Assembly (NCBI RefSeq): GCF_000299395.1
Contig: NC_018656.1
Coordinates: forward strand, 1,426,001 to 1,490,000
Source: Candidatus Nitrosopumilus sediminis
Lineage (GTDB): Archaea; Thermoproteota; Nitrososphaeria; Nitrososphaerales; Nitrosopumilaceae
Length of the DNA: 64,000 nt
Reading direction: 5' to 3'
In this document: positions 1-64,000 of the stretch, piece by piece
How positions within the stretch are numbered: the stretch's first letter is position 1
Layout of the letters: each line of letters starts with the position of its first letter
Position numbers and translations under genes: made by a program
Notes under the pieces: generated by a model
What the model was told of the DNA's origin: nothing
The model's input: the letters and a program-made list of their open reading frames with translations, nothing else
Database searches by the model: none

Positions 1-832
1 TTTCATCGATTTGACTACTTGCATATTTCAGAGTTGTGTCAAATCCTTTAATTTCAGATTTTAGAACATCTAGTTGACTAGATGTTTCATCCAAAACTGA
101 ATTCAGATTTACTATTTGATCTGAGATCCCTCCAAGATCTTGGCTTAGAACATTTGTAGCGGCTGAACCATGAGAGGTAGTTCCTTGGCTAAACGCAACT
201 ACATGAAATACATGTGTTCCCTCTTCTATTGGAGTATAATCTACATAATACAATCCCTGATGAAGTGTTTTAAATGAATTAGTTAATGTCACAGATATTC
301 CAGATGGAAGATGAACATGTGTTGTACCTAATAATTCACGTGGTTCATTTCCTACTAAAAGCCCATCACTAGTTGTTTGAACAAATACTCTGATTGGTTG
401 ATTAATTGCTGCAGTTTCTGGAGCAAAAACCAAAGTATTGACATTTCTTTCTACAGGGACATCAAGTAGTTCTGTTGTAGATGAAAACTTTACATCAATT
501 TTTTGAGATAAACCATTTTGTTCTGTACTGATTAATTCAACAGTATATGTCCCATATGGAAAATTAGTCGAAGGTTCAGGCCATGTTAACAATCCATAAT
601 TAAAAGAACCATCTTCATTAGTTGTTATTTGATCAAATTTTGCAATCGATTCATCAGGAGCAAAAATTCGAATAATTAGATTTTCCTCAGGCAATCCTTT
701 CCCGTAAACTTGCAGAGTGTGTTCAGGAGAGTATACTTTGCTATTTGTAAATAGTTCAAGTTCTGCAAATGAATTTGGTGCAGCCATTAGCATCATTACA
801 AAAAAAAGAGAAAGTAAAATTTTAAACTTCAA
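1..832 (-). CDS. Secreted Ig-like surface protein, C-terminus outside window
   Basis: The reading frame starts with TTG at 832, preceded by a GAGGA-like ribosome site, and runs open off the left edge, so only the N-terminal 277 residues are seen. A signal peptide spans about residues 1-21 (hydrophobic core ending S-F-A). It is followed by two beta-rich modules that resemble the macroglobulin/Ig-like 'force-feeding' domains of secreted archaeal proteins (V-Y-G-K-G-L-P and G-T-Y-T-V motifs). The visible end is a heptad-like helical stretch (L-D-E-T-S-S-Q-L-D-V-L-K). It lies just downstream of the S-layer gene in the same orientation, 110 bp away, with a T-rich terminator between them. An extracytoplasmic role is inferred; no enzyme motif is seen. 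Confidence 0.75.
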   Translation of the reverse strand, partial: MKFKILLSLFFVMMLMAAPNSFAELELFTNSKVYSPEHTLQVYGKGLPEENLIIRIFAPDESIAKFDQITTNEDGSFNYGLLTWPEPSTNFPYGTYTVELISTEQNGLSQKIDVKFSSTTELLDVPVERNVNTLVFAPETAAINQPIRVFVQTTSDGLLVGNEPRELLGTTHVHLPSGISVTLTNSFKTLHQGLYYVDYTPIEEGTHVFHVVAFSQGTTSHGSAATNVLSQDLGGISDQIVNLNSVLDETSSQLDVLKSEIKGFDTTLKYASSQIDE

Positions 833-906
833 TTTGATTTATCCTCAATCTTCTCCTAGATATTGCTTGTGAAAAAATTGTGCATAACTTACGTTAAGTG
901 AGATTC

Positions 907-921
907 AAAAAAAGAAAAAAA
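907..921 (-). terminator. T-rich transcription terminator after the S-layer gene
   Basis: On the minus strand two runs of seven T separated by one C lie about 20 bp after the S-layer stop codon. Poly-U tracts without a strong hairpin are the usual archaeal intrinsic terminator. It would separate the very highly expressed S-layer mRNA from the next gene. Confidence 0.6.
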
Positions 922-942
922 GGATAATTTGAACTAGTTATC

Positions 943-3900
943 TTACTTTACAGTTATTGTTGTACTGACTGGTGGTGATAATGCCGTTGGATTATCTACT
1001 GATTCCCATACAAATGCAGTTGCTGTGTAGCTACCACTTTGTGTTGGAATCCATGATAATGCCGGGCTGAATGATTGACCAGCAGATAGTGAACCTGTAA
1101 TCCATGCTAGTGAGACTGTAACACCGTTACCATCCTGGATCTGTACCAAGTATGCGAATGGTTGCTCTCTATCCTGACCATTTGCTAAGTCAGCGCTGAT
1201 TTGTACCTGTTGGTCAACGGAGACAGTATCTAAACTGTTACCGAATGCATCAACGGTTCTCAAGTTAGCAGCTGGTGCTCTCTCGAGAGGTGGTACTACA
1301 GTGCCGATTAGTGAAGTGGCAGTAATATCAAGTTCATCTGCAGTTGTGTACGGATCTGGTAGTGTATTGTCCTCATATTCTGCGGTGACAGTGTCACCTT
1401 CTGCGACTCTGAGTCTGTGACCAGAAGATTCGTCAGTAGTTGTGAAGAACACAGTACCCTCGAATATTCCGGTTGCCTCATTAGTCTCAGTTACAGTAAG
1501 GTCAATACCTCCGGCATCGGAGTCAGACCACACATCGACATCGAAGTTGTCGACTGCTTCTGGATCTAAGTTCATGTCTGGATCAATTACTCTTACAACA
1601 CCTGTTCCGCTAGCTGGATAGCTTGCTTCAAGCCATTGAACTTCACCAATATTCCATCTAATCAATGATGAACCAACTACAGTTTCATCCTCTGAGAATT
1701 CAAAGGAGACTGTAAGTCCGTCATCATCGTCAGTTTGTAGGTATCCATCAGTTGGGCCGGAGCCGTCTGCTGATGTTCTTGGGTTAGTATCAGAACCATC
1801 TTTGCCATCTGCATCGTGAGCAAATCCTGTTAGGATTACTTCACCTGTGAAGATGCCGGTATCGGTACCAGTTTCGACGAGTTTGTAGTTGTCAATATTG
1901 AATCCTCTGGTTGAGACCTTTATTGGGTCTAAATCAGTGTCTCCAATTGAGTCAACTAGGTCACTGTCAAAGTTGTGATCTGGTGCGACAATGGTAATGT
2001 ATACTTTATCAGTCCATGTGTAGACTTTTTGGTCAAGCTCTACAGTTGCTCCAAAGTTAGAAGTGAATATTGTCAAGTTGACATCTTCATCTTCGTTACC
2101 TACATAATCAGCTCCTGATGGACCCCAATCCGTATACTCGAGGATAATTTCTTCTCCTCTTTCAAGGTTATCATTAGCTAATACTTTAGGAATTTCGATA
2201 ACAATCTGGAAGATTCCAGTAGAGTCACCTGTTTCTCTAAAGTTTGTTGGCTGTGGATCAAATGCTCCTGCTTCACCGCCAGCGTCACCCATGGTGACGG
2301 TTGCGGCATCAGAGTCCCATTCAATCAAGTCCAAGTCATATGTCTCAGCCTGATCATTGTCCAAATCTAAGTCTGGTTCAATGAGGGTCAAGATCATATC
2401 GGATCCGATAATGTAGACAGATTTGTCAGATTGCAATACACCGTTTCTTAGATCGAAGGTAGCAGAGTCTGTAACAGTGTTAACATCACCTGAAGCATCA
2501 GCTGGATCAGTGTATTCTACTTGGAGAATATCTCCTTGTAGGATACAATAATCTGTACCTGCTGCTGGGGCGACGCTAAATCTGTTAAGAACATCAGTGC
2601 CTGCTGTGCCGTCAATTGATACAAAGTTATCTGTATCTGGGCATGTGGCACTTGCTGGACCATCAGTATATCTAATGAGTATATCAGATTCAAATATTCC
2701 TGCATCTGGTGCGATTTCATCCATTGGACCAAACTGTCTTGCAGATGCTGAATCGCTGTTACCAACGGTTATAGTACCTGCGCTTGAGCTTGGACCGCCT
2801 GCATATCCTAGTATGACAGTTGAAGCACCTCTAATTACAGAGAGCTTAACTGGACCTACTGAAGGTGTGCCTGCTTTATTTTGTGCAATGGAATCTTCAC
2901 CACTTGCGGAAACATCAAAGTCTGGATCGTTAACTCTAACGTGGACAGTTAAGCCACCTTTATTCAAGAATTCACCTGATTGAAGACCTGCTGTTGAATC
3001 CATTCCAGTTTGGTGGATTGGGAATACAGATCTTCCAGTTGGTGAATTGTTGGTATTGGTGTCATATCTATCTGGAATACCAAATGGTACCGGATAGACT
3101 GTTCTGTCAAGACTTACTGATCCTGTGTTTGCACGAACTCCTGCGGAGTCGCCAACTTCGATAATTTCACCAGATGCATCTCTAAAGTCAACATAGTCGA
3201 CTTCAATGTCAAGTCCAGTTACGGACTCGGATGTAGATGTTGTGGATCTACAAAATGCAGATGGGATTTGGAAGTCACCAATGAATACACCAGTTTCTGT
3301 ACCGGTTTCAACTAGAGTAAATCCAGTTGCGGCAAGACCAGTATCAACACCTGCATCTAATGTACAGGTGCCTCCTACATTGGCAGCGGTCCAAAGTACG
3401 TTATCGAATGAGACATCTAGTAATCTACCTAGTTGATCACCATCAGATAGTGCGAAGGATGTACCACCATTAGCAATGGTTGCACTTCCTACGACGTCTC
3501 TATTGGCGTCACCAACGGTGGAGACTACGGTATAGATATCAATAAGATCAGAGTCTACGTTAAGGTCAGCGTCTTGTATTGTAATTGTAACTGTGTCAGC
3601 ATTCTTGTATGAATCTAGATCGAATGAAACAATTCCTGAATGAGATGGAGCTTCTTGTTGATCAGCAATTTGTGTTGATACACCATCAGCACCTAAGTCA
3701 AGATAATTGACTCTTGGAGAGTCTTCATCTGTTAGGTCTTCAATCACGATGAAACTTGGGTCATCTGCAATTGTAGAAAGGCCGAGGTATGTATTTTCAT
3801 CAAATATGTTTAGCTGATTGACCATGACATACTCCAAGCTACCTTCAAAGGTGCTTGTGTTATCACCGGTCTCTTCGGCTTCAATTCTGATGATTTGGTT

Positions 3901-6045
3901 AGCGATTCTTTCAGTGCTTTCCAATCCATCATTTGTGAAACCAAAGTTGAAGAAGTCAGCAACTATTGGATTATCAGTATCATCTAGTGTAACGGTAGAG
4001 TTTGCTTGAATCAACAAACCAATTTTTTGGGCTGTTGCAGCATTAGTTGTTGTACCATTAAAGATGTATGATTGAATAGTTGCATTGTTCAAACTGATCA
4101 AACCTGATTGTGCATTTACATCATTTGCAAGTTGTATTGCATTGATGGTTGCAGTCTTGTTTACCAAACCAGTAGCAGTGATGATATCACTAGTACTGTT
4201 CAACAAGTAGACATCAAATGTACCAGTAGAGAAACTTCTAACATCTAAGTTAAGGAAGTTAAAGTTATGGTTAGCAGTTAATGTTGGATCGCTGATTGTT
4301 TGATGTAATTCATCTAAGGTTGTTCGGAGATCGATAACAATTGAGTCAACAGTACTTGTACTGGTTGTGCTTAGGATTGCTCTCTGGCTGAATTTTTGTA
4401 CAGCAATAGTTGCAGTACCATTATCACCAGTTATGGCAGCTAATGCACCAGGAGATCCTGTTAGACCAGCGAAGTTTGTATAGACAGCTTTTGCTGCAGT
4501 TTGTGCGATTGTACCATCACCTGCTTCACCAATTGTAAATGGATCACCAGTTCTAAGAGCTGGGATCAAATCTACAGATGGATCGTTTAGGTCAAGGTCT
4601 TCATCTGCTCTACTGTTTTTGTTAGCATCACTATCTACGAGGACTACTGGAATCTCTTCACCAGAGTTCCATTCGTCATCGGTTGGTTGCATGTCAATTG
4701 TACCGAATCCAAATCCTACAAGTATGGTAACTGGGCTTTCGTTGTAATCAAGAGAAGCAGACTTGCCTCTTGGGGCAGTTTCTGCTATCTTGAGTGCGGA
4801 TACATCTCCCTCATCATAAGTTCCGAATACGCCACTGTTTGGTCCTTGTTCAGTAACGGTGATTGGTAAAGAACCTGCTGCAATGCCGTTTGTAAAGGCT
4901 GTAGCTGGGTTTTCTGTATCACCCTGTATTACTGAATCGCCATTATCCTGAATGGTAATGACTGAAGTTCCAGTGTTTTGTGTATCGGCATTTAGTAAGA
5001 GAACACAATTATCTTCACACATCAAGGCTGATAATGATGATGAAATGTCGATGACACCACCAGCGGTACCGTCACCTGCAAGTCCACCATTCTCATCAAA
5101 TACTTGATAGAATGTGGTAGAGTTTGTGCTAGATGCACCCCATGTCCATGAGTCCTCATCTGTTGGGTCAATGTTGAGCCAAAGATCGGTAATCGTGGCA
5201 TGAACTTGTGAACCTTGTGGATATACTGCTCTATCTAAACTTGCACTTGCAAAGTTGTCAACAGTATCAAAAGTGAGTGTTGTTGATTGTGCACCACCAC
5301 CTTTGTTGTACTGTACGACAACGTTACCTGTTGGGTTTAGATTGTATAGTTGAACGAATGGCCAATATGAAGAATCTGCACCGATTTGTCCACCGATGGT
5401 ACCTTCCACTGATGTACTGAGTTCAGTAGTAGCGGGGTTACCAGCAGTGTTTGTATTCAGTAATTTTGCTTCTCTAACTACGTTGATGTTAGCGTTTGCA
5501 CCACCAGTTGTACCATCGGTACATGCGGTAGTGATTACGCCACCAGTTGAAACGCCGTTAGAACCATCAGCTGGGGAAGTACCTGTGGTACTATCAATTG
5601 GTACTGCAACACCTGATGTTTGATCAAGTGTAATACCAACGATATTTCCAGCTGTAGTTGCGGAACAAAATCTACCAAAGTCGAGACCTTGGTCTGCAAC
5701 TGTGGTTGTAGAGTCAGCGATTAAAGCCATGTTTCTATCTGCAAAGTATCCATACCAGTTACCGTCTACTGCTTGTACCATTCTCAGGTCTTTGCCGTTT
5801 ACGGTAACATCTGGTTCACCCTTAGCCTGATCAGTGTCATTGATATCGCTATCAATGATTACGACCTCAATTACTTGAGGTCCTGACATATAGTTATCAA
5901 ACTGAGAGTTTTCTGCGGAAACAAATAGGTTAGCGTTGGCTGCAAATGCTGGTTCCATTCCTGGAATTGCAAATGTCAGTCCACCGGCTAACATAATTGT
6001 CATTAATGTAAGACTAGTTATTTTACGTCCTATTTCGTTATTCAT
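943..6045 (-). CDS. Major S-layer protein, Nitrosopumilus type
   Basis: A 1700-residue, highly acidic secreted protein. Residues 1-35 form a signal peptide ending A-F-A, and the mature N-terminus (A-N-A-N-L-F-V-S-A-E-N) is the one I recognise from Nitrosopumilus S-layer proteins. The body is a chain of Ig-like beta domains. Each repeats an acidic turn (D-P-D/D-x-D-x-N, e.g. I-D-P-D-M-N-L-D) and a strand motif E-T-G-T-D-T-G-I-F-x-G, which is consistent with calcium-stabilised modules. Length matches the family (about 1700-1750). In ammonia-oxidising archaea this protein forms the whole outer lattice and its negative charge is thought to concentrate ammonium. Codon use is more G/C-containing than in neighbouring genes, typical of a very highly expressed gene. 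There is no transmembrane anchor. Confidence 0.93.
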   Translation of the reverse strand: MNNEIGRKITSLTLMTIMLAGGLTFAIPGMEPAFAANANLFVSAENSQFDNYMSGPQVIEVVIIDSDINDTDQAKGEPDVTVNGKDLRMVQAVDGNWYGYFADRNMALIADSTTTVADQGLDFGRFCSATTAGNIVGITLDQTSGVAVPIDSTTGTSPADGSNGVSTGGVITTACTDGTTGGANANINVVREAKLLNTNTAGNPATTELSTSVEGTIGGQIGADSSYWPFVQLYNLNPTGNVVVQYNKGGGAQSTTLTFDTVDNFASASLDRAVYPQGSQVHATITDLWLNIDPTDEDSWTWGASSTNSTTFYQVFDENGGLAGDGTAGGVIDISSSLSALMCEDNCVLLLNADTQNTGTSVITIQDNGDSVIQGDTENPATAFTNGIAAGSLPITVTEQGPNSGVFGTYDEGDVSALKIAETAPRGKSASLDYNESPVTILVGFGFGTIDMQPTDDEWNSGEEIPVVLVDSDANKNSRADEDLDLNDPSVDLIPALRTGDPFTIGEAGDGTIAQTAAKAVYTNFAGLTGSPGALAAITGDNGTATIAVQKFSQRAILSTTSTSTVDSIVIDLRTTLDELHQTISDPTLTANHNFNFLNLDVRSFSTGTFDVYLLNSTSDIITATGLVNKTATINAIQLANDVNAQSGLISLNNATIQSYIFNGTTTNAATAQKIGLLIQANSTVTLDDTDNPIVADFFNFGFTNDGLESTERIANQIIRIEAEETGDNTSTFEGSLEYVMVNQLNIFDENTYLGLSTIADDPSFIVIEDLTDEDSPRVNYLDLGADGVSTQIADQQEAPSHSGIVSFDLDSYKNADTVTITIQDADLNVDSDLIDIYTVVSTVGDANRDVVGSATIANGGTSFALSDGDQLGRLLDVSFDNVLWTAANVGGTCTLDAGVDTGLAATGFTLVETGTETGVFIGDFQIPSAFCRSTTSTSESVTGLDIEVDYVDFRDASGEIIEVGDSAGVRANTGSVSLDRTVYPVPFGIPDRYDTNTNNSPTGRSVFPIHQTGMDSTAGLQSGEFLNKGGLTVHVRVNDPDFDVSASGEDSIAQNKAGTPSVGPVKLSVIRGASTVILGYAGGPSSSAGTITVGNSDSASARQFGPMDEIAPDAGIFESDILIRYTDGPASATCPDTDNFVSIDGTAGTDVLNRFSVAPAAGTDYCILQGDILQVEYTDPADASGDVNTVTDSATFDLRNGVLQSDKSVYIIGSDMILTLIEPDLDLDNDQAETYDLDLIEWDSDAATVTMGDAGGEAGAFDPQPTNFRETGDSTGIFQIVIEIPKVLANDNLERGEEIILEYTDWGPSGADYVGNEDEDVNLTIFTSNFGATVELDQKVYTWTDKVYITIVAPDHNFDSDLVDSIGDTDLDPIKVSTRGFNIDNYKLVETGTDTGIFTGEVILTGFAHDADGKDGSDTNPRTSADGSGPTDGYLQTDDDDGLTVSFEFSEDETVVGSSLIRWNIGEVQWLEASYPASGTGVVRVIDPDMNLDPEAVDNFDVDVWSDSDAGGIDLTVTETNEATGIFEGTVFFTTTDESSGHRLRVAEGDTVTAEYEDNTLPDPYTTADELDITATSLIGTVVPPLERAPAANLRTVDAFGNSLDTVSVDQQVQISADLANGQDREQPFAYLVQIQDGNGVTVSLAWITGSLSAGQSFSPALSWIPTQSGSYTATAFVWESVDNPTALSPPVSTTITVK

Positions 6046-6071
6046 GTTATTGGCTTTTTTCGATAAAATTC

Positions 6072-6080
6072 GTATTTAAG
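6072..6080 (-). promoter_or_regulatory. TATA-like box of the S-layer gene
   Basis: On the minus strand CTTAAATAC lies 27-35 bp before the S-layer ATG (6045), the position expected for a TATA box when transcription starts at or within a few bases of the start codon. No Shine-Dalgarno sequence precedes the ATG, so the message is probably leaderless. Just upstream, GGAC-GAATT-GTCC at about 6086-6098 forms an imperfect palindrome that could be an operator; this last point is speculation. Confidence 0.5.
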
Positions 6081-6324
6081 CCTAATGGACGAATTGTCCA
6101 CAATTAGGGTTATTTTTGTATATTTTTCATGCCTATGTAATAATTCATGTAATTTTTTGATCGCATGATGTAATTTTTACATTATTTGGATAATTTTACA
6201 CCATTACAAACTAAATTTATCATCTTTTTGAGATTATATGGTAATTATTTTAAAGTTTTACTCATTTTTGCTATGAGTAATCGCAATAGAAAGCAAGATA
6301 ATTGCACACTGTACCAAAAATTCA

Positions 6325-7229
6325 TTGAAGATTCTAGTTACTGGGGGTGCAGGATTCATTGGGAGACATTTAGTGGAATTTTTGTTACAAAAGCATACAG
6401 TCTTAATCTATGATAATTTGTCGACAAGTTCAAAGTCTGATGCAGATATTCTAGAAAAAAAAGGTGCAGAGTTTTTGCAAGGAGATATTTTAGATGCTGA
6501 ATCCTTGTGTGAGTTTTCAAAAGGAGTAGATTGTATGATTCATCTTGCTGCAATTTCTGATGTAAACGAGTCTGTGAAAGATCCAGAGACTGCAAAAAAT
6601 GTAAACGTTGATGGAACTGCAAATGTTTTATCATGCTGTGTTGCAAACAAAATAAAAAAATAATCTTTGCATCATCTGCTGCAGTATATGGAGATTCCAA
6701 AGTAATTCCAGTTAAAGAGAATGGTGAAACCAAACCGCAATCATCGTATGGTCAAAGCAAGCTTGACGCAGAAAAAATAATTGCACAAACATGTAAGGAT
6801 AACAATATCAATTACGTCATACTTCGAATGTTTAATGTGTATGGCAAGGGGCAAAATGATCAGTATGCAGGAGTAATAACTAAATTTCTCAGAAATATCA
6901 TAGATGACAAACCTCTGATAATTTACGGTGACGGAGAACAGACAAGGGACTTTGTATCAATTAATGACGTGGTAAATGCGTTTGATTGTGCAATAAGATC
7001 TGAAAAAAATGGAACATACAACATTGCGGGGGGAGAATCACTGTCAATTAATTCTCTTGCAGAGGTTATGCTTGATGTGTTTGGAAAAAAATTAGAAATA
7101 ATACACAAAGAGATGCAGAAAGGCGATATAAGACACAGTGTTGCAGATGTTTCATTTGCTGCAAGTGAACTGGGATTTTCTGCTACAAGAAAATTAAAAG
7201 ATGAGCTGTCTAGTATCTATCACGAATGA
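6325..7229 (+). pseudogene. NAD-dependent sugar-nucleotide epimerase, frameshifted (UDP-glucose 4-epimerase family)
   Basis: An extended short-chain dehydrogenase split over two frames. The first part (TTG start at 6325, stop at 6663) has the Rossmann motif GGAGFIG at residues 7-13 and the D-N-L-S-T and L-A-A-I-S-D-V motifs. The second part (frame of 6633, to 7229) has F-A-S-S-A-A-V-Y-G and the catalytic Y-G-Q-S-K. The frame breaks at a seven-A run (6654-6660); one more A would give a continuous protein of about 301 residues, the normal family length. The heptamer A_AAA_AAA is in phase for a -1 slip and TAA follows at once. This may be a sequencing error, phase-variable or recoded gene, or a true pseudogene. 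Its 3' end overlaps the converging glycosyltransferase gene by 20 bp. The exact substrate is unknown. Confidence 0.8.
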
Positions 7230-8085
7230 GATTTGCCATCGAAAACAAAATTATCGAAGTGACAGACAGTATTGCACCAAGCAAAAACATTACAACTGAT
7301 CCCAACAATGAACCATAAAAGACAGCTTGTTTATTCAGATATGCATCTAAAAATATTCCACCAATAATAATTCCTGCAATGATTAGTGCAACTCCTGGAA
7401 TTCCGTAAAATTTCAGGGGATGTTTTATTGAGATGTATTTTATGGTATTTGCAAGAACTGATAGTCCATGGGAGAGTGGATTGTGCTCTGAGGTGTCACC
7501 CTCATAAGAGATAGTAATTGGAATCTCAGCTAGGGATAATCCCTTGTTTGATATTTTTAACAGTATTTCAGTTGATACTGCCATTCCTTCTTCTGTTGGA
7601 TGAATTGCATCGATTGCATCTTTGGAGTATGCTCTGAATCCTGATTGAGAGTCTGTTACTTTGAGATCTGCGCCATAGTTTGCAGCAGACGTTATAATCT
7701 TGATTCCCCTTTGCCTATACCCTGGAGCTTCAGTGTTTTGGTTTAGAAATCTTGAACCAATTACCACATCAACATTATGTTGAGTTATGGTGTTTAGTAA
7801 TAGCGGGATCTGGTCAGGATTGTGCTGTCCATCACCATCTAAAGTAATCATAGTTTCTGCATTGTTGTTTCTTGCATATTCAAATAGTGAAATAATGGCA
7901 GCACCATATCCTTTGTTTGTTTTGTGCGAAATTACTACAGCCCCTGCCTTTTTTGCTATTTTTGCAGTGTTATCAGTAGATCCATCATCACATACTATTA
8001 CAGAATCCACATGATTCATTGCAGACTTTACTAAAAATTCAATGTGGGATTCCTCATTATATGCGGGGATGCAAGCAAGTTTCAA
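7210..8085 (-). CDS. Family 2 glycosyltransferase with C-terminal membrane helices (dolichol-phosphate sugar transferase type)
   Basis: 291 residues. The N-terminal GT-A fold shows I-P-A-Y-N-E-E (residues 6-12), the nucleotide-binding D-D-G-S-T-D-N near 33-39 and the metal-binding L-D-G-D-G-Q-H-N-P-D near 87-96. After about residue 220 two hydrophobic helices follow, as in DPM1/polyprenyl-phosphate sugar transferases. It probably charges a lipid carrier with a sugar on the cytoplasmic face for protein or lipid glycosylation. The convergent, overlapping epimerase gene supports a glycan context. The sugar donor cannot be told from sequence. Confidence 0.85.
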   Translation of the reverse strand: MKLACIPAYNEESHIEFLVKSAMNHVDSVIVCDDGSTDNTAKIAKKAGAVVISHKTNKGYGAAIISLFEYARNNNAETMITLDGDGQHNPDQIPLLLNTITQHNVDVVIGSRFLNQNTEAPGYRQRGIKIITSAANYGADLKVTDSQSGFRAYSKDAIDAIHPTEEGMAVSTEILLKISNKGLSLAEIPITISYEGDTSEHNPLSHGLSVLANTIKYISIKHPLKFYGIPGVALIIAGIIIGGIFLDAYLNKQAVFYGSLLGSVVMFLLGAILSVTSIILFSMANLIRDRY

Positions 8086-8196
8086 TGTGATTCTATGTGA
8101 GAATAGGATATGTAAATAGTTAGTTTTTCAGACAGTTGTTTTTGCAGCATCTATAATTTTCAATACCCTCAAATAAGATTATCAATTCATTACAGC

Positions 8197-8712
8197 GTGT
8201 TAAAAATTAGAATAATCCTATTTTTTGTTTTTTTGGGATTGTTTTCAGTTTCCTTTCAAGTCGGAGCTATGTATGATATTAGTGATGAGGAAGCAAATGA
8301 GTTTGTACAGGAATTTCTGTCAAACACTAATGCGATAGATGGAATTGGAATATTTCTAAACAATATGACTGCAGCCCTTCCGATGTTTATTCCAGGGTTT
8401 GGAATGTTTTGGGGGGCATACACTGCATGGTCTACAGGATTTGGCTTTGCAGCAATTCTGAACATGGCGCCAGGACTTGCAGACATGGTGCCGCTTTCAG
8501 TTCTGTATCTTTCATCTTTTGGTTTTATGGAGCTTGTTGCTTACTCGATTGCAATGTCACGTAGTCTTTATGTGATTTTGGCTTTGATCAAAAGAACAAA
8601 TATGAAATCTTTGGTAAAACTAAGTGCAATAGAAATAGGAATTGTAACTGCAATGTTGCTATCTGCAGGATTCTTGGAAGAATATATGATTAATTCCACA
8701 CAGGGCATATAG
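8197..8712 (+). CDS. SpoIIM/DUF95-like integral membrane protein
   Basis: 171 residues with a GTG start at 8197. There is one N-terminal hydrophobic helix, then a short acidic soluble segment (about residues 25-45), then three to four further membrane helices. The pattern F-x-x-N-x-x-A-A-L-P-M-F-I-P-G-F-G followed by a G-rich helix fits the stage II sporulation protein M family (DUF95), small membrane proteins found widely in archaea with no settled role. It stands alone, between a divergently oriented glycosyltransferase and the P-II region. Family assignment is moderate; function is unknown. Confidence 0.65.
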   Translation: MLKIRIILFFVFLGLFSVSFQVGAMYDISDEEANEFVQEFLSNTNAIDGIGIFLNNMTAALPMFIPGFGMFWGAYTAWSTGFGFAAILNMAPGLADMVPLSVLYLSSFGFMELVAYSIAMSRSLYVILALIKRTNMKSLVKLSAIEIGIVTAMLLSAGFLEEYMINSTQGI

Positions 8713-8731
8713 ATAGAGAGATGTTTTAAGA

Positions 8732-8863
8732 TCAATCCTCATCATTTTGAGGATTTACATATTGTTGGTAAATATAATGCCAGGCATCCATGTTAATTTC
8801 TTCTAAATGTTCTTGGATGATTTTACCTTTTTCTGCAGGTTCATCGTCATAAAGATTTGACAT
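8732..8863 (-). CDS. Small acidic hypothetical protein (43 aa)
   Basis: ATG at 8863 to TGA at 8732. The product is acidic and helical, with an E-P-A-E-K-G-K-I-I-Q-E-H-L-E-E-I start and an aromatic W-H-Y-I-Y-Q-Q-Y segment. Its frame fills the gap between the SpoIIM-like gene and the P-II gene on the P-II strand, 34 bp past the P-II stop, so it could be co-transcribed. I do not recognise the family. Composition and lack of overlap make it a likely real small gene. Confidence 0.5.
   Translation of the reverse strand: MSNLYDDEPAEKGKIIQEHLEEINMDAWHYIYQQYVNPQNDED
8734..8755 (-). terminator. Hairpin at the 3' end of the small acidic gene
   Basis: AATCCTCA and TGAGGATT form a perfect 8-bp stem with a 6-base loop, overlapping the last codons of the 43-residue protein and lying between two converging genes. 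It may act as a bidirectional terminator. No long T-run follows, so the call is weak. Confidence 0.35.
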
Positions 8864-8897
8864 AAAATATTATACTCATACTTTTAATTAAGTAAGA

Positions 8898-9239
8898 TCA
8901 TGTTTGAGAAGCATTTTTTCCAGTACTGATTTTTATGACATCTTTTACATCATAGATGAAGATTTTTCCATCACCTGAATTTCCAGTATATGCATTTGCC
9001 ACAATTGAACTCGTAATTTTGTTAACTTCTTCTTCAATACAAACAATTTCCAACTTCATTTTGGGTACAAGATCATCAGACATGTAATCATCTGTATTTC
9101 CACCTTCTCTCAAAAGTCCTACTTGTTCTCCTCGTCCTCTTACTTCATATGCAGTGAGTCCGCGGATCCCCAGTTTTGTAAGTTTTGTCTTTACTTCTTG
9201 GAATTTTGTTTCACGAATAATAGCCTCTATTTTCTTCAT
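8898..9239 (-). CDS. P-II family nitrogen signalling protein
   Basis: 113 residues, the normal P-II length. It has the N-terminal K-K-I-E-A-I-I-R, a T-loop region at about residues 37-57 with Tyr52 (near the uridylylated Tyr51 of bacterial proteins), and the C-terminal signature T-G-N-S-G-D-G-K-I-F at 85-94. P-II trimers bind ATP/ADP and 2-oxoglutarate and report nitrogen and energy status. The T-loop is unusually polar (R-E-G-G-N-T-D-D-Y) compared with GlnK. No ammonium transporter gene is adjacent, so this is an orphan copy and its partner is unknown. Confidence 0.9.
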   Translation of the reverse strand: MKKIEAIIRETKFQEVKTKLTKLGIRGLTAYEVRGRGEQVGLLREGGNTDDYMSDDLVPKMKLEIVCIEEEVNKITSSIVANAYTGNSGDGKIFIYDVKDVIKISTGKNASQT

Positions 9240-9291
9240 ATATGATAAACACCAGTGAAAGATAAAAATGATTTTTCTGTTTTTAAATTTG

Positions 9292-10095
9292 TTAGTTTTT
9301 TTCTAATTTTCTTTCCATAAATGGCTGGGCATTATACCATGAATAATTAAAGTAATCAAAACACCACTGATGAAATGATGGATCTTCGCTGGTAAACGCA
9401 TATCCTGCATCTAATTTTCCGTCAATATCTGGAAATATCAGACATGCCTGTTTTTCATTTAATATTACTGCTGCAGTGATATTTTTTGTCATCATTCTTT
9501 GAATATCTCCACTATCAATGTATTTTTTGAATTTTTTTAGTATGTCACCTCTTGAATCTGAAACCATAGCATTTTCATAAAATATTGACTTTACTTTGAT
9601 TCCTTGGGATAGTTTATCAAGGATTGGATTTACAAAGTCATCAAAGTATGGCACATCATACAATATGTTGTAGATATATTCTTGAGAATTTTTGTAGATA
9701 TTCTTCCAATACTCAAACACATTAACATAGCTTGAGACAAGCTTGCACTCAAATAATTCTCCAAATCTTGAGATAAATTTTTGAGGAAGTGAGTTAATCG
9801 GATGGCCAAGAAAGTATTTTTTATTTTTTATTATAAATGCCAAATTTGGTGCAATACCTAGTATCATCTGCCCCAAAGTGGTTAAAATAAAATGGCCATT
9901 AGAATTCTTTATTATAAATCCAGATTTTTCCAATCTCTCCAGATTTCTATGTACTTCAGGTGTTGTTGCATCAAGTTTTTTTGCCAGCTCTGATAGTCTG
10001 TATTCCTTTTCGTTGATTAATTGAATAATTTTTAGTCTCTGCTCACTTGACACTTCTAAGAAATACTTTGCATAGTCTTCCATCCTCTGAGTCAT
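9292..10095 (-). CDS. Winged-helix transcriptional regulator (ArsR-like with archaeal C-terminal sensor domain)
   Basis: 267 residues. A winged helix-turn-helix at about residues 15-75 (S-S-E-Q-R-L-K-I-I-Q-L-I, then L-S-E-L-A-K-K-L-D-A-T and V-H-R-N-L-E-R-L) is followed by a roughly 180-residue domain like the FilR1/'methanogen output' domain that ends many archaeal regulators (DUF1724). It probably binds DNA in response to a small molecule. It lies between the P-II and cyclase genes on the same strand with short gaps. The target is unknown. Confidence 0.75.
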   Translation of the reverse strand: MTQRMEDYAKYFLEVSSEQRLKIIQLINEKEYRLSELAKKLDATTPEVHRNLERLEKSGFIIKNSNGHFILTTLGQMILGIAPNLAFIIKNKKYFLGHPINSLPQKFISRFGELFECKLVSSYVNVFEYWKNIYKNSQEYIYNILYDVPYFDDFVNPILDKLSQGIKVKSIFYENAMVSDSRGDILKKFKKYIDSGDIQRMMTKNITAAVILNEKQACLIFPDIDGKLDAGYAFTSEDPSFHQWCFDYFNYSWYNAQPFMERKLEKN

Positions 10096-10135
10096 GATTC
10101 CTATTCTAGGAAAGTAATACTAAACTGTTTGTGGT

Positions 10136-10750
10136 TTATTTTACAGAGTACACAGAATAATCATGTTTTAGGGCTGATCCAAAAACTGACACATCACTTA
10201 ATTTGTAGTTTTTAGATTTTTTGACTAATTGATACAAGTCTCCTCCAATTACAAGTTGGTTTGGTTTTGCCAAGTGGTTAATCTTTGCACACAAGTTTAC
10301 AGTTGGTCCAAAGATATCCCTGCAGGAAGATGTAGCATATTTTGCAATCATTATAGGACCATAATCTAAGCTGACCCTGTATTGTATTGCAGGGATTTTT
10401 CTTTTCTTAAAGATGTTGTTTATCATATCAACTGCCTCCAAGATTTTTTTCCCACATTGTATTGGAACATTGTTATCTGAAATAGCAGACTTGGGGAAAT
10501 AAAACAAGATTCCATCTCCCATGTTTTTAACAACTTTGCCACCGTTGCTTTCAATGATGTATCCTACAGAATTTAGAAACACCGAATAGAATGTGCAGGA
10601 TTGTTCTTTTGATAGTCTTGCTATGGTTTTTGTTGAATTTACCACATCTACAATTCCAACACAGTAATTTTGAGATACTTCCTCAAATGAGATCATGTTG
10701 TTTTCATGATCAGGTATCTCAAAATCGTCTGTCTCTTGTCTTAACATCAT
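10136..10750 (-). CDS. Class III adenylate/guanylate cyclase-domain protein
   Basis: 204 residues, essentially one cyclase homology domain. V-G-I-V-D-V-V-N-S-T near residue 32 carries the first metal-site aspartate (position of F-x-D-I-x-G-F/S-T), and K-N-M-G-D-G-I-L-F-Y-F-P near 78 carries the second. R-V-S-L-D-Y-G-P and F-G-P-T-V-N-L-C-A-K-I-N follow as in the family. It would make cAMP/cGMP or act as a nucleotide-binding regulator; activity cannot be judged here. A TTAGCT/AGCTAA palindrome lies 36 bp upstream of its start. Confidence 0.75.
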   Translation of the reverse strand: MMLRQETDDFEIPDHENNMISFEEVSQNYCVGIVDVVNSTKTIARLSKEQSCTFYSVFLNSVGYIIESNGGKVVKNMGDGILFYFPKSAISDNNVPIQCGKKILEAVDMINNIFKKRKIPAIQYRVSLDYGPIMIAKYATSSCRDIFGPTVNLCAKINHLAKPNQLVIGGDLYQLVKKSKNYKLSDVSVFGSALKHDYSVYSVK

Positions 10751-10785
10751 GATATTCTATTGGCAATATAGAAGATAACTGGTAG

Positions 10786-10801
10786 TTAGCTATTCAGCTA
10801 A
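10786..10801. promoter_or_regulatory. TTAGCT-ATTC-AGCTAA palindrome between divergent genes
   Basis: A perfect 6+4+6 inverted repeat lies between the cyclase gene (minus, 36 bp away) and the zinc-knuckle gene (plus). The same AGCTAATTTT string sits exactly 61 bp upstream of the ATG at both the 10857 and the 37471 zinc-knuckle genes, which suggests a shared operator. Confidence 0.45.
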
Positions 10802-10856
10802 TTTTCTAACATTCCTGCTAGTGGTATCTTAAGTATCAAAATTGACTATAACAGTC

Positions 10857-10982
10857 ATGAAGCGACAGAGCATAAGATGTGAGAGTTGTGAGAAACATTC
10901 AGCGGTGTTGTTCTGGGATGTTCGATATAGCGGATATAGAGGAATGTGTATGGAGTGTAAGGGGAATTGGCCGGAATCATGA
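10857..10982 (+). CDS. Zinc-knuckle micro-protein (41 aa)
   Basis: ATG at 10857, TGA at 10982. Two cysteine pairs (C-E-S-C at residues 8-11 and C-M-E-C at 31-34) are spaced as in a single zinc ribbon, and the C-terminus is G-N-W-P-E-S. The same layout and ending (N-W-S-E-S) recur in the 40-residue protein at 37471. The stop overlaps the next start as ATGATGA, so the next gene is translationally coupled. It may be a nucleic-acid- or protein-binding adaptor; no function is known to me. Confidence 0.65.
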   Translation: MKRQSIRCESCEKHSAVLFWDVRYSGYRGMCMECKGNWPES

Positions 10983-11065
10983 TGACTAAAAATGGAGAAC
11001 ATATTCAGAGGCATTTTGAGGAAATTTCAGAAGATCTTTTAGAATCAAATAACATCAGAGATTAG
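10979..11065 (+). CDS. Coupled micro-protein (28 aa) after the zinc-knuckle gene
   Basis: Starts with ATG-ATG overlapping the stop of the zinc-knuckle gene and ends with TAG at 11065. The product is short, acidic and helical (H-F-E-E-I-S-E-D-L-L-E). The same ATGATG overlap links the second zinc-knuckle gene (37471) to a 63-residue DUF1059-like protein. Here the partner may be a short or truncated version. It is supported mainly by the conserved arrangement. Confidence 0.4.
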   Translation: MMTKNGEHIQRHFEEISEDLLESNNIRD

Positions 11066-11126
11066 TCATTTATGAAGTTACTTTTAAAATACAAAAAGTA
11101 TATCCGCATCAGTTCTAATTATTAGT

Positions 11127-11687
11127 GTGATAGACCTTGAAGTTCTTACAGTAATTGGTAGTCTTGGAACTGCAATTGCGACAATAGTTTTAGTTATTCT
11201 TTTGTGGAAAACAATTCAGCAGTTTGAAACAACTGCAAAGCTTAGTGCAGTTCAGATGGAGTTTAGATTCAGACCTTGGATTGGGCCTGTAAACAGTATA
11301 AAGGCAATGGGGGAAGCTAATGGTAAAAACCAGTTTGATGTATCAATGAAAAACTATGGGGAATTGCCTACTACGCATCTTAAAGCATCATTTAAGATGA
11401 ATACTGAAATTATGACCAAGGACGTGTTTAAGACTAAAAATGTTGAAGAGTTTGATCTAGGACCAATGCTTCCAAACATGGAAAAACATTACTGGTTTTT
11501 CATAGACTGTGATTTAATTAAAAAAGCACAAGAGGGCAAAATCAAAATTTTCACAGCACTATATTTTGAATATCCTCTTACTCAAGGGACAAGCGGATAT
11601 GGAATGATCAGTGAATATGTACCAAAAATCAATGGCTTTATCCACAAAGAAATGTGGGTTGAAGTGGGCAAAAGTTTAGAAAAATAG
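11127..11687 (+). CDS. Membrane-anchored hypothetical protein (186 aa)
   Basis: GTG start at 11127. One N-terminal transmembrane helix (about residues 8-28, L-G-T-A-I-A-T-I-V-L-V-I-L-L) leads into a soluble domain of about 150 residues containing F-R-F-R-P-W-I-G-P near residue 46 and several beta strands. The N-out or N-in topology is not clear. The arrangement (helix, short coiled segment, then R-P-W) is seen in many uncharacterised archaeal and bacterial membrane proteins. No enzyme motif is visible. It converges on the cyclase-like gene with a 1-bp gap. Confidence 0.6.
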   Translation: MIDLEVLTVIGSLGTAIATIVLVILLWKTIQQFETTAKLSAVQMEFRFRPWIGPVNSIKAMGEANGKNQFDVSMKNYGELPTTHLKASFKMNTEIMTKDVFKTKNVEEFDLGPMLPNMEKHYWFFIDCDLIKKAQEGKIKIFTALYFEYPLTQGTSGYGMISEYVPKINGFIHKEMWVEVGKSLEK

Positions 11688-11688
11688 A

Positions 11689-13128
11689 TTACCAGTCAAA
11701 TCTGTATGCATCAAATGCCTTTAGATTTTTTCCTTGCCATGTAATTTGCGTGGCATCCTTCAAATATTTCATTGTGGCAGGAGGTTCTGCATTCCACTTG
11801 TATCCAAGCTCTGCATCTACCTTTAATGCTTGATTTTTGATTTCAATTCCACTTGGTATACTAAACTTGTATGTGAATGATTTGCAATCAGTTGGGACCT
11901 TGTAAAAGAACATACGTTCTGGCTCCTCCCAATCATATTCTATTGTAACGAATCTTTTTCGCTGTCTTGGCTTGATTGGCTTTTTTAGTTTGACGCTAAA
12001 CTCTTTGTGTGTTGGCTTGTTTTCAGTAAGGCTGAGAATATCTGCCTCCAATCCTGCTTCATCATAGACTCGTACGTTCATATCAGCAAAGTCCTTTGGA
12101 GAATCCCCATCAATATAGTAAAATATCTGGTCTTTTGGAGAATCAGACTGGTTTATGAGATTCCATCTCCATAAATGATGTGTTAGCATGGTCTTGGGAT
12201 CTAGGACATCAAGGGAAATATCTATCTCATTGAACAAAAACGCAGTCTTTGATTTTAATGTCTGCTCAAAGGTTTCAGATTTTTGAGTGATCTTTTTCTT
12301 TTTGGGAGTGATCTTTTCGCCAAATCCCTCGCCATAAATGTTAAAGATGTTTAGCTGTTCTCCGTGCTTTATAGAATAATCACCAATGGGATGCATGATC
12401 TCTTTGTATTCAGGAGATAATACCCTTACATCTTCGGCAAATCTTGATGAGCAGAAAATATTTTGATCTCCTGCCAAGTCCATTACACGTCTTGTGAGAA
12501 TAATTCCAGGACCCCAAACATTGTCCTGTCCGTTGAGATCTTTGATTATGTATACAGGTCCGATATCAATTCCTATTCGAAGCAGCACCTTGTCATCTTT
12601 TCTTTTCTTTGCTTTGTTGTACTCATTTAGAATTTTGTGCAATTGAATCGATAGTCTTAACGGATATTCTGGGCTGTCGGAGAATCCAATTGCCATTCCG
12701 TCTCCAGTAGGCAAAATAACAGTGGAATTTGGATCCCTGTTTTGAAAAATTTCAGTTCTCTCAATTAATTCATTTAAAACTACAACTTTTCTTGCCTGCT
12801 CCTTTGTAGGAATTGTAGGATTTGATCCTGCGACTATATCGGTGAAGAACCAGAAAAATGTTCGTGTAAATGCATTGATATCTCCAATATCGTCAATGTC
12901 ATGGCCCTTTAGTGAATCAAGCAAATGATCTAAAAAGTCATCAGGACAAGAGTTTAGAATCTGAAAGCTGCCCATGGATAGTTTTATTGGAATTTTAAGT
13001 GACTTTTTCTTGATTTGTTTTTTTATCCACTCTTTTGTTTTATGTGACTCTTCCATCAGTGATAAAATCTCTGCCTCTTTTGTTATTCTCTCTAGTTTCT
13101 TAGATATGGAAGAATCTGCTTTTTGCAC
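11689..13128 (-). CDS. Class III cyclase-like protein with novel C-terminal beta domain
   Basis: 479 residues. After a basic, helical N-terminus a cyclase homology domain runs from about residue 85 to 270: W-F-F-T-D-I-V-A-G-S-N-P (first metal Asp), P-T-G-D-G-M-A-I-G-F (second metal Asp), R-I-G-I-D-I-G-P-V-Y and V-W-G-P-G-I-I-L-T-R-R-V. A K-rich linker follows, then about 170 residues rich in beta strands and aromatics (R-W-N-L-I-N-Q, K-R-F-V-T-I-E-Y-D-W-E-E-P) that I do not recognise. It may be a nucleotide-signal enzyme or sensor; it is the second such protein within 3 kb. Confidence 0.7.
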   Translation of the reverse strand: MQKADSSISKKLERITKEAEILSLMEESHKTKEWIKKQIKKKSLKIPIKLSMGSFQILNSCPDDFLDHLLDSLKGHDIDDIGDINAFTRTFFWFFTDIVAGSNPTIPTKEQARKVVVLNELIERTEIFQNRDPNSTVILPTGDGMAIGFSDSPEYPLRLSIQLHKILNEYNKAKKRKDDKVLLRIGIDIGPVYIIKDLNGQDNVWGPGIILTRRVMDLAGDQNIFCSSRFAEDVRVLSPEYKEIMHPIGDYSIKHGEQLNIFNIYGEGFGEKITPKKKKITQKSETFEQTLKSKTAFLFNEIDISLDVLDPKTMLTHHLWRWNLINQSDSPKDQIFYYIDGDSPKDFADMNVRVYDEAGLEADILSLTENKPTHKEFSVKLKKPIKPRQRKRFVTIEYDWEEPERMFFYKVPTDCKSFTYKFSIPSGIEIKNQALKVDAELGYKWNAEPPATMKYLKDATQITWQGKNLKAFDAYRFDW

Positions 13129-13212
13129 ACTATGCTAAGAACTGTTTGCTTTTTCAAGATTTCTATTTGAAAAATTAATAATTCAATAAAATGATAAAAT
13201 AATCACTTGAGA

Positions 13213-14334
13213 TTATTCATCTAGTGAATGCTCACGTATTATTCCTCTATCTTTTAGATACTTTACGCTACGGACAAACTCCTCATCTGTAATTTTGTCA
13301 TCTGTCCAATATTTGGCAGTATTTTTGAACCAGTAGGGCAGTCCTGTAAAGTCAGTTTGCTGAAATGCCTGATCTTCAATCTTCATCTTTTCTCTTACCT
13401 TCTCCATTACATCCTGTTTGTTTTCATCAGAGCCATCAGCTAAAAGAACATCCTCCCAAGTCACAACATCCTTTGCAATTGGGCCGTCTTTGAATAGTAC
13501 ATTGTGTTTTGCGTCATTGTATTGCTGGTTTTGTATGGCAAGCAATCCCAAGGCATTGGAGTAATCACCTTCTGAAATCTTGCCCACAGTCCACCATTGT
13601 GTCATTACCTTGCCTAACTCTAGCAATGGTTTTGATATTTCTACATGATTGTTTTTGATTTCACTAATTCCAATTGCATCCTCATATGGAGGCATTACAG
13701 AAAAAGAGTATGCCATATGATCCACGTACAGTTTTGTAAATACAGATTCACATGAATCATCATAGTCAGATCTGCACTCATCATACTTGTCATCGTACTT
13801 GTGTACCAGATCTTCTATAACATGAATATCAAATTCTAGAAAATACAAAACAAAGTGAGATATTTCGTGTGTTAGAATCCATACTGGATCAGAATAGTAA
13901 AAGTTTGGGCAATCACAAAGGATTATGGCATTGTTGAATTTTTTATCTTCTCCTGAATGCATGAATAGTCCGCCCATCTTTTCAGAATGTAGTTCTACCT
14001 CACCTACATTTTTGGAATATACTAGTACTAGCAAATCCAAATCATCGGGCATCTCATACATTGCATCGTATCTGTTTTGATTGATACATAGTGGATCATA
14101 CTTTGTATTATCAAACTGATATAGTGCAAGATATTTTTCTGTGATTGTGTCATATTTTACCATAGATTGGTAATCATAATTGCTACAGACACTAGTGTCA
14201 GTCACATATACTAGCTGCCATTTTGTATCTTCAGAGAAATGTGTTGCAAAGGAATCATTGAAGGCAAATGCTCCAAAAGCTAAAATTGCAATGACACTTA
14301 GAATGATAATATTATTCAATGTAAACCACCCCAT
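13213..14334 (-). CDS. Secreted/anchored HExxH metallopeptidase-like protein with C-terminal W-x-K-N module
   Basis: 373 residues. The N-terminal hydrophobic segment (about 7-26) is a signal or anchor. A zinc-peptidase motif H-E-I-S-H is at residues 156-160 inside a hydrophobic helix (W-I-L-T-H-E-I-S-H-F-V-L), with acidic residues downstream as a possible third ligand. The C-terminus has one copy of the thaumarchaeal surface module (W-F-K-N-T-A-K-Y-W ... I-T-D-E-E-F ... L-K-D-R-G-I-I). Its start overlaps the end of the preceding secreted-protein gene by 23 bp, so the two are probably co-transcribed. Extracellular proteolysis is inferred. Confidence 0.65.
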   Translation of the reverse strand: MGWFTLNNIIILSVIAILAFGAFAFNDSFATHFSEDTKWQLVYVTDTSVCSNYDYQSMVKYDTITEKYLALYQFDNTKYDPLCINQNRYDAMYEMPDDLDLLVLVYSKNVGEVELHSEKMGGLFMHSGEDKKFNNAIILCDCPNFYYSDPVWILTHEISHFVLYFLEFDIHVIEDLVHKYDDKYDECRSDYDDSCESVFTKLYVDHMAYSFSVMPPYEDAIGISEIKNNHVEISKPLLELGKVMTQWWTVGKISEGDYSNALGLLAIQNQQYNDAKHNVLFKDGPIAKDVVTWEDVLLADGSDENKQDVMEKVREKMKIEDQAFQQTDFTGLPYWFKNTAKYWTDDKITDEEFVRSVKYLKDRGIIREHSLDE

Positions 14335-16138
14335 TAGTAATTAGCCACTCCATTGCCTTTACAAAGTCATCATCAGATATTTGATTTTCTGCCCACCATC
14401 CTGCATTGTTTTTAATCCAGTCTGGAATTTCAGTTACTGATGAATTGACCGAACCTGTGTTTGGAACATACATGATTCCATTGTTAATCATATACTGAAT
14501 TCCTGCTACAAATGCCTCATCATCAATTTGCTCATCAACCCACCATCCTGCATTGTTTTTTACCCACTTTGGAATGGTCTGTACAGTTAATTCCTCTACT
14601 TGAATCTCTTCAGTATCTTGTGGGACTAGAATGATTTCAGGCTGTGCAGATTCTACCTTAATTGCATCTAGGATATGTGTGTCACCTGAGCGAAGGTGTG
14701 AGTCCCACATTCGTGTAATGATATGGCTGGTGTCCATTTCTTTTGCAAAGGTCAACTCAACTGTGATGAATTTTTTGACAGAATCTTCTTCTTCTGTTAC
14801 TGTAATTTTAGCATCAGAGAAGAATCCTTGAGGATCAATTATCTGCAAGTCCTTTCCATCATTGTAAAGAATCTGTGTGTCACTTTCTGGAATAGAGTCA
14901 TCTATGCCCCTAAGATTTGTGTACATTGAAAAGTGCTGTACCTTGTCATCAGTATATACAGTAAACTTTAGTGTAACTGGCGTGTCTGTTTCAAGTGTTT
15001 GAGTTTGAAGTGTATTTGAGAATCCTCCCAAGACAAAGCCCTGATCATTAATCACTAGAGGCAAGTCAAATTCCTCAAAGGAATCAGGATTCATTGGAAG
15101 TAATGGGGTGTATTGATCATGGCTAATTACCATTTGCTGTATTTCTTCTGGAACATCAATTACGGGATTGGTAATCAAGTTAGCTAGTGATGATTGTGGT
15201 GAACCTCCACCCCCACCGCTAGTAAGGCCTGCAAGTGCATTAACTACAAGTCCGGGAGAGACAAGTCCCCCGCCTCCGCCTCCAGAGCATCCGCTATCAA
15301 CACCTAAAACATATTCGCCTTGATAATCAGTTATTCCAACCCAGCCACCAGGATCAAGAATTCCAAGACCTGTCAAACTTCCAGTATCTCCAGAATTTTT
15401 ACTTTCTATAGTTTTATCTCCAGTATTAATGAAATTGTTATCACCTCCAGTAAATGGAAGTGTTATTCTTTCAAACTGTTGTCCTGATGCTTTGTAATAC
15501 ATTCCCAGATCAAACGCAGTATTTCCTGCAACAACTCCTGTAAAGTTAGCATTTGCATATGATAAAATGATATTAGGTTGTACACCTAACGTGCCAGTTA
15601 TTTTTAGCGCTCCAGTTACAGGATAGAAACATGTGGCATCTGCTTCACCGTCTGTAACAATTGAATCGCTAAATGTCAAGTCACCAGTAAAACCAGTTGG
15701 TATGTCGATTTGTGCTCTTATTGCATTCTTTGGATCTGGAGTATAATCAACTGATGGTGCAGTATTTCCCACAGTAAAAGTGCCGGTAAATATTCCTGTA
15801 TCAGTTCCAGTTTCAGTCAAAGTAAGGGAGCTTGCACTTATTATAGCTGTTGTAAAATCAATCACTCCAGAAGTTACATTTGCATTTGCATCAGTAACAG
15901 TAACGGTTCCAGTTTCTCCTGGACGATAATTTGTTTTATCTAAGTATAAAATTGGATCAGATACATCATCTGCAGTTCCTTGATTAGTTATAGTTCTAAA
16001 GTTAATAGTATCAGGTGATGAGATTCCTTCATGTGTTGCTGATGTTGCAAAACTATCAGTTACTTGAAGAAATGAAAATGATGATAAGATTAAGATTGAA
16101 AGTAGAACAGTTTGGGAACGGATTAATATTTTATTCAT
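14312..16138 (-). CDS. Secreted surface protein with Ig-like domain and two W-x-K-N-N-A-G-W-W modules
   Basis: 608 residues. The signal peptide covers about 1-32. A domain at about 65-125 shares the S-layer motif (V-T-V-T-D-A-N-A-N, then T-E-T-G-T-D-T-G-I-F-T-G). A glycine-rich linker (G-G-G-G-G-G near residue 283) leads to a second beta region, and the last 90 residues hold two copies of W-[VI]-K-N-N-A-G-W-W-x(3)-Q-I-x-D-x-x-F-x(3)-I/M-x-x-[ML]-I-x-N-G-[IV]. These modules are common at the ends of thaumarchaeal exported proteins and may dock to the S-layer or cell surface. It heads a two-gene unit with the metallopeptidase-like gene. Confidence 0.75.
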   Translation of the reverse strand: MNKILIRSQTVLLSILILSSFSFLQVTDSFATSATHEGISSPDTINFRTITNQGTADDVSDPILYLDKTNYRPGETGTVTVTDANANVTSGVIDFTTAIISASSLTLTETGTDTGIFTGTFTVGNTAPSVDYTPDPKNAIRAQIDIPTGFTGDLTFSDSIVTDGEADATCFYPVTGALKITGTLGVQPNIILSYANANFTGVVAGNTAFDLGMYYKASGQQFERITLPFTGGDNNFINTGDKTIESKNSGDTGSLTGLGILDPGGWVGITDYQGEYVLGVDSGCSGGGGGGLVSPGLVVNALAGLTSGGGGGSPQSSLANLITNPVIDVPEEIQQMVISHDQYTPLLPMNPDSFEEFDLPLVINDQGFVLGGFSNTLQTQTLETDTPVTLKFTVYTDDKVQHFSMYTNLRGIDDSIPESDTQILYNDGKDLQIIDPQGFFSDAKITVTEEEDSVKKFITVELTFAKEMDTSHIITRMWDSHLRSGDTHILDAIKVESAQPEIILVPQDTEEIQVEELTVQTIPKWVKNNAGWWVDEQIDDEAFVAGIQYMINNGIMYVPNTGSVNSSVTEIPDWIKNNAGWWAENQISDDDFVKAMEWLITNGVVYIE

Positions 16139-16224
16139 ATCTTAATATGAGACATAATTCCTATAATAGATTTTATATCACTTTTAGCTATATTCTTAGG
16201 AATCAAGATAATCATAAAGTCTAG

Positions 16225-19200
16225 TTATTCTTTACCCTTGCCCTTTACTATGTTATCTATTGATTCAAATGAAATGGATACTAGTTCTCCGTTTACTCTA
16301 AAGAATATCGGATTTGATGAATCAATTAATGTGATGAACTCGGGATCTGCACCTGGGTTTGGTAGAACATATTTTATTCCAAATATACCTACTTCATCCT
16401 TGTCAGTATTCCAATTAAGATGATATTGTTGTGACGTCTCCTGGTATGTGAAAAATCCTAGATTTTCATATATTCCATCAGGGCAACCGTCAGCAGCAGT
16501 CAAACATCCTTCTTTAACAACAATTGCACTGATATTATCTGCAACAAACGAATCTGCTTCTATAGTGTTTTCATGTAGTGTGAATTTCAAAGGCAAGGTT
16601 GAACCTGCATTAATTTCATCAGAGCCATCTAGTTTTAGTGGTGGTATGATATCAGTAACAAGTGTGGCAAGAACTTGTTGTTTAAACAATTTTGATGTTA
16701 ATTCACCACCATCAAACTGACCAGTAGGACCCTGTCTAAAATCAAAGTCTAAGTTACTCCATTCATCGTGTGCCTCAAATACAGTACCAGGACTTGCTTT
16801 ACATCCAGATATGCCATAATCATTAAGATCATAGGAAGCAGATGTATCAGATACATCGATTACACCATCGCCATTCCAGTCAAGGGATGTTCCATCAGCA
16901 GGGCCTTTTAGGAATGTTTGCAAATCAGTTGATGGTGTTGCCCAAACAATATTTCCTGTTTGTGTCAGAGTTACTCCAGGAGTTAGAGTATTTTCATTTA
17001 ATGTAACACCGCTTTCACTTGCAAAATCCAAATTCCAATCAGTTCCCTTGTATGTGGAGAATTGTCCTGTGTATCCCATTATGCTGTCTTGTATTGGAAC
17101 ACAGTTTTGAGCTGCAGTGTTTAGTGTAGTATTAGGATCAGATAAAAGATATCGTGGTCCGCCATGTTGTAGATTCAACATATGACCAATTTCATGCATT
17201 AGTGTGCCTGATTGTTCAGATTGACTACCAATACTACCTTCATGTCCAACAACTGAATCACTAAAACCATCACCTAGTGCAACAATTGCATCATTTCCTC
17301 TAAGTTCTGCTTGTCCTGAGGAACCACCTATACTATGAACAAACATTACATAACGATATGCCTGAGCTTTTGCATCTAATAGGGTAGTTGATGTCTTTGG
17401 ACTACCAACACTTGTTTGAACATCAGTAATGAAGCTTGAAGATTTTAATGGAATTGTTATAGTTCCAATATCACCATCAGTTACAATTCCTGTAGTTGAA
17501 TATGGAACAGTCACTGTTAACGAATGAACATTTGGTTCTAAAGTAATTGCAGTTGAAACTTTTGGTGTATCAAATGTAAGATCAGTTCCACTTACAGTAG
17601 CTACTCTAAATGGATCTTCAGAAAGTGTTGAAGGTTCAGCAGTGGTAACTTTGAGATTTAGAGTGAGTGTTCCTTCTGTAGAATCTGCGGGGCTAGTTGC
17701 ACTATTTGGTGGAGTCGTTAACGTAATACCAGAGATTCTAACTATAGAGTTTAACAATGTATCAGTTTCAGTCAATGCAGATATTTGATCATCATCTAGT
17801 GCAAAGTCATAGATTCCAACATCATCCATGTCTCCAATTAATTTATTGCTTCCAGTCAAGCCACCAATCGTTAAAAGCTTCTTATGATCTGATACAGATG
17901 CAGTTTCCGATTTGGATTTGACTTGTACTAATTCATTATCAACGTATAGTTTTGCATTATCAGATGCTAGTGTGTTATCCCATGTTACAACATAATGATG
18001 CCATTCTCCGTCATCCTTGAATGCACCTGGTGAAGATACAAGAGATGTAACAAAGCCAGTACCGGCACCATTTGTCACCTGGAAATTAATTTTTCCGTCA
18101 GCTCTTGTAAATAAGGTCATACCTACAGCACTTTTGGAACCACCGTTGGATGTGTCAAAAAGTACTGGAGTGTTAGAAATATCACTTGACTTGATCCAAG
18201 CAGATATTGAGAATGGGGAATCACCATTTAGTAATTTCCATGTAGAAGATGTTCCTTGATTAATTACAGTTGATTTATCAAAACCAAAGGCATTTCCATC
18301 AATTCCATCAACAAATATCATAGAGCCAGATACATCACCATCATTTTCTCCAAATCCATCTTCAATCAATGATTCGTTTTCAAACAAGTATCCAGTGATT
18401 GGATCAGGTACCGCAGAATTAAATATGTTAACTAATTGATTACCATCTAAAGCATGATCATAAATTCTAAAGTCATCCATGTCTCCAATCAATTTATTGC
18501 TGCCAGTTAAACCACCAATCGTTAAGATTTTATTTTGAGATGATGATGATGGTGCCTCTAATGCGGTTCTTTGATCTTGTTGTATACCATCAACATATAA
18601 TTTTGCATTGTTAGATGGTAATGAGTCATCAAAGGTTAATGCATAGTGGTGCCATTCTCCGTCATCCTTGAATGCACCTGGTGGAGATATTAATGAGAAA
18701 ACAAAGCCAGTACCGGCACCATTTGTCACCTGGAAATTAATTTTTCCGTCAGCTCTTGTAAATAGTGTTACACCTACAGCACTTTTGGAACCACCGTTTG
18801 AAGTATCAAGAATTACTGGAGTATTAGAAATATCACTTGACTTGATCCAAAAAGTTAGTGAATAAGATGAACCGTCATGTAATTGTGGCCATGATGATAT
18901 TGAACCCTGATTAATTATCGTTGAACCATCAAAATTAAATGCCCTTGCATCAATTCCTGGAACAAATGTTGTTGATCCAACTACATCATTATCATTATTG
19001 TTATTGCCAGAATGATCTAAAACATCACCATCAAATGATAATAATAGTTGTTGCGTACCAAAGTTTTGAGATTGAGTTCCGCCTAAAATAACACGCTCTG
19101 TTGAATCTCCAAAGAATCTAGATTTGATTGAATTAAAGTCATTTGTAAAGTCATTATCATCATCCTTCCAGACATTAAGAAGATCCTTGTGTGGAATTGT

Positions 19201-22200
19201 TTCATCTGTTGATGTTAATGAGGTGACAATTACATTTACCCCATTAGTCTCAAAGGCAGCAACTACTGCATCAATACTTGCTTTTAATGGCGTATGAGGC
19301 ACCATACTATCAATTTCTAATAATAAATCGGGTGTTTCAGTGCTAGTGCCAGGAAGTGAGTAATAGTATGTAGCATCATTCACTTCATATGGAATTCCAG
19401 AGCCTGAACCTGATCCAGTAGATTCCCATTCGTCACATAATGCATCTTTGTCAGTATCAGTAGTACAACTTATAGATAAAATACCAATTCCGGCATCAGC
19501 AGTTATAGAAGTTACACCACCTCCAGAATTTGATGCTCCAGCATTAGAGCCTAATGTAACACTTTTTGTTGGAGATAGAAGAGATGCATCATAGTTTGCA
19601 TCTCCATCAAAATCTGCAGTTACTTCAATAGTATAAGATTCTCCAGATCCCGTAGTTCCAATTGTATCATAGTTTCCTTCACCTAAGAAAAAGTCTTCAT
19701 CTGAAGTATATACTCTAGAATCTTTGGCACCTAGATCATCATCAGAATCAAAAATGGATGTATCTGCACTATTGACAAGATCAATTTTTGAAATACCAAT
19801 AGTACCTGTACCCGAAACACTTGTAATTTCTATTCTAGAAATACCGGAATTTCCTTCTAAAGTAAATTTACCGTCATTAAGATTTTGTCCATTTGCAATT
19901 GTGTTAAGTTGCATGCCTGGACCAGTCACAAGGAATTCAACTTCATTATTACCCATATCAGTCAAAGTCAATACAACAAAACGAGGATTCGAATCAAACA
20001 TTAGTACGTCATCAGTATCAAGACGTAATATTTTATCCAAGGTTACTTCAAAGTTTCCGGAAATTTCAATTGGATGAGAAACAGAAATTGCAGTTTCATC
20101 GTCAATAATCACAGAAGCTTCTGGATTATTTTCAGGATTATTTGAAATTACTGGAGTTAATGTAAGTTGTTTATCACCCAAACCTTCTGGTGGATTTAAT
20201 GAAGTGTCAAATAATGTACCTGTGACAGTAATAGAAGTTCCAGCTGGAACTGAAGCAATGTCATCTAGAGTTATTTCAGTACTATGAGATATTGTAGTGT
20301 AATCATCATTGATGGTTGATGCGCTTTCATAAAATTGAACTGTAGGTATATCCTCAAAGTCATCGACAAATAGTGCATCAATTGATAGAGTGACGCCAGA
20401 TGGTGCAGTTAACAAATGAGTTCTGGCAGTTTCAGAGAATGTGCCATCCAATGCAACTAGTGAGAATGGGAATTCACCCTGGCCAGTATTGCCAAATGTT
20501 ACTGTGGCACCTGGAATCACAGGGTTTGAGTCATAAAAAGTATCAACTACACTTCCAGATTTAGTGACTTCCAGTCCCCAAATTTGACCATCTGCAATAT
20601 CAGGACTAGTCATAATAATTTGGGTTGGATGTTTTGTAATTGTTACATCTTGAGAGTCACTTGTTGCATATAGTGGATTCTCAACAAGTTCTGCAAAAAT
20701 TGTTTGAATTGTAGTTGAGGTTTCTTTTGAAAATGCATGAGTTGCTTCCCATACAAATCCTGCATCTGGATCTGTTCCAGTAATTGGAACGATTACATCA
20801 ATTGCATCAGTACCAAATGTTGCATTAACATGCTCTCCAGGTAAGAATCCATAAACAGTACCCGTAACTGTTAGGGATTCATCCCACTTTGGTGTGGTGT
20901 TTGTAATTTCATCTAAGAAAATTTCGGAAACAATAAAGTCATTTGAAGAAGAATCAGTATCGACATCAGCAGGATCGGTTGGATCTTCTGGTGAGATGTT
21001 ACTTCCATCATCAGCAGTACATGTAACAGTTGTAATTCCTAAACCAAATGTTACTTGGACTAGGTTTTGTCCTCCTGCTACATCAAGATGAGTTACTGTG
21101 TCTTCATCTACACATGTTACAAGAGGCAGAGTGGTTCTTGGCAAATCAGATGCAGTTGCATTAAACTGGAAATTTCCTTGCTGTAATTCATCTGCTTCTA
21201 CCCTATCAGCACCATGAATTTTAAATATAAGTACAGGTGGAGTAGTGTCTCTAACAATTACAGTTCTAGAATCCTGAGATGTGTTACCAGCTGGATCAAT
21301 TGCGGTGTATGTTACTGTCAATGTAGCAGGAAATTCAGTGATAATGTCTACCGAGTCATCAGTAAGCGAAGTGACAATTCCTAAATTATCAGTAGCAGTA
21401 GCTCCTGCATCAGTATATGGAGTTCCTGCTTCATATGGATCATTTGGATCGACATTTACTGTAATTACTGGAGGTGTTGTATCTACATCAATATCAACTA
21501 CATCCACAGTTGCAGTATTTCCTGCCAAGTCAGTTACTAGTGCTCCAAGGAATGTTTGATCAGGGTTATCATTTGTGAATAATTCATCTGCCTGACAGTC
21601 AAGAACACCAGATATTACATCTGAACAAGTAAATGTCACAGTTGGATTAGTCACATACCAATTATTACCTAAAACATCAGTAAGTCCATCAGGAGTTGGA
21701 ATATTAGCTGTAATGGTTGGAGCAGTCAAATCAATGTTGATGTCATTAATGGTTGCATCAGCAGAGTTTCCTGCAAGGTCAGTAACTGTTCCTGTTGCAG
21801 ATTGTGCTGCACCTTCAGTTGATAGTACATCATCAGCAAAGTCAGATGCTGCTGCATCGATTCCAGATAGGGCATCTGCTGCAGAATAAGTAACAGTTAC
21901 TGTTGCATTGTTCCATCCGTTTGTATTAGCTTCACTGCCAGCTGCTCTTGCTGCTGTAATGGTTGGAGCAGTCAAATCAATGTTGATGTCATTAATGGTT
22001 GCATCAGCAGAGTTTCCTGCATTATCAACACATGTTCCTGTTGCAGATTGTCCTGCTCCTTCAGTTGATAGTACATCATAAGATAGATCAGATGCTGTTG
22101 CATTCACACCAGAATCATTATCAGTACAAGTGTAAGTAATAGTAATTGCTGCATTGTTCCATCCGTTTGCATTGGCTTCACTGCCAGCTGCTCTTGCTGC

Positions 22201-23067
22201 TGTAATGGTTGGAGGAGTTGTATCACCTAACGTAACAACAAAGGAATGAGTTGATGTATTATCAGATTCTTCAGACTCTACAACATCATTATTGTAATCA
22301 GCAGTTGCAGTATTGATATATCCTTGCGCTACACTCAATGTCAAAGTTCGTGTTGCAACAAATGATTCACCAGGAGTCAATGAAGGTACGGTGAATAATG
22401 TTGCAGGAGTGCCAGGTGTTTCTCCACCTATTTTAAACATCAAAGTTGATTCTGGTGATGTTCCTGTTCCGGTATTAGTAACAGTTGTAGTAAATGTCAT
22501 AAGATCAGCTGTAGTAGGTTCTGCAGGAGAATGTGTCATAGCAGAGACTACAAGATTTGGATAAGTATCATATTCGACAACATATGAAAGAGAATGGTGG
22601 TTGTGATCATCATCTGATACATCGTTCCATTTTTTAGCACCAAAAGCGTTAAGTTCCGCATGATTTTCTGTCGTGCCACCGTTTGGTTCGCCAGCTAACC
22701 AATTAGTGTAAGAGAGAGGTTCTCCAGTTACCCACACAAATGTTCCTTCAAAGGATACATCTGTTAATCCAATATAAGCTCGATCACTGCCAACAAGTAG
22801 GTCAACACAGTCCTGTTCTGCTTGACTTGTTATGGTAACTAAATGTCCAGGTATTGAAATGGAATTAATTGTAAATGACAATGCTTGGGCTTCAGCATTT
22901 GCATTTGACCATGATTTGATCGTATTTGATATTGGTAAAAATTCATAATAATTACCAGTAGCAGCACATTGAGTTGGAGCAGCATAAGCAGTAGTAGCTG
23001 AAAATGTAAATAAAATTGCTATAGATAAAGTAACATACATAGTTAACTTACTTGTACTACCCACCAT
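16225..23067 (-). CDS. Giant secreted lectin / Ig / LamG / metzincin metalloprotease
   Basis: 2280 residues with a signal peptide (1-29). In order: a C-type lectin-like domain (about 35-170; W-V-T-G-E-P and N-W-x-x-G-E-P-N-G), a CARDB-like domain (about 172-280), at least three near-identical Ig-like repeats of 82 residues (280-540), HYR-type modules, a thrombospondin-3-like acidic turn (D-K-D-A-L-C-D-E-W, near 1205), two LamG-like domains (about 1360-1550 and 1575-1760), and a metzincin zinc site H-E-I-G-H-M-L-N-L-Q-H near 1958-1968 with a Met-turn S-I-M-G-Y near 1995. The whole looks like an adhesive, glycan-binding extracellular protease. A TATA box 24-33 bp before the ATG implies a leaderless message. 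The substrate is unknown. Confidence 0.85.
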   Translation of the reverse strand: MVGSTSKLTMYVTLSIAILFTFSATTAYAAPTQCAATGNYYEFLPISNTIKSWSNANAEAQALSFTINSISIPGHLVTITSQAEQDCVDLLVGSDRAYIGLTDVSFEGTFVWVTGEPLSYTNWLAGEPNGGTTENHAELNAFGAKKWNDVSDDDHNHHSLSYVVEYDTYPNLVVSAMTHSPAEPTTADLMTFTTTVTNTGTGTSPESTLMFKIGGETPGTPATLFTVPSLTPGESFVATRTLTLSVAQGYINTATADYNNDVVESEESDNTSTHSFVVTLGDTTPPTITAARAAGSEANANGWNNAAITITYTCTDNDSGVNATASDLSYDVLSTEGAGQSATGTCVDNAGNSADATINDINIDLTAPTITAARAAGSEANTNGWNNATVTVTYSAADALSGIDAAASDFADDVLSTEGAAQSATGTVTDLAGNSADATINDINIDLTAPTITANIPTPDGLTDVLGNNWYVTNPTVTFTCSDVISGVLDCQADELFTNDNPDQTFLGALVTDLAGNTATVDVVDIDVDTTPPVITVNVDPNDPYEAGTPYTDAGATATDNLGIVTSLTDDSVDIITEFPATLTVTYTAIDPAGNTSQDSRTVIVRDTTPPVLIFKIHGADRVEADELQQGNFQFNATASDLPRTTLPLVTCVDEDTVTHLDVAGGQNLVQVTFGLGITTVTCTADDGSNISPEDPTDPADVDTDSSSNDFIVSEIFLDEITNTTPKWDESLTVTGTVYGFLPGEHVNATFGTDAIDVIVPITGTDPDAGFVWEATHAFSKETSTTIQTIFAELVENPLYATSDSQDVTITKHPTQIIMTSPDIADGQIWGLEVTKSGSVVDTFYDSNPVIPGATVTFGNTGQGEFPFSLVALDGTFSETARTHLLTAPSGVTLSIDALFVDDFEDIPTVQFYESASTINDDYTTISHSTEITLDDIASVPAGTSITVTGTLFDTSLNPPEGLGDKQLTLTPVISNNPENNPEASVIIDDETAISVSHPIEISGNFEVTLDKILRLDTDDVLMFDSNPRFVVLTLTDMGNNEVEFLVTGPGMQLNTIANGQNLNDGKFTLEGNSGISRIEITSVSGTGTIGISKIDLVNSADTSIFDSDDDLGAKDSRVYTSDEDFFLGEGNYDTIGTTGSGESYTIEVTADFDGDANYDASLLSPTKSVTLGSNAGASNSGGGVTSITADAGIGILSISCTTDTDKDALCDEWESTGSGSGSGIPYEVNDATYYYSLPGTSTETPDLLLEIDSMVPHTPLKASIDAVVAAFETNGVNVIVTSLTSTDETIPHKDLLNVWKDDDNDFTNDFNSIKSRFFGDSTERVILGGTQSQNFGTQQLLLSFDGDVLDHSGNNNNDNDVVGSTTFVPGIDARAFNFDGSTIINQGSISSWPQLHDGSSYSLTFWIKSSDISNTPVILDTSNGGSKSAVGVTLFTRADGKINFQVTNGAGTGFVFSLISPPGAFKDDGEWHHYALTFDDSLPSNNAKLYVDGIQQDQRTALEAPSSSSQNKILTIGGLTGSNKLIGDMDDFRIYDHALDGNQLVNIFNSAVPDPITGYLFENESLIEDGFGENDGDVSGSMIFVDGIDGNAFGFDKSTVINQGTSSTWKLLNGDSPFSISAWIKSSDISNTPVLFDTSNGGSKSAVGMTLFTRADGKINFQVTNGAGTGFVTSLVSSPGAFKDDGEWHHYVVTWDNTLASDNAKLYVDNELVQVKSKSETASVSDHKKLLTIGGLTGSNKLIGDMDDVGIYDFALDDDQISALTETDTLLNSIVRISGITLTTPPNSATSPADSTEGTLTLNLKVTTAEPSTLSEDPFRVATVSGTDLTFDTPKVSTAITLEPNVHSLTVTVPYSTTGIVTDGDIGTITIPLKSSSFITDVQTSVGSPKTSTTLLDAKAQAYRYVMFVHSIGGSSGQAELRGNDAIVALGDGFSDSVVGHEGSIGSQSEQSGTLMHEIGHMLNLQHGGPRYLLSDPNTTLNTAAQNCVPIQDSIMGYTGQFSTYKGTDWNLDFASESGVTLNENTLTPGVTLTQTGNIVWATPSTDLQTFLKGPADGTSLDWNGDGVIDVSDTSASYDLNDYGISGCKASPGTVFEAHDEWSNLDFDFRQGPTGQFDGGELTSKLFKQQVLATLVTDIIPPLKLDGSDEINAGSTLPLKFTLHENTIEADSFVADNISAIVVKEGCLTAADGCPDGIYENLGFFTYQETSQQYHLNWNTDKDEVGIFGIKYVLPNPGADPEFITLIDSSNPIFFRVNGELVSISFESIDNIVKGKGKE
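17998..18200 (-). repeat. LamG-domain coding repeat (partner at about 18649-18851)
   Basis: About 200 bp are highly similar, with long identical stretches, to DNA 651 bp to the right within the same gene (offset 217 codons). It encodes the core of the two LamG-like domains. The near identity at DNA level suggests recent duplication or gene conversion. Confidence 0.7.
21707..21775 (-). repeat. Ig-domain coding repeat (identical copy at 21953-22021)
   Basis: A 69-bp stretch is identical to 21953-22021 (offset 246 bp, 82 codons) inside the giant secreted-protein gene. Flanking parts of the 82-residue unit are also very similar, including a third, more diverged unit around 22160-22210. Confidence 0.75.
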
Positions 23068-23090
23068 ACTTGCATAATTTCATAATAGCG

Positions 23091-23100
23091 TATATTATAA
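23091..23100 (-). promoter_or_regulatory. TATA box of the giant secreted-protein gene
   Basis: On the minus strand TTATAATATA lies 24-33 bp upstream of the ATG at 23067, the expected position for a leaderless archaeal message. No ribosome-binding sequence precedes the ATG. Confidence 0.55.
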
Positions 23101-23130
23101 ACATGATCTTGTAATACGAAAAGATTACAG

Positions 23131-23149
23131 TGATCCGATCATCGGATCA
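23131..23149. promoter_or_regulatory. Perfect 19-bp palindrome between rmlA and the giant protein gene
   Basis: TGATCCGATCATCGGATCA is a perfect inverted repeat of two 9-bp arms around one base. It sits 31 bp upstream of the TATA box of the giant gene and 37 bp after the rmlA stop. It may be an operator or a terminator hairpin. No T-run follows closely on the minus strand, which favours a binding site slightly. Confidence 0.45.
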
Positions 23150-23185
23150 AGAATTATAAAATTTTGAACAATTAGAAAATAATTT

Positions 23186-24255
23186 CTAAAGTTTCAGATG
23201 AGAACGTTCACCTAACAAAAATTCGTGTTTCTTTGGTGTGTCATTATCCTCAATTTCAGAACCATGTGCAATTATGCTTGATGTCAAATCGGCTTTAGAG
23301 TCAATTATACAATCAGACATTATGATAGAGTTTTCAACATTACAGTTTTTTAAAGTGCAGTTATCACCTACTGAGACATACGGTCCAATGCGTGCAGCAG
23401 GACCAATAGAGCAGTTTTGTCCAATAATCACAGGGCCAACAATCACAGAGTCACTTGAGATTTTTGTTCCCTTGCCAATCACGATATTGTCTTTGATTTC
23501 TGCATCTGAGTCAATTAGAAATTGATTCTCAGTTCCAATCGAGTCAAGTACTAGCTTGTTTGCATGAATAATATCCTCAGGTGTACCAGTATCTTTCCAC
23601 CAACCAGTAACAGTATCATATTCGATCTTGTTTCCACCATCCATAAGTAGTTGCAGTGCTTCTGTGATCTCAAGTTCCCCTCTCCATGAGGGCTTGAGTC
23701 TGTCAATTATTTCAAAAATCTTGGGGGTAAGAAAGTAAATTCCAATTACTGCCAGATTTGATGGTGGGTCTTTTGGCTTTTCCATAATTTTTTTATTTTG
23801 CCTGGTTCACTGTCAAGTTCTGCAATACCAAACCTTTGAGGATCGTCTACCTCACATAATAAAATCATTGCATCAGTATCTGAATTTTTGAATTTTTTTG
23901 TATAATCAGTAAGATCTTTTCTTAATACATTATCGCCAAGATAAACAATGAATTTTTCATTTCCGATAAAGTCTTTGCACAATCTAATTGCATGTGAGAT
24001 TCCTTTAGGTGCATCCTGGTAAATATAAGAAATCTTTACGCCAAGTTCTGAGCCATCCCCATAGTATTCCTTTACTTTTTCTGGATACACGTCACCAATA
24101 ATAATTCCAATCTCTGTAACTCCTGCTTTTTTCAGATCCTCTAAGGCATATTGTGACATTGGTTTGTTGGCAATTGGCAGTAATTGTTTTGGTCCTGTAT
24201 GAGTGAGCGGTCGTAATCTTGTGCCATGTCCCCCATGCAGAATAATTCCTTTCAA
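23186..24255 (-). pseudogene. rmlA: Glucose-1-phosphate thymidylyltransferase (RmlA, long archaeal form), frameshifted
   Basis: The N-terminal part (TTG start at 24255) has the nucleotidyltransferase signature G-G-H-G-T-R-L-R-P-L-T and Y-L-G-D-N-V. The C-terminal part (frame ending at 23186) has E-K-P-K-D-P-P, W-K-D-T-G-T-P-E-D and left-handed beta-helix hexapeptides (I-G-K-G-T-K-I, V-I-I-G-Q-N-C-S-I-G). The two frames meet at a seven-T run (seven A on the coding strand, 23788-23794). One extra A would give G-K-I-K-K-I-M-E-K-P and a protein of about 356 residues, the usual length. The same in-phase A_AAA_AAA heptamer breaks the epimerase gene at 6654. It is last in the rmlC-B-D-A run and makes dTDP-glucose for rhamnose synthesis. 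It could be a sequencing artefact. Confidence 0.85.
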
Positions 24256-24291
24256 TTTGTTAAATCACTGATTTGTGTAATATAAAACAGA

Positions 24292-25164
24292 TCATAAATT
24301 AGAAAATAAAATATCTAGGCTTTGCTGAATTGTTTGGGGCTTTTCATTTAGTAGTTCTGATGCAAGTGAGACATCAAGTGATGAGTCCTTTGGCCTTTGC
24401 GCCTTCCAGCTCATCTCAGACATACTTGCAGGTTTTAGGTATTTTTTATCTAGGTTTAGCTTTTCTGCTATCATCTCAGCAAGATTGTATCTAGAGATAG
24501 ATGATGCACCAGCTGTATGAAATATCCCAACAATTTGCTTTGTTGCTATCTCTATTAGCATTTTTGATAAATTTGGAACAAATGTAGGTGATGTTATTTG
24601 ATCAACTAGTACTGGAATGTCTTTGTTTGATTCTAGACTTTCCTTTACCCAAATTGGGAATGATTTTTTTGTTTTATGCAATCCAAACGGCGTACTGGTT
24701 CTTGCTATTGCATATGGAGATGCAAGTTTGTTTAGTGTAAGCTCGCCGGCAAGTTTTGATTTTCCATAATATCCAAGCGGGTTTGGCGTATCAGATTCTT
24801 TTTTCATTCCCGTCTTGCCATCAAATACATAGTCAGTTGAGACATAAACAAAGAAAGCCTTTTGTTTTGCTGCCTGTCTTGCTAGAATTTCAGTTGCATC
24901 TGCATTTATCTTCATGGCAAGATCTGGTTGTTCTTCACATTGATCTACTCCAGTCATTGCGGCAAGATGAATAATAGAATCTGGGTTGATTTTTGTAATC
25001 GTATCAATTATTTCATTTTGATTAGTCAGATCTAGATTTACCAGAGTGCCATTGTCTGGTTTTGAGTTGTGATAACAGGAAAACACCTCATGGTTTAGTT
25101 CAGACAGATCCTTTACTATTTGAGATCCTACAAGTCCAGCAGATCCTGTTACGATAAATCTCAT
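24292..25164 (-). CDS. rmlD: dTDP-4-dehydrorhamnose reductase
   Basis: Rossmann enzyme for the last step of dTDP-L-rhamnose synthesis. M-R-F-I-V-T-G-S-A-G-L-V-G at the N-terminus binds NADPH; V-S-T-D-Y-V-F-D-G and Y-Y-G-K-S-K-L-A-G-E give the Ser/Tyr/Lys catalytic set; R-P-K-D-S-S-L-D near the C-terminus is typical of RmlD. I chose the ATG at 25164 because it begins right at the conserved Rossmann strand and follows the rmlB stop by 2 bp. An upstream ATG at 25182 would add six residues and overlap rmlB. Length is 290 residues, normal for the family. Confidence 0.9.
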   Translation of the reverse strand: MRFIVTGSAGLVGSQIVKDLSELNHEVFSCYHNSKPDNGTLVNLDLTNQNEIIDTITKINPDSIIHLAAMTGVDQCEEQPDLAMKINADATEILARQAAKQKAFFVYVSTDYVFDGKTGMKKESDTPNPLGYYGKSKLAGELTLNKLASPYAIARTSTPFGLHKTKKSFPIWVKESLESNKDIPVLVDQITSPTFVPNLSKMLIEIATKQIVGIFHTAGASSISRYNLAEMIAEKLNLDKKYLKPASMSEMSWKAQRPKDSSLDVSLASELLNEKPQTIQQSLDILFSNL

Positions 25165-25166
25165 CT

Positions 25167-26162
25167 TCAAGACAGTGTCCAAGGTTGTGGATGAAGGGCT
25201 TTCTCATCAACTAATGGCTCCCACCAAGATTTGTTATCCAAGTACCAGTTTACAGTTTGCTCTAAGGCATCATCAAAATTATATTGTGAAGTCCATCCGA
25301 TATCATTTTGAATTTTTGAGCAGTTAATCGAATAACGTTTGTCATGGCCTGGCCGGTCATTTACATACTCTATCAGGTCAGATGACTTGTCAAGAAGACC
25401 TAGAATCTTCTCAACTATCGTCTTGTTTGTGATTTCTTCATATGCAGTGATATTGTAAACCTGGCCTGATTTTCCCCTTGAGATTAGTTGCTCTATTGCA
25501 CTTATATGATCATATACGTAAATCCAGCTTCGAATTTGCTTTCCGTCTCCATATAGTGGTACTTTGAGATCTTTTATTGAGCGAATAATTGTCTTTGGTA
25601 TTAGTTTCTCAGGGAACTGGTAGGGGCCAAAGTTATTTGTGCACCTTGTTGTAATGCAGTCAATTCCATATGTTCTGTGATATGATGCTACCAGATTATC
25701 AGCTGATGCCTTTGTTGCAGCATAGGGATTGCTTGGATTAATAGGCGAATCCTCAGTAAACGATGATTGTCCCAGTGCATCGCCATAGACCTCATCAGTT
25801 GACACATGGATAAACTTCTTGTCATGTTTTCTAGTTGCCTCAAGGATTGAAAACGTTCCTAGAACATTTGTCTCAAGAAAGGGTTTAGGGTTTGCAATGC
25901 TTCTATCAACGTGTGATTCAGCTGCAAAATTTACAACAACATTTGATTCTTTTACAAGGTTGTCAATGACTGACTCGTTTCTAATATCATCTTTGATAAA
26001 TAAGTAGTTCGGATTGTTTGCAACATCATTTAGATTTTCAAGGTTTGAGCCAATTACCAATAGATCAAGATTTGTTAATTTGGAATCAGTATTGTTCTTT
26101 AGAAAATTTCTGATGAATGCACTACCAATAAAGCCTGCACCACCACATACAAGAATTTTCAT
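25167..26162 (-). CDS. rmlB: dTDP-glucose 4,6-dehydratase
   Basis: 331 residues. It shows the NAD motif G-G-A-G-F-I-G (7-13), F-A-A-E-S-H-V-D-R-S-I, the active-site S-T-D-E-V-Y-G with the Asp-Glu pair specific to dehydratases, and Y-A-A-T-K-A-S. It converts dTDP-glucose to dTDP-4-keto-6-deoxyglucose. It sits between rmlC (30 bp upstream) and rmlD (2 bp downstream) in a single operon. The C-terminus (R-P-G-H-D-K-R-Y-S) matches the family. Confidence 0.93.
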   Translation of the reverse strand: MKILVCGGAGFIGSAFIRNFLKNNTDSKLTNLDLLVIGSNLENLNDVANNPNYLFIKDDIRNESVIDNLVKESNVVVNFAAESHVDRSIANPKPFLETNVLGTFSILEATRKHDKKFIHVSTDEVYGDALGQSSFTEDSPINPSNPYAATKASADNLVASYHRTYGIDCITTRCTNNFGPYQFPEKLIPKTIIRSIKDLKVPLYGDGKQIRSWIYVYDHISAIEQLISRGKSGQVYNITAYEEITNKTIVEKILGLLDKSSDLIEYVNDRPGHDKRYSINCSKIQNDIGWTSQYNFDDALEQTVNWYLDNKSWWEPLVDEKALHPQPWTLS

Positions 26163-26192
26163 GCTTTAAAACTTGAAATTTCTTATTTAACT

Positions 26193-26756
26193 CTAGTGTG
26201 ATTGATACGTAAAGTTATTGTCTGCATCTTTGAGTGATGATAACTGTGTGTCTTTCTGAGATAAAATTGGGTTTTCAATTGGCCAGGTAATTTTCAAGTC
26301 TGGATCATTCCATATTATTCCCTTTTCATGTTCTGGGGAATATTCATTATTTACCTTGTAAAGCACATCAGCTGTTTTGCTAATTACACAAAATCCATGT
26401 GCAAATCCTTCAGGTATGTAAAGGGACTTGTGATTGCTCTCCGATAGAATTTCACCAACCCATTTGCCATAAGTTGGGGAATCTTTGCGAATATCAACTG
26501 CAACATCAAAGATTTCTCCCCTTAATGCAGTTACCAGTTTGGATTGTGCCTTTGGGTTTTTTTGGTAGTGCAGTCCACGTAAAACTCCTTGGGATGAATG
26601 CGAGAAATTATCCTGTACGAATCTTGTGACAATTCCATTAGAAATGAAGCTTGATTCTTTAAAACTTTCTAGGAAAAAACCCCTATCATCAGGAAATGAT
26701 TTTGCTTCTATAAGTACCACATCGGGTATGTTTAATCTCTTGAAAGTAAATGGCAC
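26193..26756 (-). CDS. rmlC: dTDP-4-dehydrorhamnose 3,5-epimerase
   Basis: 187 residues, cupin fold. D-D-R-G-F-F-L-E-S-F, F-V-Q-D-N-F-S-H-S, V-L-R-G-L-H-Y-Q (with the catalytic His), V-D-I-R-K-D-S-P-T-Y-G and I-P-E-G-F-A-H-G-F are diagnostic. First gene of the rmlC-B-D-A run and divergent from wecB, with about 135 bp of shared promoter DNA. Confidence 0.93.
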   Translation of the reverse strand: MPFTFKRLNIPDVVLIEAKSFPDDRGFFLESFKESSFISNGIVTRFVQDNFSHSSQGVLRGLHYQKNPKAQSKLVTALRGEIFDVAVDIRKDSPTYGKWVGEILSESNHKSLYIPEGFAHGFCVISKTADVLYKVNNEYSPEHEKGIIWNDPDLKITWPIENPILSQKDTQLSSLKDADNNFTYQSH

Positions 26757-26891
26757 AAATTTTCTGAATCAAAATGTGATAAATGTGTTTGAATGACTTT
26801 TTTTGATTTTACTAGAACAAAAGTTTCATCGTTATATTGACTATGAAAAGGGGAAGTTCTTAAAGGATAGTTATTTCTCGATATGTAGATT

Positions 26892-27965
26892 TTGAAAGTT
26901 GGAATAATACTTGGTACTCGCCCAGAAATTATTAAGATGGCACCAATTATTGGTGAGCTGCGGCGAAAAAAGATTCATCATTTTATCATTCATAGCGGTC
27001 AACACTATTCGTACAATTTGGACAAGGTTTTCTTTGAGCAGTTGTCATTGCCAAAACCCCATTACAAACTGGAAGTGGGATCTGCATCTTCAGGTGAACA
27101 GACTGCACTCATTATTTCACGAGCAGAAAAAATTCTGAAAAAAAATAGACCAGATATTGTATTGGTTCAAGGAGACACCAATACTGTATTGGGTGGAGCA
27201 ATTGCTGCAAAAAAGTTGCACATTCCGGTGGGTCATGTAGAGGCAGGCCTTAGAAGTTATGATGAATCTATGCCAGAAGAATTGAACAGAAGGCTAACAG
27301 ATCACTGTAGTGACTTTTTGTTTGTACCAACAAAAAAAGCTCAAAGCATACTCTTAGGCGAGGGCATTCCAAAAAAGAAAATATTCCTAACAGGAAATAC
27401 AATTGTTGATTCTGTAAAACATAATTTAAAAGAGATTACTAACTTTGATAAATTAAATCTAATTCCAAAAGAATTCTTTTTGGTATCATTGCACAGACAA
27501 GAGAATGTAGATAATCCAAAACGATTCAAAAGTATTGTGGAGGGGTTAAAAAAGATAAAAAAAGAATACAACATGCCAATAATTTTTCCCATACATCCTC
27601 GCTCAAAGAAAATGGCAAAAAAATTGAAAGTTGATTTTAAAGAAATCAATGTAATCGAACCTGTCAATTACTTGCAGTTTTTACATTTGCAAAAAAATTC
27701 CAGACTGGTGTTAACTGATTCTGGTGGAGTTCAAGAGGAATCATGCATTCTAAAAATACCATGTGTCACTCTGCGAGACAATACTGAAAGACCAGAGACG
27801 CTTAAGGTAGGATCAAACCTACTTGCAGGCTCCAATCCAGATAATATTTTGTTGTGTACAAAAAAGATGCTCAGACAGAAAAGGAATTGGAAAAATCCTT
27901 TTGGAGATGGCAAGTCAGCAGCAAAAATTGTTAAAATCATACAAGACAGTGTAAGGTGTGAATAA
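26892..27965 (+). CDS. wecB: UDP-N-acetylglucosamine 2-epimerase (non-hydrolysing)
   Basis: 357 residues with a TTG start at 26892. G-T-R-P-E-I-I-K-M-A-P, V-Q-G-D-T-N-T-V-L-G-G, H-V-E-A-G-L-R-S-Y, P-E-E-L-N-R-R and D-S-G-G-V-Q-E-E are the family motifs. It interconverts UDP-GlcNAc and UDP-ManNAc, precursor of surface glycans. It is transcribed away from the rml operon, and the two glycosyltransferases that follow point towards it, so the block reads as one surface-polysaccharide or glycoprotein locus. Confidence 0.93.
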   Translation: MKVGIILGTRPEIIKMAPIIGELRRKKIHHFIIHSGQHYSYNLDKVFFEQLSLPKPHYKLEVGSASSGEQTALIISRAEKILKKNRPDIVLVQGDTNTVLGGAIAAKKLHIPVGHVEAGLRSYDESMPEELNRRLTDHCSDFLFVPTKKAQSILLGEGIPKKKIFLTGNTIVDSVKHNLKEITNFDKLNLIPKEFFLVSLHRQENVDNPKRFKSIVEGLKKIKKEYNMPIIFPIHPRSKKMAKKLKVDFKEINVIEPVNYLQFLHLQKNSRLVLTDSGGVQEESCILKIPCVTLRDNTERPETLKVGSNLLAGSNPDNILLCTKKMLRQKRNWKNPFGDGKSAAKIVKIIQDSVRCE

Positions 27966-27993
27966 TTTGTTGCAAATAACAAGTGTTCTAATT

Positions 27994-28950
27994 TTATTTT
28001 GTCTTAACTGATCTCAATGGTAGATTTTTGTTATATGACTGGACTGTTCCATTTTTTGCTAAGATAGATAGGTGTTTTCTTCTTGCACGTAACGTATTTT
28101 TGAAATTTGACAAATTCCACATTATTGCCCTGAGTCTTGTCTTAGTTCTTGAAAAGTTTCTGTTTTTGATATCTCTAAAAATGATAAAAAATGTCTCTCC
28201 CAAGAAGATGAAGAGAAATGATATTGCATATAATGAATCAAAATTTTTGAGCGCAAAACGTATCCTGCTTCTCTCCATATAGTAGACTTTGTTTTCAGAG
28301 TTTGAGAGTGGAGATACGGCATGCCATACGATAGCACTTGGTATATACATCAAATCATAACCTGCTCTAATCATTCTAGCACACAAGTCAGTTTCCTCAA
28401 AATACAAAAAATAGTCTTTGTCCATCAATCCAATCTTATCTAACACATCACGTCTTACCAGCATTGCAGCTCCACTAAGATAATCAACTTTTGATACTGG
28501 TTCATCATCGTGAAAATTTGTAGGATTTGCAGATAGATGATCTATCTTTGACCATGTGCAAAACACAGCATCCTTTCCATATTTGTCTCCAAGATAGTAC
28601 ATCTTGCCTGTAACAGCTGCAATGTTTGGCTTGTCTTGGACTACATTTACCAATATATGTAGCCAGTCCTTCTCAGCTACTGCATCAGGATTGAAAAGCG
28701 CAACAATTTTCCCAGATGAATTTTTTATTCCAATGTTGTTTCCTTCTGCAAATCCTACGTTTTCTGTGTTTTGGATTATCTTTACTTGCGGATAGTTTTT
28801 CTTTACAAAATCAACTGAATCATCAGATGATGCGTTATCGACAAGAATTATTTCTTGATCTGTAAAAGATTGGGATAATAAAGAATCGATACAGCCTTTG
28901 AGATAATTTTTTGCATTCCAGTTTACTATGATTATTGATACAAATGGCAT
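27994..28950 (-). CDS. Family 2 glycosyltransferase (rhamnosyltransferase-like)
   Basis: 318 residues. V-S-I-I-I-V-N-W-N-A (3-12), V-D-N-A-S-S-D-D-S, E-N-V-G-F-A-E-G-N-N-I-G and F-N-P-D-A (metal-binding region) are typical of WbbL/RfbF-type transferases that often use dTDP-rhamnose. E-E-T-D-L-C-A-R and a hydrophobic segment near residue 245 follow. Nearby rml genes fit rhamnose as donor, which is an inference. Confidence 0.88.
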   Translation of the reverse strand: MPFVSIIIVNWNAKNYLKGCIDSLLSQSFTDQEIILVDNASSDDSVDFVKKNYPQVKIIQNTENVGFAEGNNIGIKNSSGKIVALFNPDAVAEKDWLHILVNVVQDKPNIAAVTGKMYYLGDKYGKDAVFCTWSKIDHLSANPTNFHDDEPVSKVDYLSGAAMLVRRDVLDKIGLMDKDYFLYFEETDLCARMIRAGYDLMYIPSAIVWHAVSPLSNSENKVYYMERSRIRFALKNFDSLYAISFLFIFLGETFFIIFRDIKNRNFSRTKTRLRAIMWNLSNFKNTLRARRKHLSILAKNGTVQSYNKNLPLRSVKTK

Positions 28951-28975
28951 TTCTCATATTTTGGAAAGCCATGCT

Positions 28976-30217
28976 TTAATTGTGATGGTCCATATCAAAG
29001 GGTTCTAGTTTTGCGTATAATTTTTCAAATCTGTTATACCAGGTATTCTTTGAGGCAAATTCCATGCGCTTTTTTTGCAGATCTGGATTGTTTTCGTTTA
29101 CTGCTTTTTTGATGTTCTCAAAATAGTCTTCTTTTGTTGTAGATATATAACATAATTTTGACATTGGGTATAGTTCTGGCATGTCAGTTGCCACTACAGG
29201 CTTGCCTGCTGCCATGTATTCGTAGATTTTGATTGGATGTGTGGCATGAATTAGTGGGGTTTTGCGGAACGGGATCAAACAGACATCAAAGCTGTGCAGA
29301 TACTTTGGAAGCTCAGAATAAGGTCTTTCTCCTAAGAAATGGACATTTTTGAATTCCTTTAGCTTTCTGATGTCAGAACCAAATGTATGACCAATCATTA
29401 CAAACGTATAGTCAGGGCATTTTGTTGCGACATATTCTAAGAGTTCTGTATCAAACCAATCAGCAATTGACCCAAAATAACCAATAATTGGTTTTTTGAA
29501 TTTGGATATAATTGATGAGTCTGGATTTTTGTTGAAGTGATCAAACTCACATGCATTGGGTAAGAATATGTAATTGTTTGTAAACTTCATTGCTTTTTGC
29601 ATCAAATATGATGATGAAACAGTTATCAAATCAGAGTTTGAAAACAAAATTTCTTCTTCTTTAATTCGCTCATCAATCACATTATCAAAAGCTACAAAAT
29701 CATCAAGGCAATCAAAGATTATTTTGAAATCATAATTCTTTTTTATCGCAATAGACATATCTGCCCAAAATGGAAACTGCACATGTTGTATTGCATCAAT
29801 GTTTAGATCATTTTTGAATTTGTCAAAAGATTCAAGAATTGCATCGACATGTTTAGGTTTTAGAACATCTTTGTATATGTCAAAGAATTCAGGGGAATTT
29901 AGTTCTACCTGATAGATATTTTCTTGTATTTGTTTAATCTCGTATGAATTTTGTAGGGTTCTTAAATTCACGGTAAAATAAAACACTCTATGTCCTGCTT
30001 TGGCAAATCTAGACATAAGGTGTTGTGGTCGTTGGTATCTAAAATCCCAGTTAATTATCGGAAAGCATAGTATATCTTTTTTTTCCAGTTTATGAGGAGT
30101 TGCCTTTGCAACTGCATGTTCTAAATCGTTATCAGATTGATATTGGGTAGTTGATCTGAGAAATTTTTTTGGACGAAGTGGTAGTATTTTACCGATTGTT
30201 TTGTCGTATTTGTGCAA
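28976..30217 (-). CDS. Family 1/4 (GT-B) glycosyltransferase, probably 5'-truncated
   Basis: 413 residues with a TTG start at 30217. The core starts with I-L-C-F-P-I-I-N-W-D-F-R-Y-Q-R-P-Q-H, and the C-terminal half has I-I-G-Y-F-G-S-I-A-D-W-F and H-P-I-K-I-Y-E-Y-M-A-A-G-K-P-V-V-A-T (the donor-binding E of GT4 enzymes). The frame stays open for about 40 codons upstream of the TTG and encodes a helical, coiled-coil-like stretch (N-L-E-E-E-A-K-N-L-N-E-A), yet it contains no ATG, GTG or TTG. It ends at a TGA inside the 3' part of the preceding gene. Relatives often carry such a helical N-terminal extension, so this copy may have lost its 5' end. Confidence 0.82.
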   Translation of the reverse strand: MHKYDKTIGKILPLRPKKFLRSTTQYQSDNDLEHAVAKATPHKLEKKDILCFPIINWDFRYQRPQHLMSRFAKAGHRVFYFTVNLRTLQNSYEIKQIQENIYQVELNSPEFFDIYKDVLKPKHVDAILESFDKFKNDLNIDAIQHVQFPFWADMSIAIKKNYDFKIIFDCLDDFVAFDNVIDERIKEEEILFSNSDLITVSSSYLMQKAMKFTNNYIFLPNACEFDHFNKNPDSSIISKFKKPIIGYFGSIADWFDTELLEYVATKCPDYTFVMIGHTFGSDIRKLKEFKNVHFLGERPYSELPKYLHSFDVCLIPFRKTPLIHATHPIKIYEYMAAGKPVVATDMPELYPMSKLCYISTTKEDYFENIKKAVNENNPDLQKKRMEFASKNTWYNRFEKLYAKLEPFDMDHHN

Positions 30218-30270
30218 AGCACGAAATACAAAGCTTTGGTGAATTTCTGTGATTAAATTCTGATAAGTCT

Positions 30271-30642
30271 CTATTGCCTCGTTGAGGTTTTTTGCCTCTT
30301 CTTCAAGATTATGTGTTTGGTCGATAAAGATTTTACAAATGAAGATTCAGGTAAATCTCCAAGATAATCCATGGGCACTTTATTTTTATCAATACGAAGA
30401 TACGGGCTGCCATCAATTGAAAAAGTGTGAATTTCATGGCCTTTTTTCCAGGAATTTTTTCCACTGTAGATTGTAACATAAAATAATCCATTCTTAATAT
30501 CAGAAGCAATTGTTAATCGATCTATGGGTTGACCTTTAGTGATTCCCTGATCTGTATCTTGATGTCTAGTTGCAACAATGATTAGATGTTCAGAATCATA
30601 ACTAACTTCAGAAATTAAATAATCAGCCCATTTCTTTATCAT
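30271..30642 (-). CDS. DUF3892-like protein (123 aa)
   Basis: The first about 100 residues fit the small beta-rich DUF3892 family: Y-L-I-S-E-V-S-Y-D, L-I-I-V-A-T-R-H and the ending Y-L-R-I-D-K-N-K-V-P-M-D-Y-L-G-D-L-P. The function of that family is not known. The last 20 residues are basic and do not look conserved, and they overlap the open upstream extension of the glycosyltransferase frame, consistent with a rearrangement junction here. Confidence 0.6.
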   Translation of the reverse strand: MIKKWADYLISEVSYDSEHLIIVATRHQDTDQGITKGQPIDRLTIASDIKNGLFYVTIYSGKNSWKKGHEIHTFSIDGSPYLRIDKNKVPMDYLGDLPESSFVKSLSTKHIILKKRQKTSTRQ

Positions 30643-30788
30643 AAAAAATAATGATTAATTTCTAGTAATTAAGCGATGATTTTTCGATAATACAAATCGA
30701 AAAATCAATTGAGTATAAATGCATAAGATTCACATCATGCCAGGCTCAAAAAATAGGATTATTACTAGTGGATTTTCAATTGGAATAA

Positions 30789-31172
30789 ATGGAAATATCT
30801 ATCGAACCATGGAAAAAATTGATTATTCATGAAGTAATTGAATACAAATTTGAGGATTGGGTTAAACAAATAGCATTTAGTACAAGGTCATCAGGGGGAG
30901 GAATTCCCACTATGCAATGGACAAATGGAATTGTCTTCTCTCCAGCGAATTTCCCAACAACCAATTCAACAGTAGATGAACAATTGAAAGGCACTCTACA
31001 TTGGTCTTCAGTATCATTTGCAATTAAAGAGAAATTCGAAAAACAGATTGTAAAAGAAAATGCTACAATAAATTTAGTAGATGTTAGTGTAAATGAGATT
31101 TTTAAAGAATTAGCTACTAGTCTAAAAAAACAGTCAAAATATTCTACTGCCAACTCTGACACACCCCAATGA
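30789..31172 (+). CDS. Hypothetical protein (127 aa), first of an accessory pair
   Basis: I do not recognise this protein. It is a mixed alpha/beta protein with W-V-K-Q-I-A-F-S-T-R-S-S-G-G-G near residue 24 and a hydrophilic C-terminus. The stop overlaps the start of the next gene as ATGA, so the two are translationally coupled. The pair is flanked by surface-glycan genes on one side and conserved archaeal genes on the other and has no clear relatives nearby. An overlapping 31-codon ORF from ATG 30737 in another frame leaves the exact start uncertain. Confidence 0.55.
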   Translation: MEISIEPWKKLIIHEVIEYKFEDWVKQIAFSTRSSGGGIPTMQWTNGIVFSPANFPTTNSTVDEQLKGTLHWSSVSFAIKEKFEKQIVKENATINLVDVSVNEIFKELATSLKKQSKYSTANSDTPQ

Positions 31173-31846
31173 ACATCGAAGAGGCAATTGTAAAATGTGA
31201 AATTGCTTTAAAACAAATTAAACAATATGATCCTGATCCATATTATGTTAATTATTTTTTTAATCAATTCATTGTTTCAATAACCCAGATTATTGAAGGA
31301 ATTTTTGAAGAGGCAAATAGAGATTTTGGATTATTTGTATTAGAGCAAATTTCTGAAAAAAAACTTTATGAGAAAGCTAAAATGAAAAATGATGTAAATG
31401 CTATAAAATTTTTGGATTGGTATTCAGAAAAATATATTGAAGAACATAAAAATCCATATCCAGATTTTATTAATAAAATACGTCATTTCAAAAATAAATT
31501 TAATAAATTACCTGAGATTAAAATTATGATTAGGGCATTAGACAGATACAAAGATGATGTTAATCAAGAAATTAAGGTAAATTTGAGTAATGAAAAAATA
31601 AGATCAAAAGATGAATTGCAAATAGAAATTAATAGACAATTACCAATTTTTCTAGAAGTAATTAATCATAAAAGACATGAAAAAAACGAGCCTAAAGTAA
31701 AAGAAAATCAAACTATTACATCAGCATTTACATCTATTGAAAACTATCAAGATATAGAAATAGCATACGCAACAGAAATTTACATTCCAGTAATAAAACG
31801 ATTAGTGGAAGAATCAAGGAAAAAAATTAAAGAATTAATCAGATAA
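31169..31846 (+). CDS. Hypothetical helical protein (225 aa), second of an accessory pair
   Basis: Almost wholly alpha-helical, rich in K, E, I and N, with no cysteines in likely metal sites. Y-D-P-D-P-Y-Y-V-N-Y-F-F-N-Q-F near residue 20 is a notable aromatic patch. It overlaps the previous gene by 4 bp (ATGA). Codon use is more A/T-rich than in the neighbours, which hints at recent arrival. It converges on the next gene with a 12-bp overlap. HEPN-like or scaffold roles are possible but not shown. Confidence 0.6.
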   Translation: MNIEEAIVKCEIALKQIKQYDPDPYYVNYFFNQFIVSITQIIEGIFEEANRDFGLFVLEQISEKKLYEKAKMKNDVNAIKFLDWYSEKYIEEHKNPYPDFINKIRHFKNKFNKLPEIKIMIRALDRYKDDVNQEIKVNLSNEKIRSKDELQIEINRQLPIFLEVINHKRHEKNEPKVKENQTITSAFTSIENYQDIEIAYATEIYIPVIKRLVEESRKKIKELIR

Positions 31847-32503
31847 TCCAAAAACAGAATGTTCAGTTTTCATTTTTATGATTGGTAAATATGAATAGCC
31901 ATGGTCAAAACTATTTGAAAATTCTGGATCTTGACCTTGGTTTCCTTGGTATTTGATAAAATGTTTTGTAGGTTCAGAATCTAATTCTACATAATTGAAA
32001 TTATAGTATATTTCATCCATTTCTAAAGAATTGATGTATCCTATTATCCAAGATTTTTTATGAGGTAAGGCATAAAGTGTAAGATTTTGTTCATCAGGAA
32101 ATTCTGGATCATATGTTAATCGTGCTAAACTACCCAAGTCTTTTACTTTAATTGGATGAAATTGATCAGGTATTTTTTTTGACTTAATAGGTAATGAAGA
32201 AATTTTAGATTCCATATGAACAATAGGTGCATAATGAGAATGGATTTTTGTTGATTCAACAATATCGCAAATCTCTTTTCCTGCAGTTACCTGATATGAA
32301 ACATATCTACCAGTTTTTGGCATTGGGACATAAAAAATCAATAAAGTATTTGCTAGGGTGATACTGCTTGAAAGTATTCTAGAACCATCTAATTCTTGAG
32401 AATATACCCTTTTAGGGTATTCTTGAAATGCACATGCAAATCTTGCTAAATCATCAAAACTTGATAATTCAACAAAACATTCACTCTGTGTAACAGACAT
32501 CAA
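31835..32503 (-). CDS. Hypothetical protein (222 aa)
   Basis: A soluble beta-rich protein I cannot place. It has S-F-D-D-L-A-R-F-A-C-A-F near residue 15, I-H-S-H-Y-A-P-I-V-H-M-E-S-K near 88 and F-N-Y-V-E-L near 172. No signal peptide or membrane helix. It heads away from the next small membrane-protein gene. It seems to be a lineage-specific cytoplasmic protein. Confidence 0.6.
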   Translation of the reverse strand: MMSVTQSECFVELSSFDDLARFACAFQEYPKRVYSQELDGSRILSSSITLANTLLIFYVPMPKTGRYVSYQVTAGKEICDIVESTKIHSHYAPIVHMESKISSLPIKSKKIPDQFHPIKVKDLGSLARLTYDPEFPDEQNLTLYALPHKKSWIIGYINSLEMDEIYYNFNYVELDSEPTKHFIKYQGNQGQDPEFSNSFDHGYSYLPIIKMKTEHSVFGLSD

Positions 32504-32535
32504 GTGATTGTGAATTGATCATAGTTTTATTCTTT

Positions 32536-32739
32536 CTATATTTTGATAATTTTTTGTTTCAAGTTTTTTCTATCAAAGTATTCCATTATAAAATGAAACA
32601 GGATTAGTTTTCCAAAAATAATTAAAGAGATTAAAAATAGTATTGATTCACCTAGATAATACAAATATGTAGTAACTCCAATTGCAGTAATTATTTCAAT
32701 AAAAGTACAGGAACAAAAAAAGAGAAATTTATCTCTCAA
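32536..32739 (-). CDS. Small two-helix membrane protein (67 aa)
   Basis: Two hydrophobic helices (about 8-28 and 31-52) followed by a short basic tail (R-K-N-L-K-Q-K-I-I-K-I). It starts 9 bp after the stop of the phasin-like gene on the same strand, so it is probably co-transcribed. No known family is recognised. Confidence 0.5.
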   Translation of the reverse strand: MRDKFLFFCSCTFIEIITAIGVTTYLYYLGESILFLISLIIFGKLILFHFIMEYFDRKNLKQKIIKI

Positions 32740-32748
32740 TTTACTGAT

Positions 32749-33162
32749 TTATTGGGATTTTGGCCACATTGAAGTCCAAGTTTCAGCAAATTTTTTCATC
32801 ATTTCACCATAAGCATTCATCTGCTCTAATCCAGATGAACTAAGAGCTTTTTGCCAATTTTCTGTAAATTGTTTGAAAGAAGCTGTGTTACTATCATTGA
32901 GAGCTTTCTGCCAATTTTCACCAAATTCTTTGAATGAATTCATTCCTGCTTCATTGAGAGCTTTCTGCCAATTTTCACCAAATAATTTCAGGGTATCAGT
33001 ACTAGATTCAACAGTTGCTTTATCCCAAACTTCATTGAATTTTGATTGCATGTCTTTACTTGCTTTTTGAATTTGTTCAAAAAGAGATTTCCAATTTTCA
33101 AGAGATTTGGTATATTCGGCCCATAAAGAATCCCATTCATTATTTTTTCCTTGTTCGGACAT
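32749..33162 (-). CDS. Phasin-like helical protein with three 19-residue repeats
   Basis: 137 residues, all predicted helix, rich in W, K, Q and E. The middle holds three tandem 19-residue units built on F-[GT]-E-N-W-Q-K-A-L-[NS] (about residues 60-118), visible at DNA level as a 57-bp period. The amphipathic W-containing helices resemble granule-coating phasins and the PhaE subunit of polyhydroxyalkanoate synthase, but the match is only in style. The thioesterase gene next to it would fit an acyl-CoA/PHA context; this is inference. Confidence 0.6.
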   Translation of the reverse strand: MSEQGKNNEWDSLWAEYTKSLENWKSLFEQIQKASKDMQSKFNEVWDKATVESSTDTLKLFGENWQKALNEAGMNSFKEFGENWQKALNDSNTASFKQFTENWQKALSSSGLEQMNAYGEMMKKFAETWTSMWPKSQ

Positions 33163-33216
33163 TAACTAAAGATAGTTTTTACTATTCTTAAATGGATCTA
33201 TGAAAATAAGCACACG

Positions 33217-33705
33217 TTATTTTCGACGATTTTTTAGTCTATTATCCATTCTAATTTTGCCTTCTTCAAATTTTGTTCTGTCATCATCTGTTTTGAGAGA
33301 TAGTTTAGGAACAGGCATTGGCTTTCCATTTTTGTCAAGTGCTACAAATGTAACAAATGCAGTTCCAGTGACAGTTCTAATCCCAGTTACTATATCTTCA
33401 GCTTCCGCTTTAACTTCAATCTCCATTGATGATTTATGAACATAGTTAATTCTGGCATTTAATGTAAGAACATTGCCAACAAAAACAGGTTTCAAAAAAT
33501 TAACACTATCCATAGATACTGTGACTGCATTTGATTGAGAATGTCGTTGAGCAACAATTCCTGCCACCATATCAATATGCTTTAAAATTTCACCACCAAA
33601 TACATTTCCTGCAGGATTAGCATCAGAGGGAAACATTCTGACAATTACTTCAGCATGGGACTCAGACGGACTTTTTTCTTTAATGTGAGAATCTTCTGAT
33701 GACAT
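33217..33705 (-). CDS. Hotdog-fold acyl-CoA thioesterase (YciA/BACH type)
   Basis: 162 residues. The hotdog motif N-P-A-G-N-V-F-G-G-E-I-L-K-H-I-D (about 28-43) contains the catalytic Asp of the acyl-CoA hydrolase family, followed by A-V-T-V-S-M-D-S-V-N-F-L-K-P-V and V-G-N-V-L-T-L-N-A-R. It would cleave acyl-CoA thioesters in the cytoplasm. The charged C-terminal tail is longer than usual. Confidence 0.85.
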   Translation of the reverse strand: MSSEDSHIKEKSPSESHAEVIVRMFPSDANPAGNVFGGEILKHIDMVAGIVAQRHSQSNAVTVSMDSVNFLKPVFVGNVLTLNARINYVHKSSMEIEVKAEAEDIVTGIRTVTGTAFVTFVALDKNGKPMPVPKLSLKTDDDRTKFEEGKIRMDNRLKNRRK

Positions 33706-33759
33706 ATTATCTAATTTACTCCTAAATTTATCCCATTTAATTTAATCAGTCATTTATGG

Positions 33760-35097
33760 TCATTTGAAATATTTTTTTAGTTTAATTTTATCAATTTTGG
33801 GAATTTTTGCTAATTCGAATCCTTCAAGACGTTTAGAAAGCGGCCTTGTTGCATCAATACCCATTTTTGCAGTTTGTAATTTTTGCTGATTACTAGAAGG
33901 ATCAAGACTGGAACCACGTACATTTTTGAGAATTACTAGATCCTTATCTGCTTGAAATCGTGTGGCCATAGCATATTCTACTGATTCAGCATTATTGGGA
34001 TCAATATCTTCGTCAACTACAGTTACTTGTTTTAATGAACGATGAGATTCGAATGTTTTTTTAATAATTTTTTTTGCGTCAGAATCATTTTTCTTTTTAA
34101 TTTGGACTACAGCATGTAACCAATTACATCCTCCATTAGTCATTGAAACTTGTTTGGTCTGAGAGAAAGATTTTTTCAATTCTCCATTCAGTTTTGATTC
34201 AATGGGCATTCCCATTAACAATCGATGTTCTGAATATCCAGAAAGAACATCGTGAAAAATAGGATTATTTCTAAAAAATAAATTTTCAAGTTCGAAAACA
34301 GGTTGAGATCTTTTATGATCATATGTTTGAAGCATTTCAACCATCCATTCAGGATGAGTTTTATCTTGAAGGATTTTTCCTTCCATTACAATTTCAGACC
34401 CAGAAGGTACGTTCAATCCTGAAAAAGGAAGTTTTGCCAAAGTCAATTTTCCATCTAAAAGAGAATTTGCAATATCAATTTCATCTTTACCCCAATCAGC
34501 TTGGTATGCACCAGCTATCGAAATTGCAGGATGTACACCTACAGTAATAGCAATTTTAAGATCTTCACCATGTTCCTTGGCATCCATGAAGCATCTGTGT
34601 AGATGACGACCTTCAACCATTCTTATAGAAAAATGGGTTTTATCAATTGGCATCATTCTATGAAATGAAGAATTTTGTTTTCCTGTTTCAGGGTTTTTTG
34701 CATATGCAATAGATGATGTGATAAATGGACCAGATTCTTTTTCGAAATGAGTTACTATAGGCATAGAAAGTATGTTTTTTGATTTGTTTTCCATGAATTT
34801 TCCTGAAGAAATAATTTTTGGTTTTTTTGCTTTTTTTATCGCTAAAATCACCTTTTGATGAATATTAGATTCAGTACTGCCAACTGCTATTCCAAATCGT
34901 TTTCTAGTACCAACTAAATTAGCAATTAATCTAAAATCGCTTTCTTTAATTTTTTCAAATAATACAGCATGTGAGCCGTCAACCTTAGCTGTTATTCCAG
35001 CAATTTCAAATTTTGTTGAAACAGTATTTTTTACTGTTTTGAGTTCATTAATTTTTTTAATTTGAGAAATATAATTTCTTAAATCACTCATTTTCAA
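33760..35097 (-). CDS. UbiD family decarboxylase
   Basis: 445 residues, a normal UbiD length. M-S-D-L-R-N-Y-I at the start, A-N-L-V-G-T-R-K-R near 78, F-H-R-M-M-P-I-D (the prenylated-FMN-binding region), V-G-V-H-P-A-I and the S-G-L-N-V-P-S-G-S-E-I-V-M-E-G core carry the conserved Glu-Arg-Glu type set. These enzymes reversibly decarboxylate aromatic or unsaturated acids and in archaea may act in isoprenoid or quinone metabolism. The start overlaps the end of the preceding gene by 14 bp. Confidence 0.88.
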   Translation of the reverse strand: MKMSDLRNYISQIKKINELKTVKNTVSTKFEIAGITAKVDGSHAVLFEKIKESDFRLIANLVGTRKRFGIAVGSTESNIHQKVILAIKKAKKPKIISSGKFMENKSKNILSMPIVTHFEKESGPFITSSIAYAKNPETGKQNSSFHRMMPIDKTHFSIRMVEGRHLHRCFMDAKEHGEDLKIAITVGVHPAISIAGAYQADWGKDEIDIANSLLDGKLTLAKLPFSGLNVPSGSEIVMEGKILQDKTHPEWMVEMLQTYDHKRSQPVFELENLFFRNNPIFHDVLSGYSEHRLLMGMPIESKLNGELKKSFSQTKQVSMTNGGCNWLHAVVQIKKKNDSDAKKIIKKTFESHRSLKQVTVVDEDIDPNNAESVEYAMATRFQADKDLVILKNVRGSSLDPSSNQQKLQTAKMGIDATRPLSKRLEGFELAKIPKIDKIKLKKYFK

Positions 35098-35428
35098 TCA
35101 TTTCCATTATTTCAGACATTAAGGCTTTTGCAGTATTAGATTCTAAAGGCTTTTGAATAAAAGTAGAAACTAAAGCAATCCCCCTCATCCTAGTACTTAT
35201 TCGTTCAGCAATAAGTTTTAGAAAAAGAGATTCAGTTCTAGATGGAATAATAGTGGTTGTGATAGGAGTAGGTCCAGTTGCTAATGATACTACCATTGAA
35301 CCTAATTTGTTAGAACCTTCTGTCACTGAAATAAAATAACCATTCTCAAATTTTTGAATTTGTAAAGAAAAATTTCGACTCTCCAAATTTACCATTTTAT
35401 GGAAAAATCCATTTGGAGTGGTCAACAA
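35084..35428 (-). CDS. Hypothetical protein (114 aa), possible proteasome assembly chaperone 3/4-like
   Basis: A small alpha/beta protein. I-S-V-T-E-G-S-N-K-L-G-S-M-V-V-S (about 33-48) recalls the V-T-x-x-G-K-x-G-x-L strand turn of PAC3/PAC4 proteasome chaperones, and an R-x-E-x-L-F-L-K-L-I-A-E-R-I helix follows in the right order. The resemblance is weak and was judged by eye. It is coupled to the UbiD gene by overlap. Confidence 0.5.
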   Translation of the reverse strand: MLTTPNGFFHKMVNLESRNFSLQIQKFENGYFISVTEGSNKLGSMVVSLATGPTPITTTIIPSRTESLFLKLIAERISTRMRGIALVSTFIQKPLESNTAKALMSEIMEMIENE

Positions 35429-35444
35429 GCTATATGAACAAATC

Positions 35445-35897
35445 TTATGCTTTTATTGCTATTGATTCAGTCTTCTGGGAAGATAGAACTTCAGGGTTCT
35501 TTTTGCAATTCTTCTCATGTTTATCAGGATAAACAAAGAGTTTTTCACAATGTTTGCATGGAGTTTTATCTTTGGTTTTAGATTTTGTTGTTTTAGTTTT
35601 AGCAGTTTTAGCTTTTGATTTAGATTTTGCTTTAACAGTTACTTCTTGAACTTCTGATTCAATTTCAGTAGCTGCTGCAGCTTCCATAGAATCAGCCTCA
35701 ACTCTAGCTCGTAATTTTGCTTTATATTTCAAATTACGTGGTTTTGTTCTTAATCTATATCCACAACATGGACACCAAAGTCCTTCCCATTTGATGAATA
35801 TTTCACAAATCTGGCATCGACGTTGTCCAGAAGCATACCTTCCAGTGCCAACAGGCTTTTGAGCCTTATATCTAACACAAATTCCTTTACAAGTCAT
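35445..35897 (-). CDS. Zinc-ribbon protein with lysine-rich linker and second zinc finger (150 aa)
   Basis: The N-terminal half has C-K-G-I-C at 3-7, Y-A-S-G-Q-R-R-C-Q-I-C, and W-C-P-C-C-G-Y-R-L-R-T-K-P-R, a thaumarchaeal zinc ribbon also seen at 57225 and 61119 in this window. A long K/S/T/A-rich linker (about 90-115) joins it to a C-terminal C-K-H-C ... H-x-x-x-C finger. The basic linker suggests nucleic-acid binding. The role is unknown. Confidence 0.75.
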   Translation of the reverse strand: MTCKGICVRYKAQKPVGTGRYASGQRRCQICEIFIKWEGLWCPCCGYRLRTKPRNLKYKAKLRARVEADSMEAAAATEIESEVQEVTVKAKSKSKAKTAKTKTTKSKTKDKTPCKHCEKLFVYPDKHEKNCKKNPEVLSSQKTESIAIKA

Positions 35898-36245
35898 CTT
35901 GGTATTATGTTATAGATTTCTTAACTATATAAGCATGGATCGATATAATTTATAAAAAATTGGAATAAAACTTGAAAATATTTCATATTTGATGTCGATC
36001 AAAATTATAATTTTCAAATAAATACTCAAAAAGTTCAATAAATATGTATAGCTGATTTTAAAACCATATTTTTTGAAAAATTAACATATGGTATTATACA
36101 TGTTTGACAAATAATTTCATATTTTTTCAAAATAATTATAAAATTTGTAAGATACTCATACTTTAATCATACAATAAATTCAAGGTAAACGACAATGTTT
36201 CTAAATAATCATAATTTATGAAAATTTTAATGAAAAATTAAATTT
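35898..36245. other. AT-rich intergenic stretch without a visible gene
   Basis: About 350 bp with very low GC. Both neighbours are on the minus strand: the zinc-ribbon gene reads away from it and the RNase H-fold gene ends into it. It therefore holds the zinc-ribbon promoter (a TATA-like ATATAAG lies near 35919) and the terminator of the RNase H-fold gene. I see no ORF, tRNA, box C/D pair or convincing hairpin. Confidence 0.5.
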
Positions 36246-36902
36246 CTATCCTATGATCGAAAGAGGAAGAATAGAGTGCCTATGTCCTTTCCTTTGAGAA
36301 ATATATTTTGCAGAAAGCATATCTCGTTTTCCTCTTTGATTAAAATTTTTGATTTTCAAACTAGTTCTGCTTTCATCCACAAATTCTAATTCAAACGATG
36401 AACAAAATTTTAGATTCAGCATTTTGACAATTTGTTTCGCAATATCCATATTGCCATTTCCAATTTTTAGAATTTTTCTTTTTGCTCTAAGACCACCTAA
36501 AATTCCTATAATATGAAAAACCAATTCTTCAATAGAAGTGTGGACTGATCTTTCAATTTCTATCCCATAATAAAAAATGGATAACCCCATTCTTTGACCA
36601 GGATCTATTCCTAAAATTAAATTCTCTTCTTCAAAATCAAGATTAAGTTTTTGCATCATTATTCCTCTAATTACAGTTGGATGATATTCAAGAATATCCT
36701 CATGTAGTAAAATTTTCTCACAGTTTACAGGAGATTCTTCTATGGTAGTGAATACTAAATTCCCTGAATAATCATGAATTTCTTCAGGAAGAATTGAATC
36801 AAATGATAGATTGAGAGTTTTTAGAGAAGTTGAAAATCTATAGTATGGTTTACCATAAGTCGTGGCAAGTCCAATACGGGAATTTTGTAAGGGATCTATA
36901 AT
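36246..36902 (-). CDS. RNase H-fold (RuvC/YqgF-like) protein with no standard start codon
   Basis: The second half (ATG at 36659, 137 residues) has L-I-L-G-I-D-P-G-Q-R-M-G, the first strand and catalytic Asp of RNase H-fold resolvase-like proteins, then K-I-G-N-G and E-F-V-D-E-S-R-T-S. The same frame stays open upstream for 81 more codons with a protein-like sequence (S-R-I-G-L-A-T-T-Y-G-K-P-Y-Y), bounded by TAA at 36903-36905, but contains no ATG, GTG or TTG. An ATT (36902) or ATA (36899) start would give about 218 residues. Alternatively the gene starts at 36659 and the upstream part is a remnant. Confidence 0.65.
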   Translation of the reverse strand: MIDPLQNSRIGLATTYGKPYYRFSTSLKTLNLSFDSILPEEIHDYSGNLVFTTIEESPVNCEKILLHEDILEYHPTVIRGIMMQKLNLDFEEENLILGIDPGQRMGLSIFYYGIEIERSVHTSIEELVFHIIGILGGLRAKRKILKIGNGNMDIAKQIVKMLNLKFCSSFELEFVDESRTSLKIKNFNQRGKRDMLSAKYISQRKGHRHSILPLSIIG

Positions 36903-36929
36903 TTACGAAATTAGATATTAGATTTAGGT

Positions 36930-37265
36930 TTATGCCTTCAAAACAGTTGACACCACATGTTTGACTGCTTCATCAAAATGAGCACCAATTTTAGTCTGAA
37001 TTTCAGATAATTTTGCATCACCTTCTTTAGCGATTTTTGCAGATTCGGCAGTTGCCTTTTCTTTTGAGGCATTAATAATCACTTCAGCCTCTTTGGTGGC
37101 CATTTCTCTAGTTTTTTCTAATAAATTATCAATTTCAGATAGACTTTTCACAGTTAGTTGTTTTTTCATATCCCCGACTTTACTGGTCAAGGAATCTAGA
37201 TCATCTTCCAAGGCATTCAAAGATTTGATAATTCCAGTTACCTTGGATTCAGCCATACTACTCAT
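36930..37265 (-). CDS. Coiled-coil protein, archaeal ATPase peripheral-stalk (subunit H) type
   Basis: 111 residues of almost continuous helix with heptads (L-N-A-L-E-D-D-L-D-S-L-T-S-K-V) and an alanine/lysine/glutamate-rich second half (A-T-K-E-A-E-V-I-I-N-A-S-K-E-K-A), as in the H/G subunit that pairs with subunit E in archaeal and V-type ATPases. An internal ATG (residue 4) could be the true start. No other ATPase genes are adjacent, so the assignment rests on sequence style. Confidence 0.6.
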   Translation of the reverse strand: MSSMAESKVTGIIKSLNALEDDLDSLTSKVGDMKKQLTVKSLSEIDNLLEKTREMATKEAEVIINASKEKATAESAKIAKEGDAKLSEIQTKIGAHFDEAVKHVVSTVLKA

Positions 37266-37407
37266 GATATTTCGAATCTAGTAATTCCATTACTTAAATC
37301 ATTCAGTCAGGCGTCAAAATCACCTTCAAAACAACATAATTTGTAACATTGATCGCAAAACAGGATCGAGGATGTGAGTTTACAACCTCTTAATTTTTCA
37401 AAATACT

Positions 37408-37435
37408 TTAGCTAATTTTGTATCAAAATAGCTAA
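37408..37435. promoter_or_regulatory. Interrupted TTAGCT palindrome upstream of the second zinc-knuckle gene
   Basis: TTAGCTAATTTTG, a 3-base loop, then CAAAATAGCTAA form a near-perfect inverted repeat (one base missing). AGCTAATTTT begins 61 bp before the ATG at 37471, exactly as at the 10857 gene, suggesting a common regulator. Confidence 0.4.
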
Positions 37436-37470
37436 CAGAATGTTATGTGTTAAAATCTCCTAGTACTATC

Positions 37471-37593
37471 ATGAAACAAACAATATCATGCGGAATCTGT
37501 AACATTGATTCGGCAATATTGGTGTATGATGAACTACACAAAGGTTTCAGAGGAAAATGCATGTTATGCGGGGAGAATTGGTCAGAATCATGA
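37471..37593 (+). CDS. Zinc-knuckle micro-protein (40 aa), paralogue of the 10857 protein
   Basis: ATG at 37471, TGA at 37593. C-G-I-C at residues 7-10 and C-M-L-C at 30-33 with a G-E-N-W-S-E-S ending match the 41-residue protein at 10857 in spacing and C-terminus. It is followed by the same ATGATG overlap with the next gene. No function is known to me. Confidence 0.65.
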   Translation: MKQTISCGICNIDSAILVYDELHKGFRGKCMLCGENWSES

Positions 37594-37781
37594 TGGCGGA
37601 AATTGTTGTCAAATGCAATGAACGTGGTTTTGATTGTAACTATTCCACAACAGGAGACGTCGACAAAGTGGTCTTGGATTATTGGAATCATATGAAAAAA
37701 GAACATGGAATCGAATATTCTCCTGAAACTTTAGGAGCATACCTGAAAAAGAAATTACCAAGTCAAATTCCAGTAAGATAG
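37590..37781 (+). CDS. DUF1059-like small protein (63 aa)
   Basis: The start is set at the ATG-ATG overlapping the zinc-knuckle stop; a longer frame upstream is out-of-frame readthrough. V-K-C-N-E-R-G-F-D-C-N-Y, then a helix and K-K-E-H-G-I-E-Y-S-P-E match DUF1059, tiny proteins with two cysteines and a conserved histidine. A second copy lies at 56847-57008. The C-terminal K-K-K-L-P tail is basic. Confidence 0.7.
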   Translation: MMAEIVVKCNERGFDCNYSTTGDVDKVVLDYWNHMKKEHGIEYSPETLGAYLKKKLPSQIPVR

Positions 37782-37874
37782 AATTATCTGGAATTTTTTA
37801 TTTTCTAAAATTTAGAATCAAAACATATTATCAAACCATTCATTTTTAGGCACAAAATAAGATAATTTTGAATA

Positions 37875-38216
37875 TTATCCAGTGGTTAAAAGCAAGATTG
37901 CTCTAGCAAGATCTCCTTCTGCTTCTTCTAAAGCACTTTTTGCCTTCTCTTCATCAACACCTGCTTGTTGACTAACAAGTTGAATGTCCTCTTCAGAGAA
38001 AATTGGAACCTCTAATTCTCTTTCTTCATAACTGTCTGCAGTAACTGTAAAAATAGAATTATCTTTTGCCTTCATTTCAGTGACAGAGGGTTTTGAAATA
38101 ATAATTTCTTTTTTATCAGTTTTAATTATAACTTCTTGAACATTTGACAATTCATTCATATCCAAACCCATCTTATCCATCATTCTTCGCATTTCGCGAT
38201 TACCTCCTCGCATCAT
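37875..38216 (-). CDS. nac: Nascent polypeptide-associated complex protein
   Basis: 113 residues, archaeal alpha-NAC. The basic N-terminus (M-R-G-G-N-R-E-M-R-R-M-M) binds the ribosome; the NAC beta domain spans about 25-75 (V-Q-E-V-I-I-K-T, F-T-V-T-A-D-S-Y); a UBA domain closes the protein (I-Q-L-V-S-Q-Q-A-G-V-D-E-E-K-A). It chaperones nascent chains. It overlaps the upstream PUA-domain gene by 4 bp, an arrangement common in archaea. Confidence 0.92.
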   Translation of the reverse strand: MMRGGNREMRRMMDKMGLDMNELSNVQEVIIKTDKKEIIISKPSVTEMKAKDNSIFTVTADSYEERELEVPIFSEEDIQLVSQQAGVDEEKAKSALEEAEGDLARAILLLTTG

Positions 38217-38686
38217 GATCTTATTTCCCCATTACGACTTTTTAAACTATCTCTGATCTTTATGGCCACTCCTCTATCAAAATCAGAAATCATATCAGAT
38301 GACAATATTGCCCTTCCAACTGCAATTACTTGTTTTTTAAATAAAACTGGAGTATCTGCAGAAATACGAACATTTTTTCCACATGATACTACATGCTTAC
38401 AAAATACTGATCTGCCTTGTTCTACATAAGGCGCAGCATCTGCATTTACTTCAACACAATTTTCTTTGAATTTTTTATTTTTTAATAACATCTGAGCAAA
38501 ATGAGTGCTAATAGCTAGACTCCCATCAATTCTCAAAGTACAAAGTAATTTTCCCTTGTGAGACACTGTTCTTATTCTACCTGTTTTTCGTGAAAAGGTC
38601 ATTTCAATATCTTTAGGTAAGAATTTTGATACACCATTTCCGAATAATGCATCAAGTGAATATTGAAGTTTTAACATATGGTTCAT
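38213..38686 (-). CDS. PUA-domain RNA-binding protein
   Basis: 157 residues. The C-terminal half (about 75-150) is a PUA domain: V-N-A-D-A-A-P-Y-V-E-Q-G-R-S-V-F and A-V-G-R-A-I-L-S-S-D-M. The N-terminal half resembles the pre-PUA part of archaeal tRNA-guanine transglycosylase-type proteins. It probably acts in RNA modification or ribosome work, in keeping with coupling to nac. An alternative start is the second Met (residue 4). Confidence 0.8.
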   Translation of the reverse strand: MNHMLKLQYSLDALFGNGVSKFLPKDIEMTFSRKTGRIRTVSHKGKLLCTLRIDGSLAISTHFAQMLLKNKKFKENCVEVNADAAPYVEQGRSVFCKHVVSCGKNVRISADTPVLFKKQVIAVGRAILSSDMISDFDRGVAIKIRDSLKSRNGEIRS

Positions 38687-38778
38687 AATTCATAACAAAA
38701 TCTTTTCTAAATATTAGTTCAATGTTGGTCTATATTATATCGATTAAACTATATAGAATAGGATTTTTCCTTTAGATT

Positions 38779-39825
38779 ATGGAAGAAGGGGAAGAGACCA
38801 GAAAGATTCAGTTTACTGGAAAGTCATCATACATAGTTTCGCTACCAAAACAATGGATAATGGAATTAGGTCTCAAACAAGGAGATCAAATCAGAATGGT
38901 TCGAAAAGGTTCGTCAACCCTAGAGCTTTACCCACCAAAATTTGAATCCAGAACTCAGAAAAAAGAAGATGCAGTAATTGAAATTGATGGAGAGGAGGAA
39001 GCATCTTCAATTGTTAGAAAATTAATTTCATTGTACTTTTTAGGATTCAAAACAATTAATGTAAAACCAAAAAATGGGAGATTAAGTGCTCACCAACGAA
39101 ATACAGTAAAAGAAGCTGTAAAACGAATGTTGATGGGTTCTGAAATAATTGCAGATTCTAGCGGTGGAATTACAGTACAAGTTCTTGTTAATTTATTAGA
39201 ATTATCAGTAGATGGGGCTTTCAAACGAATGATTCATTTAGCAAAATCGATGTCAAGTGATGCAATTTTAGCTGTAAAAGAGAACAATCTGGAATTGGCC
39301 CAAGAAGTTATCAATACAGATGATGAAGTAGATAGATTTGGATTTTATATTATTCGACAATTAAAGATTGCAATTCAAAATGAGCATATGTTAAAAGAGA
39401 TGGGTTTTAGAAATGCTAGAAATTGTTTAGGGTATAGACTAGTTGTAAAAAACATAGAGAGAACAGGAGATCATGCAGCATTTATTGCTAAAGATCTAAT
39501 TGAATTTAAAAAACCCGTGAAAAAAGAGATTTTGCAAAGATTGCAAGAAATGAATGAATTTTGCTTGTCTGTATTAGATGACGCGTGTCTTGCGTTATTC
39601 AAAGAAGATTATAATCAGGCTGAAAATACCATTACAAAAACTAGTGAAATTACAAAATTTGAGAAAAAAGTAAGAGATGCTTCAAAAGCATTAAAAGATG
39701 ATGAAGAGATTTACAGGATAAGAAGAATGACGGAAAATATTCGAAGAATTTCTGAGTATGCTAGCGATATAGCTGAGATAGTATTGAATATGAATATAGA
39801 AAAAGCATTAAAAAAATCTAATTGA
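38779..39825 (+). CDS. AbrB/PhoU-domain phosphate-type regulator
   Basis: 348 residues. An N-terminal SpoVT/AbrB swapped-hairpin DNA-binding domain (about 8-55; S-Y-I-V-S-L-P-K-Q-W and G-D-Q-I-R-M-V) is followed by two PhoU-like helical repeats (about 120-335; R-M-I-H-L-A-K-S-M, E-R-T-G-D-H-A-A-F-I-A with the metal-binding pattern). Such fusions are the archaeal counterpart of PhoU, linked to phosphate transport. No pst genes are adjacent. Confidence 0.88.
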   Translation: MEEGEETRKIQFTGKSSYIVSLPKQWIMELGLKQGDQIRMVRKGSSTLELYPPKFESRTQKKEDAVIEIDGEEEASSIVRKLISLYFLGFKTINVKPKNGRLSAHQRNTVKEAVKRMLMGSEIIADSSGGITVQVLVNLLELSVDGAFKRMIHLAKSMSSDAILAVKENNLELAQEVINTDDEVDRFGFYIIRQLKIAIQNEHMLKEMGFRNARNCLGYRLVVKNIERTGDHAAFIAKDLIEFKKPVKKEILQRLQEMNEFCLSVLDDACLALFKEDYNQAENTITKTSEITKFEKKVRDASKALKDDEEIYRIRRMTENIRRISEYASDIAEIVLNMNIEKALKKSN

Positions 39826-39880
39826 TGTCCAATAATGTCCAATACAATTATCTTAGATTCAATCAAAAAAATGAATTAGA

Positions 39881-41002
39881 ATGAATTCTGCAATTTTAAT
39901 TACTTATGATCAGGAAGACTCGATTAACGAGGCAAAGGGCTTGTGTGATGCAGCAGGGTATGAAGTAGTTCATATTATTAGACAAAATTATCTTCAGAAA
40001 CCAAAGTATGGAATTAGTGGAGGAGTAGTAGAACAACTAGAAGAAATATCAGAAAAGTTAAGACCAGACGTTATCATATATGATGAGATTTTAAAACCAA
40101 GTCAAAACTATAATCTTGCCACAGTATTACATAGAGAGGTATTAGATAGAGAGGCATTAATTCTTGAGATTTTTGAAAGTAGGGCCTCAAGTGCAGAATC
40201 AAAATTACAAGTCAAATTAGCACAGTTGAGATATGAAATGGCAAGAGCTAAAGAGAAAGTTAGACTTGCAAATATGGGAGAACAGCCTGGATTTATGGGA
40301 ATAGGAAAATTCGAGGTTGATGTGTATTATAATGATATCAAACATAGAATGCAAACAATTAGATCAAAGCTTGAAAAAGCTGGAAAACAAAGAGAGCTTC
40401 ATAGGCAGGGGAGAAAAAGAATGGGATTCAAGACTATTTCACTTGCAGGGTATACATCTGCAGGAAAAACAACATTGTTTAACAAAACTACAGGTGAAAC
40501 AAGAAGTCAAAGCAAAGAACTTTTCACGACTCTTACGACAACTACACGAAGATTGATGATAGACCAAGAGGCATTTCTAATTGCAGATACTGTTGGTTTT
40601 ATCAGTAAATTACCAGCTTACATGATTGATGCATTCAAATCAACACTAGAAGAATTGATACATACGGATGTAATTATTTTAGTAATTGATATTAGTGATT
40701 CAATTTCTGAATTGAAAAAGAAATTTTCTAGCTGCATGAGAACTTTAAGTGAGTTAGGAGTAGAACAAGACAAGGTAGTTTATGCTCTAAATAAATCAGA
40801 TTTATTGAAAAATGAAGAAATAGAACGAAAAATTGAATTTCTTAATTTAAGAGAAAATAAAAAAGTGATTTCAGTTTCTGCAAAAACTGGAAAAAATATT
40901 CCACAATTAAAAGAGTTAATCAAAGAAATCATACAAAGCCAAAGTTATCACAAACCAAAAAACAATACGTTAGAAGGGGAAGAAAAAACATTTGGTAATT
41001 GA
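39881..41002 (+). CDS. hflX: HflX-type ribosome-associated GTPase
   Basis: 373 residues. The N-terminal HflX domain has a glycine-rich [10 protein letters not shown] linker and a coiled coil; the G domain begins at about 186 with G-Y-T-S-A-G-K-T-T (P-loop), F-T-T-L-T-T-T-T (switch I), D-T-V-G-F-I (G3), N-K-S-D (G4) and S-A-K-T-G (G5). HflX splits or rescues ribosomes. It overlaps the downstream trm56 by 11 bp. Confidence 0.92.
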
Positions 41003-41525
41003 AGTAGTCAGAATTGGGCAACGCCTAGTAAGAGATGACAGAGTAACAACTCATGTTGCACTTGTTTCAAGAGGGTTTGGCGCAGAAAAAATTTACATGA
41101 CTGAGGTCAACCCAGAAATCAAAGACACTATTGAGAAAATTAACAATACATGGGGAGGGGATTTTAAGATTGAATTCATTGAAAAATGGAAAAGTATTGT
41201 TAAAAAGAAAAAAGATGAAGGATTCAAAGTCATTCATCTTTCAATGTATGGTGAAAATATCAATAATGCTCAAAAGAAAATTCGAGATGAAAAAAATTTG
41301 CTGATTGTAGTCGGTGCAGAAAAAGTTCCCAGAGAGATTTATGAATTGGCAGATTATAACGTTGGAGTAGGTAGTCAACCTCATTCAGAGATTAGTGCTT
41401 TAGCAATTCTATTAGATCGTATCCAAGAAGGTAAACAATTTGAAAAGGAGTTTCCAAATGCAAAAAGAAAGATCATACCTACCAAAAATGGCAAAAACGT
41501 GCAGATAAAAGAAACAAGGGATTAA
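40992..41525 (+). CDS. trm56: tRNA (cytidine(56)-2'-O)-methyltransferase
   Basis: 177 residues with a TTG start at 40992 inside the end of hflX. SPOUT-fold Trm56: [21 protein letters not shown] at the N-terminus, V-V-G-A-E-K-V-P and [17 protein letters not shown] form the knotted SAM site. It methylates C56 in the T-loop of archaeal tRNAs. Followed by tfe after 26 bp. Confidence 0.9.
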
Positions 41526-41551
41526 TAGTAGAAAATCAGGAGTCATTAGAG

Positions 41552-42067
41552 TTGGTAGACAAATACGAAGATCCTTTTGTAAGAATTGCTTCAATGATTG
41601 GGGGAGACGAATACCTCAAAGTAGCAAGATCCCTTCTAAAAGCTGAAGATGCTACTGATGAAGAAATTGCTAGTTCTACAGGTCTTAGAATCAACATGGT
41701 ACGAAAAGTATTGTATGATCTATTTGGAAAATCCCTCATCACAGGAATTAGAGTCAAAGATGAACGAAAAGGATGGTTTGTCTATAGATGGAGGACTAGG
41801 AGAGAAGAAGTCGAACATTTTATTGAAAATCAAAAGAAGAAGATTGAGGAAAGATTACAACAAAGATTAGATTATGAAAACGCTTCAGATTTCTATCATT
41901 GTGGTAATGAAGATTGTCCTAGGGTGACATTTGAAAATGCTCTTGATGGAATGTTCAAATGCCCATCATGTCAAAATGTTTTGAACCTAAAAAAGAATGA
42001 TAAATCTAAAAAAGCATATCAGAAAAAAATTGATGAAATCAAAAAAGACATGCAACAAACTTTTTGA
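41552..42067 (+). CDS. tfe: Transcription initiation factor E, alpha subunit
   Basis: 171 residues with a TTG start at 41552. An extended winged helix (1-85; A-T-D-E-E-I-A-S-S-T-G-L-R and R-K-V-L-Y-D-L-F) and a C-terminal zinc ribbon (Y-H-C-G-N-E-D-C-P and F-K-C-P-S-C). TFE helps open promoters with TBP and TFB and contacts RNA polymerase. It ends the hflX-trm56-tfe unit. Confidence 0.93.
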   Translation: MVDKYEDPFVRIASMIGGDEYLKVARSLLKAEDATDEEIASSTGLRINMVRKVLYDLFGKSLITGIRVKDERKGWFVYRWRTRREEVEHFIENQKKKIEERLQQRLDYENASDFYHCGNEDCPRVTFENALDGMFKCPSCQNVLNLKKNDKSKKAYQKKIDEIKKDMQQTF

Positions 42068-42127
42068 TCAGTTTTTAAAATAATATTAAATAGAAAATTA
42101 TGTTACTAGATTAAATAGGAGAAAATC

Positions 42128-43531
42128 TTGGAAAAATCCTTGAGTCAAATATCGACAGTAAATCCATCTACAGGAGAAGAAATCAAAAAATATTCAGCTA
42201 TGGATAAAAATCAGGTCTCGGATTTAGTAGGAAAAGCAAAAAGAGCATATCCAGAATGGAAAAAAGATTATGAAAAACGTAGAAGTTACATTTACAATTT
42301 AGTAGAACATCTAAAGAAGAATAAAACAGAACTTGCAACAGTGGCTACATCTGAAATGGGTAAACCACTCAAAGAATCAATCGGAGAGGTTGAGAAATGT
42401 GCTTGGGCTTTGGAATTTTATGCAGATCATGGCGATAGTTTTCTTTCTGATGAAGTATTAAACACAGATGCAAGAAAGAGTTTTCTAACTTTTGAACCAC
42501 TTGGTGTAATAGGCTCAATTATGCCATGGAATTTTCCTTACTGGCAAGCATTAAGATTTGCAGCTCCTTGTTTAATGGCAGGAAATGTAATTGTCATGAA
42601 ACCATCGAGAGTAACAATGCAGTCAGGAATTGAGATTGAAAAGGCATTTGCTGAATCTGGAATGCCTGATGGAATTTTTCAAACAGTGGTTGGAAGTGTA
42701 GAATCTGCAAATCATCTTATAGATTCAGATGTTAATGCTGTAACCTTTACTGGTAGTACTAATGCAGGTGCAAAAGTAGGTGAAAGAGCTGCAAAGAATT
42801 TGAAAAAATGTGTATTAGAATTAGGTGGAAGTGATCCTTTCATAGTATTGGATGATGCAATAATTGAAAAAGCTGCTGAAGGTGCTGTAAAAGGAAGATT
42901 CATCAACTGCGGTCAAAGTTGTGTTGCATCAAAAAGATTTTTTGTAGGAAAAAATATTGCAGAAGAATTCACTGAATTATTCATTAAAAAAGCATCTCAG
43001 CTCAAAGTAGGAAACCCTATGTCGATTGAAACCGATATAGGACCATTATCAAGTAAAGACGGTTTAGAAACAATTTCAGGAATAGTTGAAGATGCAAAAG
43101 AAAAAGGTGCTGAAATTCTTTTAGGAGGTTCTGAAATAGAAGGAAAAGGGTTCTTCTACAAACCAACAATTCTTAGAAATGTTAAATCAAACATGAGAAT
43201 AGCTCATGAAGAAACTTTTGGACCCGTAGCTCCAATCACAATTGTTGAAAATGAAAGTGAGGCAGTAAAATTAGCAAATGAAAGTGAATTTGGTCTGGGT
43301 GCAAGCATTTGGACAAAAGATCTTGCTAAAGCAGATAAAATGTCAAGACGGATAGAGTCTGGAATTGTGAGTGTAAATAATGTGGTAATTTCAGATCCAA
43401 GAATTCCATTTGGAGGAATTAAGCATAGTGGGTTTGGAAGAGAATTATCCCGATATGGTATGTTGGAATTTGTAAATTTGAAATCAGTTAGATTTTATGA
43501 CAATTTGACACATCATCACTATGTAGAATAA
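42128..43531 (+). CDS. Succinate-semialdehyde-type aldehyde dehydrogenase
   Basis: 467 residues with a TTG start at 42128 preceded by AGGAG. P-W-N-F-P-Y-W-Q, F-T-G-S-T-N-A-G (NAD loop), E-L-G-G-S-D-P with the general-base Glu, and the catalytic Cys in N-C-G-Q-S-C define the family. It resembles succinate semialdehyde dehydrogenases. In ammonia-oxidising archaea a gene of this type is discussed for semialdehyde steps of the 3-hydroxypropionate/4-hydroxybutyrate carbon-fixation cycle. The preferred substrate is not certain. Confidence 0.88.
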   Translation: MEKSLSQISTVNPSTGEEIKKYSAMDKNQVSDLVGKAKRAYPEWKKDYEKRRSYIYNLVEHLKKNKTELATVATSEMGKPLKESIGEVEKCAWALEFYADHGDSFLSDEVLNTDARKSFLTFEPLGVIGSIMPWNFPYWQALRFAAPCLMAGNVIVMKPSRVTMQSGIEIEKAFAESGMPDGIFQTVVGSVESANHLIDSDVNAVTFTGSTNAGAKVGERAAKNLKKCVLELGGSDPFIVLDDAIIEKAAEGAVKGRFINCGQSCVASKRFFVGKNIAEEFTELFIKKASQLKVGNPMSIETDIGPLSSKDGLETISGIVEDAKEKGAEILLGGSEIEGKGFFYKPTILRNVKSNMRIAHEETFGPVAPITIVENESEAVKLANESEFGLGASIWTKDLAKADKMSRRIESGIVSVNNVVISDPRIPFGGIKHSGFGRELSRYGMLEFVNLKSVRFYDNLTHHHYVE

Positions 43532-43551
43532 ATTATTTGGATTAACAGATA

Positions 43552-43848
43552 TTATTCCTCTGAATCATCATCAAATTCTTCATCATCTAAATCATCTTCA
43601 TCATCACACTCTTCTAGTTCAACATATGTTGGATTGCCATCATCTCCAAAGAAAATCTCAACACAAATATCAGTAGCCAGAGTAGGAACTAAAATTTCGA
43701 TCAATTCCTTAGAAAAATTACCTAATTTTCCTGGATCAGACGAATATCGATATGTTGTTAAATCATCTTCATGGTAAAAATCAATTTCAATGTCTCCGTT
43801 AACAAATTTTCTTACTGCTGTAACTTGACCAAATATGCTGTGTGACAA
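43552..43848 (-). CDS. Hypothetical protein with strongly acidic tail (98 aa)
   Basis: TTG start at 43848, 2 bp after the stop of the hemerythrin-like gene. A small beta-rich domain (about 1-75, G-D-I-E-I-D-F-Y-H-E-D-D) ends in an almost pure D/E tail of about 20 residues. No family is recognised. Probably co-transcribed with the hemerythrin-like gene. Confidence 0.6.
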   Translation of the reverse strand: MSHSIFGQVTAVRKFVNGDIEIDFYHEDDLTTYRYSSDPGKLGNFSKELIEILVPTLATDICVEIFFGDDGNPTYVELEECDDEDDLDDEEFDDDSEE

Positions 43849-43850
43849 AA

Positions 43851-44408
43851 TTAACTTCCTTGTTCTGAAACATCTTTTGCAAGATTTTCGGCTAATTTTT
43901 CATAATGTTCTCTAGTTTTACCAATCTCATCAAGTTTAGATTTTTCAATTTCAGTTAGTTCTTTGTCAACTTTTTCTGAAACGTATTGCAATCTTGCTTC
44001 TGCCATCATGAATAATTTGTTATTTTCTTTCCACAAATGTTCTGTTATATGTTCAACATATTGTTGCATATCACTAATCAGTTTTGTTGAATCACCTGAT
44101 GATAGATATTCTTTTGCTGATGCTTCCATTTCGGTACCAATTTCTCTTGAACGCTGATGATCAATTAGCATCATTGCAATAGGTCCCATGTTTGAAGGCA
44201 AACCAGCTTTTTCTAAAGCTGGAAATAATGATTTTTCTTCTTTACTGTGATGACAAACATCTGTAAAGTTTTTTGAAAAATCTATAACCGGCAATAGGAT
44301 GAATTCGGGGAGTTGTTTACCATCATTTAATAATTGAATGGTAGATTCCATGGCTTTGATTACTTTTTCTATTAATTCATGATCGCGTCGTAATGATGCA
44401 GTAGACAT
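43851..44408 (-). CDS. Hemerythrin HHE-domain protein
   Basis: 185 residues. R-R-D-H-E-L-I (first His, near 10), V-C-H-H-S-K-E-E-K-S-L-F-P (H-x-x-x-E pair), D-H-Q-R-S-R-E and Y-V-E-H-I-T-E-H-L-W-K-E-N are the iron ligands in the right order for a four-helix HHE fold. It may bind oxygen or nitric oxide or sense them. The C-terminus continues as a long charged helix. Confidence 0.85.
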   Translation of the reverse strand: MSTASLRRDHELIEKVIKAMESTIQLLNDGKQLPEFILLPVIDFSKNFTDVCHHSKEEKSLFPALEKAGLPSNMGPIAMMLIDHQRSREIGTEMEASAKEYLSSGDSTKLISDMQQYVEHITEHLWKENNKLFMMAEARLQYVSEKVDKELTEIEKSKLDEIGKTREHYEKLAENLAKDVSEQGS

Positions 44409-44451
44409 GTAAATTTTAAATTAAATCCAATATCTATACCTTATTCATTTT

Positions 44452-44499
44452 AAAAAAAAATATTAAAAGATAGAAATTTGTTAACGAAATATCGTTAAC
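44452..44499 (-). terminator. Hairpin plus T-run terminator
   Basis: GTTAACGA-AATA-TCGTTAAC (44480-44499) is a perfect 8-bp stem just after the stop of the lysine/alanine-rich gene, and a run of nine T on the minus strand follows at 44452-44460. It is a classic terminator, though the arms could also bind a regulator of the hemerythrin-like gene 72 bp downstream. Confidence 0.6.
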
Positions 44500-44507
44500 A
44501 TTTGGGT

Positions 44508-44777
44508 TTAACGATTAGAAAGGCTTTTTGATTTTACAAATGCCCAAATCTTTTTAGTCATTTCACTTGGTGCAATTGGTTTCTTACCAAATACTTGTTC
44601 TACAGTTTCAGATCGTCCTGCAAAACTGATTGCATATCCACCAAATGCCGGTTTTTTAGCTTTTGATTTAGTTGCTTTCTTTTTTGGTGCAGCTTTTCTT
44701 TTTGGTGCTGCCTTCTTTTTTGGTGCAGCTTTCTTTGTAGCTTTTCTTTTTGTTGTGGTTTTCTTTTTTACTGCCAA
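44508..44777 (-). CDS. Lysine/alanine-rich tailed protein (89 aa), SWIB-like C-terminus
   Basis: TTG start at 44777. Residues 1-43 are repeats of A-P-K-K-K-A/A-P-K-R-K-A, like histone H1 tails. Residues 44-89 form a compact domain (I-A-P-S-E-M-T-K-K-I-W-A-F-V-K) that recalls half of a SWIB/MDM2 domain. It is probably a DNA-binding chromatin protein; the role is inferred from composition. Confidence 0.65.
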   Translation of the reverse strand: MAVKKKTTTKRKATKKAAPKKKAAPKRKAAPKKKATKSKAKKPAFGGYAISFAGRSETVEQVFGKKPIAPSEMTKKIWAFVKSKSLSNR

Positions 44778-44813
44778 TTTCTTGTAATTTTATTTCAAAT
44801 TAACTATAATAAC

Positions 44814-45470
44814 TTACACTTTACGATAATTCAAAACTAGATGATTTTTGAGCCTCTTAATTGATTTGAGTTGAAGATTAGGGGATTTTGAGATTTTATC
44901 AAACCCATCGCCTTGAATAAGGGATATTGCGTTTTTTCCACCAACTAAAAAAGGAGAAATTGTAATTATTAATTCATCAAAAATATTTTGTTTTACAAAT
45001 TCCCAATTTACAATTCCACCACCTTCAACAAGAATAGTTCTAATTTTTTTTTCTGCTAGCTTTTTCAAAAGAGATTTTATATTTACAGATTTTTCTCCAG
45101 TAATTATTACTTCAACAGGAAATTTGTTTAGTTTTTGAAGATTAGTTTTTGTGATTTGTTTAGATGTTGCAATTATTGTAGGAATCTTGTTGGATGTTTG
45201 TAATATTTTTGATTTTGTTGATATTTCACCTTTAGAATCAAGAATTATTCTAATCGGATTTTTTCCTTTAGTATAGCGTACAGTAAGTAAAGGATTGTCT
45301 TTCATTACAGTGTTTTTTCCAATTAGTATTCCATCAACTTTGGTTCTTAGTTTATGGAGTCGAACAAAATCTTCACTTGAAGAAAGATTAGAATTTCCTG
45401 TCCTAGTAGCAATTTTTCCATCAATAGAAATTGCTGCACTAAGAATTACATATGGTTTAGATTTTTCCAT
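44814..45470 (-). CDS. arfC: 2,5-diamino-6-ribosylamino-pyrimidinone 5'-phosphate reductase
   Basis: 218 residues of the RibD C-terminal reductase/RIB7 family. S-A-A-I-S-I-D-G-K-I-A-T-R-T-G, V-D-G-I-L-I-G-K-N-T-V, P-I-R-I-I-L-D-S and V-E-G-G-G-I-V-N-W bind NADPH and the ribosyl substrate. It reduces the ribose side chain to ribityl, the second or third archaeal riboflavin step. Last gene of the riboflavin run; the start overlaps the amidohydrolase stop by 14 bp. Confidence 0.9.
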   Translation of the reverse strand: MEKSKPYVILSAAISIDGKIATRTGNSNLSSSEDFVRLHKLRTKVDGILIGKNTVMKDNPLLTVRYTKGKNPIRIILDSKGEISTKSKILQTSNKIPTIIATSKQITKTNLQKLNKFPVEVIITGEKSVNIKSLLKKLAEKKIRTILVEGGGIVNWEFVKQNIFDELIITISPFLVGGKNAISLIQGDGFDKISKSPNLQLKSIKRLKNHLVLNYRKV

Positions 45471-46647
45471 GAATTATTTTTCCTCCAATCATTACAGCTT
45501 TTATTGTAGATTCAGATGCTCTATGGACAATTGACGCATATGGATTATGCATTGGTTCTAAATCTAATGCATGTTTATCTAGAAAAATACAATCGGCAAT
45601 TTTTCCAGATTCAATTACTCCAATATTTTTATTTAATATTTTTCCACCATTTACTGTAGCCATTTTAAGAATTTCTCTTGCATCAATTCTTTTTTTATGT
45701 AATCCCATTGTTACTTTCCAAATGAAATCCATTTCTCGAAACATATCTGGAGAGTTTATCATTACATTATCTGTGCCTAATCCTATTGTACAACCAGATT
45801 TTTGCATTAATTCAATATCAGGAATTCCTTCAGCAAGGGATGAATTTGCTCGAGGACAAATTACAATTCCTCTTGTTTTTTTAGATGCCATTTGAAGATC
45901 AGATTTTGAAGCATAAGTCATATGAACTAAAAAATCAGGTTTCAGAGTTAATGCTCTCATTGTCTCAGATTTTCCTGAAATTTTTTTTGATTTAGTATTA
46001 CTTTGTTTTGTTTCAGCAGAATGTATTGCTTTAATTTTAGATATTTTTGAATAATAATTCAATACCGATGTGCTATTTTCATTTGCACCGCTAATTCCAA
46101 TACCATCACATTTTTTTATCAGTTTAAGAAATTCAGTAGATTTTATGCTTGGAAAAGCTGAATTTTTTTTAATTTCTTTATCCCCCTGATAAAATTCTAA
46201 ACGTCCTAAAATTATTGAACGTAAAGGGACATCATCTAGTACTTTTTTCAATAAAAGGACCCCATCCAATCCACCTTCCCTAAAGTCAACAAAAGTGGTG
46301 ATCCCTTTTCTAATCATAGAATAACACGTATTTTTCATAAAATTTCCAAGATTCTCATCAGATGTGTTTTTAAGGATTTTTGATTTGGCACCAAATACAG
46401 GATGAATTTTTTCATTAACTGTTTTGTTTAAAGAAATATCTTTCCCAATTGAATCTCCAATATGTGTATGTGCATTTATGAATCCAGGGATCATTAGCAA
46501 TCCTTCACAGTCGATAGATTCTTCTTTTAGATTTGGTTTAATTTTTGATTTAATTTTTTTGAATTTATTATTTTGAATTTCTACATCAGTATCTGAAATA
46601 AAATCTAAATCTTGACCGGATAAAATACTGATATTTTTAATCAACAT
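45457..46647 (-). CDS. Amidohydrolase/deaminase inside the riboflavin operon
   Basis: 396 residues of the TRZ/ATZ amidohydrolase superfamily (guanine, cytosine, SAH deaminases). Metal ligands: N-A-H-T-H near 60-64, H-S-A-E-T near 203, H-M-T-Y near 238 and L-G-T-D-N near 295. The composite beta-sandwich N- and C-termini (G-V-I-E-S-G-K-I-A-D) are present. It overlaps arfA by 7 bp and arfC by 14 bp. Its place between two riboflavin enzymes suggests that it deaminates the pyrimidine intermediate, a step whose archaeal enzyme is, to my knowledge, not settled. An S-adenosylhomocysteine deaminase is the alternative. Confidence 0.82.
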   Translation of the reverse strand: MLIKNISILSGQDLDFISDTDVEIQNNKFKKIKSKIKPNLKEESIDCEGLLMIPGFINAHTHIGDSIGKDISLNKTVNEKIHPVFGAKSKILKNTSDENLGNFMKNTCYSMIRKGITTFVDFREGGLDGVLLLKKVLDDVPLRSIILGRLEFYQGDKEIKKNSAFPSIKSTEFLKLIKKCDGIGISGANENSTSVLNYYSKISKIKAIHSAETKQSNTKSKKISGKSETMRALTLKPDFLVHMTYASKSDLQMASKKTRGIVICPRANSSLAEGIPDIELMQKSGCTIGLGTDNVMINSPDMFREMDFIWKVTMGLHKKRIDAREILKMATVNGGKILNKNIGVIESGKIADCIFLDKHALDLEPMHNPYASIVHRASESTIKAVMIGGKIIHGKI

Positions 46648-47393
46648 GATAATTCATAAACTTCAGGTTTTTCTTTGCCTGAATCTCGAATTTCTCTTAT
46701 AGTATCAAGGGATTTTGTGGCTAATTTTACGGCCTTCCTTCCAGTATTTGCATTACCTATCCCACAATTCAAAGAAATTTTATCATTATTTTTTACCATG
46801 TTGATAAAATCTTGTACAGATTTTTTTGCATCATCATTTGAAATTACCATAAAATTATCACCACCCATAAAAAATGTGAGAGAATTTTTTTCTAAAAAGT
46901 ATTTAGACATCTTTGAATACAATTCAAAGATTATTGAGGATATTTCATATGGGGAATCGGTTTTTCTTCTCGAAGTAAGATCATCTACATCTAAATGCAT
47001 TATGGAGACTTTGGAATCCAATTTTCCATTAATAAAACCAAAAATATTATGTTCATTGTTTAAAATGATTTTATTTTTTTTTCCTTCATGCGCTTTCAAA
47101 TTTGCTTCAAATGGAGAATTTCCAGTGCCAATAGATATTGTTAATCTAATATCAAATAATTTTTCTAATACTTTTTGGATTTGAACATGATCCTCCAAGT
47201 CCAAACCATTTGAAACCACAAAAAACTCATCAGATCTATTAAGAAAAACTATACAGTTTTTTTCAGAAAATAATTTTTGCACTTCTTTGTATAGGGAAGC
47301 TTGAAGCATTTGGAGTTGGTGTTCCCTATCACTGCCTAAAGTTAATGTCCAAGGGCCATATTCAGTAATTTTTAAGATGCTTAATTGAATCAT
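46641..47393 (-). CDS. arfA: GTP cyclohydrolase III
   Basis: 250 residues, two GGDEF-like halves. I-T-E-Y-G-P-W-T at the N-terminus, M-H-L-D-V-D-D-L-T near 128 and F-M-G-G-D-N-F-M-V near 172 hold the metal-binding acids. It opens GTP to the formylamino-pyrimidine and starts archaeal riboflavin synthesis. Overlaps ribH by 4 bp and the amidohydrolase gene by 7 bp. Confidence 0.92.
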   Translation of the reverse strand: MIQLSILKITEYGPWTLTLGSDREHQLQMLQASLYKEVQKLFSEKNCIVFLNRSDEFFVVSNGLDLEDHVQIQKVLEKLFDIRLTISIGTGNSPFEANLKAHEGKKNKIILNNEHNIFGFINGKLDSKVSIMHLDVDDLTSRRKTDSPYEISSIIFELYSKMSKYFLEKNSLTFFMGGDNFMVISNDDAKKSVQDFINMVKNNDKISLNCGIGNANTGRKAVKLATKSLDTIREIRDSGKEKPEVYELSC

Positions 47394-47806
47394 TTTTGGA
47401 TCCTTTTCAATTCTTCAGATATTTTTACAACAGCTTCAACAGCACGTTCTGCTACAGGTCTAATCCTAGCATAAGCATGTCTTTCTTGCATTCCAGGGCC
47501 AGATATTCCTAAAGAAACAGGTTTTTGATATTTTAATGACAAATCAGTCAGAGATCTTGCTGCTGCATGAGATATTACCTCATCATGTTTTGTTTGTCCT
47601 TTAATGATAGCGCCCAAAGTGACTACAGCATCAACATCTTTTTTGTTCAATAATGAATCTACAATTATAGGCATATCATAGGCTCCAGGTACCATGGTAA
47701 TATATGAGATTTTTAGTTTCATGGAATCTGCTTTTTCTTTGGCCACAGAAAGCATTCTAGATGTCACTTCTTCATTGAATTCCGAAACCACTATTGCAAT
47801 ATTCAA
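47390..47806 (-). CDS. ribH: 6,7-dimethyl-8-ribityllumazine synthase
   Basis: 138 residues. V-V-S-E-F-N-E-E, V-P-G-A-Y-D-M-P, V-T-L-G-A-I-I-K-G-Q-T-K-H-D (with the catalytic His) and P-V-S-L-G-I are diagnostic. It condenses 5-amino-6-ribitylaminouracil with dihydroxybutanone phosphate. The riboflavin order ribC-ribB-ribH-arfA-amidohydrolase-arfC is tightly packed. Confidence 0.93.
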   Translation of the reverse strand: MNIAIVVSEFNEEVTSRMLSVAKEKADSMKLKISYITMVPGAYDMPIIVDSLLNKKDVDAVVTLGAIIKGQTKHDEVISHAAARSLTDLSLKYQKPVSLGISGPGMQERHAYARIRPVAERAVEAVVKISEELKRIQK

Positions 47807-47808
47807 AA

Positions 47809-48474
47809 CTAATTCACCTTAGCGTATTCTAAAAGTTCTTTTCCATTAACTAATGGAATCCCATTTTCCTTTGCAAATTTTTCAGCCTTTTCTACAGATA
47901 ATGCAGCATAAGTTTCTGCATCCATCATTTCACATATGGCAGTTACAGGAGTCAAACCTGCAATCTGCGCTAAATAAACAGACATTTCTGTATGTCCTTG
48001 ACGTGCAGCTAACAAACCTTTAGATGCAATCAATAACGGTACATGTCCTGGGGTTTTAAAAGAAGATGCAAATTTTTTCTGTCTATTTTCAACATTGTAG
48101 ATTTTTGCCATCTCACTAATTGTCAATGACCTATCTTTGTCAGTAATTCCAGTGTACGTCTGATAATGATTAACAGATAATGAAAAGGTAGGATGATCAC
48201 CGTAGGGTGCTAAACCCATAATCATTTCTTTATTTGAAATTGAAGATTCTGAAAGAATTTCATGCATATATTGTAGTTCCAAAGAAGCTGCAAAGTTATT
48301 ATCAATTGCAATACATAATAATCCACCAGCATGTTGACGCATTCTTGCAATATGTTCAGGCGTAACAAATTCTGCTGCTACAACCATATCAATTTCATTC
48401 TCCCTCCCAGCAGAATCAAATAACAAAACAAATTCTCCACGCTTTAAAGATTGTAATGCAGATTCAAGAGACAT
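47809..48474 (-). CDS. ribB: 3,4-dihydroxy-2-butanone 4-phosphate synthase
   Basis: 221 residues. G-R-E-N-E-I-D-M-V-V-A-A-E-F (metal-binding acidic loop), M-R-Q-H-A-G-G-L-L-C, T-P-G-H-V-P-L-L and R-Q-G-H-T-E-M-S-V are the RibB motifs; no GTP cyclohydrolase II domain is fused. It makes the four-carbon riboflavin precursor from ribulose 5-phosphate. ribH follows 2 bp later. Confidence 0.93.
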   Translation of the reverse strand: MSLESALQSLKRGEFVLLFDSAGRENEIDMVVAAEFVTPEHIARMRQHAGGLLCIAIDNNFAASLELQYMHEILSESSISNKEMIMGLAPYGDHPTFSLSVNHYQTYTGITDKDRSLTISEMAKIYNVENRQKKFASSFKTPGHVPLLIASKGLLAARQGHTEMSVYLAQIAGLTPVTAICEMMDAETYAALSVEKAEKFAKENGIPLVNGKELLEYAKVN

Positions 48475-48551
48475 ATAAAAAAACTCGTTAATCTAATTAT
48501 AAAGTTTACTAAAAAATTGGTAATTACCACTAAATTTGTAGATAATTGGCT

Positions 48552-49136
48552 TTATTTTAGAATATATTTTCCGAGAATGTCAGTTTCAATATTAACTTTA
48601 TCGCCTACTTTCTTGGTGTGGAAATTTGTTACTTCAATAGTATGAGGAATCAGTGACACAGATGCCAATGAATTTTTAATATCAACCACAGTTAAACTAA
48701 TTCCATCTACTGCTATAGAGCCTTTTTTTACAACAAATTTTGATAATTTTTTTGGAACTTCAAACCAAACCTGAACTTCTTTAGGTTTTTTTAGAATTTT
48801 TTTGATTGTTCCCACTCCGTCAACATGTCCTAAAACAAAATGACCTTCTAATCGATCACCTGCTTTTAAACTTCGTTCAATGTTTACGATACCACCAACT
48901 TTCAAATTCCCAAGATCTGTTTTTTTGGTAGTTTCTTCGATCATTTCAAAAATACAATTTGATTTTGAAAGTTTTGTTGCAGTCAAACAAACTCCATTTA
49001 GAGCAACACTTTGTCCAATTTTTAGTCCCTTTGCATGTTTTCCTAAATTTATTGTCATCTCAATTGCACTTCTATTTTTAGTATTTTTAGAAATTTTTTC
49101 TACTTTACCAATACCCTCAATTATTCCAGTAAACAT
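48552..49136 (-). CDS. ribC: Riboflavin synthase (bacterial-type, alpha chain)
   Basis: About 194 residues from the ATG at 49136, chosen because M-F-T-G-I-I-E-G is the invariant N-terminus; the ATG at 49151 would add five residues. It has two lumazine-binding repeats with G-Q-S-V-A-L-N-G-V-C-L-T and G-H-F-V-L-G-H-V-D-G-V-G, then G-S-I-A-V-D-G-I-S-L-T-V. Thaumarchaea use this bacterial type rather than the archaeal RibC. It is first in the riboflavin run. Confidence 0.93.
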   Translation of the reverse strand: MFTGIIEGIGKVEKISKNTKNRSAIEMTINLGKHAKGLKIGQSVALNGVCLTATKLSKSNCIFEMIEETTKKTDLGNLKVGGIVNIERSLKAGDRLEGHFVLGHVDGVGTIKKILKKPKEVQVWFEVPKKLSKFVVKKGSIAVDGISLTVVDIKNSLASVSLIPHTIEVTNFHTKKVGDKVNIETDILGKYILK

Positions 49137-49180
49137 TATTGATTCTATCATGTATGTGTATAAAATTATTTAGATAAATG

Positions 49181-49882
49181 TTATTTATTATATTTTTCAA
49201 ATTCTTCTTCACAAAATTGATGAAAAACGGAGCATTTGTTTTCTTTGGCGCTGTTTTTGATTTTTTCCATGTCTTTGTTAAGAACTCCCTGGGCAGCTAA
49301 AAATGCATCATCAGACATACCTAATTTTTCAAATAATCGAGATTTTGCAAGTGGAATTTCTTTCAAGTTTGAATCAATTACTTGAGCCATGTCATAGTAA
49401 CTTATTGCATCTTTGTATTTTCCTAGATGACTTAGGGAGATTGCCTTATTCATCAATGCAGTAACATCATTGGGATCTATTAACAGAACCGTATCATAAT
49501 ATTCCAATGCATTTTGATGTCGATTTAATTCATTAAGTGACAATCCCATGCTGTTTAGAGCCCAAATATCTTTGGGATCAACGTCAAGAATTTTTTGACA
49601 CAATTCTAAGACTTTTTCATGTTGTTTCAAATTTTCTAGGGCATAGATCTTATTTTTTAATGCATATGTATCTGAATTTTTTATTTTTAAAACCTTATCA
49701 CAATAAATAATTGCCTCATCAAATTTTTGCAAATAAATCAATGACAATGAAATATTTTGTAATGCAACCATATCATTTGGAATTTTTTCTAGTAAATTTT
49801 TGCAATATTCATACATCTCATCATATTTTTGAGCATTAAACATTCTAGTTATCACGTTTGAAGGATCAAGAAGATCAACCAT
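49181..49882 (-). CDS. Tetratricopeptide-repeat protein
   Basis: 233 residues. Five TPR-like units of 34 residues from about 14 to 185 (for example A-L-N-S-M-G-L-S-L-N-E-L-N-R-H and A-L-E-Y-Y-D-T-V-L-L-I-D-P). The C-terminal tail has cysteines (N-K-C-S-V-F-H-Q-F-C). It is probably a protein-interaction scaffold; no partner is evident. Confidence 0.8.
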   Translation of the reverse strand: MVDLLDPSNVITRMFNAQKYDEMYEYCKNLLEKIPNDMVALQNISLSLIYLQKFDEAIIYCDKVLKIKNSDTYALKNKIYALENLKQHEKVLELCQKILDVDPKDIWALNSMGLSLNELNRHQNALEYYDTVLLIDPNDVTALMNKAISLSHLGKYKDAISYYDMAQVIDSNLKEIPLAKSRLFEKLGMSDDAFLAAQGVLNKDMEKIKNSAKENKCSVFHQFCEEEFEKYNK

Positions 49883-49947
49883 TTTGCTATAATTTCTTAA
49901 AATTACATCTCTTTAATGTATTCTAAGAATTAAAGAAAAATGTAAAA

Positions 49948-50091
49948 TTATTTTAAAATTTTACGCAGTGATTCATTTAGTACTTTAGAATAACTGTATG
50001 ATGTTTGTTCTTGTTGAATCATTTTTGCTTGACGCATTCTGAGTTTCTTGTCTAGATCATCATCAATCATAATTGTTACACGTTTACTCAT
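49948..50091 (-). CDS. Ribbon-helix-helix DNA-binding protein (47 aa)
   Basis: ATG at 50091, TAA at 49948. K-R-V-T-I-M-I-D-D-D-L-D-K-K-L-R forms the beta strand and first helix, and Y-S-K-V-L-N-E-S-L-R-K-I-L the second helix of an Arc/CopG fold. No toxin gene is adjacent, so it is likely a free-standing regulator of itself or neighbours. Confidence 0.7.
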   Translation of the reverse strand: MSKRVTIMIDDDLDKKLRMRQAKMIQQEQTSYSYSKVLNESLRKILK

Positions 50092-50158
50092 TTTCAATCA
50101 TAATATTGTAGTAAGTTTTGAATATAACATTATATGAAAAGTTCCAAATTTGGGAAAA

Positions 50159-50515
50159 CTAGTTTTGAATCATAGAAATTACTTGATCCATTTTGAATGG
50201 TTTTTGAATAAGTGGGATCTTAAGTTTTTCTAATTTTTCTTCAGTTGCAAAACTTCCATCAGCACTTACTGCAATAATGTGTGCTTTGGGATTAATATCA
50301 TGAATTTTTTTAATAGCATAAAATCCACTACCATTTGGCATATTTAGATCAATGAGTACAACATCAGGTTTAGTTTCTTTGAATAATTTTACAGCAGTAA
50401 CTCCATCAAATCCATTACCAACAACTTTGATATTATTTTCTTCAAGAAATTCACTAAATAGTCTAACTGTATCTTCATCATCATCAATCACTATTACTGA
50501 CTTGGGCATGCTCAT
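50159..50515 (-). CDS. Response regulator receiver-domain protein
   Basis: About 118 residues from the ATG at 50515 (M-S-M-P-K-S-V-I-V-I-D-D-D-E-D); an ATG at 50548 would add 11 poorly conserved residues. It has the acidic pair D-D-D, the phospho-acceptor Asp in V-V-L-I-D-L-N-M-P, and the Lys in I-Q-K-P-F. It has no output domain. No histidine kinase is adjacent. Confidence 0.85.
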   Translation of the reverse strand: MSMPKSVIVIDDDEDTVRLFSEFLEENNIKVVGNGFDGVTAVKLFKETKPDVVLIDLNMPNGSGFYAIKKIHDINPKAHIIAVSADGSFATEEKLEKLKIPLIQKPFKMDQVISMIQN

Positions 50516-50563
50516 AGTAAACAATATCAGTGCTTTAATATTTTCCATTAATTGGAATAATAT

Positions 50564-51166
50564 ATGTCAGGAATAGATAAAATGATTGCAACTGCATTAT
50601 CATCTGAAATTAAAAAAGAACTAGAACCAGAGATTTTAAAAAAAGTTGAGCGTGAATTGTTTTTAGAACACGGTATGTCAATAAAATTATCGATTGAGCA
50701 TTTTGATAAATTTTCAAAAGTTCTTAAAAAAAATTCAAACATTGATGTAAAAAAATTTAAAGAAGGATGTATTGGAAAAATTCTTAAAATTAAAAAAAGT
50801 GATGAAAAATACTTAATTACCATACTAGATTTAGATTTGAAGAATTTAATTCTAGAAACATTTGGCGAAATAGAAGCAAGGAAAATGATTTCGTGTCTTT
50901 TAGAAAATGAATATACCATTCCACAAATTCTTAAAGAATCAAAAGTTCCTAAAACATCAGGATACAGAAAAATTGAAAATTTAATTCTTAATGGACTAAT
51001 CATTGAGACAGGAAAGGTTCTAAGTGAAAGTAAAAAAATATCTAAACTACAGTGTATTTTTCAAGAAATAAAAATGGATGTCAAAAAAGGAAAAATCTCA
51101 GTGAATGGTGTTATTGATAAAAAAATATTTGAAAATAGCACTAGTATGAAATTTGTTTTTGAATAA
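50564..51166 (+). CDS. Winged-helix-like regulator (200 aa), divergent from the response regulator
   Basis: The N-terminal half is helical and charged. The central part (E-A-R-K-M-I-S-C-L-L, then T-I-P-Q-I-L-K-E-S-K-V-P-K-T-S-G-Y-R-K-I-E-N-L) reads as a winged helix-turn-helix. It shares about 48 bp of promoter DNA with the receiver gene, so they may regulate each other or act together. Family level only. Confidence 0.65.
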   Translation: MSGIDKMIATALSSEIKKELEPEILKKVERELFLEHGMSIKLSIEHFDKFSKVLKKNSNIDVKKFKEGCIGKILKIKKSDEKYLITILDLDLKNLILETFGEIEARKMISCLLENEYTIPQILKESKVPKTSGYRKIENLILNGLIIETGKVLSESKKISKLQCIFQEIKMDVKKGKISVNGVIDKKIFENSTSMKFVFE

Positions 51167-51177
51167 TAGAAAAAACA

Positions 51178-52031
51178 TTACTTTACAAGTTCCAAGAGTG
51201 CTTTTGCCTGTTTGAAATGAACCTCATCTATCATTTTTCCCTCAACAGTAGTGGCTCCCTTTCCCTTCTTTGTTGATTCAAGGTAAACTTTGCATACTTT
51301 TTCAGCCCATAATATTTCGCTTTTATTTGGATGAAATAGTTTGTGGACAATAGAAATTTGATCAGGGTGTATGATACTTTTTCCAGTATAACCTAAGCTT
51401 TTTCCTAATTTGCAGTCTTTTTCTAATCCTTTAGAATCTTTGAGATCCTGCCAAATAGAATCAATTACTGCTACACCTGCTGCATGTGCGTCAACTGGTA
51501 TTTTTCTTCGAGAATATTTTTCTCCTTCAGATTCTTTTGTATATTCTATTCCTAAATCATTTAACAAATCAAAAACACCAAAGACTACAGCAGGTATTCT
51601 TTTTCCATACGATGCAATATCATATGTGTTTACTACTCCTTCTGCAGATTCAATTGATGGGATAATTTGAATTGGTTTTAGTTTTTGGTTTTTTCTAAAC
51701 TGGATAGAATTTTTTCAATTTTTTTCATTTCTTTAACATTGTTCACTTTTGGGATTACAATTCCATCAATACCTTTTTGGACAATTTCTTTAAGATCAGA
51801 TGGAATTTTTCCAGAACTTGGAGAATTTGTTCTAACAAAAATTGAAGATTTGTATAGTTTTCTAGAATTTAATGCCGACTTGATTAATTTTCGTGCATTT
51901 ACTTTTTCATTATCTGGAACGGAATCTTCTAAATCAAAACAGACAATATCAGCTTGAAGGGTTTTAGCTTTTTCTAAGAATCTGGAATTATTTCCAGGTA
52001 CAAAAATTAGACTTCGAAAAAGCTGAGTCAT
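51178..52031 (-). pseudogene. HpcH/HpaI (CitE-like) aldolase/lyase, frameshifted
   Basis: The N-terminal part (52031-51678) has R-S-L-I-F-V-P-G-N-N-S-R, D-I-V-C-F-D-L-E-D-S-V-P and the Arg of F-V-R-T-N-S. The C-terminal part continues in another frame from about 51677 with P-I-Q-I-I-P-S-I-E-S-A-E-G-V and S-I-I-H-P-D-Q-I. One missing base near an A-run (51682-51694) breaks the frame; restoring it gives about 284 residues, the family size. CitE-like proteins cleave or form C-C bonds of acyl-CoA substrates such as malyl/citramalyl-CoA. It may be a sequencing error. Confidence 0.8.
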
Positions 52032-52038
52032 TAAATGG

Positions 52039-53118
52039 CTATGCGCCCTCTGGCTTCATTAAGATTTTTCCGAACAATCCTTTTCCGGTCAACATCTTTG
52101 TATGAGCCTCAGCTGCTTGCTCAAAGGTATAAGTTGAGTCAATTGCTGCTTTGATTTTTCCTTGGCCCATCCAATAGAGTCCTTGTTCTAGTTCAGCTTT
52201 AGTTCCTTGTGTTGAACCTAAGATATTAGTTCCCTTAAAGAAGACATGTCTAAGATCAGTTTGTGCATTGTAACCAGTAGTTGCACCACAGGATACCAAA
52301 GTTGCACCATATTTGAGCAAAGTCAGTTGTTTGTTCCAGTGTGTTTCACCAATGTGATCAAATGATACATCAATTCCTGGTGCTTCATCTTTCTTCTTTG
52401 CAAGTTCTTTAGTGATTGCTCTAACTTCTTTATGCCAATCTTCTTTTCTATGATCTACTGCAAAATCTGCTCCAAGTTCTAGACATTTATCTAGTTTATC
52501 TGGACTTGCTGTTGCAATAACATCGCAATTGTATAGTTTAGCAATTTGGATACCAAAGCTGCCCACTCCAGAACCACCACCCATAATTAAGACAGTTTGT
52601 CCTGGTGTGATTTTGGCTCTTCCTACAAGCATGTGCCATGATGTCAACAACGTCATGGATGCAGCAGCTGCTTCATCATATGAAACTCCTTCAGGAATTT
52701 TTGCCACATTTACTTCAGGTAAATGAGTTACTTCTTGAAATGCTCCCCAAGTAGGACCAGTTTGAAATCCCCAAATGATTCTGTTTACACAATCAAATTC
52801 TCTACCATCAGTACATGCTTTACAAACTCTACATGACATGTTAGAGTGAGATACAACTCTATCTCCGACTTTGATATTTTTAACATCTTCACCTACTGCA
52901 ATTACATCACCTGCAGCATCAGAACCTGAAACATGTGGTAATGGAACAGGAACTGGTTGACCCCTCATTCCCCAAATATCATTATAATTTAGAGCAGCAG
53001 CTTTAACTTTGAAAACTACTTCGTCTGATTTTGGTTTTGGGTCATCTATATCCTGGACTTTGAGGATTTTAGCATAATTATCATCTGGTGCGTATTCATT
53101 GTATACAACGGCTTTCAT
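52039..53118 (-). CDS. Zinc-type MDR oxidoreductase (alcohol dehydrogenase/enoyl-CoA reductase group)
   Basis: 359 residues. GroES-like N-terminal domain with G-S-D-A-A-G-D-V-I-A-V-G, a structural zinc lobe (C-R-V-C-K-A-C-T-D-G-R-E-F-D-C) and the Rossmann motif G-G-G-S-G-V-G-S-F-G near 180. The group includes crotonyl- and acryloyl-CoA reductases and alcohol dehydrogenases. In this lineage a role in acyl-CoA reduction of the carbon cycle is possible but unproven. The CitE-like gene follows 7 bp later on the same strand. Confidence 0.82.
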   Translation of the reverse strand: MKAVVYNEYAPDDNYAKILKVQDIDDPKPKSDEVVFKVKAAALNYNDIWGMRGQPVPVPLPHVSGSDAAGDVIAVGEDVKNIKVGDRVVSHSNMSCRVCKACTDGREFDCVNRIIWGFQTGPTWGAFQEVTHLPEVNVAKIPEGVSYDEAAAASMTLLTSWHMLVGRAKITPGQTVLIMGGGSGVGSFGIQIAKLYNCDVIATASPDKLDKCLELGADFAVDHRKEDWHKEVRAITKELAKKKDEAPGIDVSFDHIGETHWNKQLTLLKYGATLVSCGATTGYNAQTDLRHVFFKGTNILGSTQGTKAELEQGLYWMGQGKIKAAIDSTYTFEQAAEAHTKMLTGKGLFGKILMKPEGA

Positions 53119-53159
53119 GTATTAACGGAAATTGTCTCTAAATTTATATTTTTTCTGGA

Positions 53160-53441
53160 TTAAATTCGATTTATCTTAAAATCACGTTTAGGTTGCTGTG
53201 TAGAGAGCAAAATTTGTTTTAATTGATCGTCATTAATTTGTCCAGGAATTTTTCCTTGGGTTGCCATACCGATCAGGTATTGTTCAACCATATCAGATAA
53301 TTCAGGTTTTACCATTTTGATGTTATTTAGTCTCATTCTAGCTTCAGGTGATAGAATCTGTTTTAGAATTTGTTCTTTTTGTGCATCTAATTCATGATTT
53401 TTGTTATCAACAGGAGGTTCATCAGATTCTGGAAAACTCAT
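53160..53441 (-). CDS. PDCD5-family DNA-binding protein
   Basis: 93 residues. Q-K-E-Q-I-L-K-Q-I-L-S-P-E-A-R-M-R-L-N-N-I and L-I-G-M-A-T-Q-G-K-I-P-G-Q-I-N-D-D-Q-L-K are the conserved core of archaeal/eukaryotic PDCD5 (TFAR19). It follows rps19e by 7 bp, the usual archaeal order. Confidence 0.92.
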   Translation of the reverse strand: MSFPESDEPPVDNKNHELDAQKEQILKQILSPEARMRLNNIKMVKPELSDMVEQYLIGMATQGKIPGQINDDQLKQILLSTQQPKRDFKINRI

Positions 53442-53448
53442 TTTGAAT

Positions 53449-53901
53449 CTAAGAATATACTTTCAATTGTGGGTTTTCAACGATTAGTTCTTTAAGAATT
53501 TCTGTTGATAATCTATCGAGTTTTTGCATTCCTTGTTTGGAAATTCTACGTCCTTTCTTCTCAACTTTTTCTACATATCCAAGTTTTTCTAAACCTTGAA
53601 TTGCATTTCGAATAATTGCACCACCTGCATCTTTATGATGAGCAGCTCCATATCCAGAAGGTTTACCACCACCATAATCATTTCTTAAAGCATTAATTCC
53701 AATTGGACCGTTAAGGTAAATTTTTCTCATAATTGATGCACATCTAGTATGCCACCATTCTCTATCTTGTGGAGGCTTATCTGCATGAGCTCCAGTTTTA
53801 ACAAATGGAATCCAAGAAGGTGCAGGAATATCTTCATTTTTTAAAGCTGAAGCTAGTCTTTCAATCAATACATCTGCTGGGACATCGTAGACCTTTGCCA
53901 T
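53449..53901 (-). CDS. rps19e: Ribosomal protein S19e
   Basis: 150 residues. V-Y-D-V-P-A-D-V-L-I, W-I-P-F-V-K-T-G, W-W-H-T-R-C-A-S-I-M-R-K-I-Y, G-I-N-A-L-R-N-D-Y-G-G and G-R-R-I-S-K-Q-G form the full eS19 signature. Part of the small ribosomal subunit; found only in archaea and eukaryotes. Confidence 0.95.
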   Translation of the reverse strand: MAKVYDVPADVLIERLASALKNEDIPAPSWIPFVKTGAHADKPPQDREWWHTRCASIMRKIYLNGPIGINALRNDYGGGKPSGYGAAHHKDAGGAIIRNAIQGLEKLGYVEKVEKKGRRISKQGMQKLDRLSTEILKELIVENPQLKVYS

Positions 53902-54038
53902 AAAATGAAAAAATCGATAATCGTCTTATAAATCATTGAGATATTGAATCAAGTTTGTTCAACATATTTCAGCACAAATTCTCAGATCGGAGTTTTGTTT
54001 TTCCAATTTTTATCATACTGAGACTCAATTCCTATGGA

Positions 54039-54506
54039 TTAATCTTCAACAGGAAGAACTACAAGTTCCCCGCTCATAGTAGGTTGATGAAATGTACAAA
54101 TGTAATTGAAAATTCCACTTTTTGTTGCTGTAAACTCTATTACGATATTTTCTTCAGCATTGATATCTTCATGAATATTGTATGCAGGGTCATTAATTGT
54201 AAAAGTATGATGTTCTTGAGTTTCTACAGGCTCAAGATTGTAAAAATGGATTTTTACTTTATCTCCTTGATTAACAACGATAGTATCCTGAGAAAACATA
54301 TCTGGAGGAATTGCTAAACCTTCTTCCTCGATATTTTCATCAACTCTAGTAAACAAGTATACATCTCTTGTTTTAGGCACATAAGTTTCAGATTCATTGT
54401 AAATTTCGGGTTCTTCAAAAGTAATTGTAATCAAGATTCCAATAAAAGCAAGAACTAACGCAGATATGCTTATTCCCCACAATACACGGTTTGTCATGGT
54501 ACTCAA
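54039..54506 (-). CDS. Membrane-anchored cupredoxin (blue-copper protein)
   Basis: An N-terminal anchor helix (V-L-W-G-I-S-I-S-A-L-V-L-A) leads to a cupredoxin domain with copper ligands His in E-H-H-T-F and Cys-His-Met in Y-I-C-T-F-H-Q-P-T-M. I chose TTG 54506 because its distance to the upstream palindrome (37 bp) equals that of other genes in the group; ATG 54497 is the alternative. Such plastocyanin-like proteins carry electrons in ammonia oxidisers, outside the membrane. Confidence 0.85.
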   Translation of the reverse strand: MSTMTNRVLWGISISALVLAFIGILITITFEEPEIYNESETYVPKTRDVYLFTRVDENIEEEGLAIPPDMFSQDTIVVNQGDKVKIHFYNLEPVETQEHHTFTINDPAYNIHEDINAEENIVIEFTATKSGIFNYICTFHQPTMSGELVVLPVED

Positions 54507-54542
54507 TGTATCAAGTATACAAATGTATATTATAATCTTCAA

Positions 54543-54555
54543 TTAACATAGTTAA
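54543..54555. promoter_or_regulatory. Regulon palindrome, site 1 (TTAACATAGTTAA)
   Basis: Between divergent cupredoxin and zinc-finger genes. On both sides a 7-bp spacer leads to a TATA-like box (TTATAATA on the minus side, TTATATCA on the plus side). It is a one-base variant in the centre. Confidence 0.65.
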
Positions 54556-54595
54556 CCTATCCTTATATCACAATCATCAATTAACTATAACAGAA

Positions 54596-54880
54596 ATGAA
54601 AAATCCCTTTAGTAAAAAAAATAATTGTACTCAATGTGATTCAAAATTTTCAAGTCATGAGGATTTAGTTATACATGTGAGACATGAGCATCACAAAACT
54701 ATTGTAAAATGTCAGAAATGTGGTAAAGAGTTCATACATGAAAAAGACAGATTACACCATACAAGAAAAGAACATGAGGAAGAAATGAGAGAGCGTTCTC
54801 ATAAAAAATCATATCCAGATGAATATAAAACTCAAAACAGAGTGGATAAATTTAGAGCTAGGTTTAGTGACAAACTCTAG
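54596..54880 (+). CDS. C2H2 zinc-finger protein (94 aa)
   Basis: Two classical fingers: C-T-Q-C ... H-V-R-H-E-H (about 11-31) and C-Q-K-C ... H-H-T-R-K-E-H (about 39-60), then a charged tail. Archaeal C2H2 proteins of this kind are likely DNA- or RNA-binding. Driven in the plus direction from site 1 (41 bp). Confidence 0.8.
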   Translation: MKNPFSKKNNCTQCDSKFSSHEDLVIHVRHEHHKTIVKCQKCGKEFIHEKDRLHHTRKEHEEEMRERSHKKSYPDEYKTQNRVDKFRARFSDKL

Positions 54881-54910
54881 TCGTATTTTTTAGAAAGTAA
54901 AAATCTACAA

Positions 54911-54997
54911 CTATCCCAAAATAATAAATCCCAATAGCAGAGCACTACAGATTGCAGTACCAATAGCCATTAGTTTTCTTTGCGAAAGTTTGTTCAA
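54911..54997 (-). CDS. Single-helix membrane micro-protein (28 aa)
   Basis: TTG at 54997, TAG at 54911. A short basic head (N-K-L-S-Q-R-K) and one hydrophobic helix (A-I-G-T-A-I-C-S-A-L-L-L-G-F-I-I-L-G). It starts 15 bp after the cupredoxin stop at 55013 and could be co-expressed, for example as a small partner subunit. Confidence 0.45.
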   Translation of the reverse strand: MNKLSQRKLMAIGTAICSALLLGFIILG

Positions 54998-55012
54998 TGA
55001 TCAATCAAATCT

Positions 55013-55495
55013 TTATTCAGATACGGTAATGGTTCCCTTCATATCAGGATGAATTGAACAATAATAATCAAAAGTACCCAGTTTGTCTGCCACAAACGTA
55101 ATTGATTCTGATTGAAAGTATCCAAGATCTTTTGTATGTACGTTAAATTCATCAATATTCAAATTATGTTTTGATGGATTATTGGGTTGATTTCGGTCTT
55201 CATTGATCAAATGAAGTTGAATAAGGTTATCCTGTGATACAGAAATTGAAGGGGATATGCCTTCTGCAGAGCCTGTGGTCTTTCCTCCTTTAGCATGTTG
55301 ATAATGGTAATTTCCATTTGAGGAAGATACTGCTTTTAAAAATACATTTGATGATGGTGCAAAAACAAGATTATCAGAATTAACAGGACTAAAAGAATTT
55401 AGAGTAACTACACCTATCAAAATAATTACTCCTGCAACAACACTCACTGAGATAATCGTTCCTCGGGATATTTTAGAAGGTTTTTTCTTTTTCAA
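55013..55495 (-). CDS. Membrane-anchored cupredoxin (blue-copper protein), second copy
   Basis: 160 residues with a TTG start at 55495. A basic head, one anchor helix (about 13-32), then a cupredoxin fold with copper ligands His (S-K-H-N-L-N) and Cys-His-Met (Y-Y-C-S-I-H-P-D-M). The start lies 37 bp from palindrome site 2. Function as an electron carrier or copper-dependent enzyme part is inferred. Confidence 0.85.
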   Translation of the reverse strand: MKKKKPSKISRGTIISVSVVAGVIILIGVVTLNSFSPVNSDNLVFAPSSNVFLKAVSSSNGNYHYQHAKGGKTTGSAEGISPSISVSQDNLIQLHLINEDRNQPNNPSKHNLNIDEFNVHTKDLGYFQSESITFVADKLGTFDYYCSIHPDMKGTITVSE

Positions 55496-55531
55496 TAATT
55501 AATAGGCAATTTGTTTGCATATACACAATGA

Positions 55532-55544
55532 TTAACAATGTTAA
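55532..55544. promoter_or_regulatory. Regulon palindrome, site 2 (TTAACAATGTTAA)
   Basis: Midway between the divergent cupredoxin (minus start 37 bp away) and zinc-finger (plus start 36 bp away) genes. TATA-like boxes GTATATGC (minus) and CTAAAAAG (plus) follow 7 bp on each side. Confidence 0.75.
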
Positions 55545-55579
55545 GGAACCGCTAAAAAGAATATTTTCTAAAAAAGATT

Positions 55580-55735
55580 ATGGGATTCACTAAAATTTGT
55601 CCCTTGTGCTCACAGGCTTTTGTGTCACTTGAGACATATATGTCACATATCAAAAACAACCACAGTAAAGAATCTCCTGAAGAATTTGTAAAAAACCATG
55701 GTGAGATAAAATGGTCATTTAGGAATGATAGATAA
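55580..55735 (+). CDS. C2H2 zinc-finger micro-protein (51 aa)
   Basis: One finger, C-P-L-C ... H-I-K-N-N-H (residues 7-28), in a 51-residue protein ending W-S-F-R-N-D-R. First gene on the plus side of site 2; probably leaderless. Part of the regulon's set of tiny zinc proteins. Confidence 0.7.
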   Translation: MGFTKICPLCSQAFVSLETYMSHIKNNHSKESPEEFVKNHGEIKWSFRNDR

Positions 55736-55760
55736 TGTGTGGAAATGAAGGTTTGATGAT

Positions 55761-55850
55761 ATGAGAAAGTGTATAGTTTGTGGTAAAAATTTTGAGCATT
55801 GGTACAATGATGTATGCTCTACAGAATGTTCAAATGAATTAGAAGACTGA
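55761..55850 (+). CDS. Zinc-binding micro-protein (29 aa)
   Basis: ATG at 55761, TGA at 55850. C-I-V-C and C-S-T-E-C (residues 4-7 and 19-23) can form a single zinc knuckle, with H-W-Y-N between. It follows the previous zinc-finger gene by 25 bp and is likely in the same message. Very short, so confidence is limited. Confidence 0.5.
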   Translation: MRKCIVCGKNFEHWYNDVCSTECSNELED

Positions 55851-55906
55851 GATTAATTATGAATTATAGGAAATTCATTCAAAAAAAATATTCTTAAAAT
55901 TTAGCA

Positions 55907-56026
55907 TAATGTAGAAGCCAAAAATGACAGTTTGTATGAAATAGGATGAATTGAACCCTAGGAATCAGCAAGAGGTGTATTCATTCTAGGAATTATGCAT
56001 CGTTGGCTACATTGACTTCTACATTA
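55907..56026 (-). ncRNA. Candidate small RNA A, closed by an 11-bp stem
   Basis: TAATGTAGAAG and CTTCTACATTA, 98 bp apart, pair perfectly. On the minus strand the element begins at the same distance (35 bp) from palindrome site 3 as start codons do elsewhere, with CTAAATATC as TATA box, and it ends near a T-rich stretch. ATG is followed at once by TAG, so it does not encode a peptide from that start. It shares both ends with element B, including a compensating T-A to C-G change. Confidence 0.55.
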
Positions 56027-56060
56027 CAAAGTGTACAATATTTTGATATTTAGTATTCAC

Positions 56061-56073
56061 TTAACATTGTTAA
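56061..56073. promoter_or_regulatory. Regulon palindrome, site 3 (TTAACATTGTTAA)
   Basis: The minus-side promoter (7-bp spacer, CTAAATATC) points at small RNA A. The plus-side promoter (7-bp spacer, CTAAATACT) points at 56107 onward, where a GTG-started 31-codon frame and an 8-bp stem are found. Confidence 0.7.
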
Positions 56074-56109
56074 TTATTATCTAAATACTAGAGTTTGAAA
56101 ATAATTGTG

Positions 56110-56165
56110 GCGAGAACAATTCATCTTGGTAAATATTACTGCTTGTTCATTCAACAAGTTCTCGC
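56110..56165. repeat. Inverted repeat between site 3 and the insertase gene end
   Basis: GCGAGAAC and GTTCTCGC pair over 56 bp, with an inner CTTGTT/AACAAG hairpin. It may be the terminator of the EMC3/YidC-like gene (minus) or part of a short plus-strand transcript from site 3. A 31-codon GTG frame also runs through it. Undecided. Confidence 0.4.
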
Positions 56166-56839
56166 TAAGACATATTCATTGAAGTCTTTGTTAGTTTCAT
56201 AATAATTCCACTAAATGATATGGAAGATAGGAAATACCAAGCCCATAGATATAGAGCATTTTCTTTTCCAAAGCAAATATGTTCAACATCCAAAGCTTGT
56301 TCTGCAGTACATGTGAGTTGAAAGAAATTTCCAGGAATTACATTCAGAGAAATTGGAGAAAATGCAACAGTATAAGAAAATAGTTGTGGCAATACAAGAT
56401 AAAATATCAAAATAAGTGGAACAAAGGTAATCATCATAGGTCGCATGTTCATCTGCATCATCTCCATTGACATTTTGTTCATGTATGATGATTTTTTTCC
56501 TAGCTCTGCAATCTTTGCTTGATCTTTTGCTCTCATTGCAGCCATTCTTTCTTTTTGCCATCCTTTGGTTTCTTTCATAATTCGTTGTAGTTTATCTTGA
56601 TCAACCATCTTCTTTCTAACCATTGAATTGAAAATATTCAAAACAATTCCAAATCCAGTTACTCCAAATAATGATAAAATTGCTCCCTTTACGATTGGAT
56701 CATCGCTTCCTAGTGCCTGCCTATTTTGACTCATAAATGAAAAAATTCCTCCATCATCTCCTTGAAGAAATACATTATCGAGAAAAAACAAGATGAAATT
56801 GTAATCTAAATAATCAATCATACAATACTCATCTCTCAT
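56165..56839 (-). CDS. EMC3/TMCO1-like (DUF106) membrane insertase, YidC superfamily
   Basis: 224 residues. A first helix region, a cytoplasmic helical hairpin (K-L-Q-R-I-M-K-E-T-K-G-W-Q-K-E-R and M-N-K-M-S-M-E-M-M-Q-M-N-M-R-P-M-M) and three further helices are the archaeal DUF106 plan, which inserts membrane proteins. The N-terminal 45 residues look longer than usual for the archaeal family. Second gene after the DUF1059-like gene, 7 bp gap, under site 4. Confidence 0.8.
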   Translation of the reverse strand: MRDEYCMIDYLDYNFILFFLDNVFLQGDDGGIFSFMSQNRQALGSDDPIVKGAILSLFGVTGFGIVLNIFNSMVRKKMVDQDKLQRIMKETKGWQKERMAAMRAKDQAKIAELGKKSSYMNKMSMEMMQMNMRPMMITFVPLILIFYLVLPQLFSYTVAFSPISLNVIPGNFFQLTCTAEQALDVEHICFGKENALYLWAWYFLSSISFSGIIMKLTKTSMNMS

Positions 56840-56846
56840 ATTTGAT

Positions 56847-57008
56847 CTATGATTTTCTCAGAATAAACTGCATCAAAGATTCTTTGGAATAGTCTATCCC
56901 ATGTTCTTCATCAGTGTGTTTGCCAAATTTCTCAAGTACATTCTCTACTTCCCCTTCTACTACAAAATCACACTCAAACCCATAATCATTGCACTTTAGT
57001 TTTACCAA
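56847..57008 (-). CDS. DUF1059-like small protein (53 aa)
   Basis: TTG at 57008, TAG at 56847. L-K-C-N-D-Y-G-F-E-C-D-F then E-E-H-G-I-D-Y-S-K-E-S align with the 63-residue protein at 37590. The start is 38 bp from palindrome site 4. It precedes the insertase gene. The function of the family is not known to me. Confidence 0.7.
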   Translation of the reverse strand: MVKLKCNDYGFECDFVVEGEVENVLEKFGKHTDEEHGIDYSKESLMQFILRKS

Positions 57009-57045
57009 TCATAATTTTCTTAAATTTGCAAGTAATATACTTCAG

Positions 57046-57058
57046 TTAACATTGTTAA
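57046..57058. promoter_or_regulatory. Regulon palindrome, site 4 (TTAACATTGTTAA)
   Basis: Minus side: 7-bp spacer then ATATTACT, start codon of the DUF1059-like gene 38 bp away. The plus side has only a poor box (AATACAAA) and faces the 3' end of small RNA B. Confidence 0.7.
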
Positions 57059-57076
57059 CTCAAATAATACAAAAAA

Positions 57077-57181
57077 TAATGCAGAAGCAGTAGGAAATTA
57101 TCACGTCTTAGGTGTAAATGAAACTAGAATAACAATTCATAGTCATGGATTTCCTCTCTGGAGTGAGTCGCCTCTGCATTA
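57077..57181 (-). ncRNA. Candidate small RNA B, sister of element A
   Basis: TAATGCAGA and TCTGCATTA pair at the ends of a 105-bp element. The ends match element A (5' TAATG-Y-AGA-R-G, 3' GCTTCT-R-CATTAT on the minus strand) with Y-R changing together (T-A in A, C-G in B). The distance to palindrome site 5 is 35 bp, as for element A, with a CTAAATATC box. A T6 run follows the 3' end on the minus strand. A 23-codon frame starts at the ATG and is an alternative reading. Confidence 0.55.
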
Positions 57182-57215
57182 AATCTAATTGAGTTTATTG
57201 ATATTTAGAATATGC

Positions 57216-57228
57216 TTAACAATGTTAA
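57216..57228. promoter_or_regulatory. Regulon palindrome, site 5 (TTAACAATGTTAA)
   Basis: Overlaps the stop codon of the zinc-ribbon gene at 57225. Its minus-side promoter (7-bp spacer, CTAAATATC) points at small RNA B. No plus-side promoter is seen, as that side is coding DNA. Confidence 0.7.
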
Positions 57229-57425
57229 GGGATATTTTTTTTTCTAGATCGTTTATTTCTTGATTTGGTTCTGAGACGTGCACCACAACAAGGACATCCA
57301 AGCTTTGAGGTTTTAACAAAAACTGAACACATTGTACATCTTTTATGTCCTGATTCATAACGTAAAGCAGTAGAAACGGATTCAATTTCCAAGGCATCAC
57401 ATATTCCCTTACAAGAAAAAGTCAT
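57225..57425 (-). CDS. Zinc-ribbon protein (66 aa)
   Basis: C-K-G-I-C (5-9), Y-E-S-G-H-K-R-C-T-M-C, and L-G-C-P-C-C-G-A-R-L-R-T-K-S-R with a basic tail. Paralogue of the zinc ribbons at 35445 and 61119. It starts 2 bp after a 34-residue gene in the same operon, under site 6. The basic tail suggests RNA or DNA contact. Confidence 0.75.
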   Translation of the reverse strand: MTFSCKGICDALEIESVSTALRYESGHKRCTMCSVFVKTSKLGCPCCGARLRTKSRNKRSRKKNIP

Positions 57426-57427
57426 TT

Positions 57428-57532
57428 CTATGAAAATCTACTCCTTCCAATCTGAGACTTTTCCAATCTCCACCAATCTTTATTTTTTTTATCTGCAAGA
57501 TTTTCTTCTTCGCAATCTTCTTGTTTTTTCAT
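57428..57532 (-). CDS. Charged micro-protein (34 aa)
   Basis: ATG at 57532, TAG at 57428. K-K-Q-E-D-C-E-E-E-N, then W-W-R-L-E-K-S-Q-I-G-R-S-R. The start is 36 bp from palindrome site 6 and the zinc-ribbon gene follows after 2 bp, so placement argues that it is real. No family is known. Confidence 0.5.
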   Translation of the reverse strand: MKKQEDCEEENLADKKNKDWWRLEKSQIGRSRFS

Positions 57533-57567
57533 AGAATTACTGATATTGAATTTGTAATAAAACTAAA

Positions 57568-57580
57568 TTAACAATGTTAA
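57568..57580. promoter_or_regulatory. Regulon palindrome, site 6 (TTAACAATGTTAA)
   Basis: Minus side: start codon of the 34-residue gene 36 bp away. Plus side: 7-bp spacer, CTAAATACT box, and a GTG-started frame 37 bp away that runs into the membrane-protein gene. Confidence 0.7.
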
Positions 57581-57616
57581 GTATTTGCTAAATACTATAA
57601 TGAAGCAAATCACATA

Positions 57617-57712
57617 GTGGCATTCAAGAGAAATTTTAATAGTCCTTTAACTTTAATTTGTCTAAAGAGAATGAAAGAAAGTAATTTGGAGATAAGTAAA
57701 TTTGTCCGATAA
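57617..57712 (+). CDS. Possible micro-protein (31 aa) ahead of the membrane-protein gene
   Basis: GTG at 57617, TAA at 57712, basic product (M-A-F-K-R-N-F-N-S-P-L-T-L). It begins at the regulon's standard distance (37 bp) from site 6 and its stop overlaps the TTG start of the next gene. Supported by promoter geometry only. Confidence 0.35.
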   Translation: MAFKRNFNSPLTLICLKRMKESNLEISKFVR

Positions 57713-58070
57713 TAGAAACAACATCCTAAGTTCCATGGATCTTTTTATTGAGAAAATTCAACATCTCAAAGGAATGATGTTGGGAGTTTCGTTTTCAGCC
57801 CTCATTTTAGCTCCTCTAGCAATAGGGATCTCAGCATATCTAATTACACACCCAAAGTTTCTTCTATTAGTTGAAAGTGAAGGAGAATTTGCATTACTCT
57901 TGACAATTTTACTAACTGTGGTGCTAGTTACTTCTGGAATTTGGTTGGTTGCAGGCATACAACAATTCAGATCTCTTAGTTCTTGGAACAAGAGATATTG
58001 TAGTTATTTGAAGAAACGAGAAGATTTGGATAGGAATATTTCTTTAAAATATAATCTAGATGAGGAATAA
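57702..58070 (+). CDS. Two-helix membrane protein (122 aa)
   Basis: TTG start at 57702. Two hydrophobic helices (about 25-47 and 62-85) with charged ends, then a cytoplasmic-looking tail with K-K-R-E-D-L-D-R-N. No known family. It ends directly against the converging winged-helix gene. Confidence 0.6.
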   Translation: MSDNRNNILSSMDLFIEKIQHLKGMMLGVSFSALILAPLAIGISAYLITHPKFLLLVESEGEFALLLTILLTVVLVTSGIWLVAGIQQFRSLSSWNKRYCSYLKKREDLDRNISLKYNLDEE

Positions 58071-58385
58071 TTATTCAAGATTTTCCACATTAGATCTACC
58101 ACTTCTTGGGAATAATTTTTCAAAAGGTTCTATAATTTCATTACAAAAATCTATTCCTTTATGAGTTACCTTAAAGATGGTGATAGTTCTCTTCCCATCA
58201 ACAGTTTCTATTCTTTGTATCATTTCATTTTTTTCAAGATTATCCAAAATTTGTTTGTGTTTTGTAATGTTTAATCCACAAAAACTAAACAATGCAGTCT
58301 GATTAAGTTGACCGTACTCAGATAGAGTCAAAATAATATCTTTTATGATGTAAATTCGTTCACGATATTTTTTTGTAACAGTCAA
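58071..58385 (-). CDS. Winged-helix DNA-binding protein (104 aa)
   Basis: TTG start at 58385. I-I-L-T-L-S-E-Y-G-Q-L-N-Q-T-A-L, I-T-K-H-K-Q-I-L-D-N-L (recognition helix) and T-V-D-G-K-R-T-I-T-I-F-K-V-T (wing) make a compact winged helix as in small archaeal and viral regulators. The start is 53 bp from palindrome site 7, not the usual 36. As the only DNA-binding regulator of classic type in the cluster it is a candidate regulator of the palindromes. Confidence 0.75.
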   Translation of the reverse strand: MTVTKKYRERIYIIKDIILTLSEYGQLNQTALFSFCGLNITKHKQILDNLEKNEMIQRIETVDGKRTITIFKVTHKGIDFCNEIIEPFEKLFPRSGRSNVENLE

Positions 58386-58437
58386 TAATTGAATTAGCCA
58401 TATTTGCTACTTTAACTATTGGGGCAATATAGCACAA

Positions 58438-58450
58438 TTAACAATGTTAA
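58438..58450. promoter_or_regulatory. Regulon palindrome, site 7 (TTAACAATGTTAA)
   Basis: Plus side: 7-bp spacer, ATTATAAC box, ATG of the zinc-finger gene exactly 36 bp away. The minus side faces the winged-helix regulator gene, which may be under its control. Confidence 0.75.
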
Positions 58451-58485
58451 GCAACGCATTATAACAAATAATTGGCATTGTTTGT

Positions 58486-58659
58486 ATGGAATCTAATTTT
58501 TCGTTTGGGAAAATCAGAATAAAAAACATTTTCAAAAAAGGTACTGTGTTTACAAATAAATGTAAAATATGTGGACTAAAATTCACAGATCCTCAAAGAA
58601 CTGAAAAACATATGATTAAAGCACATTCAAAGCCAAAACGTGAAAAACAAAATCACTGA
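58486..58659 (+). CDS. C2H2 zinc-finger micro-protein (57 aa)
   Basis: ATG at 58486, TGA at 58659. One finger C-K-I-C ... H-M-I-K-A-H (residues 26-46) with basic flanks (K-I-R-I-K-N-I-F-K-K and K-P-K-R-E-K). It is first in an operon with the Lrp-type protein that starts 2 bp after its stop. Confidence 0.7.
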   Translation: MESNFSFGKIRIKNIFKKGTVFTNKCKICGLKFTDPQRTEKHMIKAHSKPKREKQNH

Positions 58660-58661
58660 AA

Positions 58662-59195
58662 ATGGCAAAAGCATATGTTCTAATGAATTGTGATTTAGGT
58701 TCAGAAAAAGAGATTATTGCAACACTTGAAAAAATTGAAGGAGTAAAGGAAGTTCATGGTACACTTGGAATGTACGATATTATTGCACAAATAGAATCAG
58801 AAAACGAAGAGAAAATTAGAGAGATAATCACTAAAACCATTCGTAAAATGCCAAAAATTCGTTCTACTATGACCTTGACTCGTTCTGAATCTGAAGAATT
58901 TTTTAAAACATCAGAGAAATTAATTGGAATGATGTTAGGACATAATCTTGCTCAGGCATATGTAGTGATTCACTGTAACAAAGGTGAAGAATATCCTACA
59001 TTAAAGAATCTCAGTCACATACCAGAGGTAAAAGAAGCAGATGTAGTTTTTGGATTTTATGATGTTATCTGTAAAATAGAGGCAACAGATGACAAAACAT
59101 TAGAAGACATAACAACCAAAGCAATACGAAAATTACCTAACATTGAATCCAGTATGACATTAAACATTATCAATGAACAAGACTCTGATAATTAA
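58662..59195 (+). CDS. Double Lrp/AsnC ligand-binding (RAM) domain protein without DNA-binding domain
   Basis: 177 residues, two RAM domains in tandem (about 1-78 and 94-170): A-Y-V-L-M-N-C-D-L-G-S-E-K and A-Y-V-V-I-H-C-N-K-G-E-E, each followed by V-x-x-x-x-G-x-Y-D-[IV]-I-[AC]-x-I-E. It lacks the helix-turn-helix of Lrp. It may sense amino acids and act through a partner such as the coupled zinc-finger protein. Confidence 0.85.
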   Translation: MAKAYVLMNCDLGSEKEIIATLEKIEGVKEVHGTLGMYDIIAQIESENEEKIREIITKTIRKMPKIRSTMTLTRSESEEFFKTSEKLIGMMLGHNLAQAYVVIHCNKGEEYPTLKNLSHIPEVKEADVVFGFYDVICKIEATDDKTLEDITTKAIRKLPNIESSMTLNIINEQDSDN

Positions 59196-59246
59196 AATAT
59201 CAGATGGGTATTTGAGGTATAGAATATATCACAGAATAGATAAATT

Positions 59247-59558
59247 TTGAATCCATTATTTCAACTCAGTACAAGAAGTTATGAAAAAGAAATCCCCATT
59301 GTAAGACAAGCATTAGCAGACTTGGAAACTGAATGCAACATACATAATGGATATAAAATTGGAGATTCATTTGAAAAATTTGGTTGGACATTTTTTAATA
59401 TTCAGATTAGTGAAGAACTAACAAAAATAATTGAAGAGTCAGGAATGATGAAAGGAGCATTAGGGCGTAAAATAGAAGAACAAATGACCAATTTCATGGG
59501 ACATTATCTAGAAACTAAAGGTAGTAAAGTAAGAATAAAAATGATCAATTACGGATAA
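59247..59558 (+). CDS. Hypothetical protein (103 aa)
   Basis: TTG start at 59247. A small alpha/beta cytoplasmic protein with one visible cysteine (E-T-E-C-N-I-H-N) and F-G-W-T-F-F-N-I-Q-I. Not recognised. It converges on the next gene with no gap. Confidence 0.55.
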   Translation: MNPLFQLSTRSYEKEIPIVRQALADLETECNIHNGYKIGDSFEKFGWTFFNIQISEELTKIIEESGMMKGALGRKIEEQMTNFMGHYLETKGSKVRIKMINYG

Positions 59559-61037
59559 TTAAGAAGTGATTTTTATTATTCCTTCTTTGATCAAAAACTG
59601 TATTCCTTGAATGAATGAATCATCGTTTATTTGTCCTGCTGCCCACCATTCTGCATTGTTTTTAATCCATGAAGGAATTTCATTTGAACCAGAACTTGTA
59701 CCTTGTTCTGTCGAAGGAATTTGCAATACATCTTCTTTGATCAAAAACTGTATTCCTTGAATGAATGAATCATCGTTTATTTGTCCTGCTGCCCACCATT
59801 CTGCATTGTTTTTAATCCATGAAGGAATTTTAGAAGGTAAAGTAACAGAATTATCTAATTGAACAAGAAGAGGATTTTCTGAAATTTCAATATCTATAGT
59901 GATATATCCTCCCATAGTAGCATCAGGGATTTCATATTCTGAACCCGTTCCATGAACAAAAATTACATAATGAATTATTCCTGCATTTTCTTCAACTGGA
60001 AGAAGAAGATGAACTTGTCCAAAACCATTAAACAAATCTGCACGACCAATATCTTCTGCATATGAACGGAGACGGTTACCCTTTTCGTCAACTACCCAAA
60101 TATCATAATGGACTTGATCAATAAATTCCACATCATTGTACTTGTTCATGAAGTTTATTTTCCAATCAATATCACATCCTTCAATAGGAAATTCTGGAGA
60201 ATAATTATACTGTATTGTCATGGAAAATGTGTTTGTAGCTTCACGACCGCTAATATAATCATGAAAGTTAGTATCACAATCCAACAAATCTTCTTTTAGT
60301 ATAGTTGATTCAACATCCTTGAATGGGTCATCAATTACATTTTCTTTATAATCTAACAATGTATATTGATGCATTATTGGAGCAATGCCTGTAGTAACCC
60401 ATGCATATGTTAATGCCTTGACAGGATAAGGGAAATCATCAACTATCCAAATTTCATTATTGTTACCACTATACCAGCCAACAACAACTGCATCTGCAGT
60501 TCCAGCAGGAGTAGTTATTGTTTCAGTGCGTTTAGGAATTAATTGCCCACCTCCAATAGCACCAATTTTACCCCATGCTGCATCGCTAAACTTTTGTGGT
60601 CCATGTATTCGATCATCTTCATTTGCAGTAGCAAAAGCAGATAACCATGCCAAGGAGGATTTGAATGCAATGGCATAATGAAATAGATTATCATCAAAAG
60701 TTACTGGTTCAGGGGAGTTTTTACCAAGACCCATTGAGCCTTTAATTATTTTATTGCCGTCAATAACTACGACTTTTGCATCCCATAGCGATTCACTTTC
60801 ATTTTGTATATCTCCTTTAATCCAAAATTTTATTTTGATAGGAGCACAGTCATTAAGATCGATTTCACAAAGAGAGTATTCAAAATAATCTCCAATTGCA
60901 AGACCTTCTCCCAAATACCAAGAACCATCTACATTTACACCTCCAGCTGTTTGAACGCCTTGTCCATAAGATAGATTAGAATACCCTACACTGAACAAAA
61001 TAACTAATAGACTAGATAATACCAGATAAAACTTCAT
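59559..61037 (-). CDS. Secreted surface protein with two nearly identical W-x-K-N-N-A-E-W-W modules
   Basis: 492 residues. The signal peptide (1-25) ends Y-G-Q-G. A beta-rich body (G-S-W-Y-L-G-E-G-L-A-I-G-D-Y-F near 36) resembles thaumarchaeal secreted proteins. The last 90 residues hold two copies of I-P-S-W-I-K-N-N-A-E-W-W-A-A-G-Q-I-N-D-D-S-F, 50 residues apart and identical over 99 bp. The start is 36 bp from palindrome site 8. Confidence 0.75.
   Translation of the reverse strand: MKFYLVLSSLLVILFSVGYSNLSYGQGVQTAGGVNVDGSWYLGEGLAIGDYFEYSLCEIDLNDCAPIKIKFWIKGDIQNESESLWDAKVVVIDGNKIIKGSMGLGKNSPEPVTFDDNLFHYAIAFKSSLAWLSAFATANEDDRIHGPQKFSDAAWGKIGAIGGGQLIPKRTETITTPAGTADAVVVGWYSGNNNEIWIVDDFPYPVKALTYAWVTTGIAPIMHQYTLLDYKENVIDDPFKDVESTILKEDLLDCDTNFHDYISGREATNTFSMTIQYNYSPEFPIEGCDIDWKINFMNKYNDVEFIDQVHYDIWVVDEKGNRLRSYAEDIGRADLFNGFGQVHLLLPVEENAGIIHYVIFVHGTGSEYEIPDATMGGYITIDIEISENPLLVQLDNSVTLPSKIPSWIKNNAEWWAAGQINDDSFIQGIQFLIKEDVLQIPSTEQGTSSGSNEIPSWIKNNAEWWAAGQINDDSFIQGIQFLIKEGIIKITS
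59582..59680 (-). repeat. 99-bp exact direct repeat (second copy 59732-59830)
   Basis: Identical 99-bp segments, 150 bp apart, encode the two C-terminal modules of the secreted protein. Perfect identity at third codon positions indicates recent duplication or active gene conversion. Confidence 0.85.
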
Positions 61038-61072
61038 TACAAATTTATCAATTATGAGCTATTAAGCATGGA

Positions 61073-61085
61073 TTAACATTGTTTA
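61073..61085. promoter_or_regulatory. Regulon palindrome, site 8 (TTAACATTGTTTA)
   Basis: One mismatch from the palindrome. Minus side: start of the secreted-protein gene 36 bp away with TTAATAG box. Plus side: ATG of the zinc-ribbon gene 34 bp away with TTATCTTT box. Confidence 0.65.
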
Positions 61086-61118
61086 CCTATGTTTATCTTT
61101 AAACATGTCAGATATTCT

Positions 61119-61328
61119 ATGTTGAGTTACTGTACAGGTAAATGTAAGCAATACAAAGCTCTCAAGCCAAGACAAATTGGTAGGTATGCATCAGGACAAA
61201 AAAGATGTAATTTTTGTGAAATATTTCTAAATTTTGATGGATTAAAGTGTCCTTGTTGCAATAAACAACTAAGATCTCTACCTAGAAGTAGAAAAGATAA
61301 GGAATCATTTCTAGCTCAAATTGCATAA
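61119..61328 (+). CDS. Zinc-ribbon protein (69 aa)
   Basis: Start set at ATG 61119, which fits the regulon spacing and starts just before the first cysteines; an upstream ATG at 61089 is less likely. C-T-G-K-C, Y-A-S-G-Q-K-R-C-N-F-C and L-K-C-P-C-C-N-K-Q-L-R-S match the proteins at 35445 and 57225. Function unknown; basic tail. Confidence 0.75.
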   Translation: MLSYCTGKCKQYKALKPRQIGRYASGQKRCNFCEIFLNFDGLKCPCCNKQLRSLPRSRKDKESFLAQIA

Positions 61329-61351
61329 TCCTAGATTCAGAGATATGTAGA

Positions 61352-61364
61352 TTAACAATGTTAA
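61352..61364. promoter_or_regulatory. Regulon palindrome, site 9 (TTAACAATGTTAA)
   Basis: Plus side: CTAAAAGG box after an 8-bp spacer and ATG 37 bp away. The whole promoter down to ATGGGATT closely resembles that of site 2, so one may be a copy of the other. Confidence 0.7.
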
Positions 61365-61400
61365 GGAAACCACTAAAAGGAACATTTTTTAAAAATATTC

Positions 61401-61478
61401 ATGGGATTAGGAATAAAAATTATAATATTTGCAATCGTAGCAATTCTTGTACAGATTTTTGGTATTGTTTTATTGTAA
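61401..61478 (+). CDS. Single-helix membrane micro-protein (25 aa)
   Basis: ATG at 61401, TAA at 61478. Apart from one Lys it is one hydrophobic helix (I-I-I-F-A-I-V-A-I-L-V-Q-I-F). It starts 37 bp from site 9. The promoter supports it; the product may modify a membrane complex. Confidence 0.5.
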   Translation: MGLGIKIIIFAIVAILVQIFGIVLL

Positions 61479-61506
61479 TTATGTCTCTCAATCATAGATT
61501 TGAATA

Positions 61507-61809
61507 CTATTGAGATATAATTTTGCGATAAGTATGCCCACACAAGTTACAAGAAATTCTGATCGACTTGACAGATGCTCTTCCTAAACGAATTCGAGAA
61601 TTTATTCCAGGCGCAATGAAGGATTTACATTTTTTGCAAAAAACCATTCTGAGATTATATGGCATTCGGATTTTGTGTCTAGTACTTATCCTTCTAGCAA
61701 TAGAAGCTTGTTTTTGAGAAAGTTCAGGATTAGTCTTTGCATTACTAATTGCATTTTCGATAAGAATTTCCATTCTTTCCATTGCAATTTTTTTTGCTCC
61801 AAGTTTCAC
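61507..61809 (-). CDS. rnp4: RNase P protein component 4 (Rpp21 family)
   Basis: 100 residues. A helical N-terminus with A-R-R-I-S-T-R-H-K-I-R-M-P, then a zinc ribbon F-C-K-K-C-K-S-F ... I-S-C-N-L-C-G-H. It binds the RNase P RNA for tRNA 5' processing. A tRNA gene lies just upstream on the same strand. Confidence 0.92.
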   Translation of the reverse strand: MKLGAKKIAMERMEILIENAISNAKTNPELSQKQASIARRISTRHKIRMPYNLRMVFCKKCKSFIAPGINSRIRLGRASVKSIRISCNLCGHTYRKIISQ

Positions 61810-61859
61810 AGCAATCTTTGAAACTACACCTAAAAATTAGTTCTCATAGAGTAAAACAA

Positions 61860-61933
61860 TGCAGTCAGCGGGATTCGAACCCGCGTCACAGGGTTGGAAA
61901 CCCCGAATACTAACCAGGCTATACTATGACTGC
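61860..61933 (-). tRNA. tRNA-Gly (anticodon TCC)
   Basis: Acceptor stem GCAGTCA/TGACTGC, a D arm with weak G-T pairs, anticodon stem CGGGG/CCCTG with loop TTTCCAA (anticodon TCC), and T arm GCGGG-TTCGAAT-CCCGC. Discriminator A at 61860; no CCA is encoded and there is no intron. Confidence 0.95.
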
Positions 61934-61955
61934 AATAGAATGCAAATTTCATTTC

Positions 61956-62627
61956 CTACATAAAAATGGTTTTTTCATACTCATAGAGCATTCTAGCAAT
62001 TACAACGTGACCCTCAAAGGATTCATCTCCAACTGAATAAAGATCTGTTATTTTATTTTCAACTGAATCAGAGAAATGCCCCTTTTGAAATCCTCCAAGC
62101 ACAATACAGGCATTATTTGTAATCTCTTTTGCAATTTTTTCATATGTACTATTCGTACCCTTTGTTGAGAAACCAATCACTTTGGAAGGATTGATCTCAT
62201 CAATTAGTTGAGAAAATGTTTTTTCTTCAATTTCTAATAAAAGATCATTGTCTTTTGTAGTAATTCTTTTTTCCTGATATAATTTTTCTATCACTCCTTC
62301 AAATCTGTGATATGATTTGGGAATGTGAACATTTTTGCCAAAAGAGATTACTTTGTCATCAAGTGTATGAACATAAAGTTTCATTTTATTTTGAAGGTAT
62401 AATGGAATAGTTGTTGCTTCTAGTATTGAAAAGTGTACTAGATCAGGTCTGCCTCGTTTCAGTTCATTTTCAATCCCTTTCATAGCTGCAAAATGCCATG
62501 AATTATCTAGTAAAATTTCTGATGGATGTTTTCCCAGTTTTTGCGCATGTGAAATTATTGATGGATGATGTTCTAATTCAACTGGAACAAGTTCTAATGA
62601 AGATTCAGATAAAATTAAAGAAATCAT
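61956..62627 (-). CDS. nep1: rRNA small-subunit pseudouridine N1-methyltransferase
   Basis: 223 residues, SPOUT fold. H-H-P-S-I-I-S-H-A, I-L-L-D-N-S-W-H, R-G-R-P-D-L-V-H-F-S-I-L, V-L-G-G-F-Q-K-G-H-F and S-V-G-D-E-S-F are the Emg1/Nep1 motifs. It methylates a pseudouridine of the 16S rRNA. The next secreted-protein gene ends 1 bp upstream on the same strand. Confidence 0.93.
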   Translation of the reverse strand: MISLILSESSLELVPVELEHHPSIISHAQKLGKHPSEILLDNSWHFAAMKGIENELKRGRPDLVHFSILEATTIPLYLQNKMKLYVHTLDDKVISFGKNVHIPKSYHRFEGVIEKLYQEKRITTKDNDLLLEIEEKTFSQLIDEINPSKVIGFSTKGTNSTYEKIAKEITNNACIVLGGFQKGHFSDSVENKITDLYSVGDESFEGHVVIARMLYEYEKTIFM

Positions 62628-62628
62628 T

Positions 62629-63744
62629 TTAGTTTATCATTTCAATTTGCTTCTTAAATTCATTCCAACTAGATTTAGGATTTCCATCATTGTCTATCAA
62701 CCCTGCACTACAAATGTAATGACTTAGTCTTTCAGCTACATGTTCACTACTTCCAAAACCAGATCCTCCTACAGTTAGGGTATCTTCTCCTATGGTAGGC
62801 GCTTCAACTATACAAGTTCCATCAGGCCTATCGTATTGCCTATACCAATTAAAAAATTCTATTTTAGATTCATTTTCTGTATAAAATTCAAATGATTTGC
62901 CTACAAACTCTCTTTGTTGGGAGTCACTTCCTCCAACAAAATCAGAAGTACTCCAGCTAATCTCAAAAAGTCCAACTTTCTTCTCACCTGCTAAATCAAA
63001 GATTTGTTGTAATTCTTCTTTTGCTTGTTCAGGAGTTTTTACAATATCATTAAGTGAATCTACTGGTGAATAAGAGAATGCTACAAAATCACCAACAGAT
63101 AATTCAGTTACGATATATTGCAGATTTTTGTTTAAAACTTGATGTAATGCAAATGAATTTCCTATTTTTACATCAGGATGTTTTTCTTTAATTTTTTCAT
63201 ATACACCATTGAATAATTCCTTATACACAGGAATATTTTGCTCATAGAATCTGAATTGTGATTCTGTTTGTCCTGCAAGAATTACTGTATCTACAATATC
63301 ATATCTTGATAATATTTCATCTAGTACACTAACAACTCTGTCTTTACCTATAGAATTAAGGGATGGTTTTCCAATCCAATTTGGAAAAGGTCCAAGTGTT
63401 TCACCGTTAATTATAGAAAAGTATAAAGTAACTTTGAGATTGTTTTTTTCATTCATACCCATCAAAATATCAGATTGTTTCCAATCAAATTCTCCACGTA
63501 TCGGTTCGACTATATTCCAGAATAGATAGACATTACTTCTTCCAATTCCAGTATCTGAAGCTTCAGAATAAACCTGGTCTAACTCTTGTAAGGTTGTGGA
63601 CTGATTTGGAGAATTGATCACAAGGCCAATTTTTTCATTTGTTTGCTGATTAGAGACAACATCAACATTAGTGATCAATATTACAGAGACGATTGCAATA
63701 ATTACGGCTATGCCTGTAATTATGCCTAGGGATTTTTTATCCAT
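62629..63744 (-). CDS. Membrane-anchored glycoside hydrolase-like (TIM-barrel) protein
   Basis: 371 residues. N-terminal anchor (about 7-27), then alternating strand/helix units: Y-L-F-W-N-I-V-E-P near 75, an acidic V-I-L-A-G-Q-T-E-S (possible acid/base Glu) near 157 and V-G-L-F-E-I-S-W-S-T (possible nucleophile Glu) near 258. This fits clan A glycosidases, but cytosolic or sugar-binding alternatives remain. The substrate is unknown. Confidence 0.65.
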   Translation of the reverse strand: MDKKSLGIITGIAVIIAIVSVILITNVDVVSNQQTNEKIGLVINSPNQSTTLQELDQVYSEASDTGIGRSNVYLFWNIVEPIRGEFDWKQSDILMGMNEKNNLKVTLYFSIINGETLGPFPNWIGKPSLNSIGKDRVVSVLDEILSRYDIVDTVILAGQTESQFRFYEQNIPVYKELFNGVYEKIKEKHPDVKIGNSFALHQVLNKNLQYIVTELSVGDFVAFSYSPVDSLNDIVKTPEQAKEELQQIFDLAGEKKVGLFEISWSTSDFVGGSDSQQREFVGKSFEFYTENESKIEFFNWYRQYDRPDGTCIVEAPTIGEDTLTVGGSGFGSSEHVAERLSHYICSAGLIDNDGNPKSSWNEFKKQIEMIN

Positions 63745-63790
63745 GTAGATTGAAAAAGAAAAGTAAGTAAAAAAGTTGTGATTCTGTTAT

Positions 63791-64000
63791 TTATCCAGAA
63801 GTACAACCACTGTATCCACATTCAATGCAGATACTACAACCTTCAACAAATACTAGATTGTTTTTACATGTTGGACATAGACGATCTTCAGAAACCTCTT
63901 CAATTTTCGGAGGTTCTAATTTGATTTCTTCATCATGTACCTTTAATGCAAGTGCAGCATTAACTTGAGACTTGATGTATGGGTTGGTGATTTTTGTAGT
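63791..64000 (-). CDS. nrdJ: B12-dependent ribonucleotide reductase, C-terminal 69 residues
   Basis: The frame comes in open from the right edge and ends with TAA at 63791. The visible end has L-C-P-T-C-K-N-N-L-V-F-V-E-G-C-S-I-C and E-C-G-Y-S-G-C, the cysteine-rich tail of class II (adenosylcobalamin) ribonucleotide reductases that relays electrons to the active site. The rest lies outside the window. Confidence 0.82.
   Translation of the reverse strand, partial: TTKITNPYIKSQVNAALALKVHDEEIKLEPPKIEEVSEDRLCPTCKNNLVFVEGCSICIECGYSGCTSG

Follow-up and report, generated by a model that had tools for sequence, protein, structure and literature searches.

Introduction

The deamination required in riboflavin synthesis is carried out by RibD and, in fungi, by Rib2, and fungi likewise reduce the pathway intermediate before deaminating it. 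The ring to be deaminated in archaea is a substituted isocytosine, and the isocytosine and guanine deaminases have matching chemistry, as they take the 2-amino group off a 2-amino-4-oxopyrimidine ring. The isocytosine-specific and 8-oxoguanine/guanine deaminases act on free bases.

In archaea, reduction takes place before deamination (PMC13028884, PMC3403918). Three gaps were described in haloarchaeal riboflavin synthesis, with predicted candidates for two of them (Pfeiffer et al. 2021, PMC8305020). According to the citation of Rodionova et al. 2017 (NAR 45:3785) in that paper, HVO_1235 was predicted for arfB and HVO_2483 (34% to MJ0699) for another gap; the remaining gap without a candidate is the phosphatase, EC 3.1.3.104 (PMC8305020). 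Since the arfB and phosphatase gaps are thereby eliminated, HVO_2483/MJ0699 would be the predicted deaminase. A preliminary description of the DNA analyzed here had stated that the archaeal enzyme for this step was not assigned, which has to be corrected in view of this prediction as it appears in PMC8305020. A literature search, with most subscription journals outside its reach, retrieved no experimental report of an archaeal deaminase, and as far as the literature searched shows this step is among the last ones on the archaeal route to vitamin B2 and F420 for which no enzyme has been shown experimentally.

The DNA analyzed is a 64-kb stretch of the genome of Candidatus Nitrosopumilus sediminis, an ammonia-oxidizing archaeon (positions 1426001–1490000, the window). 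Its riboflavin genes include one for an amidohydrolase, here named AMI, which is predicted with high confidence to encode the enzyme that deaminates the pyrimidine after the ArfC step when archaea make riboflavin (and F420).

Results and Discussion

Organization of the Riboflavin Gene Cluster

The cluster comprises the following features:

44814–45470, minus strand: arfC, 2,5-diamino-6-ribosylamino-pyrimidinone 5′-phosphate reductase, stand-alone, without a RibD deaminase domain (TIGR01508)
45457–46647, minus strand: AMI, amidohydrolase, proposed 2,5-diamino-6-ribitylamino-4(3H)-pyrimidinone 5′-phosphate deaminase (NF005552/PRK07213, Amidohydro_1)
46641–47393, minus strand: arfA, GTP cyclohydrolase III (GCH_III, PF05165, E 9.1e-51)
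47390–47806, minus strand: ribH, lumazine synthase, TTG start (TIGR00114)
47809–48474, minus strand: ribB (TIGR00506)
48475–48551, minus strand: intergenic gap of 77 bp separating ribE from ribB, including an AT-rich, TATA-like stretch (read by eye)
48552–49151, minus strand: ribE, bacterial-type riboflavin synthase (TIGR00187)

The AMI reading frame is intact, begins with ATG and encodes 396 amino acid residues. The gene order on the minus strand, ribE-ribB-ribH-arfA-AMI-arfC, confirmed the location of AMI within a riboflavin operon given in the preliminary description, and the overlaps with arfA on one side and arfC on the other that it had reported were measured as 7 and 14 nt, respectively. 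The ribH and arfA genes overlap by 4 nt. The ArfC assignment was obtained with a TIGR01508 score of 205 bits (cut-off 186). Because of the TATA-like stretch in the 77-bp gap downstream of ribE, the genes ribB-ribH-arfA-AMI-arfC may form one putative transcript starting in this gap. A gene for a TPR-repeat protein (49181–49882, same strand) is found 29 bp upstream of ribE.

The window operon contains ribE and lacks ribC. The clusters of another family of the phylum (f18) contain matches to the ribE model used in this work together with a ribC-like (DMRL-synthase-related) gene; the genes labelled ribE in four of these loci (L040, L047, L048 and L055) may belong to another family.

Family and Fold of AMI

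AMI matched Amidohydro_1 (PF01979) with an E value of 7.9e-41, and its best curated match was NF005552/PRK07213, named “chlorohydrolase”, whose cut-off of 294 bits it passed with 329.4 bits over nearly the full length. The name presumably derives from a distant similarity to triazine hydrolases, and no function for this family was found in the literature search. At E ≤ 0.001, a threshold that admits paralogues too, NF005552 also had matches in the control genomes of M. jannaschii and H. volcanii, and the family cut-off was exceeded in two unspecified genomes among the 14 controls. AMI and MJ0699/HVO_2483, which was predicted for the same pathway gap to judge from PMC8305020, are likely members of the same family. 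The present finding is therefore strong support for an existing prediction and not a first sighting; what it adds is the operonic evidence from the window gene.

No dCMP/cytidine deaminase domain was found in AMI by Pfam, and the creatininase family (PF02633/NF033501) was found neither in Pfam nor among the best 25 of 52 NCBIfam matches. RibD and Rib2 belong to a cytidine-deaminase-type family unrelated to AMI, and such a domain is neither present in AMI nor fused to ArfC.

The AlphaFold2 model of AMI (pLDDT 94.1, pTM 0.93) is a (beta/alpha)8-barrel with PDB matches at probability 1.00. The nearest folds were those of adenosine/SAH deaminases, triazine hydrolases and the isocytosine-specific deaminase Vcz, followed by guanine deaminases, and the same structural neighbours were obtained for a modelled homologue from another family. 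By profile comparison the closest PDB entry was TM0936 (2.8e-35). The isocytosine-specific deaminase Vcz and the 8-oxoguanine/guanine deaminases show the same fold and metal ligands as AMI, at 16–19% identity. This aminohydrolase deaminase fold, with the conserved catalytic set described below, is in agreement with the guanine/SAH-type deaminase family to which the gene had previously been ascribed. The genome encodes three other Amidohydro_1 proteins (urease alpha, one adenine-deaminase-like and one dihydroorotase/allantoinase-like), so that the Amidohydro_1 search of the genome placed no protein other than AMI in the SAH/guanine-deaminase-like branch.

Since AMI belongs to the same superfamily as the SAH deaminases, and TM0936 and Pseudomonas adenosine/SAH deaminases are among its nearest folds, it could be a SAH, methylthioadenosine or 5′-deoxyadenosine (DadD-like) deaminase located in the operon by chance. 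This is highly improbable: AMI scored far under the cut-offs of the SAH, 5′-deoxyadenosine, guanine and 8-oxoguanine deaminase families (for 5′-deoxyadenosine deaminase, 111 bits against a cut-off of 522), and in a tree of representatives its clade was split from the paralogues of the phylum with 100/100 support. These SAH-deaminase-like paralogues share the catalytic set of AMI, but they have a different signature and no linkage to riboflavin genes; several genomes (for example G043, G083, G065 and G113) carry both AMI and such a paralogue, and only AMI is linked to rib genes. An SAH/MTA deaminase was accordingly rejected by score, clade, signature and the paralogues' lack of linkage.

Catalytic and Signature Residues

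The metal-binding and catalytic set of AMI consists of H60, H62, H209, E212, H242 and D293, with roles known from the amidohydrolase superfamily, and was invariant in all 57 rows compared, AMI and paralogues included. A second set, D65 (in an HxHxxD motif), K88, E124, R266 and N294, is the signature of the AMI clade and was absent from 16 SAH-deaminase-like paralogues. N268 is kept in the archaeal clade but shared by the paralogues. Bacterial relatives deviate by an R in place of K88, and their N268 position is occupied by H or Q; in archaea, single members deviate at R266. One of these, L164 (genome G071), lacks R266 and is the most divergent clade member, and its assignment to the clade depends on a long branch. 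Homologues on haloarchaeal plasmids fell within the AMI clade and keep most of the signature.

Four basic residues, K88, R266, R149 and R376, are invariant or nearly so in the clade and missing in the paralogues. Judging from the alignment, this suggests an anionic group in the substrate.

Linkage and Co-Occurrence with arfA and arfC

A total of 151 genomes of the phylum were searched with the AMI family, GCH_III, RibD_C and the clade alignment; genomes were called AMI-positive by score and ORF length, backed by the tree of representatives. The AMI clade was found in 62 genomes, 59 of which contain arfA, and all 59 arfA-bearing genomes of the sample contain AMI. In the three AMI genomes without arfA (G018, G097 and G103), arfC adjoins AMI. 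Within two families (f3 and f21), arfA and AMI are both present or both absent, member by member.

The linkage of AMI to arfA/arfC is far above chance. The distance to arfA or arfC is 3 kb or less for 41 of the 62 clade members and 200 bp or less for 38; among the 38 members from families other than that of the window, the corresponding counts are 17 and 14. None of 47 paralogues was linked to either gene within 10 kb. The 21 unlinked clade members belong to f9, f11 and f21, with one each from f15 and f30. Among the best 80 loci in named genomes, 74 were linked to arfA and/or arfC, and one more (L057) to cofG-cofH. The p-values for co-occurrence, 3e-31 (arfC) and 8e-39 (arfA), treat the genomes as independent, and shared ancestry overstates their significance; the weight is carried by the contrasts within families and by the many different gene orders. 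Thus, the linkage on which the preliminary description had made its candidate deaminase depend was found across genomes (59 of 59 with arfA; 41 of 62 clade members linked, against 0 of 47 paralogues), and it is not unique to this genome, since it extends beyond the thaumarchaea to Bathyarchaeota and several further families of this phylum, and to Asgard archaea.

Every ArfC detected in the phylum sample is stand-alone, and therefore no RibD-type fusion supplies the deaminase. Nine genomes contain an ArfC-like RibD_C protein and no member of the AMI clade. No riboflavin cluster was seen around arfC in these nine, and since none of them has arfA, riboflavin may not be made by this route there.

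Gene Orders in Other Lineages

In the family of the window, ribH-arfA-AMI-arfC was conserved in 24 of 24 genomes, with ribB on the far side of ribH in each case where the retrieved sequence extended that far. Other arrangements were:

f18: ribE-ribC-ribH-arfA-AMI
f15 (L043): arfC-arfA-ribB-ribC-ribH-AMI and a creatininase gene
Bathyarchaeota and relatives (L056, L058, L059): ribB/ribC-ribH-arfA-AMI-arfC-creatininase
Asgard archaea (L083, L085): ribB-ribC-ribH-(arfA)-AMI-arfC
f33, f14 and Hecatellales: AMI-arfC-cofG-cofH

The CofG/CofH substrate is 5-amino-6-ribitylaminouracil (PMC8498797). The last arrangement is expected because the product proposed for AMI, once dephosphorylated, is this substrate, a precursor shared with riboflavin.

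AMI accompanies arfC and/or cofG-cofH in loci L036, L037, L060, L057 and L085 (genomes G103, G018, G156, G155 and G153, respectively) and also in G097. No GTP cyclohydrolase III or II was detected in these six genomes (G018, G097, G103, G153, G155 and G156), and GTP cyclohydrolase II, considered as the entry enzyme of the arfA-less genomes, was discarded on these grounds. A DUF447/flavin-reductase-like gene (L036:8905-9549) is located directly upstream of one of the AMI-arfC-cofG-cofH clusters.

Creatininase Genes and the Missing Step

For one creatininase-annotated protein, BrbF of Sinorhizobium, deformylase activity is proven (PMC9478397). No creatininase is encoded within the 64-kb window, so that the absence of an ArfB-type deformylase noted in the preliminary description holds for the window; it does not extend to the genome, which has a creatininase-family candidate elsewhere. 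This only creatininase-family gene (G000:C1:160472-161107; L005:1462-2184), outside positions 1426001–1490000, likely encodes the deformylase; it scores nearer to the MftE/creatininase models than to NF033501 ArfB. A gene adjoining it resembles formyltetrahydrofolate deformylase (read by eye).

AMI itself might be thought to have the ArfB function, hydrolyzing the formamide made by ArfA in place of a creatininase-family ArfB, as it directly follows arfA in a window without ArfB and amide hydrolysis is possible for amidohydrolases. Such a deformylase role is very unlikely. A creatininase-family protein was found in 61 of the 62 AMI genomes, that of the window included, and therefore AMI is no stand-in for a missing creatininase, even if some creatininases may not be deformylases. 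The creatininase gene is moreover clustered beside AMI in L056, L058, L059 and L043, AMI has an HxxE aminohydrolase layout with ring deaminases as its nearest folds, and it is retained together with arfC where arfA was not detected. AMI as a substitute for ArfB was rejected on the basis of this co-occurrence and the shared clusters.

In the full Bathyarchaeotal operons and in L043, the deaminase and the phosphatase are the only steps without another gene. AMI fits the deaminase and not the phosphatase because of its metal-dependent aminohydrolase fold. The candidate deaminase of the preliminary description is thus supported, the linkage having been found and the deformylase and SAH deaminase alternatives fitting badly.

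Proposed Reaction

In the proposed mechanism, a single divalent metal with H60, H62, H209 and D293 as ligands would activate a water molecule, which would attack C2 of the isocytosine ring of 2,5-diamino-6-ribitylamino-4(3H)-pyrimidinone 5′-phosphate. E212 and H242 would shuttle protons, and ammonia would leave to give 5-amino-6-ribitylaminouracil 5′-phosphate. The ribityl phosphate, presumably still present during deamination, would probably be held by K88 and R266 together with R149 and R376.

A variant of this scheme, whose probability overlaps with that of the main reading, places the phosphatase first, AMI then deaminating 2,5-diamino-6-ribitylaminopyrimidinone. The order of the steps is not fixed by genomics, the phosphatase being itself an archaeal gap (PMC8305020), and most relatives of AMI use free bases or nucleosides; the anionic substrate group that the four basic residues would accommodate argues against this order, which we consider rather unlikely.

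It is likely that in the TACK and Asgard archaea, and probably in the euryarchaea, the riboflavin/F420 deaminase derives from the amidohydrolase superfamily, as a non-homologous replacement of the bacterial and fungal RibD-type enzyme. Its retention beside arfC and cofG/cofH even without detectable GTP cyclohydrolase III or II would imply a further entry enzyme. With AMI, a general prediction is narrowed to one specific protein whose residues of interest are named and which is easily tested and, if the prediction is true, the misleading database name “chlorohydrolase” would be corrected.

Relatives of the clade were found on bacterial-labelled contigs (L087, L098, L106 and L130), with an altered signature and unlinked to riboflavin genes. 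The neighbours in L106, the one looked at most closely, encode an amidohydrolase, a nitrilase-type hydrolase and a luciferase-like monooxygenase, a gene content that suggests N-heterocycle breakdown. With this catabolic context, the wider clade including the bacterial relatives is apparently not entirely riboflavin-specific. The same neighbours would suit a role of AMI outside the main pathway, where it would salvage or degrade pterins, deazaflavins or surplus pathway intermediates. We regard this as very unlikely, as AMI is present in every sampled arfA-bearing genome, small ones included, for which an essential step such as the pyrimidine deamination is a better fit.

In a groundwater “Euryarchaeota” MAG, the AMI homologue (L070:5989-7206) is interrupted by one in-frame TGA, which may represent an assembly error, a pseudogene or recoding.

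Follow-up and report, generated by a model that had tools for sequence, protein, structure and literature searches.

Nearly every copy of a 13-letter palindrome in the genome of an ammonia-oxidising archaeon, Candidatus Nitrosopumilus sediminis, lies in one 7-kb stretch of the chromosome. Judged by its placement, the palindrome appears to be an operator-like site adjoining promoters, often between a divergent pair, and similar sets recur in relatives that keep a small, probably DNA-binding protein. We consider it probable that a trans-acting regulator uses the palindrome as its operator; the winged-helix protein whose gene lies at 58071–58385 is the likeliest candidate. Ammonia-oxidising archaea occur in large numbers and play an important part in the nitrogen cycle; a literature search returned, among the matches listed, neither a described operator–regulator pair from these organisms nor a published description of this palindrome and regulator system. 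The system offers for in vitro tests a defined operator, a candidate regulator encoded by one gene, a set of targets and a family of small RNAs, and if our reading is true it would show how a small microprotein and RNA regulon assembles and reshuffles around one short palindrome.

A palindrome concentrated in one island

The 1.69-Mb genome contains 10 exact TTAACNNNGTTAA sites, 8 of which lie inside 6.8 kb of the window (the whole 64,000-nucleotide stretch analysed, in which all positions are counted); the reversed pattern, used as the genome control, has 26 sites. Exact TTAACAWTGTTAA occurs seven times in the genome, all seven in the cluster, and its control once. With up to one mismatch allowed, TTAACNNNGTTAA falls below its control genome-wide (20 vs 29), so the signal lies in the exact form of the palindrome and in its clustering, not in overall abundance. 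Within the window, matches with at most one mismatch number 15, compared with a mean of 4.06 and a largest value of 9 in 100 dinucleotide shuffles.

All nine positions named in the original prediction carry the motif. Seven are exact TTAACAATGTTAA/TTAACATTGTTAA (55532, 56061, 57046, 57216, 57568, 58438 and 61352), the site at 54543 has the centre ATA, and the site at 61073 has a one-base mismatch in an arm. Another six one-mismatch TTAACNNNGTTAA matches lie in the window at 2471, 4250, 18419, 33437, 40907 and 51733, of which only the last has an AWT centre; it falls inside the listed ORF 51678–52031. The motif might have been equally common elsewhere in the genome, but for the exact form it is not, TTAACAWTGTTAA being confined to the cluster. 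The proposed regulon survives as operator-like sites at several promoters, although in this genome they are gathered in a local island and not dispersed. The low G+C content of the window (33.9%) and the one-mismatch genome counts could be taken to favour chance or the composition of AT-rich intergenic DNA; we reject this explanation, whose probability we regard as negligible, on the strength of the genomic clustering, the recurrence of the sites across family genomes, including other genera, and the shuffles.

Promoter geometry

The predicted placement of the palindrome directly upstream of a TATA-like box was borne out, and the same layout is found in three genera. Counted from the palindrome edge, T occupies +9 in 84% and A occupies +10 in 70% of 180 flanks from 21 stretches. 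Starts assigned by script in 127 flanks peak at +35/+36 (54 flanks), and 77 fall at +34 to +38, where 8 of the 19 starts at +36 are spurious ORFs inside the small RNA R1 described below. The expectation of a start codon 34–38 bp from the palindrome mostly holds: 10 of 12 measured protein starts lie at 33–40 bp (35 bp four times, 36 bp three times, and 37, 40 and 33 bp once each, the last obtained by restarting ORF 61089–61328 at ATG 61119), the exceptions being cupredoxin A at 45 bp and the winged-helix gene at 52 bp. A palindrome recurs at a fixed distance from TATA box and start at several operons, as expected of an archaeal operator upstream of BRE/TATA. Because the starts lie very near the TATA-like box, the messages should be nearly leaderless.

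Not every side carries a promoter: the plus side of 57216 runs into the end of a gene. To the left of 57216 and on both sides of 56061, structured elements face the palindrome, with no clear ORFs. The idea of promoters on one or both sides driving small proteins was right in that two divergent promoters are often present, but several of these face structured RNAs.

Genes of the island

The palindrome with the ATA centre (54543–54555; the same ATA/TAT variant occurs in the related locus L050) lies between cupredoxin A (54039–54497, minus strand, ATG at 54497; PF13473), which is probably membrane-anchored, and a small C2H2-like zinc-finger protein (54596–54880, plus strand). The next (55532–55544) separates cupredoxin B (55013–55495, minus; PF13473) from a 51-aa C2H2-like zinc finger (55580–55735, plus). 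Both zinc fingers, and a third of 57 aa (58486–58659, plus), score below the Pfam cut-off. At 57046–57058 the palindrome precedes an operon of a DUF1059 protein (56847–57008, minus; PF06348) and an adjoining EMC3/TMCO1-like membrane insertase (56165–56839, minus; PF01956). The palindrome at 57568–57580 has on one side a 34-aa microprotein (57428–57532, minus) followed by a zinc-ribbon-like protein (57225–57425, minus; cysteines recognised by eye, no Pfam match), and on the other a 31-aa ORF (57617–57712, plus), whose place is conserved more than its sequence, with a 122-aa membrane protein (57702–58070, plus; hydrophobic stretches seen by eye, no Pfam match). Neither NCBIfam nor Pfam supplied a name for the 122-aa protein or for a 103-aa protein.

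At 58438–58450 the palindrome stands between the winged-helix gene and the 57-aa zinc finger, which is accompanied by a stand-alone double AsnC/Lrp ligand-binding (RAM) protein (58662–59195, plus; PF01037 in two stretches). The one-mismatch site (61073–61085) divides a probable secreted protein, judged by eye (59559–61037, minus; start 35 bp from the palindrome), from a paralog of the zinc-ribbon-like protein (61119–61328, plus; in frame with the listed ORF at 61089). The last site (61352–61364) precedes a 25-aa hydrophobic membrane microprotein (61401–61478, plus), which is 83–92% identical in the loci L041, L045, L047 and L048 and more weakly so, 67–68%, in L049 and L050.

Candidate structured small RNAs

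Several palindrome promoters appear to face structured RNAs instead of ORFs. R1 (57077–57181, minus strand), to the left of the palindrome at 57216–57228 and starting 34 bp from it, has a predicted 9-bp terminal stem, P1, and an inner helix, P2, and is followed by a T-run. The palindrome at 56061–56073 lies between two further candidates: R2 (55908–56025, minus), with a terminal stem like P1 that differs from that of R1 by a C-G to U-A exchange, and R3 (56109–56166, plus), with a 9-bp terminal stem, which among the loci scanned is present only here and in L041. In R1 homologs, two-sided changes affect 0 of 9 pairs of P1, and the complementary strands of P2 differ among homologs. In all 25 sequences P2 lies above the mean of the shuffles, and in 22 of them at most 10% of 100 shuffles reach it; in a wide search the best helix of the window copy, which holds AGGAAAT/ATTTCCT, and of L073 is not P2.

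Other identities for R1 were considered and rejected. ORFs of 14–44 codons do begin from an ATG where a leaderless start would lie; translations of the homologs, on which the verdict rests, place the conserved CUACUCCA and CCUAG-UUUUCAUUUACUGCC blocks in different frames because homologs differ by indels whose lengths are not divisible by three, and a micro-protein gene was set aside as the main reading. An antisense role found no backing, in that the 16-base complement of the R1 loop, with no more than 3 mismatches, occurs 18 and 21 times on the two strands of the genome, no more commonly than the reversed control (19 and 21). R1 has no Rfam match as a known RNA: across the whole window only a tRNA reached the gathering threshold, with R1, R2 and R3 below it, and a permissive scan of 53900–61900 added only sub-threshold matches to the tRNA. 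A viral origin was also rejected; two IMG/VR stretches match a half pattern of R1, without the palindrome (at most one mismatch) or the island genes. R1 would appear to be a previously undescribed structured small RNA.

Co-occurrence with a winged-helix protein

The original prediction proposed no regulator; the candidate regulator put forward here co-occurs with the operator. Among 200 family genomes, at least three exact sites are found in 21 of the 23 with a close homolog of the winged-helix protein and in 6 of the 177 without. Genus g1 alone has 12 genomes with a close homolog, which carry 2–9 exact sites, and 33 without, which carry 0–2 (26 of the 33 have none); for genera g1, g4 and g14 together, at least three sites occur in 21/23 genomes with a homolog vs 1/45 without. 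The exceptions are G086, G125 and the six genomes with at least three sites and no close homolog: G110 (g14), G028, G145, G148 and G157 (g9), and G060 (g12), among which the promoter position of the sites was looked at in G110 only. Fisher values for the co-occurrence are descriptive only, because the genomes are related.

R1 follows a similar pattern, being conserved in 27 of the 200 genomes, including 22 of the 23 with a close homolog; in the three genera it accompanies the homolog in 22/23 genomes and occurs in 4/45 without it (5 if a weak match in G164 is included). Three of those four (G099, G110 and G130) have a homolog of 56–57% identity, and in the fourth, G140, none was found; conversely, R1 gave no match in G125, which has the homolog. 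At an E-value of 0.001, R1 was detected in 22 of 250 class genomes and 3 of 62 genera, all of this family and all already among the R1-positive family genomes.

Across 20 fetched stretches, chosen for the palindrome motif, mostly the same gene families adjoin palindromes. In G030 and G149 the island is split into parts 100–110 kb apart and the same families still adjoin palindromes, which makes action in trans possible.

Co-occurrence alone cannot pick out the winged-helix protein, because its gene is linked to the 122-aa membrane gene and to several targets. The palindrome might have another reader, for instance a C2H2-like zinc finger from the island or a regulator not linked to it, with the winged-helix gene a passenger or target. 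The zinc finger at 58486 and the 122-aa membrane gene do occur in nearly the same clusters, and at least three sites are present, without a close homolog, in five genomes from beyond the three genera. We nonetheless think this unlikely: a site with two-fold symmetry is more readily explained by a winged-helix dimer than by short zinc fingers acting singly, and among the scanned island proteins only the winged-helix protein has a DNA-binding domain above the Pfam cut-off. RAM homologs in nine genomes lacking a close regulator had no palindrome, a weak control because that family has many paralogs. More distant homologs of the winged-helix protein vary: upstream of those with 59–61% identity in G022 and G053 there is a palindrome, at 40 bp and at about 51 bp respectively, while five in g9 and g17 whose identity is about 60% (L085, L087–L090) have none (0/5). 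In L162, L163 and L165 no palindrome was found in the 130 bp upstream of the winged-helix gene.

The candidate regulator

The winged-helix protein (58071–58385, minus strand; listed with a TTG start, though where it truly begins is uncertain) is 104 aa long and HTH_45/Sso10a-like. It scores 27.4 bits with PF14947 (HTH_45), above the Pfam gathering threshold of 25.5, and 20.8 with MarR (PF01047), below the cut-off of 24.6; among Pfam matches up to an E-value of 0.1 there was no TrmB domain. MarR/PadR regulators are small winged-helix proteins whose dimers bind palindromes, and small members of the group are often repressors. They also provide the top Foldseek matches to the AlphaFold model (mean pLDDT 87.2), even though the MarR sequence score is sub-threshold. 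The model is likewise predicted to share the winged-helix fold of Sulfolobus Sso10a (Sso10a-2, 4hw0_A; 82 columns at 1.4 Å). The protein differs from that group in scoring 26.9 against a cut-off of 60 bits with the NCBIfam model Sso10a_fam, a family that bears the name chromatin protein, and in being tied to a specific palindrome. A sequence search of solved structures gave weak matches only (best E-value 0.1, including peroxiredoxins), which we took as noise. The gene's own TATA-like element stands some 14 bp more distant from the palindrome than elsewhere, and control of this gene should accordingly differ from that of the others.

Activation or repression

The sites, their geometry and recurrence, the co-occurrence and the conservation of the RNA are observed; we infer binding, the dimer, the transcription start, the direction of control and the signal. 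A winged-helix dimer would occupy the 13-bp palindrome and abut BRE, with about 7 bp between the edge of the site and the TATA box downstream. Were transcription to start at the start codon, the centre of the site would lie at about -42. The bound dimer may help to recruit TFB/TBP, activating one or two divergent leaderless transcripts. The targets would be small metal-binding proteins (zinc fingers, zinc ribbons and DUF1059), cupredoxins, the membrane insertase, membrane microproteins and the RAM-domain protein, together with one or more structured small RNAs (R1, and probably R2 and R3).

If the operator reading is right, activation is somewhat favoured by the position of the site. Ptr2 and TFB-RF1 are unrelated to the winged-helix protein here and have few targets. 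Excerpts from PMC4158304 describe Tgr, TrmBL1, Ptr2 (Methanocaldococcus) and TFB-RF1 (Pyrococcus) as activating from upstream of BRE/TATA, the latter two via TBP or TFB. One of the closest parallels is the Thermococcales glycolytic motif of Tgr/TrmBL1, a palindrome before BRE/TATA, in an activating position, at several archaeal operons; that motif, TATCACN5GTGATA, differs from ours, as do the protein family and target genes, and the excerpts do not mention small RNAs for it (PMC4158304).

The same regulator could instead act as a repressor, a sub-case of the operator reading, with a dimer abutting BRE blocking TFB/TBP until a metal or redox signal at C36 and C81 releases it. Across 25 homologs C81 never varies and C36 hardly does, and the fold matches include the zinc-responsive ZitR and AbfR, the latter solved in reduced and oxidised forms. 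Pyrococcus furiosus TrmB represses from a site at BRE/TATA, but the excerpts associate sites upstream of BRE/TATA with activation and those at or downstream of it with repression (PMC4158304). With TATA left free here by the 7-bp gap, we regard repression as rather unlikely.

A possible palindrome-hinged array

Modules of the island change partners between genera with their joints at palindromes, as read from locus lists, not from counts. A tentative reading, which we hold as somewhat less probable than not, is that the island is a palindrome-hinged modular array, in which the operator may be both the shared control site of divergent leaderless promoters and the exact joint of cassettes (gene or small-RNA promoter modules) that invert or change partners in the course of evolution, and in which a new structured small RNA family, among the island's most widely retained products, and small zinc, copper and membrane proteins would form one Nitrosopumilaceae programme. 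The same partner swaps would also be expected if the palindromes were repeats that belong to mobile elements or serve recombination (as MITE-like units or as an invertible array) and their promoter position were secondary. The ends of R1 form inverted repeats, and G105 and G195 each gave three R1 matches. We consider such an origin very unlikely, since no recombinase was recognised by eye in the window's ORF list, the spacing to TATA and start is fixed on many unrelated genes, and R1 stays in the island across three genera.

Exact palindromes cluster in a single island

On the sequence evidence assembled here, the best interpretation of window positions 54543–61364 (the island) is a local regulon, restricted to one clade, that carries a candidate winged-helix regulator of its own along with a structured RNA that is probably new. 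The original prediction had placed nine palindromes in the island, and a motif search of the window (genome positions C1:1426001–1490000; 33.9% G+C) recovered all nine, so that its palindrome observation is confirmed overall. In the window's genome, a single contig of 1,690,905 bases, TTAACNNNGTTAA has 10 sites, 8 of them within the island. The exact palindrome, TTAACAWTGTTAA, has seven sites, all in the island, against one for its control, and is thus not equally common elsewhere. Permitting one mismatch in TTAACAWTGTTAA adds 13 sites, including the island members 54543 and 61073 and a site at 51733 in the window that lies within a listed ORF, for a genome total of 20, fewer than the control's 29. 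Because the exact sites are clustered and the one-mismatch total falls below the control, the signal lies in the exact form and its clustering. Beyond the island the genome holds only two TTAACNNNGTTAA sites, vs 26 genome sites for the reversed control, and the operator is perhaps avoided there. Among the best-ranked open-access papers, none appears to describe the regulon, the palindrome, or the RNA.

Promoter geometry and proposed targets

Promoter geometry was sampled from 180 flanks (single sides) of palindromes of the exact or the ATA/TAT-centred form, drawn from the window and a comparison set of 20 stretches from 17 genomes, every one picked for the motif. Counting in bp from the palindrome edge, T occupies +9 in 84% and A occupies +10 in 70% of flanks, and G+C stays below 10% across +9 to +13. 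A script assigned starts to 127 flanks, with 35 at +35 and 19 at +36, although 8 of these 19 are spurious ORFs inside the small RNA R1, and some other assigned starts reflect gene ends or ORFs arising by chance. The predicted spacing of 34–38 bp describes 77 of the 127 but not the winged-helix gene, which starts mostly at +49 to +53 and whose conserved AATAGTTAAAG element sits about 14 bp farther away from the palindrome. Since the TATA element lies about 25 bp ahead of the start codon, palindrome-promoter transcripts are expected to be leaderless.

The proposed targets named by domain are cupredoxins (PF13473), DUF1059, an EMC3/TMCO1-like insertase, and a double AsnC/Lrp ligand-binding protein; small zinc fingers are C2H2-like, under Pfam cut-offs. 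A 25-aa hydrophobic microprotein recurs at 83–92% identity in stretches L041, L045, L047, and L048 (L158 is from the same contig as L048), and partial-length matches in L049 and L050 are 67–68% identical. Together these proteins could plausibly serve a metal or redox programme. By eye, the ORF list also shows predicted secreted proteins at 13213–16138 and 59559–61037 with a common repeated C-terminal motif, W-I/V-K-N-N-A-x-W-W-A, and two very large probable surface proteins, at 943–6045 (1700 aa) and 16225–23067 (2280 aa).

A proposed structured small RNA

Several palindrome promoters point at no clear ORF. Leftward of palindrome 57216 lies R1 (57077–57181), a proposed structured small RNA with no Rfam match, comprising a 99-nt element with edges TGCAGAGGC and GCTTCTGCA. 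It begins at the position expected for a leaderless message, and a T-run follows its end. Aligned homologs from 25 genomes conserve the outer stem P1 and internal blocks, while reading frames are not kept. None of the nine P1 pairs covaries, P1 being hardly variable in this alignment. The candidate small RNA R2 (55908–56025; four copies found) has a P1-like stem of other sequence, TGTAGAAGTC with GGCTTCTACA, in which pairing is kept. The strands of the inner helix P2 differ yet stay complementary (AGGAAAT/ATTTCCT, AGGAAAG/CTTTCCT, AGAGAAAA/TTTTCTCT, GGGAAT/ATTCCC), and P2 outscores the average over 100 shuffles of the interior in all 25 homologs, with at most 10% of shuffles reaching its score in 22 (exceptions: L069, 14%; L053, 22%; L073, 34%). 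A simple search for antisense targets of R1 was negative. R2 stands back to back with a further candidate, R3 (56109–56166), at one common palindrome.

With a covariance model (E≤0.01), 27 of 200 sampled family genomes contain R1, counting a weak match without palindrome in G164. Discounting five opposite-strand duplicates, the model's 36 rows correspond to 31 places, and 25 of these built the model and had been picked for the palindrome. Among the six outside the model set (G032, G105 C5, G105 C15, G195 C128, G195 C29, and G164), five have the palindrome, at up to one mismatch, about 34 bp upstream; G105 and G195 have three R1 matches each. In a class-wide sample R1 occurs in 22 of 250 genomes, all of this family and already among the R1-positive genomes.

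A candidate regulator that tracks the palindrome

The proposed regulator (58071–58385) is a 104-aa winged-helix protein matching HTH_45 above the Pfam cut-off. Its confident structural model (mean pLDDT 87.2) resembles MarR structures, PadR (5zi8; TM 0.75), and Sso10a-2 (4hw0; 1.4 A over 82 columns). Across 25 homologs C81 never varies and C36 hardly ever does; that they form a redox or metal switch is speculation.

At least one TTAACAWTGTTAA site occurs in 117 of the 200 family genomes (71 of 119 of good quality), many having only one or two, like the control. Among the matches listed, dense clusters occur in three genera (g1, g4, and g14), often at intervals of ~870, ~350, and 170–190 bp. 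Homologs of the winged-helix protein (E≤0.001) are found in 125 of the 200, and close homologs (≥75% identity) in 23, exclusively in g1, g4, and g14. Named records with a close homolog belong mostly to Nitrosopumilus and Nitrosarchaeum; one of them is Ca. Nitrosopumilus salaria BD31, in which seven exact sites accompany the same island core. The window's genome is accordingly placed with the ammonia-oxidising archaea of these genera. On a recount of all 200, at least three exact sites occur in 21 of 23 genomes with a close homolog vs 6 of 177 without: G110 (g14), and G028, G145, G148, G157 (g9), and G060 (g12), the last five with 3–4 exact palindromes. The three genera together account for 68 of the genomes, and there the counts are 21/23 vs 1/45 for the sites and 22/23 vs 4/45 for R1 (5/45 including G164), and within g1, 12 genomes with a close homolog have 2–9 exact sites vs 0–2 in 33 without. 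Given the relatedness among these genomes and the linkage between the genes, the counts lend the pairing support short of proof.

As a control, 21 loci with homologs of the AsnC/Lrp ligand-binding (RAM) protein were scored for the palindrome at up to one mismatch. It is absent from all nine in genomes without the close regulator (G158, G114, G183, G152, G119, G187, G185, G189, and G155) and all seven in genomes of unscored regulator status. Among four loci in genomes with the close regulator it is present in the window's genome, G181, and G195, and absent from the G146 copy; at the G201 locus regulator and palindromes occur together. The family has many paralogs (11 matches in the window's genome), so this control lends weak support. 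Further AsnC/Lrp-type ligand-binding proteins lie at genome positions C1:1354225–1354985, 1369525–1369758, and 1400689–1400937.

Palindromes as joints between modules

In the 20 stretches most palindromes have neighbours from the gene families that flank them in the window, and for some no neighbour could be named. The island is divided in G030 and G149, where some targets lie 100–110 kb from the winged-helix gene, their palindromes having moved along. A 34-aa microprotein and a 122-aa membrane gene share a palindrome in twelve listed stretches (window, L041–L044, L046, L048, L049, L051, L156, L159, and L160), and in most g1 stretches the palindrome ahead of R1 abuts the end of a zinc-ribbon gene. 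In L054, L055, L056, L057, and L060 (g4, g14) the microprotein instead shares its palindrome with R1, and in all of these except L056 the membrane gene abuts the zinc-ribbon end. In 15 listed stretches zinc finger 58486 is the partner of the winged-helix gene, a place taken by DUF1059 in L054 and L060; the far end of R1 faces DUF1059 in 13 stretches, zinc finger 58486 in L058–L060, and zinc finger 55580 in L052. Comparing L054–L060 with window 56847–58659, partners differ between genera with joints at palindromes, and by eye the promoter halves are recognisable right up to the palindrome, which argues that rearrangements join there. Such joints may reflect recombination using the palindrome, or selection may merely keep intact promoters.
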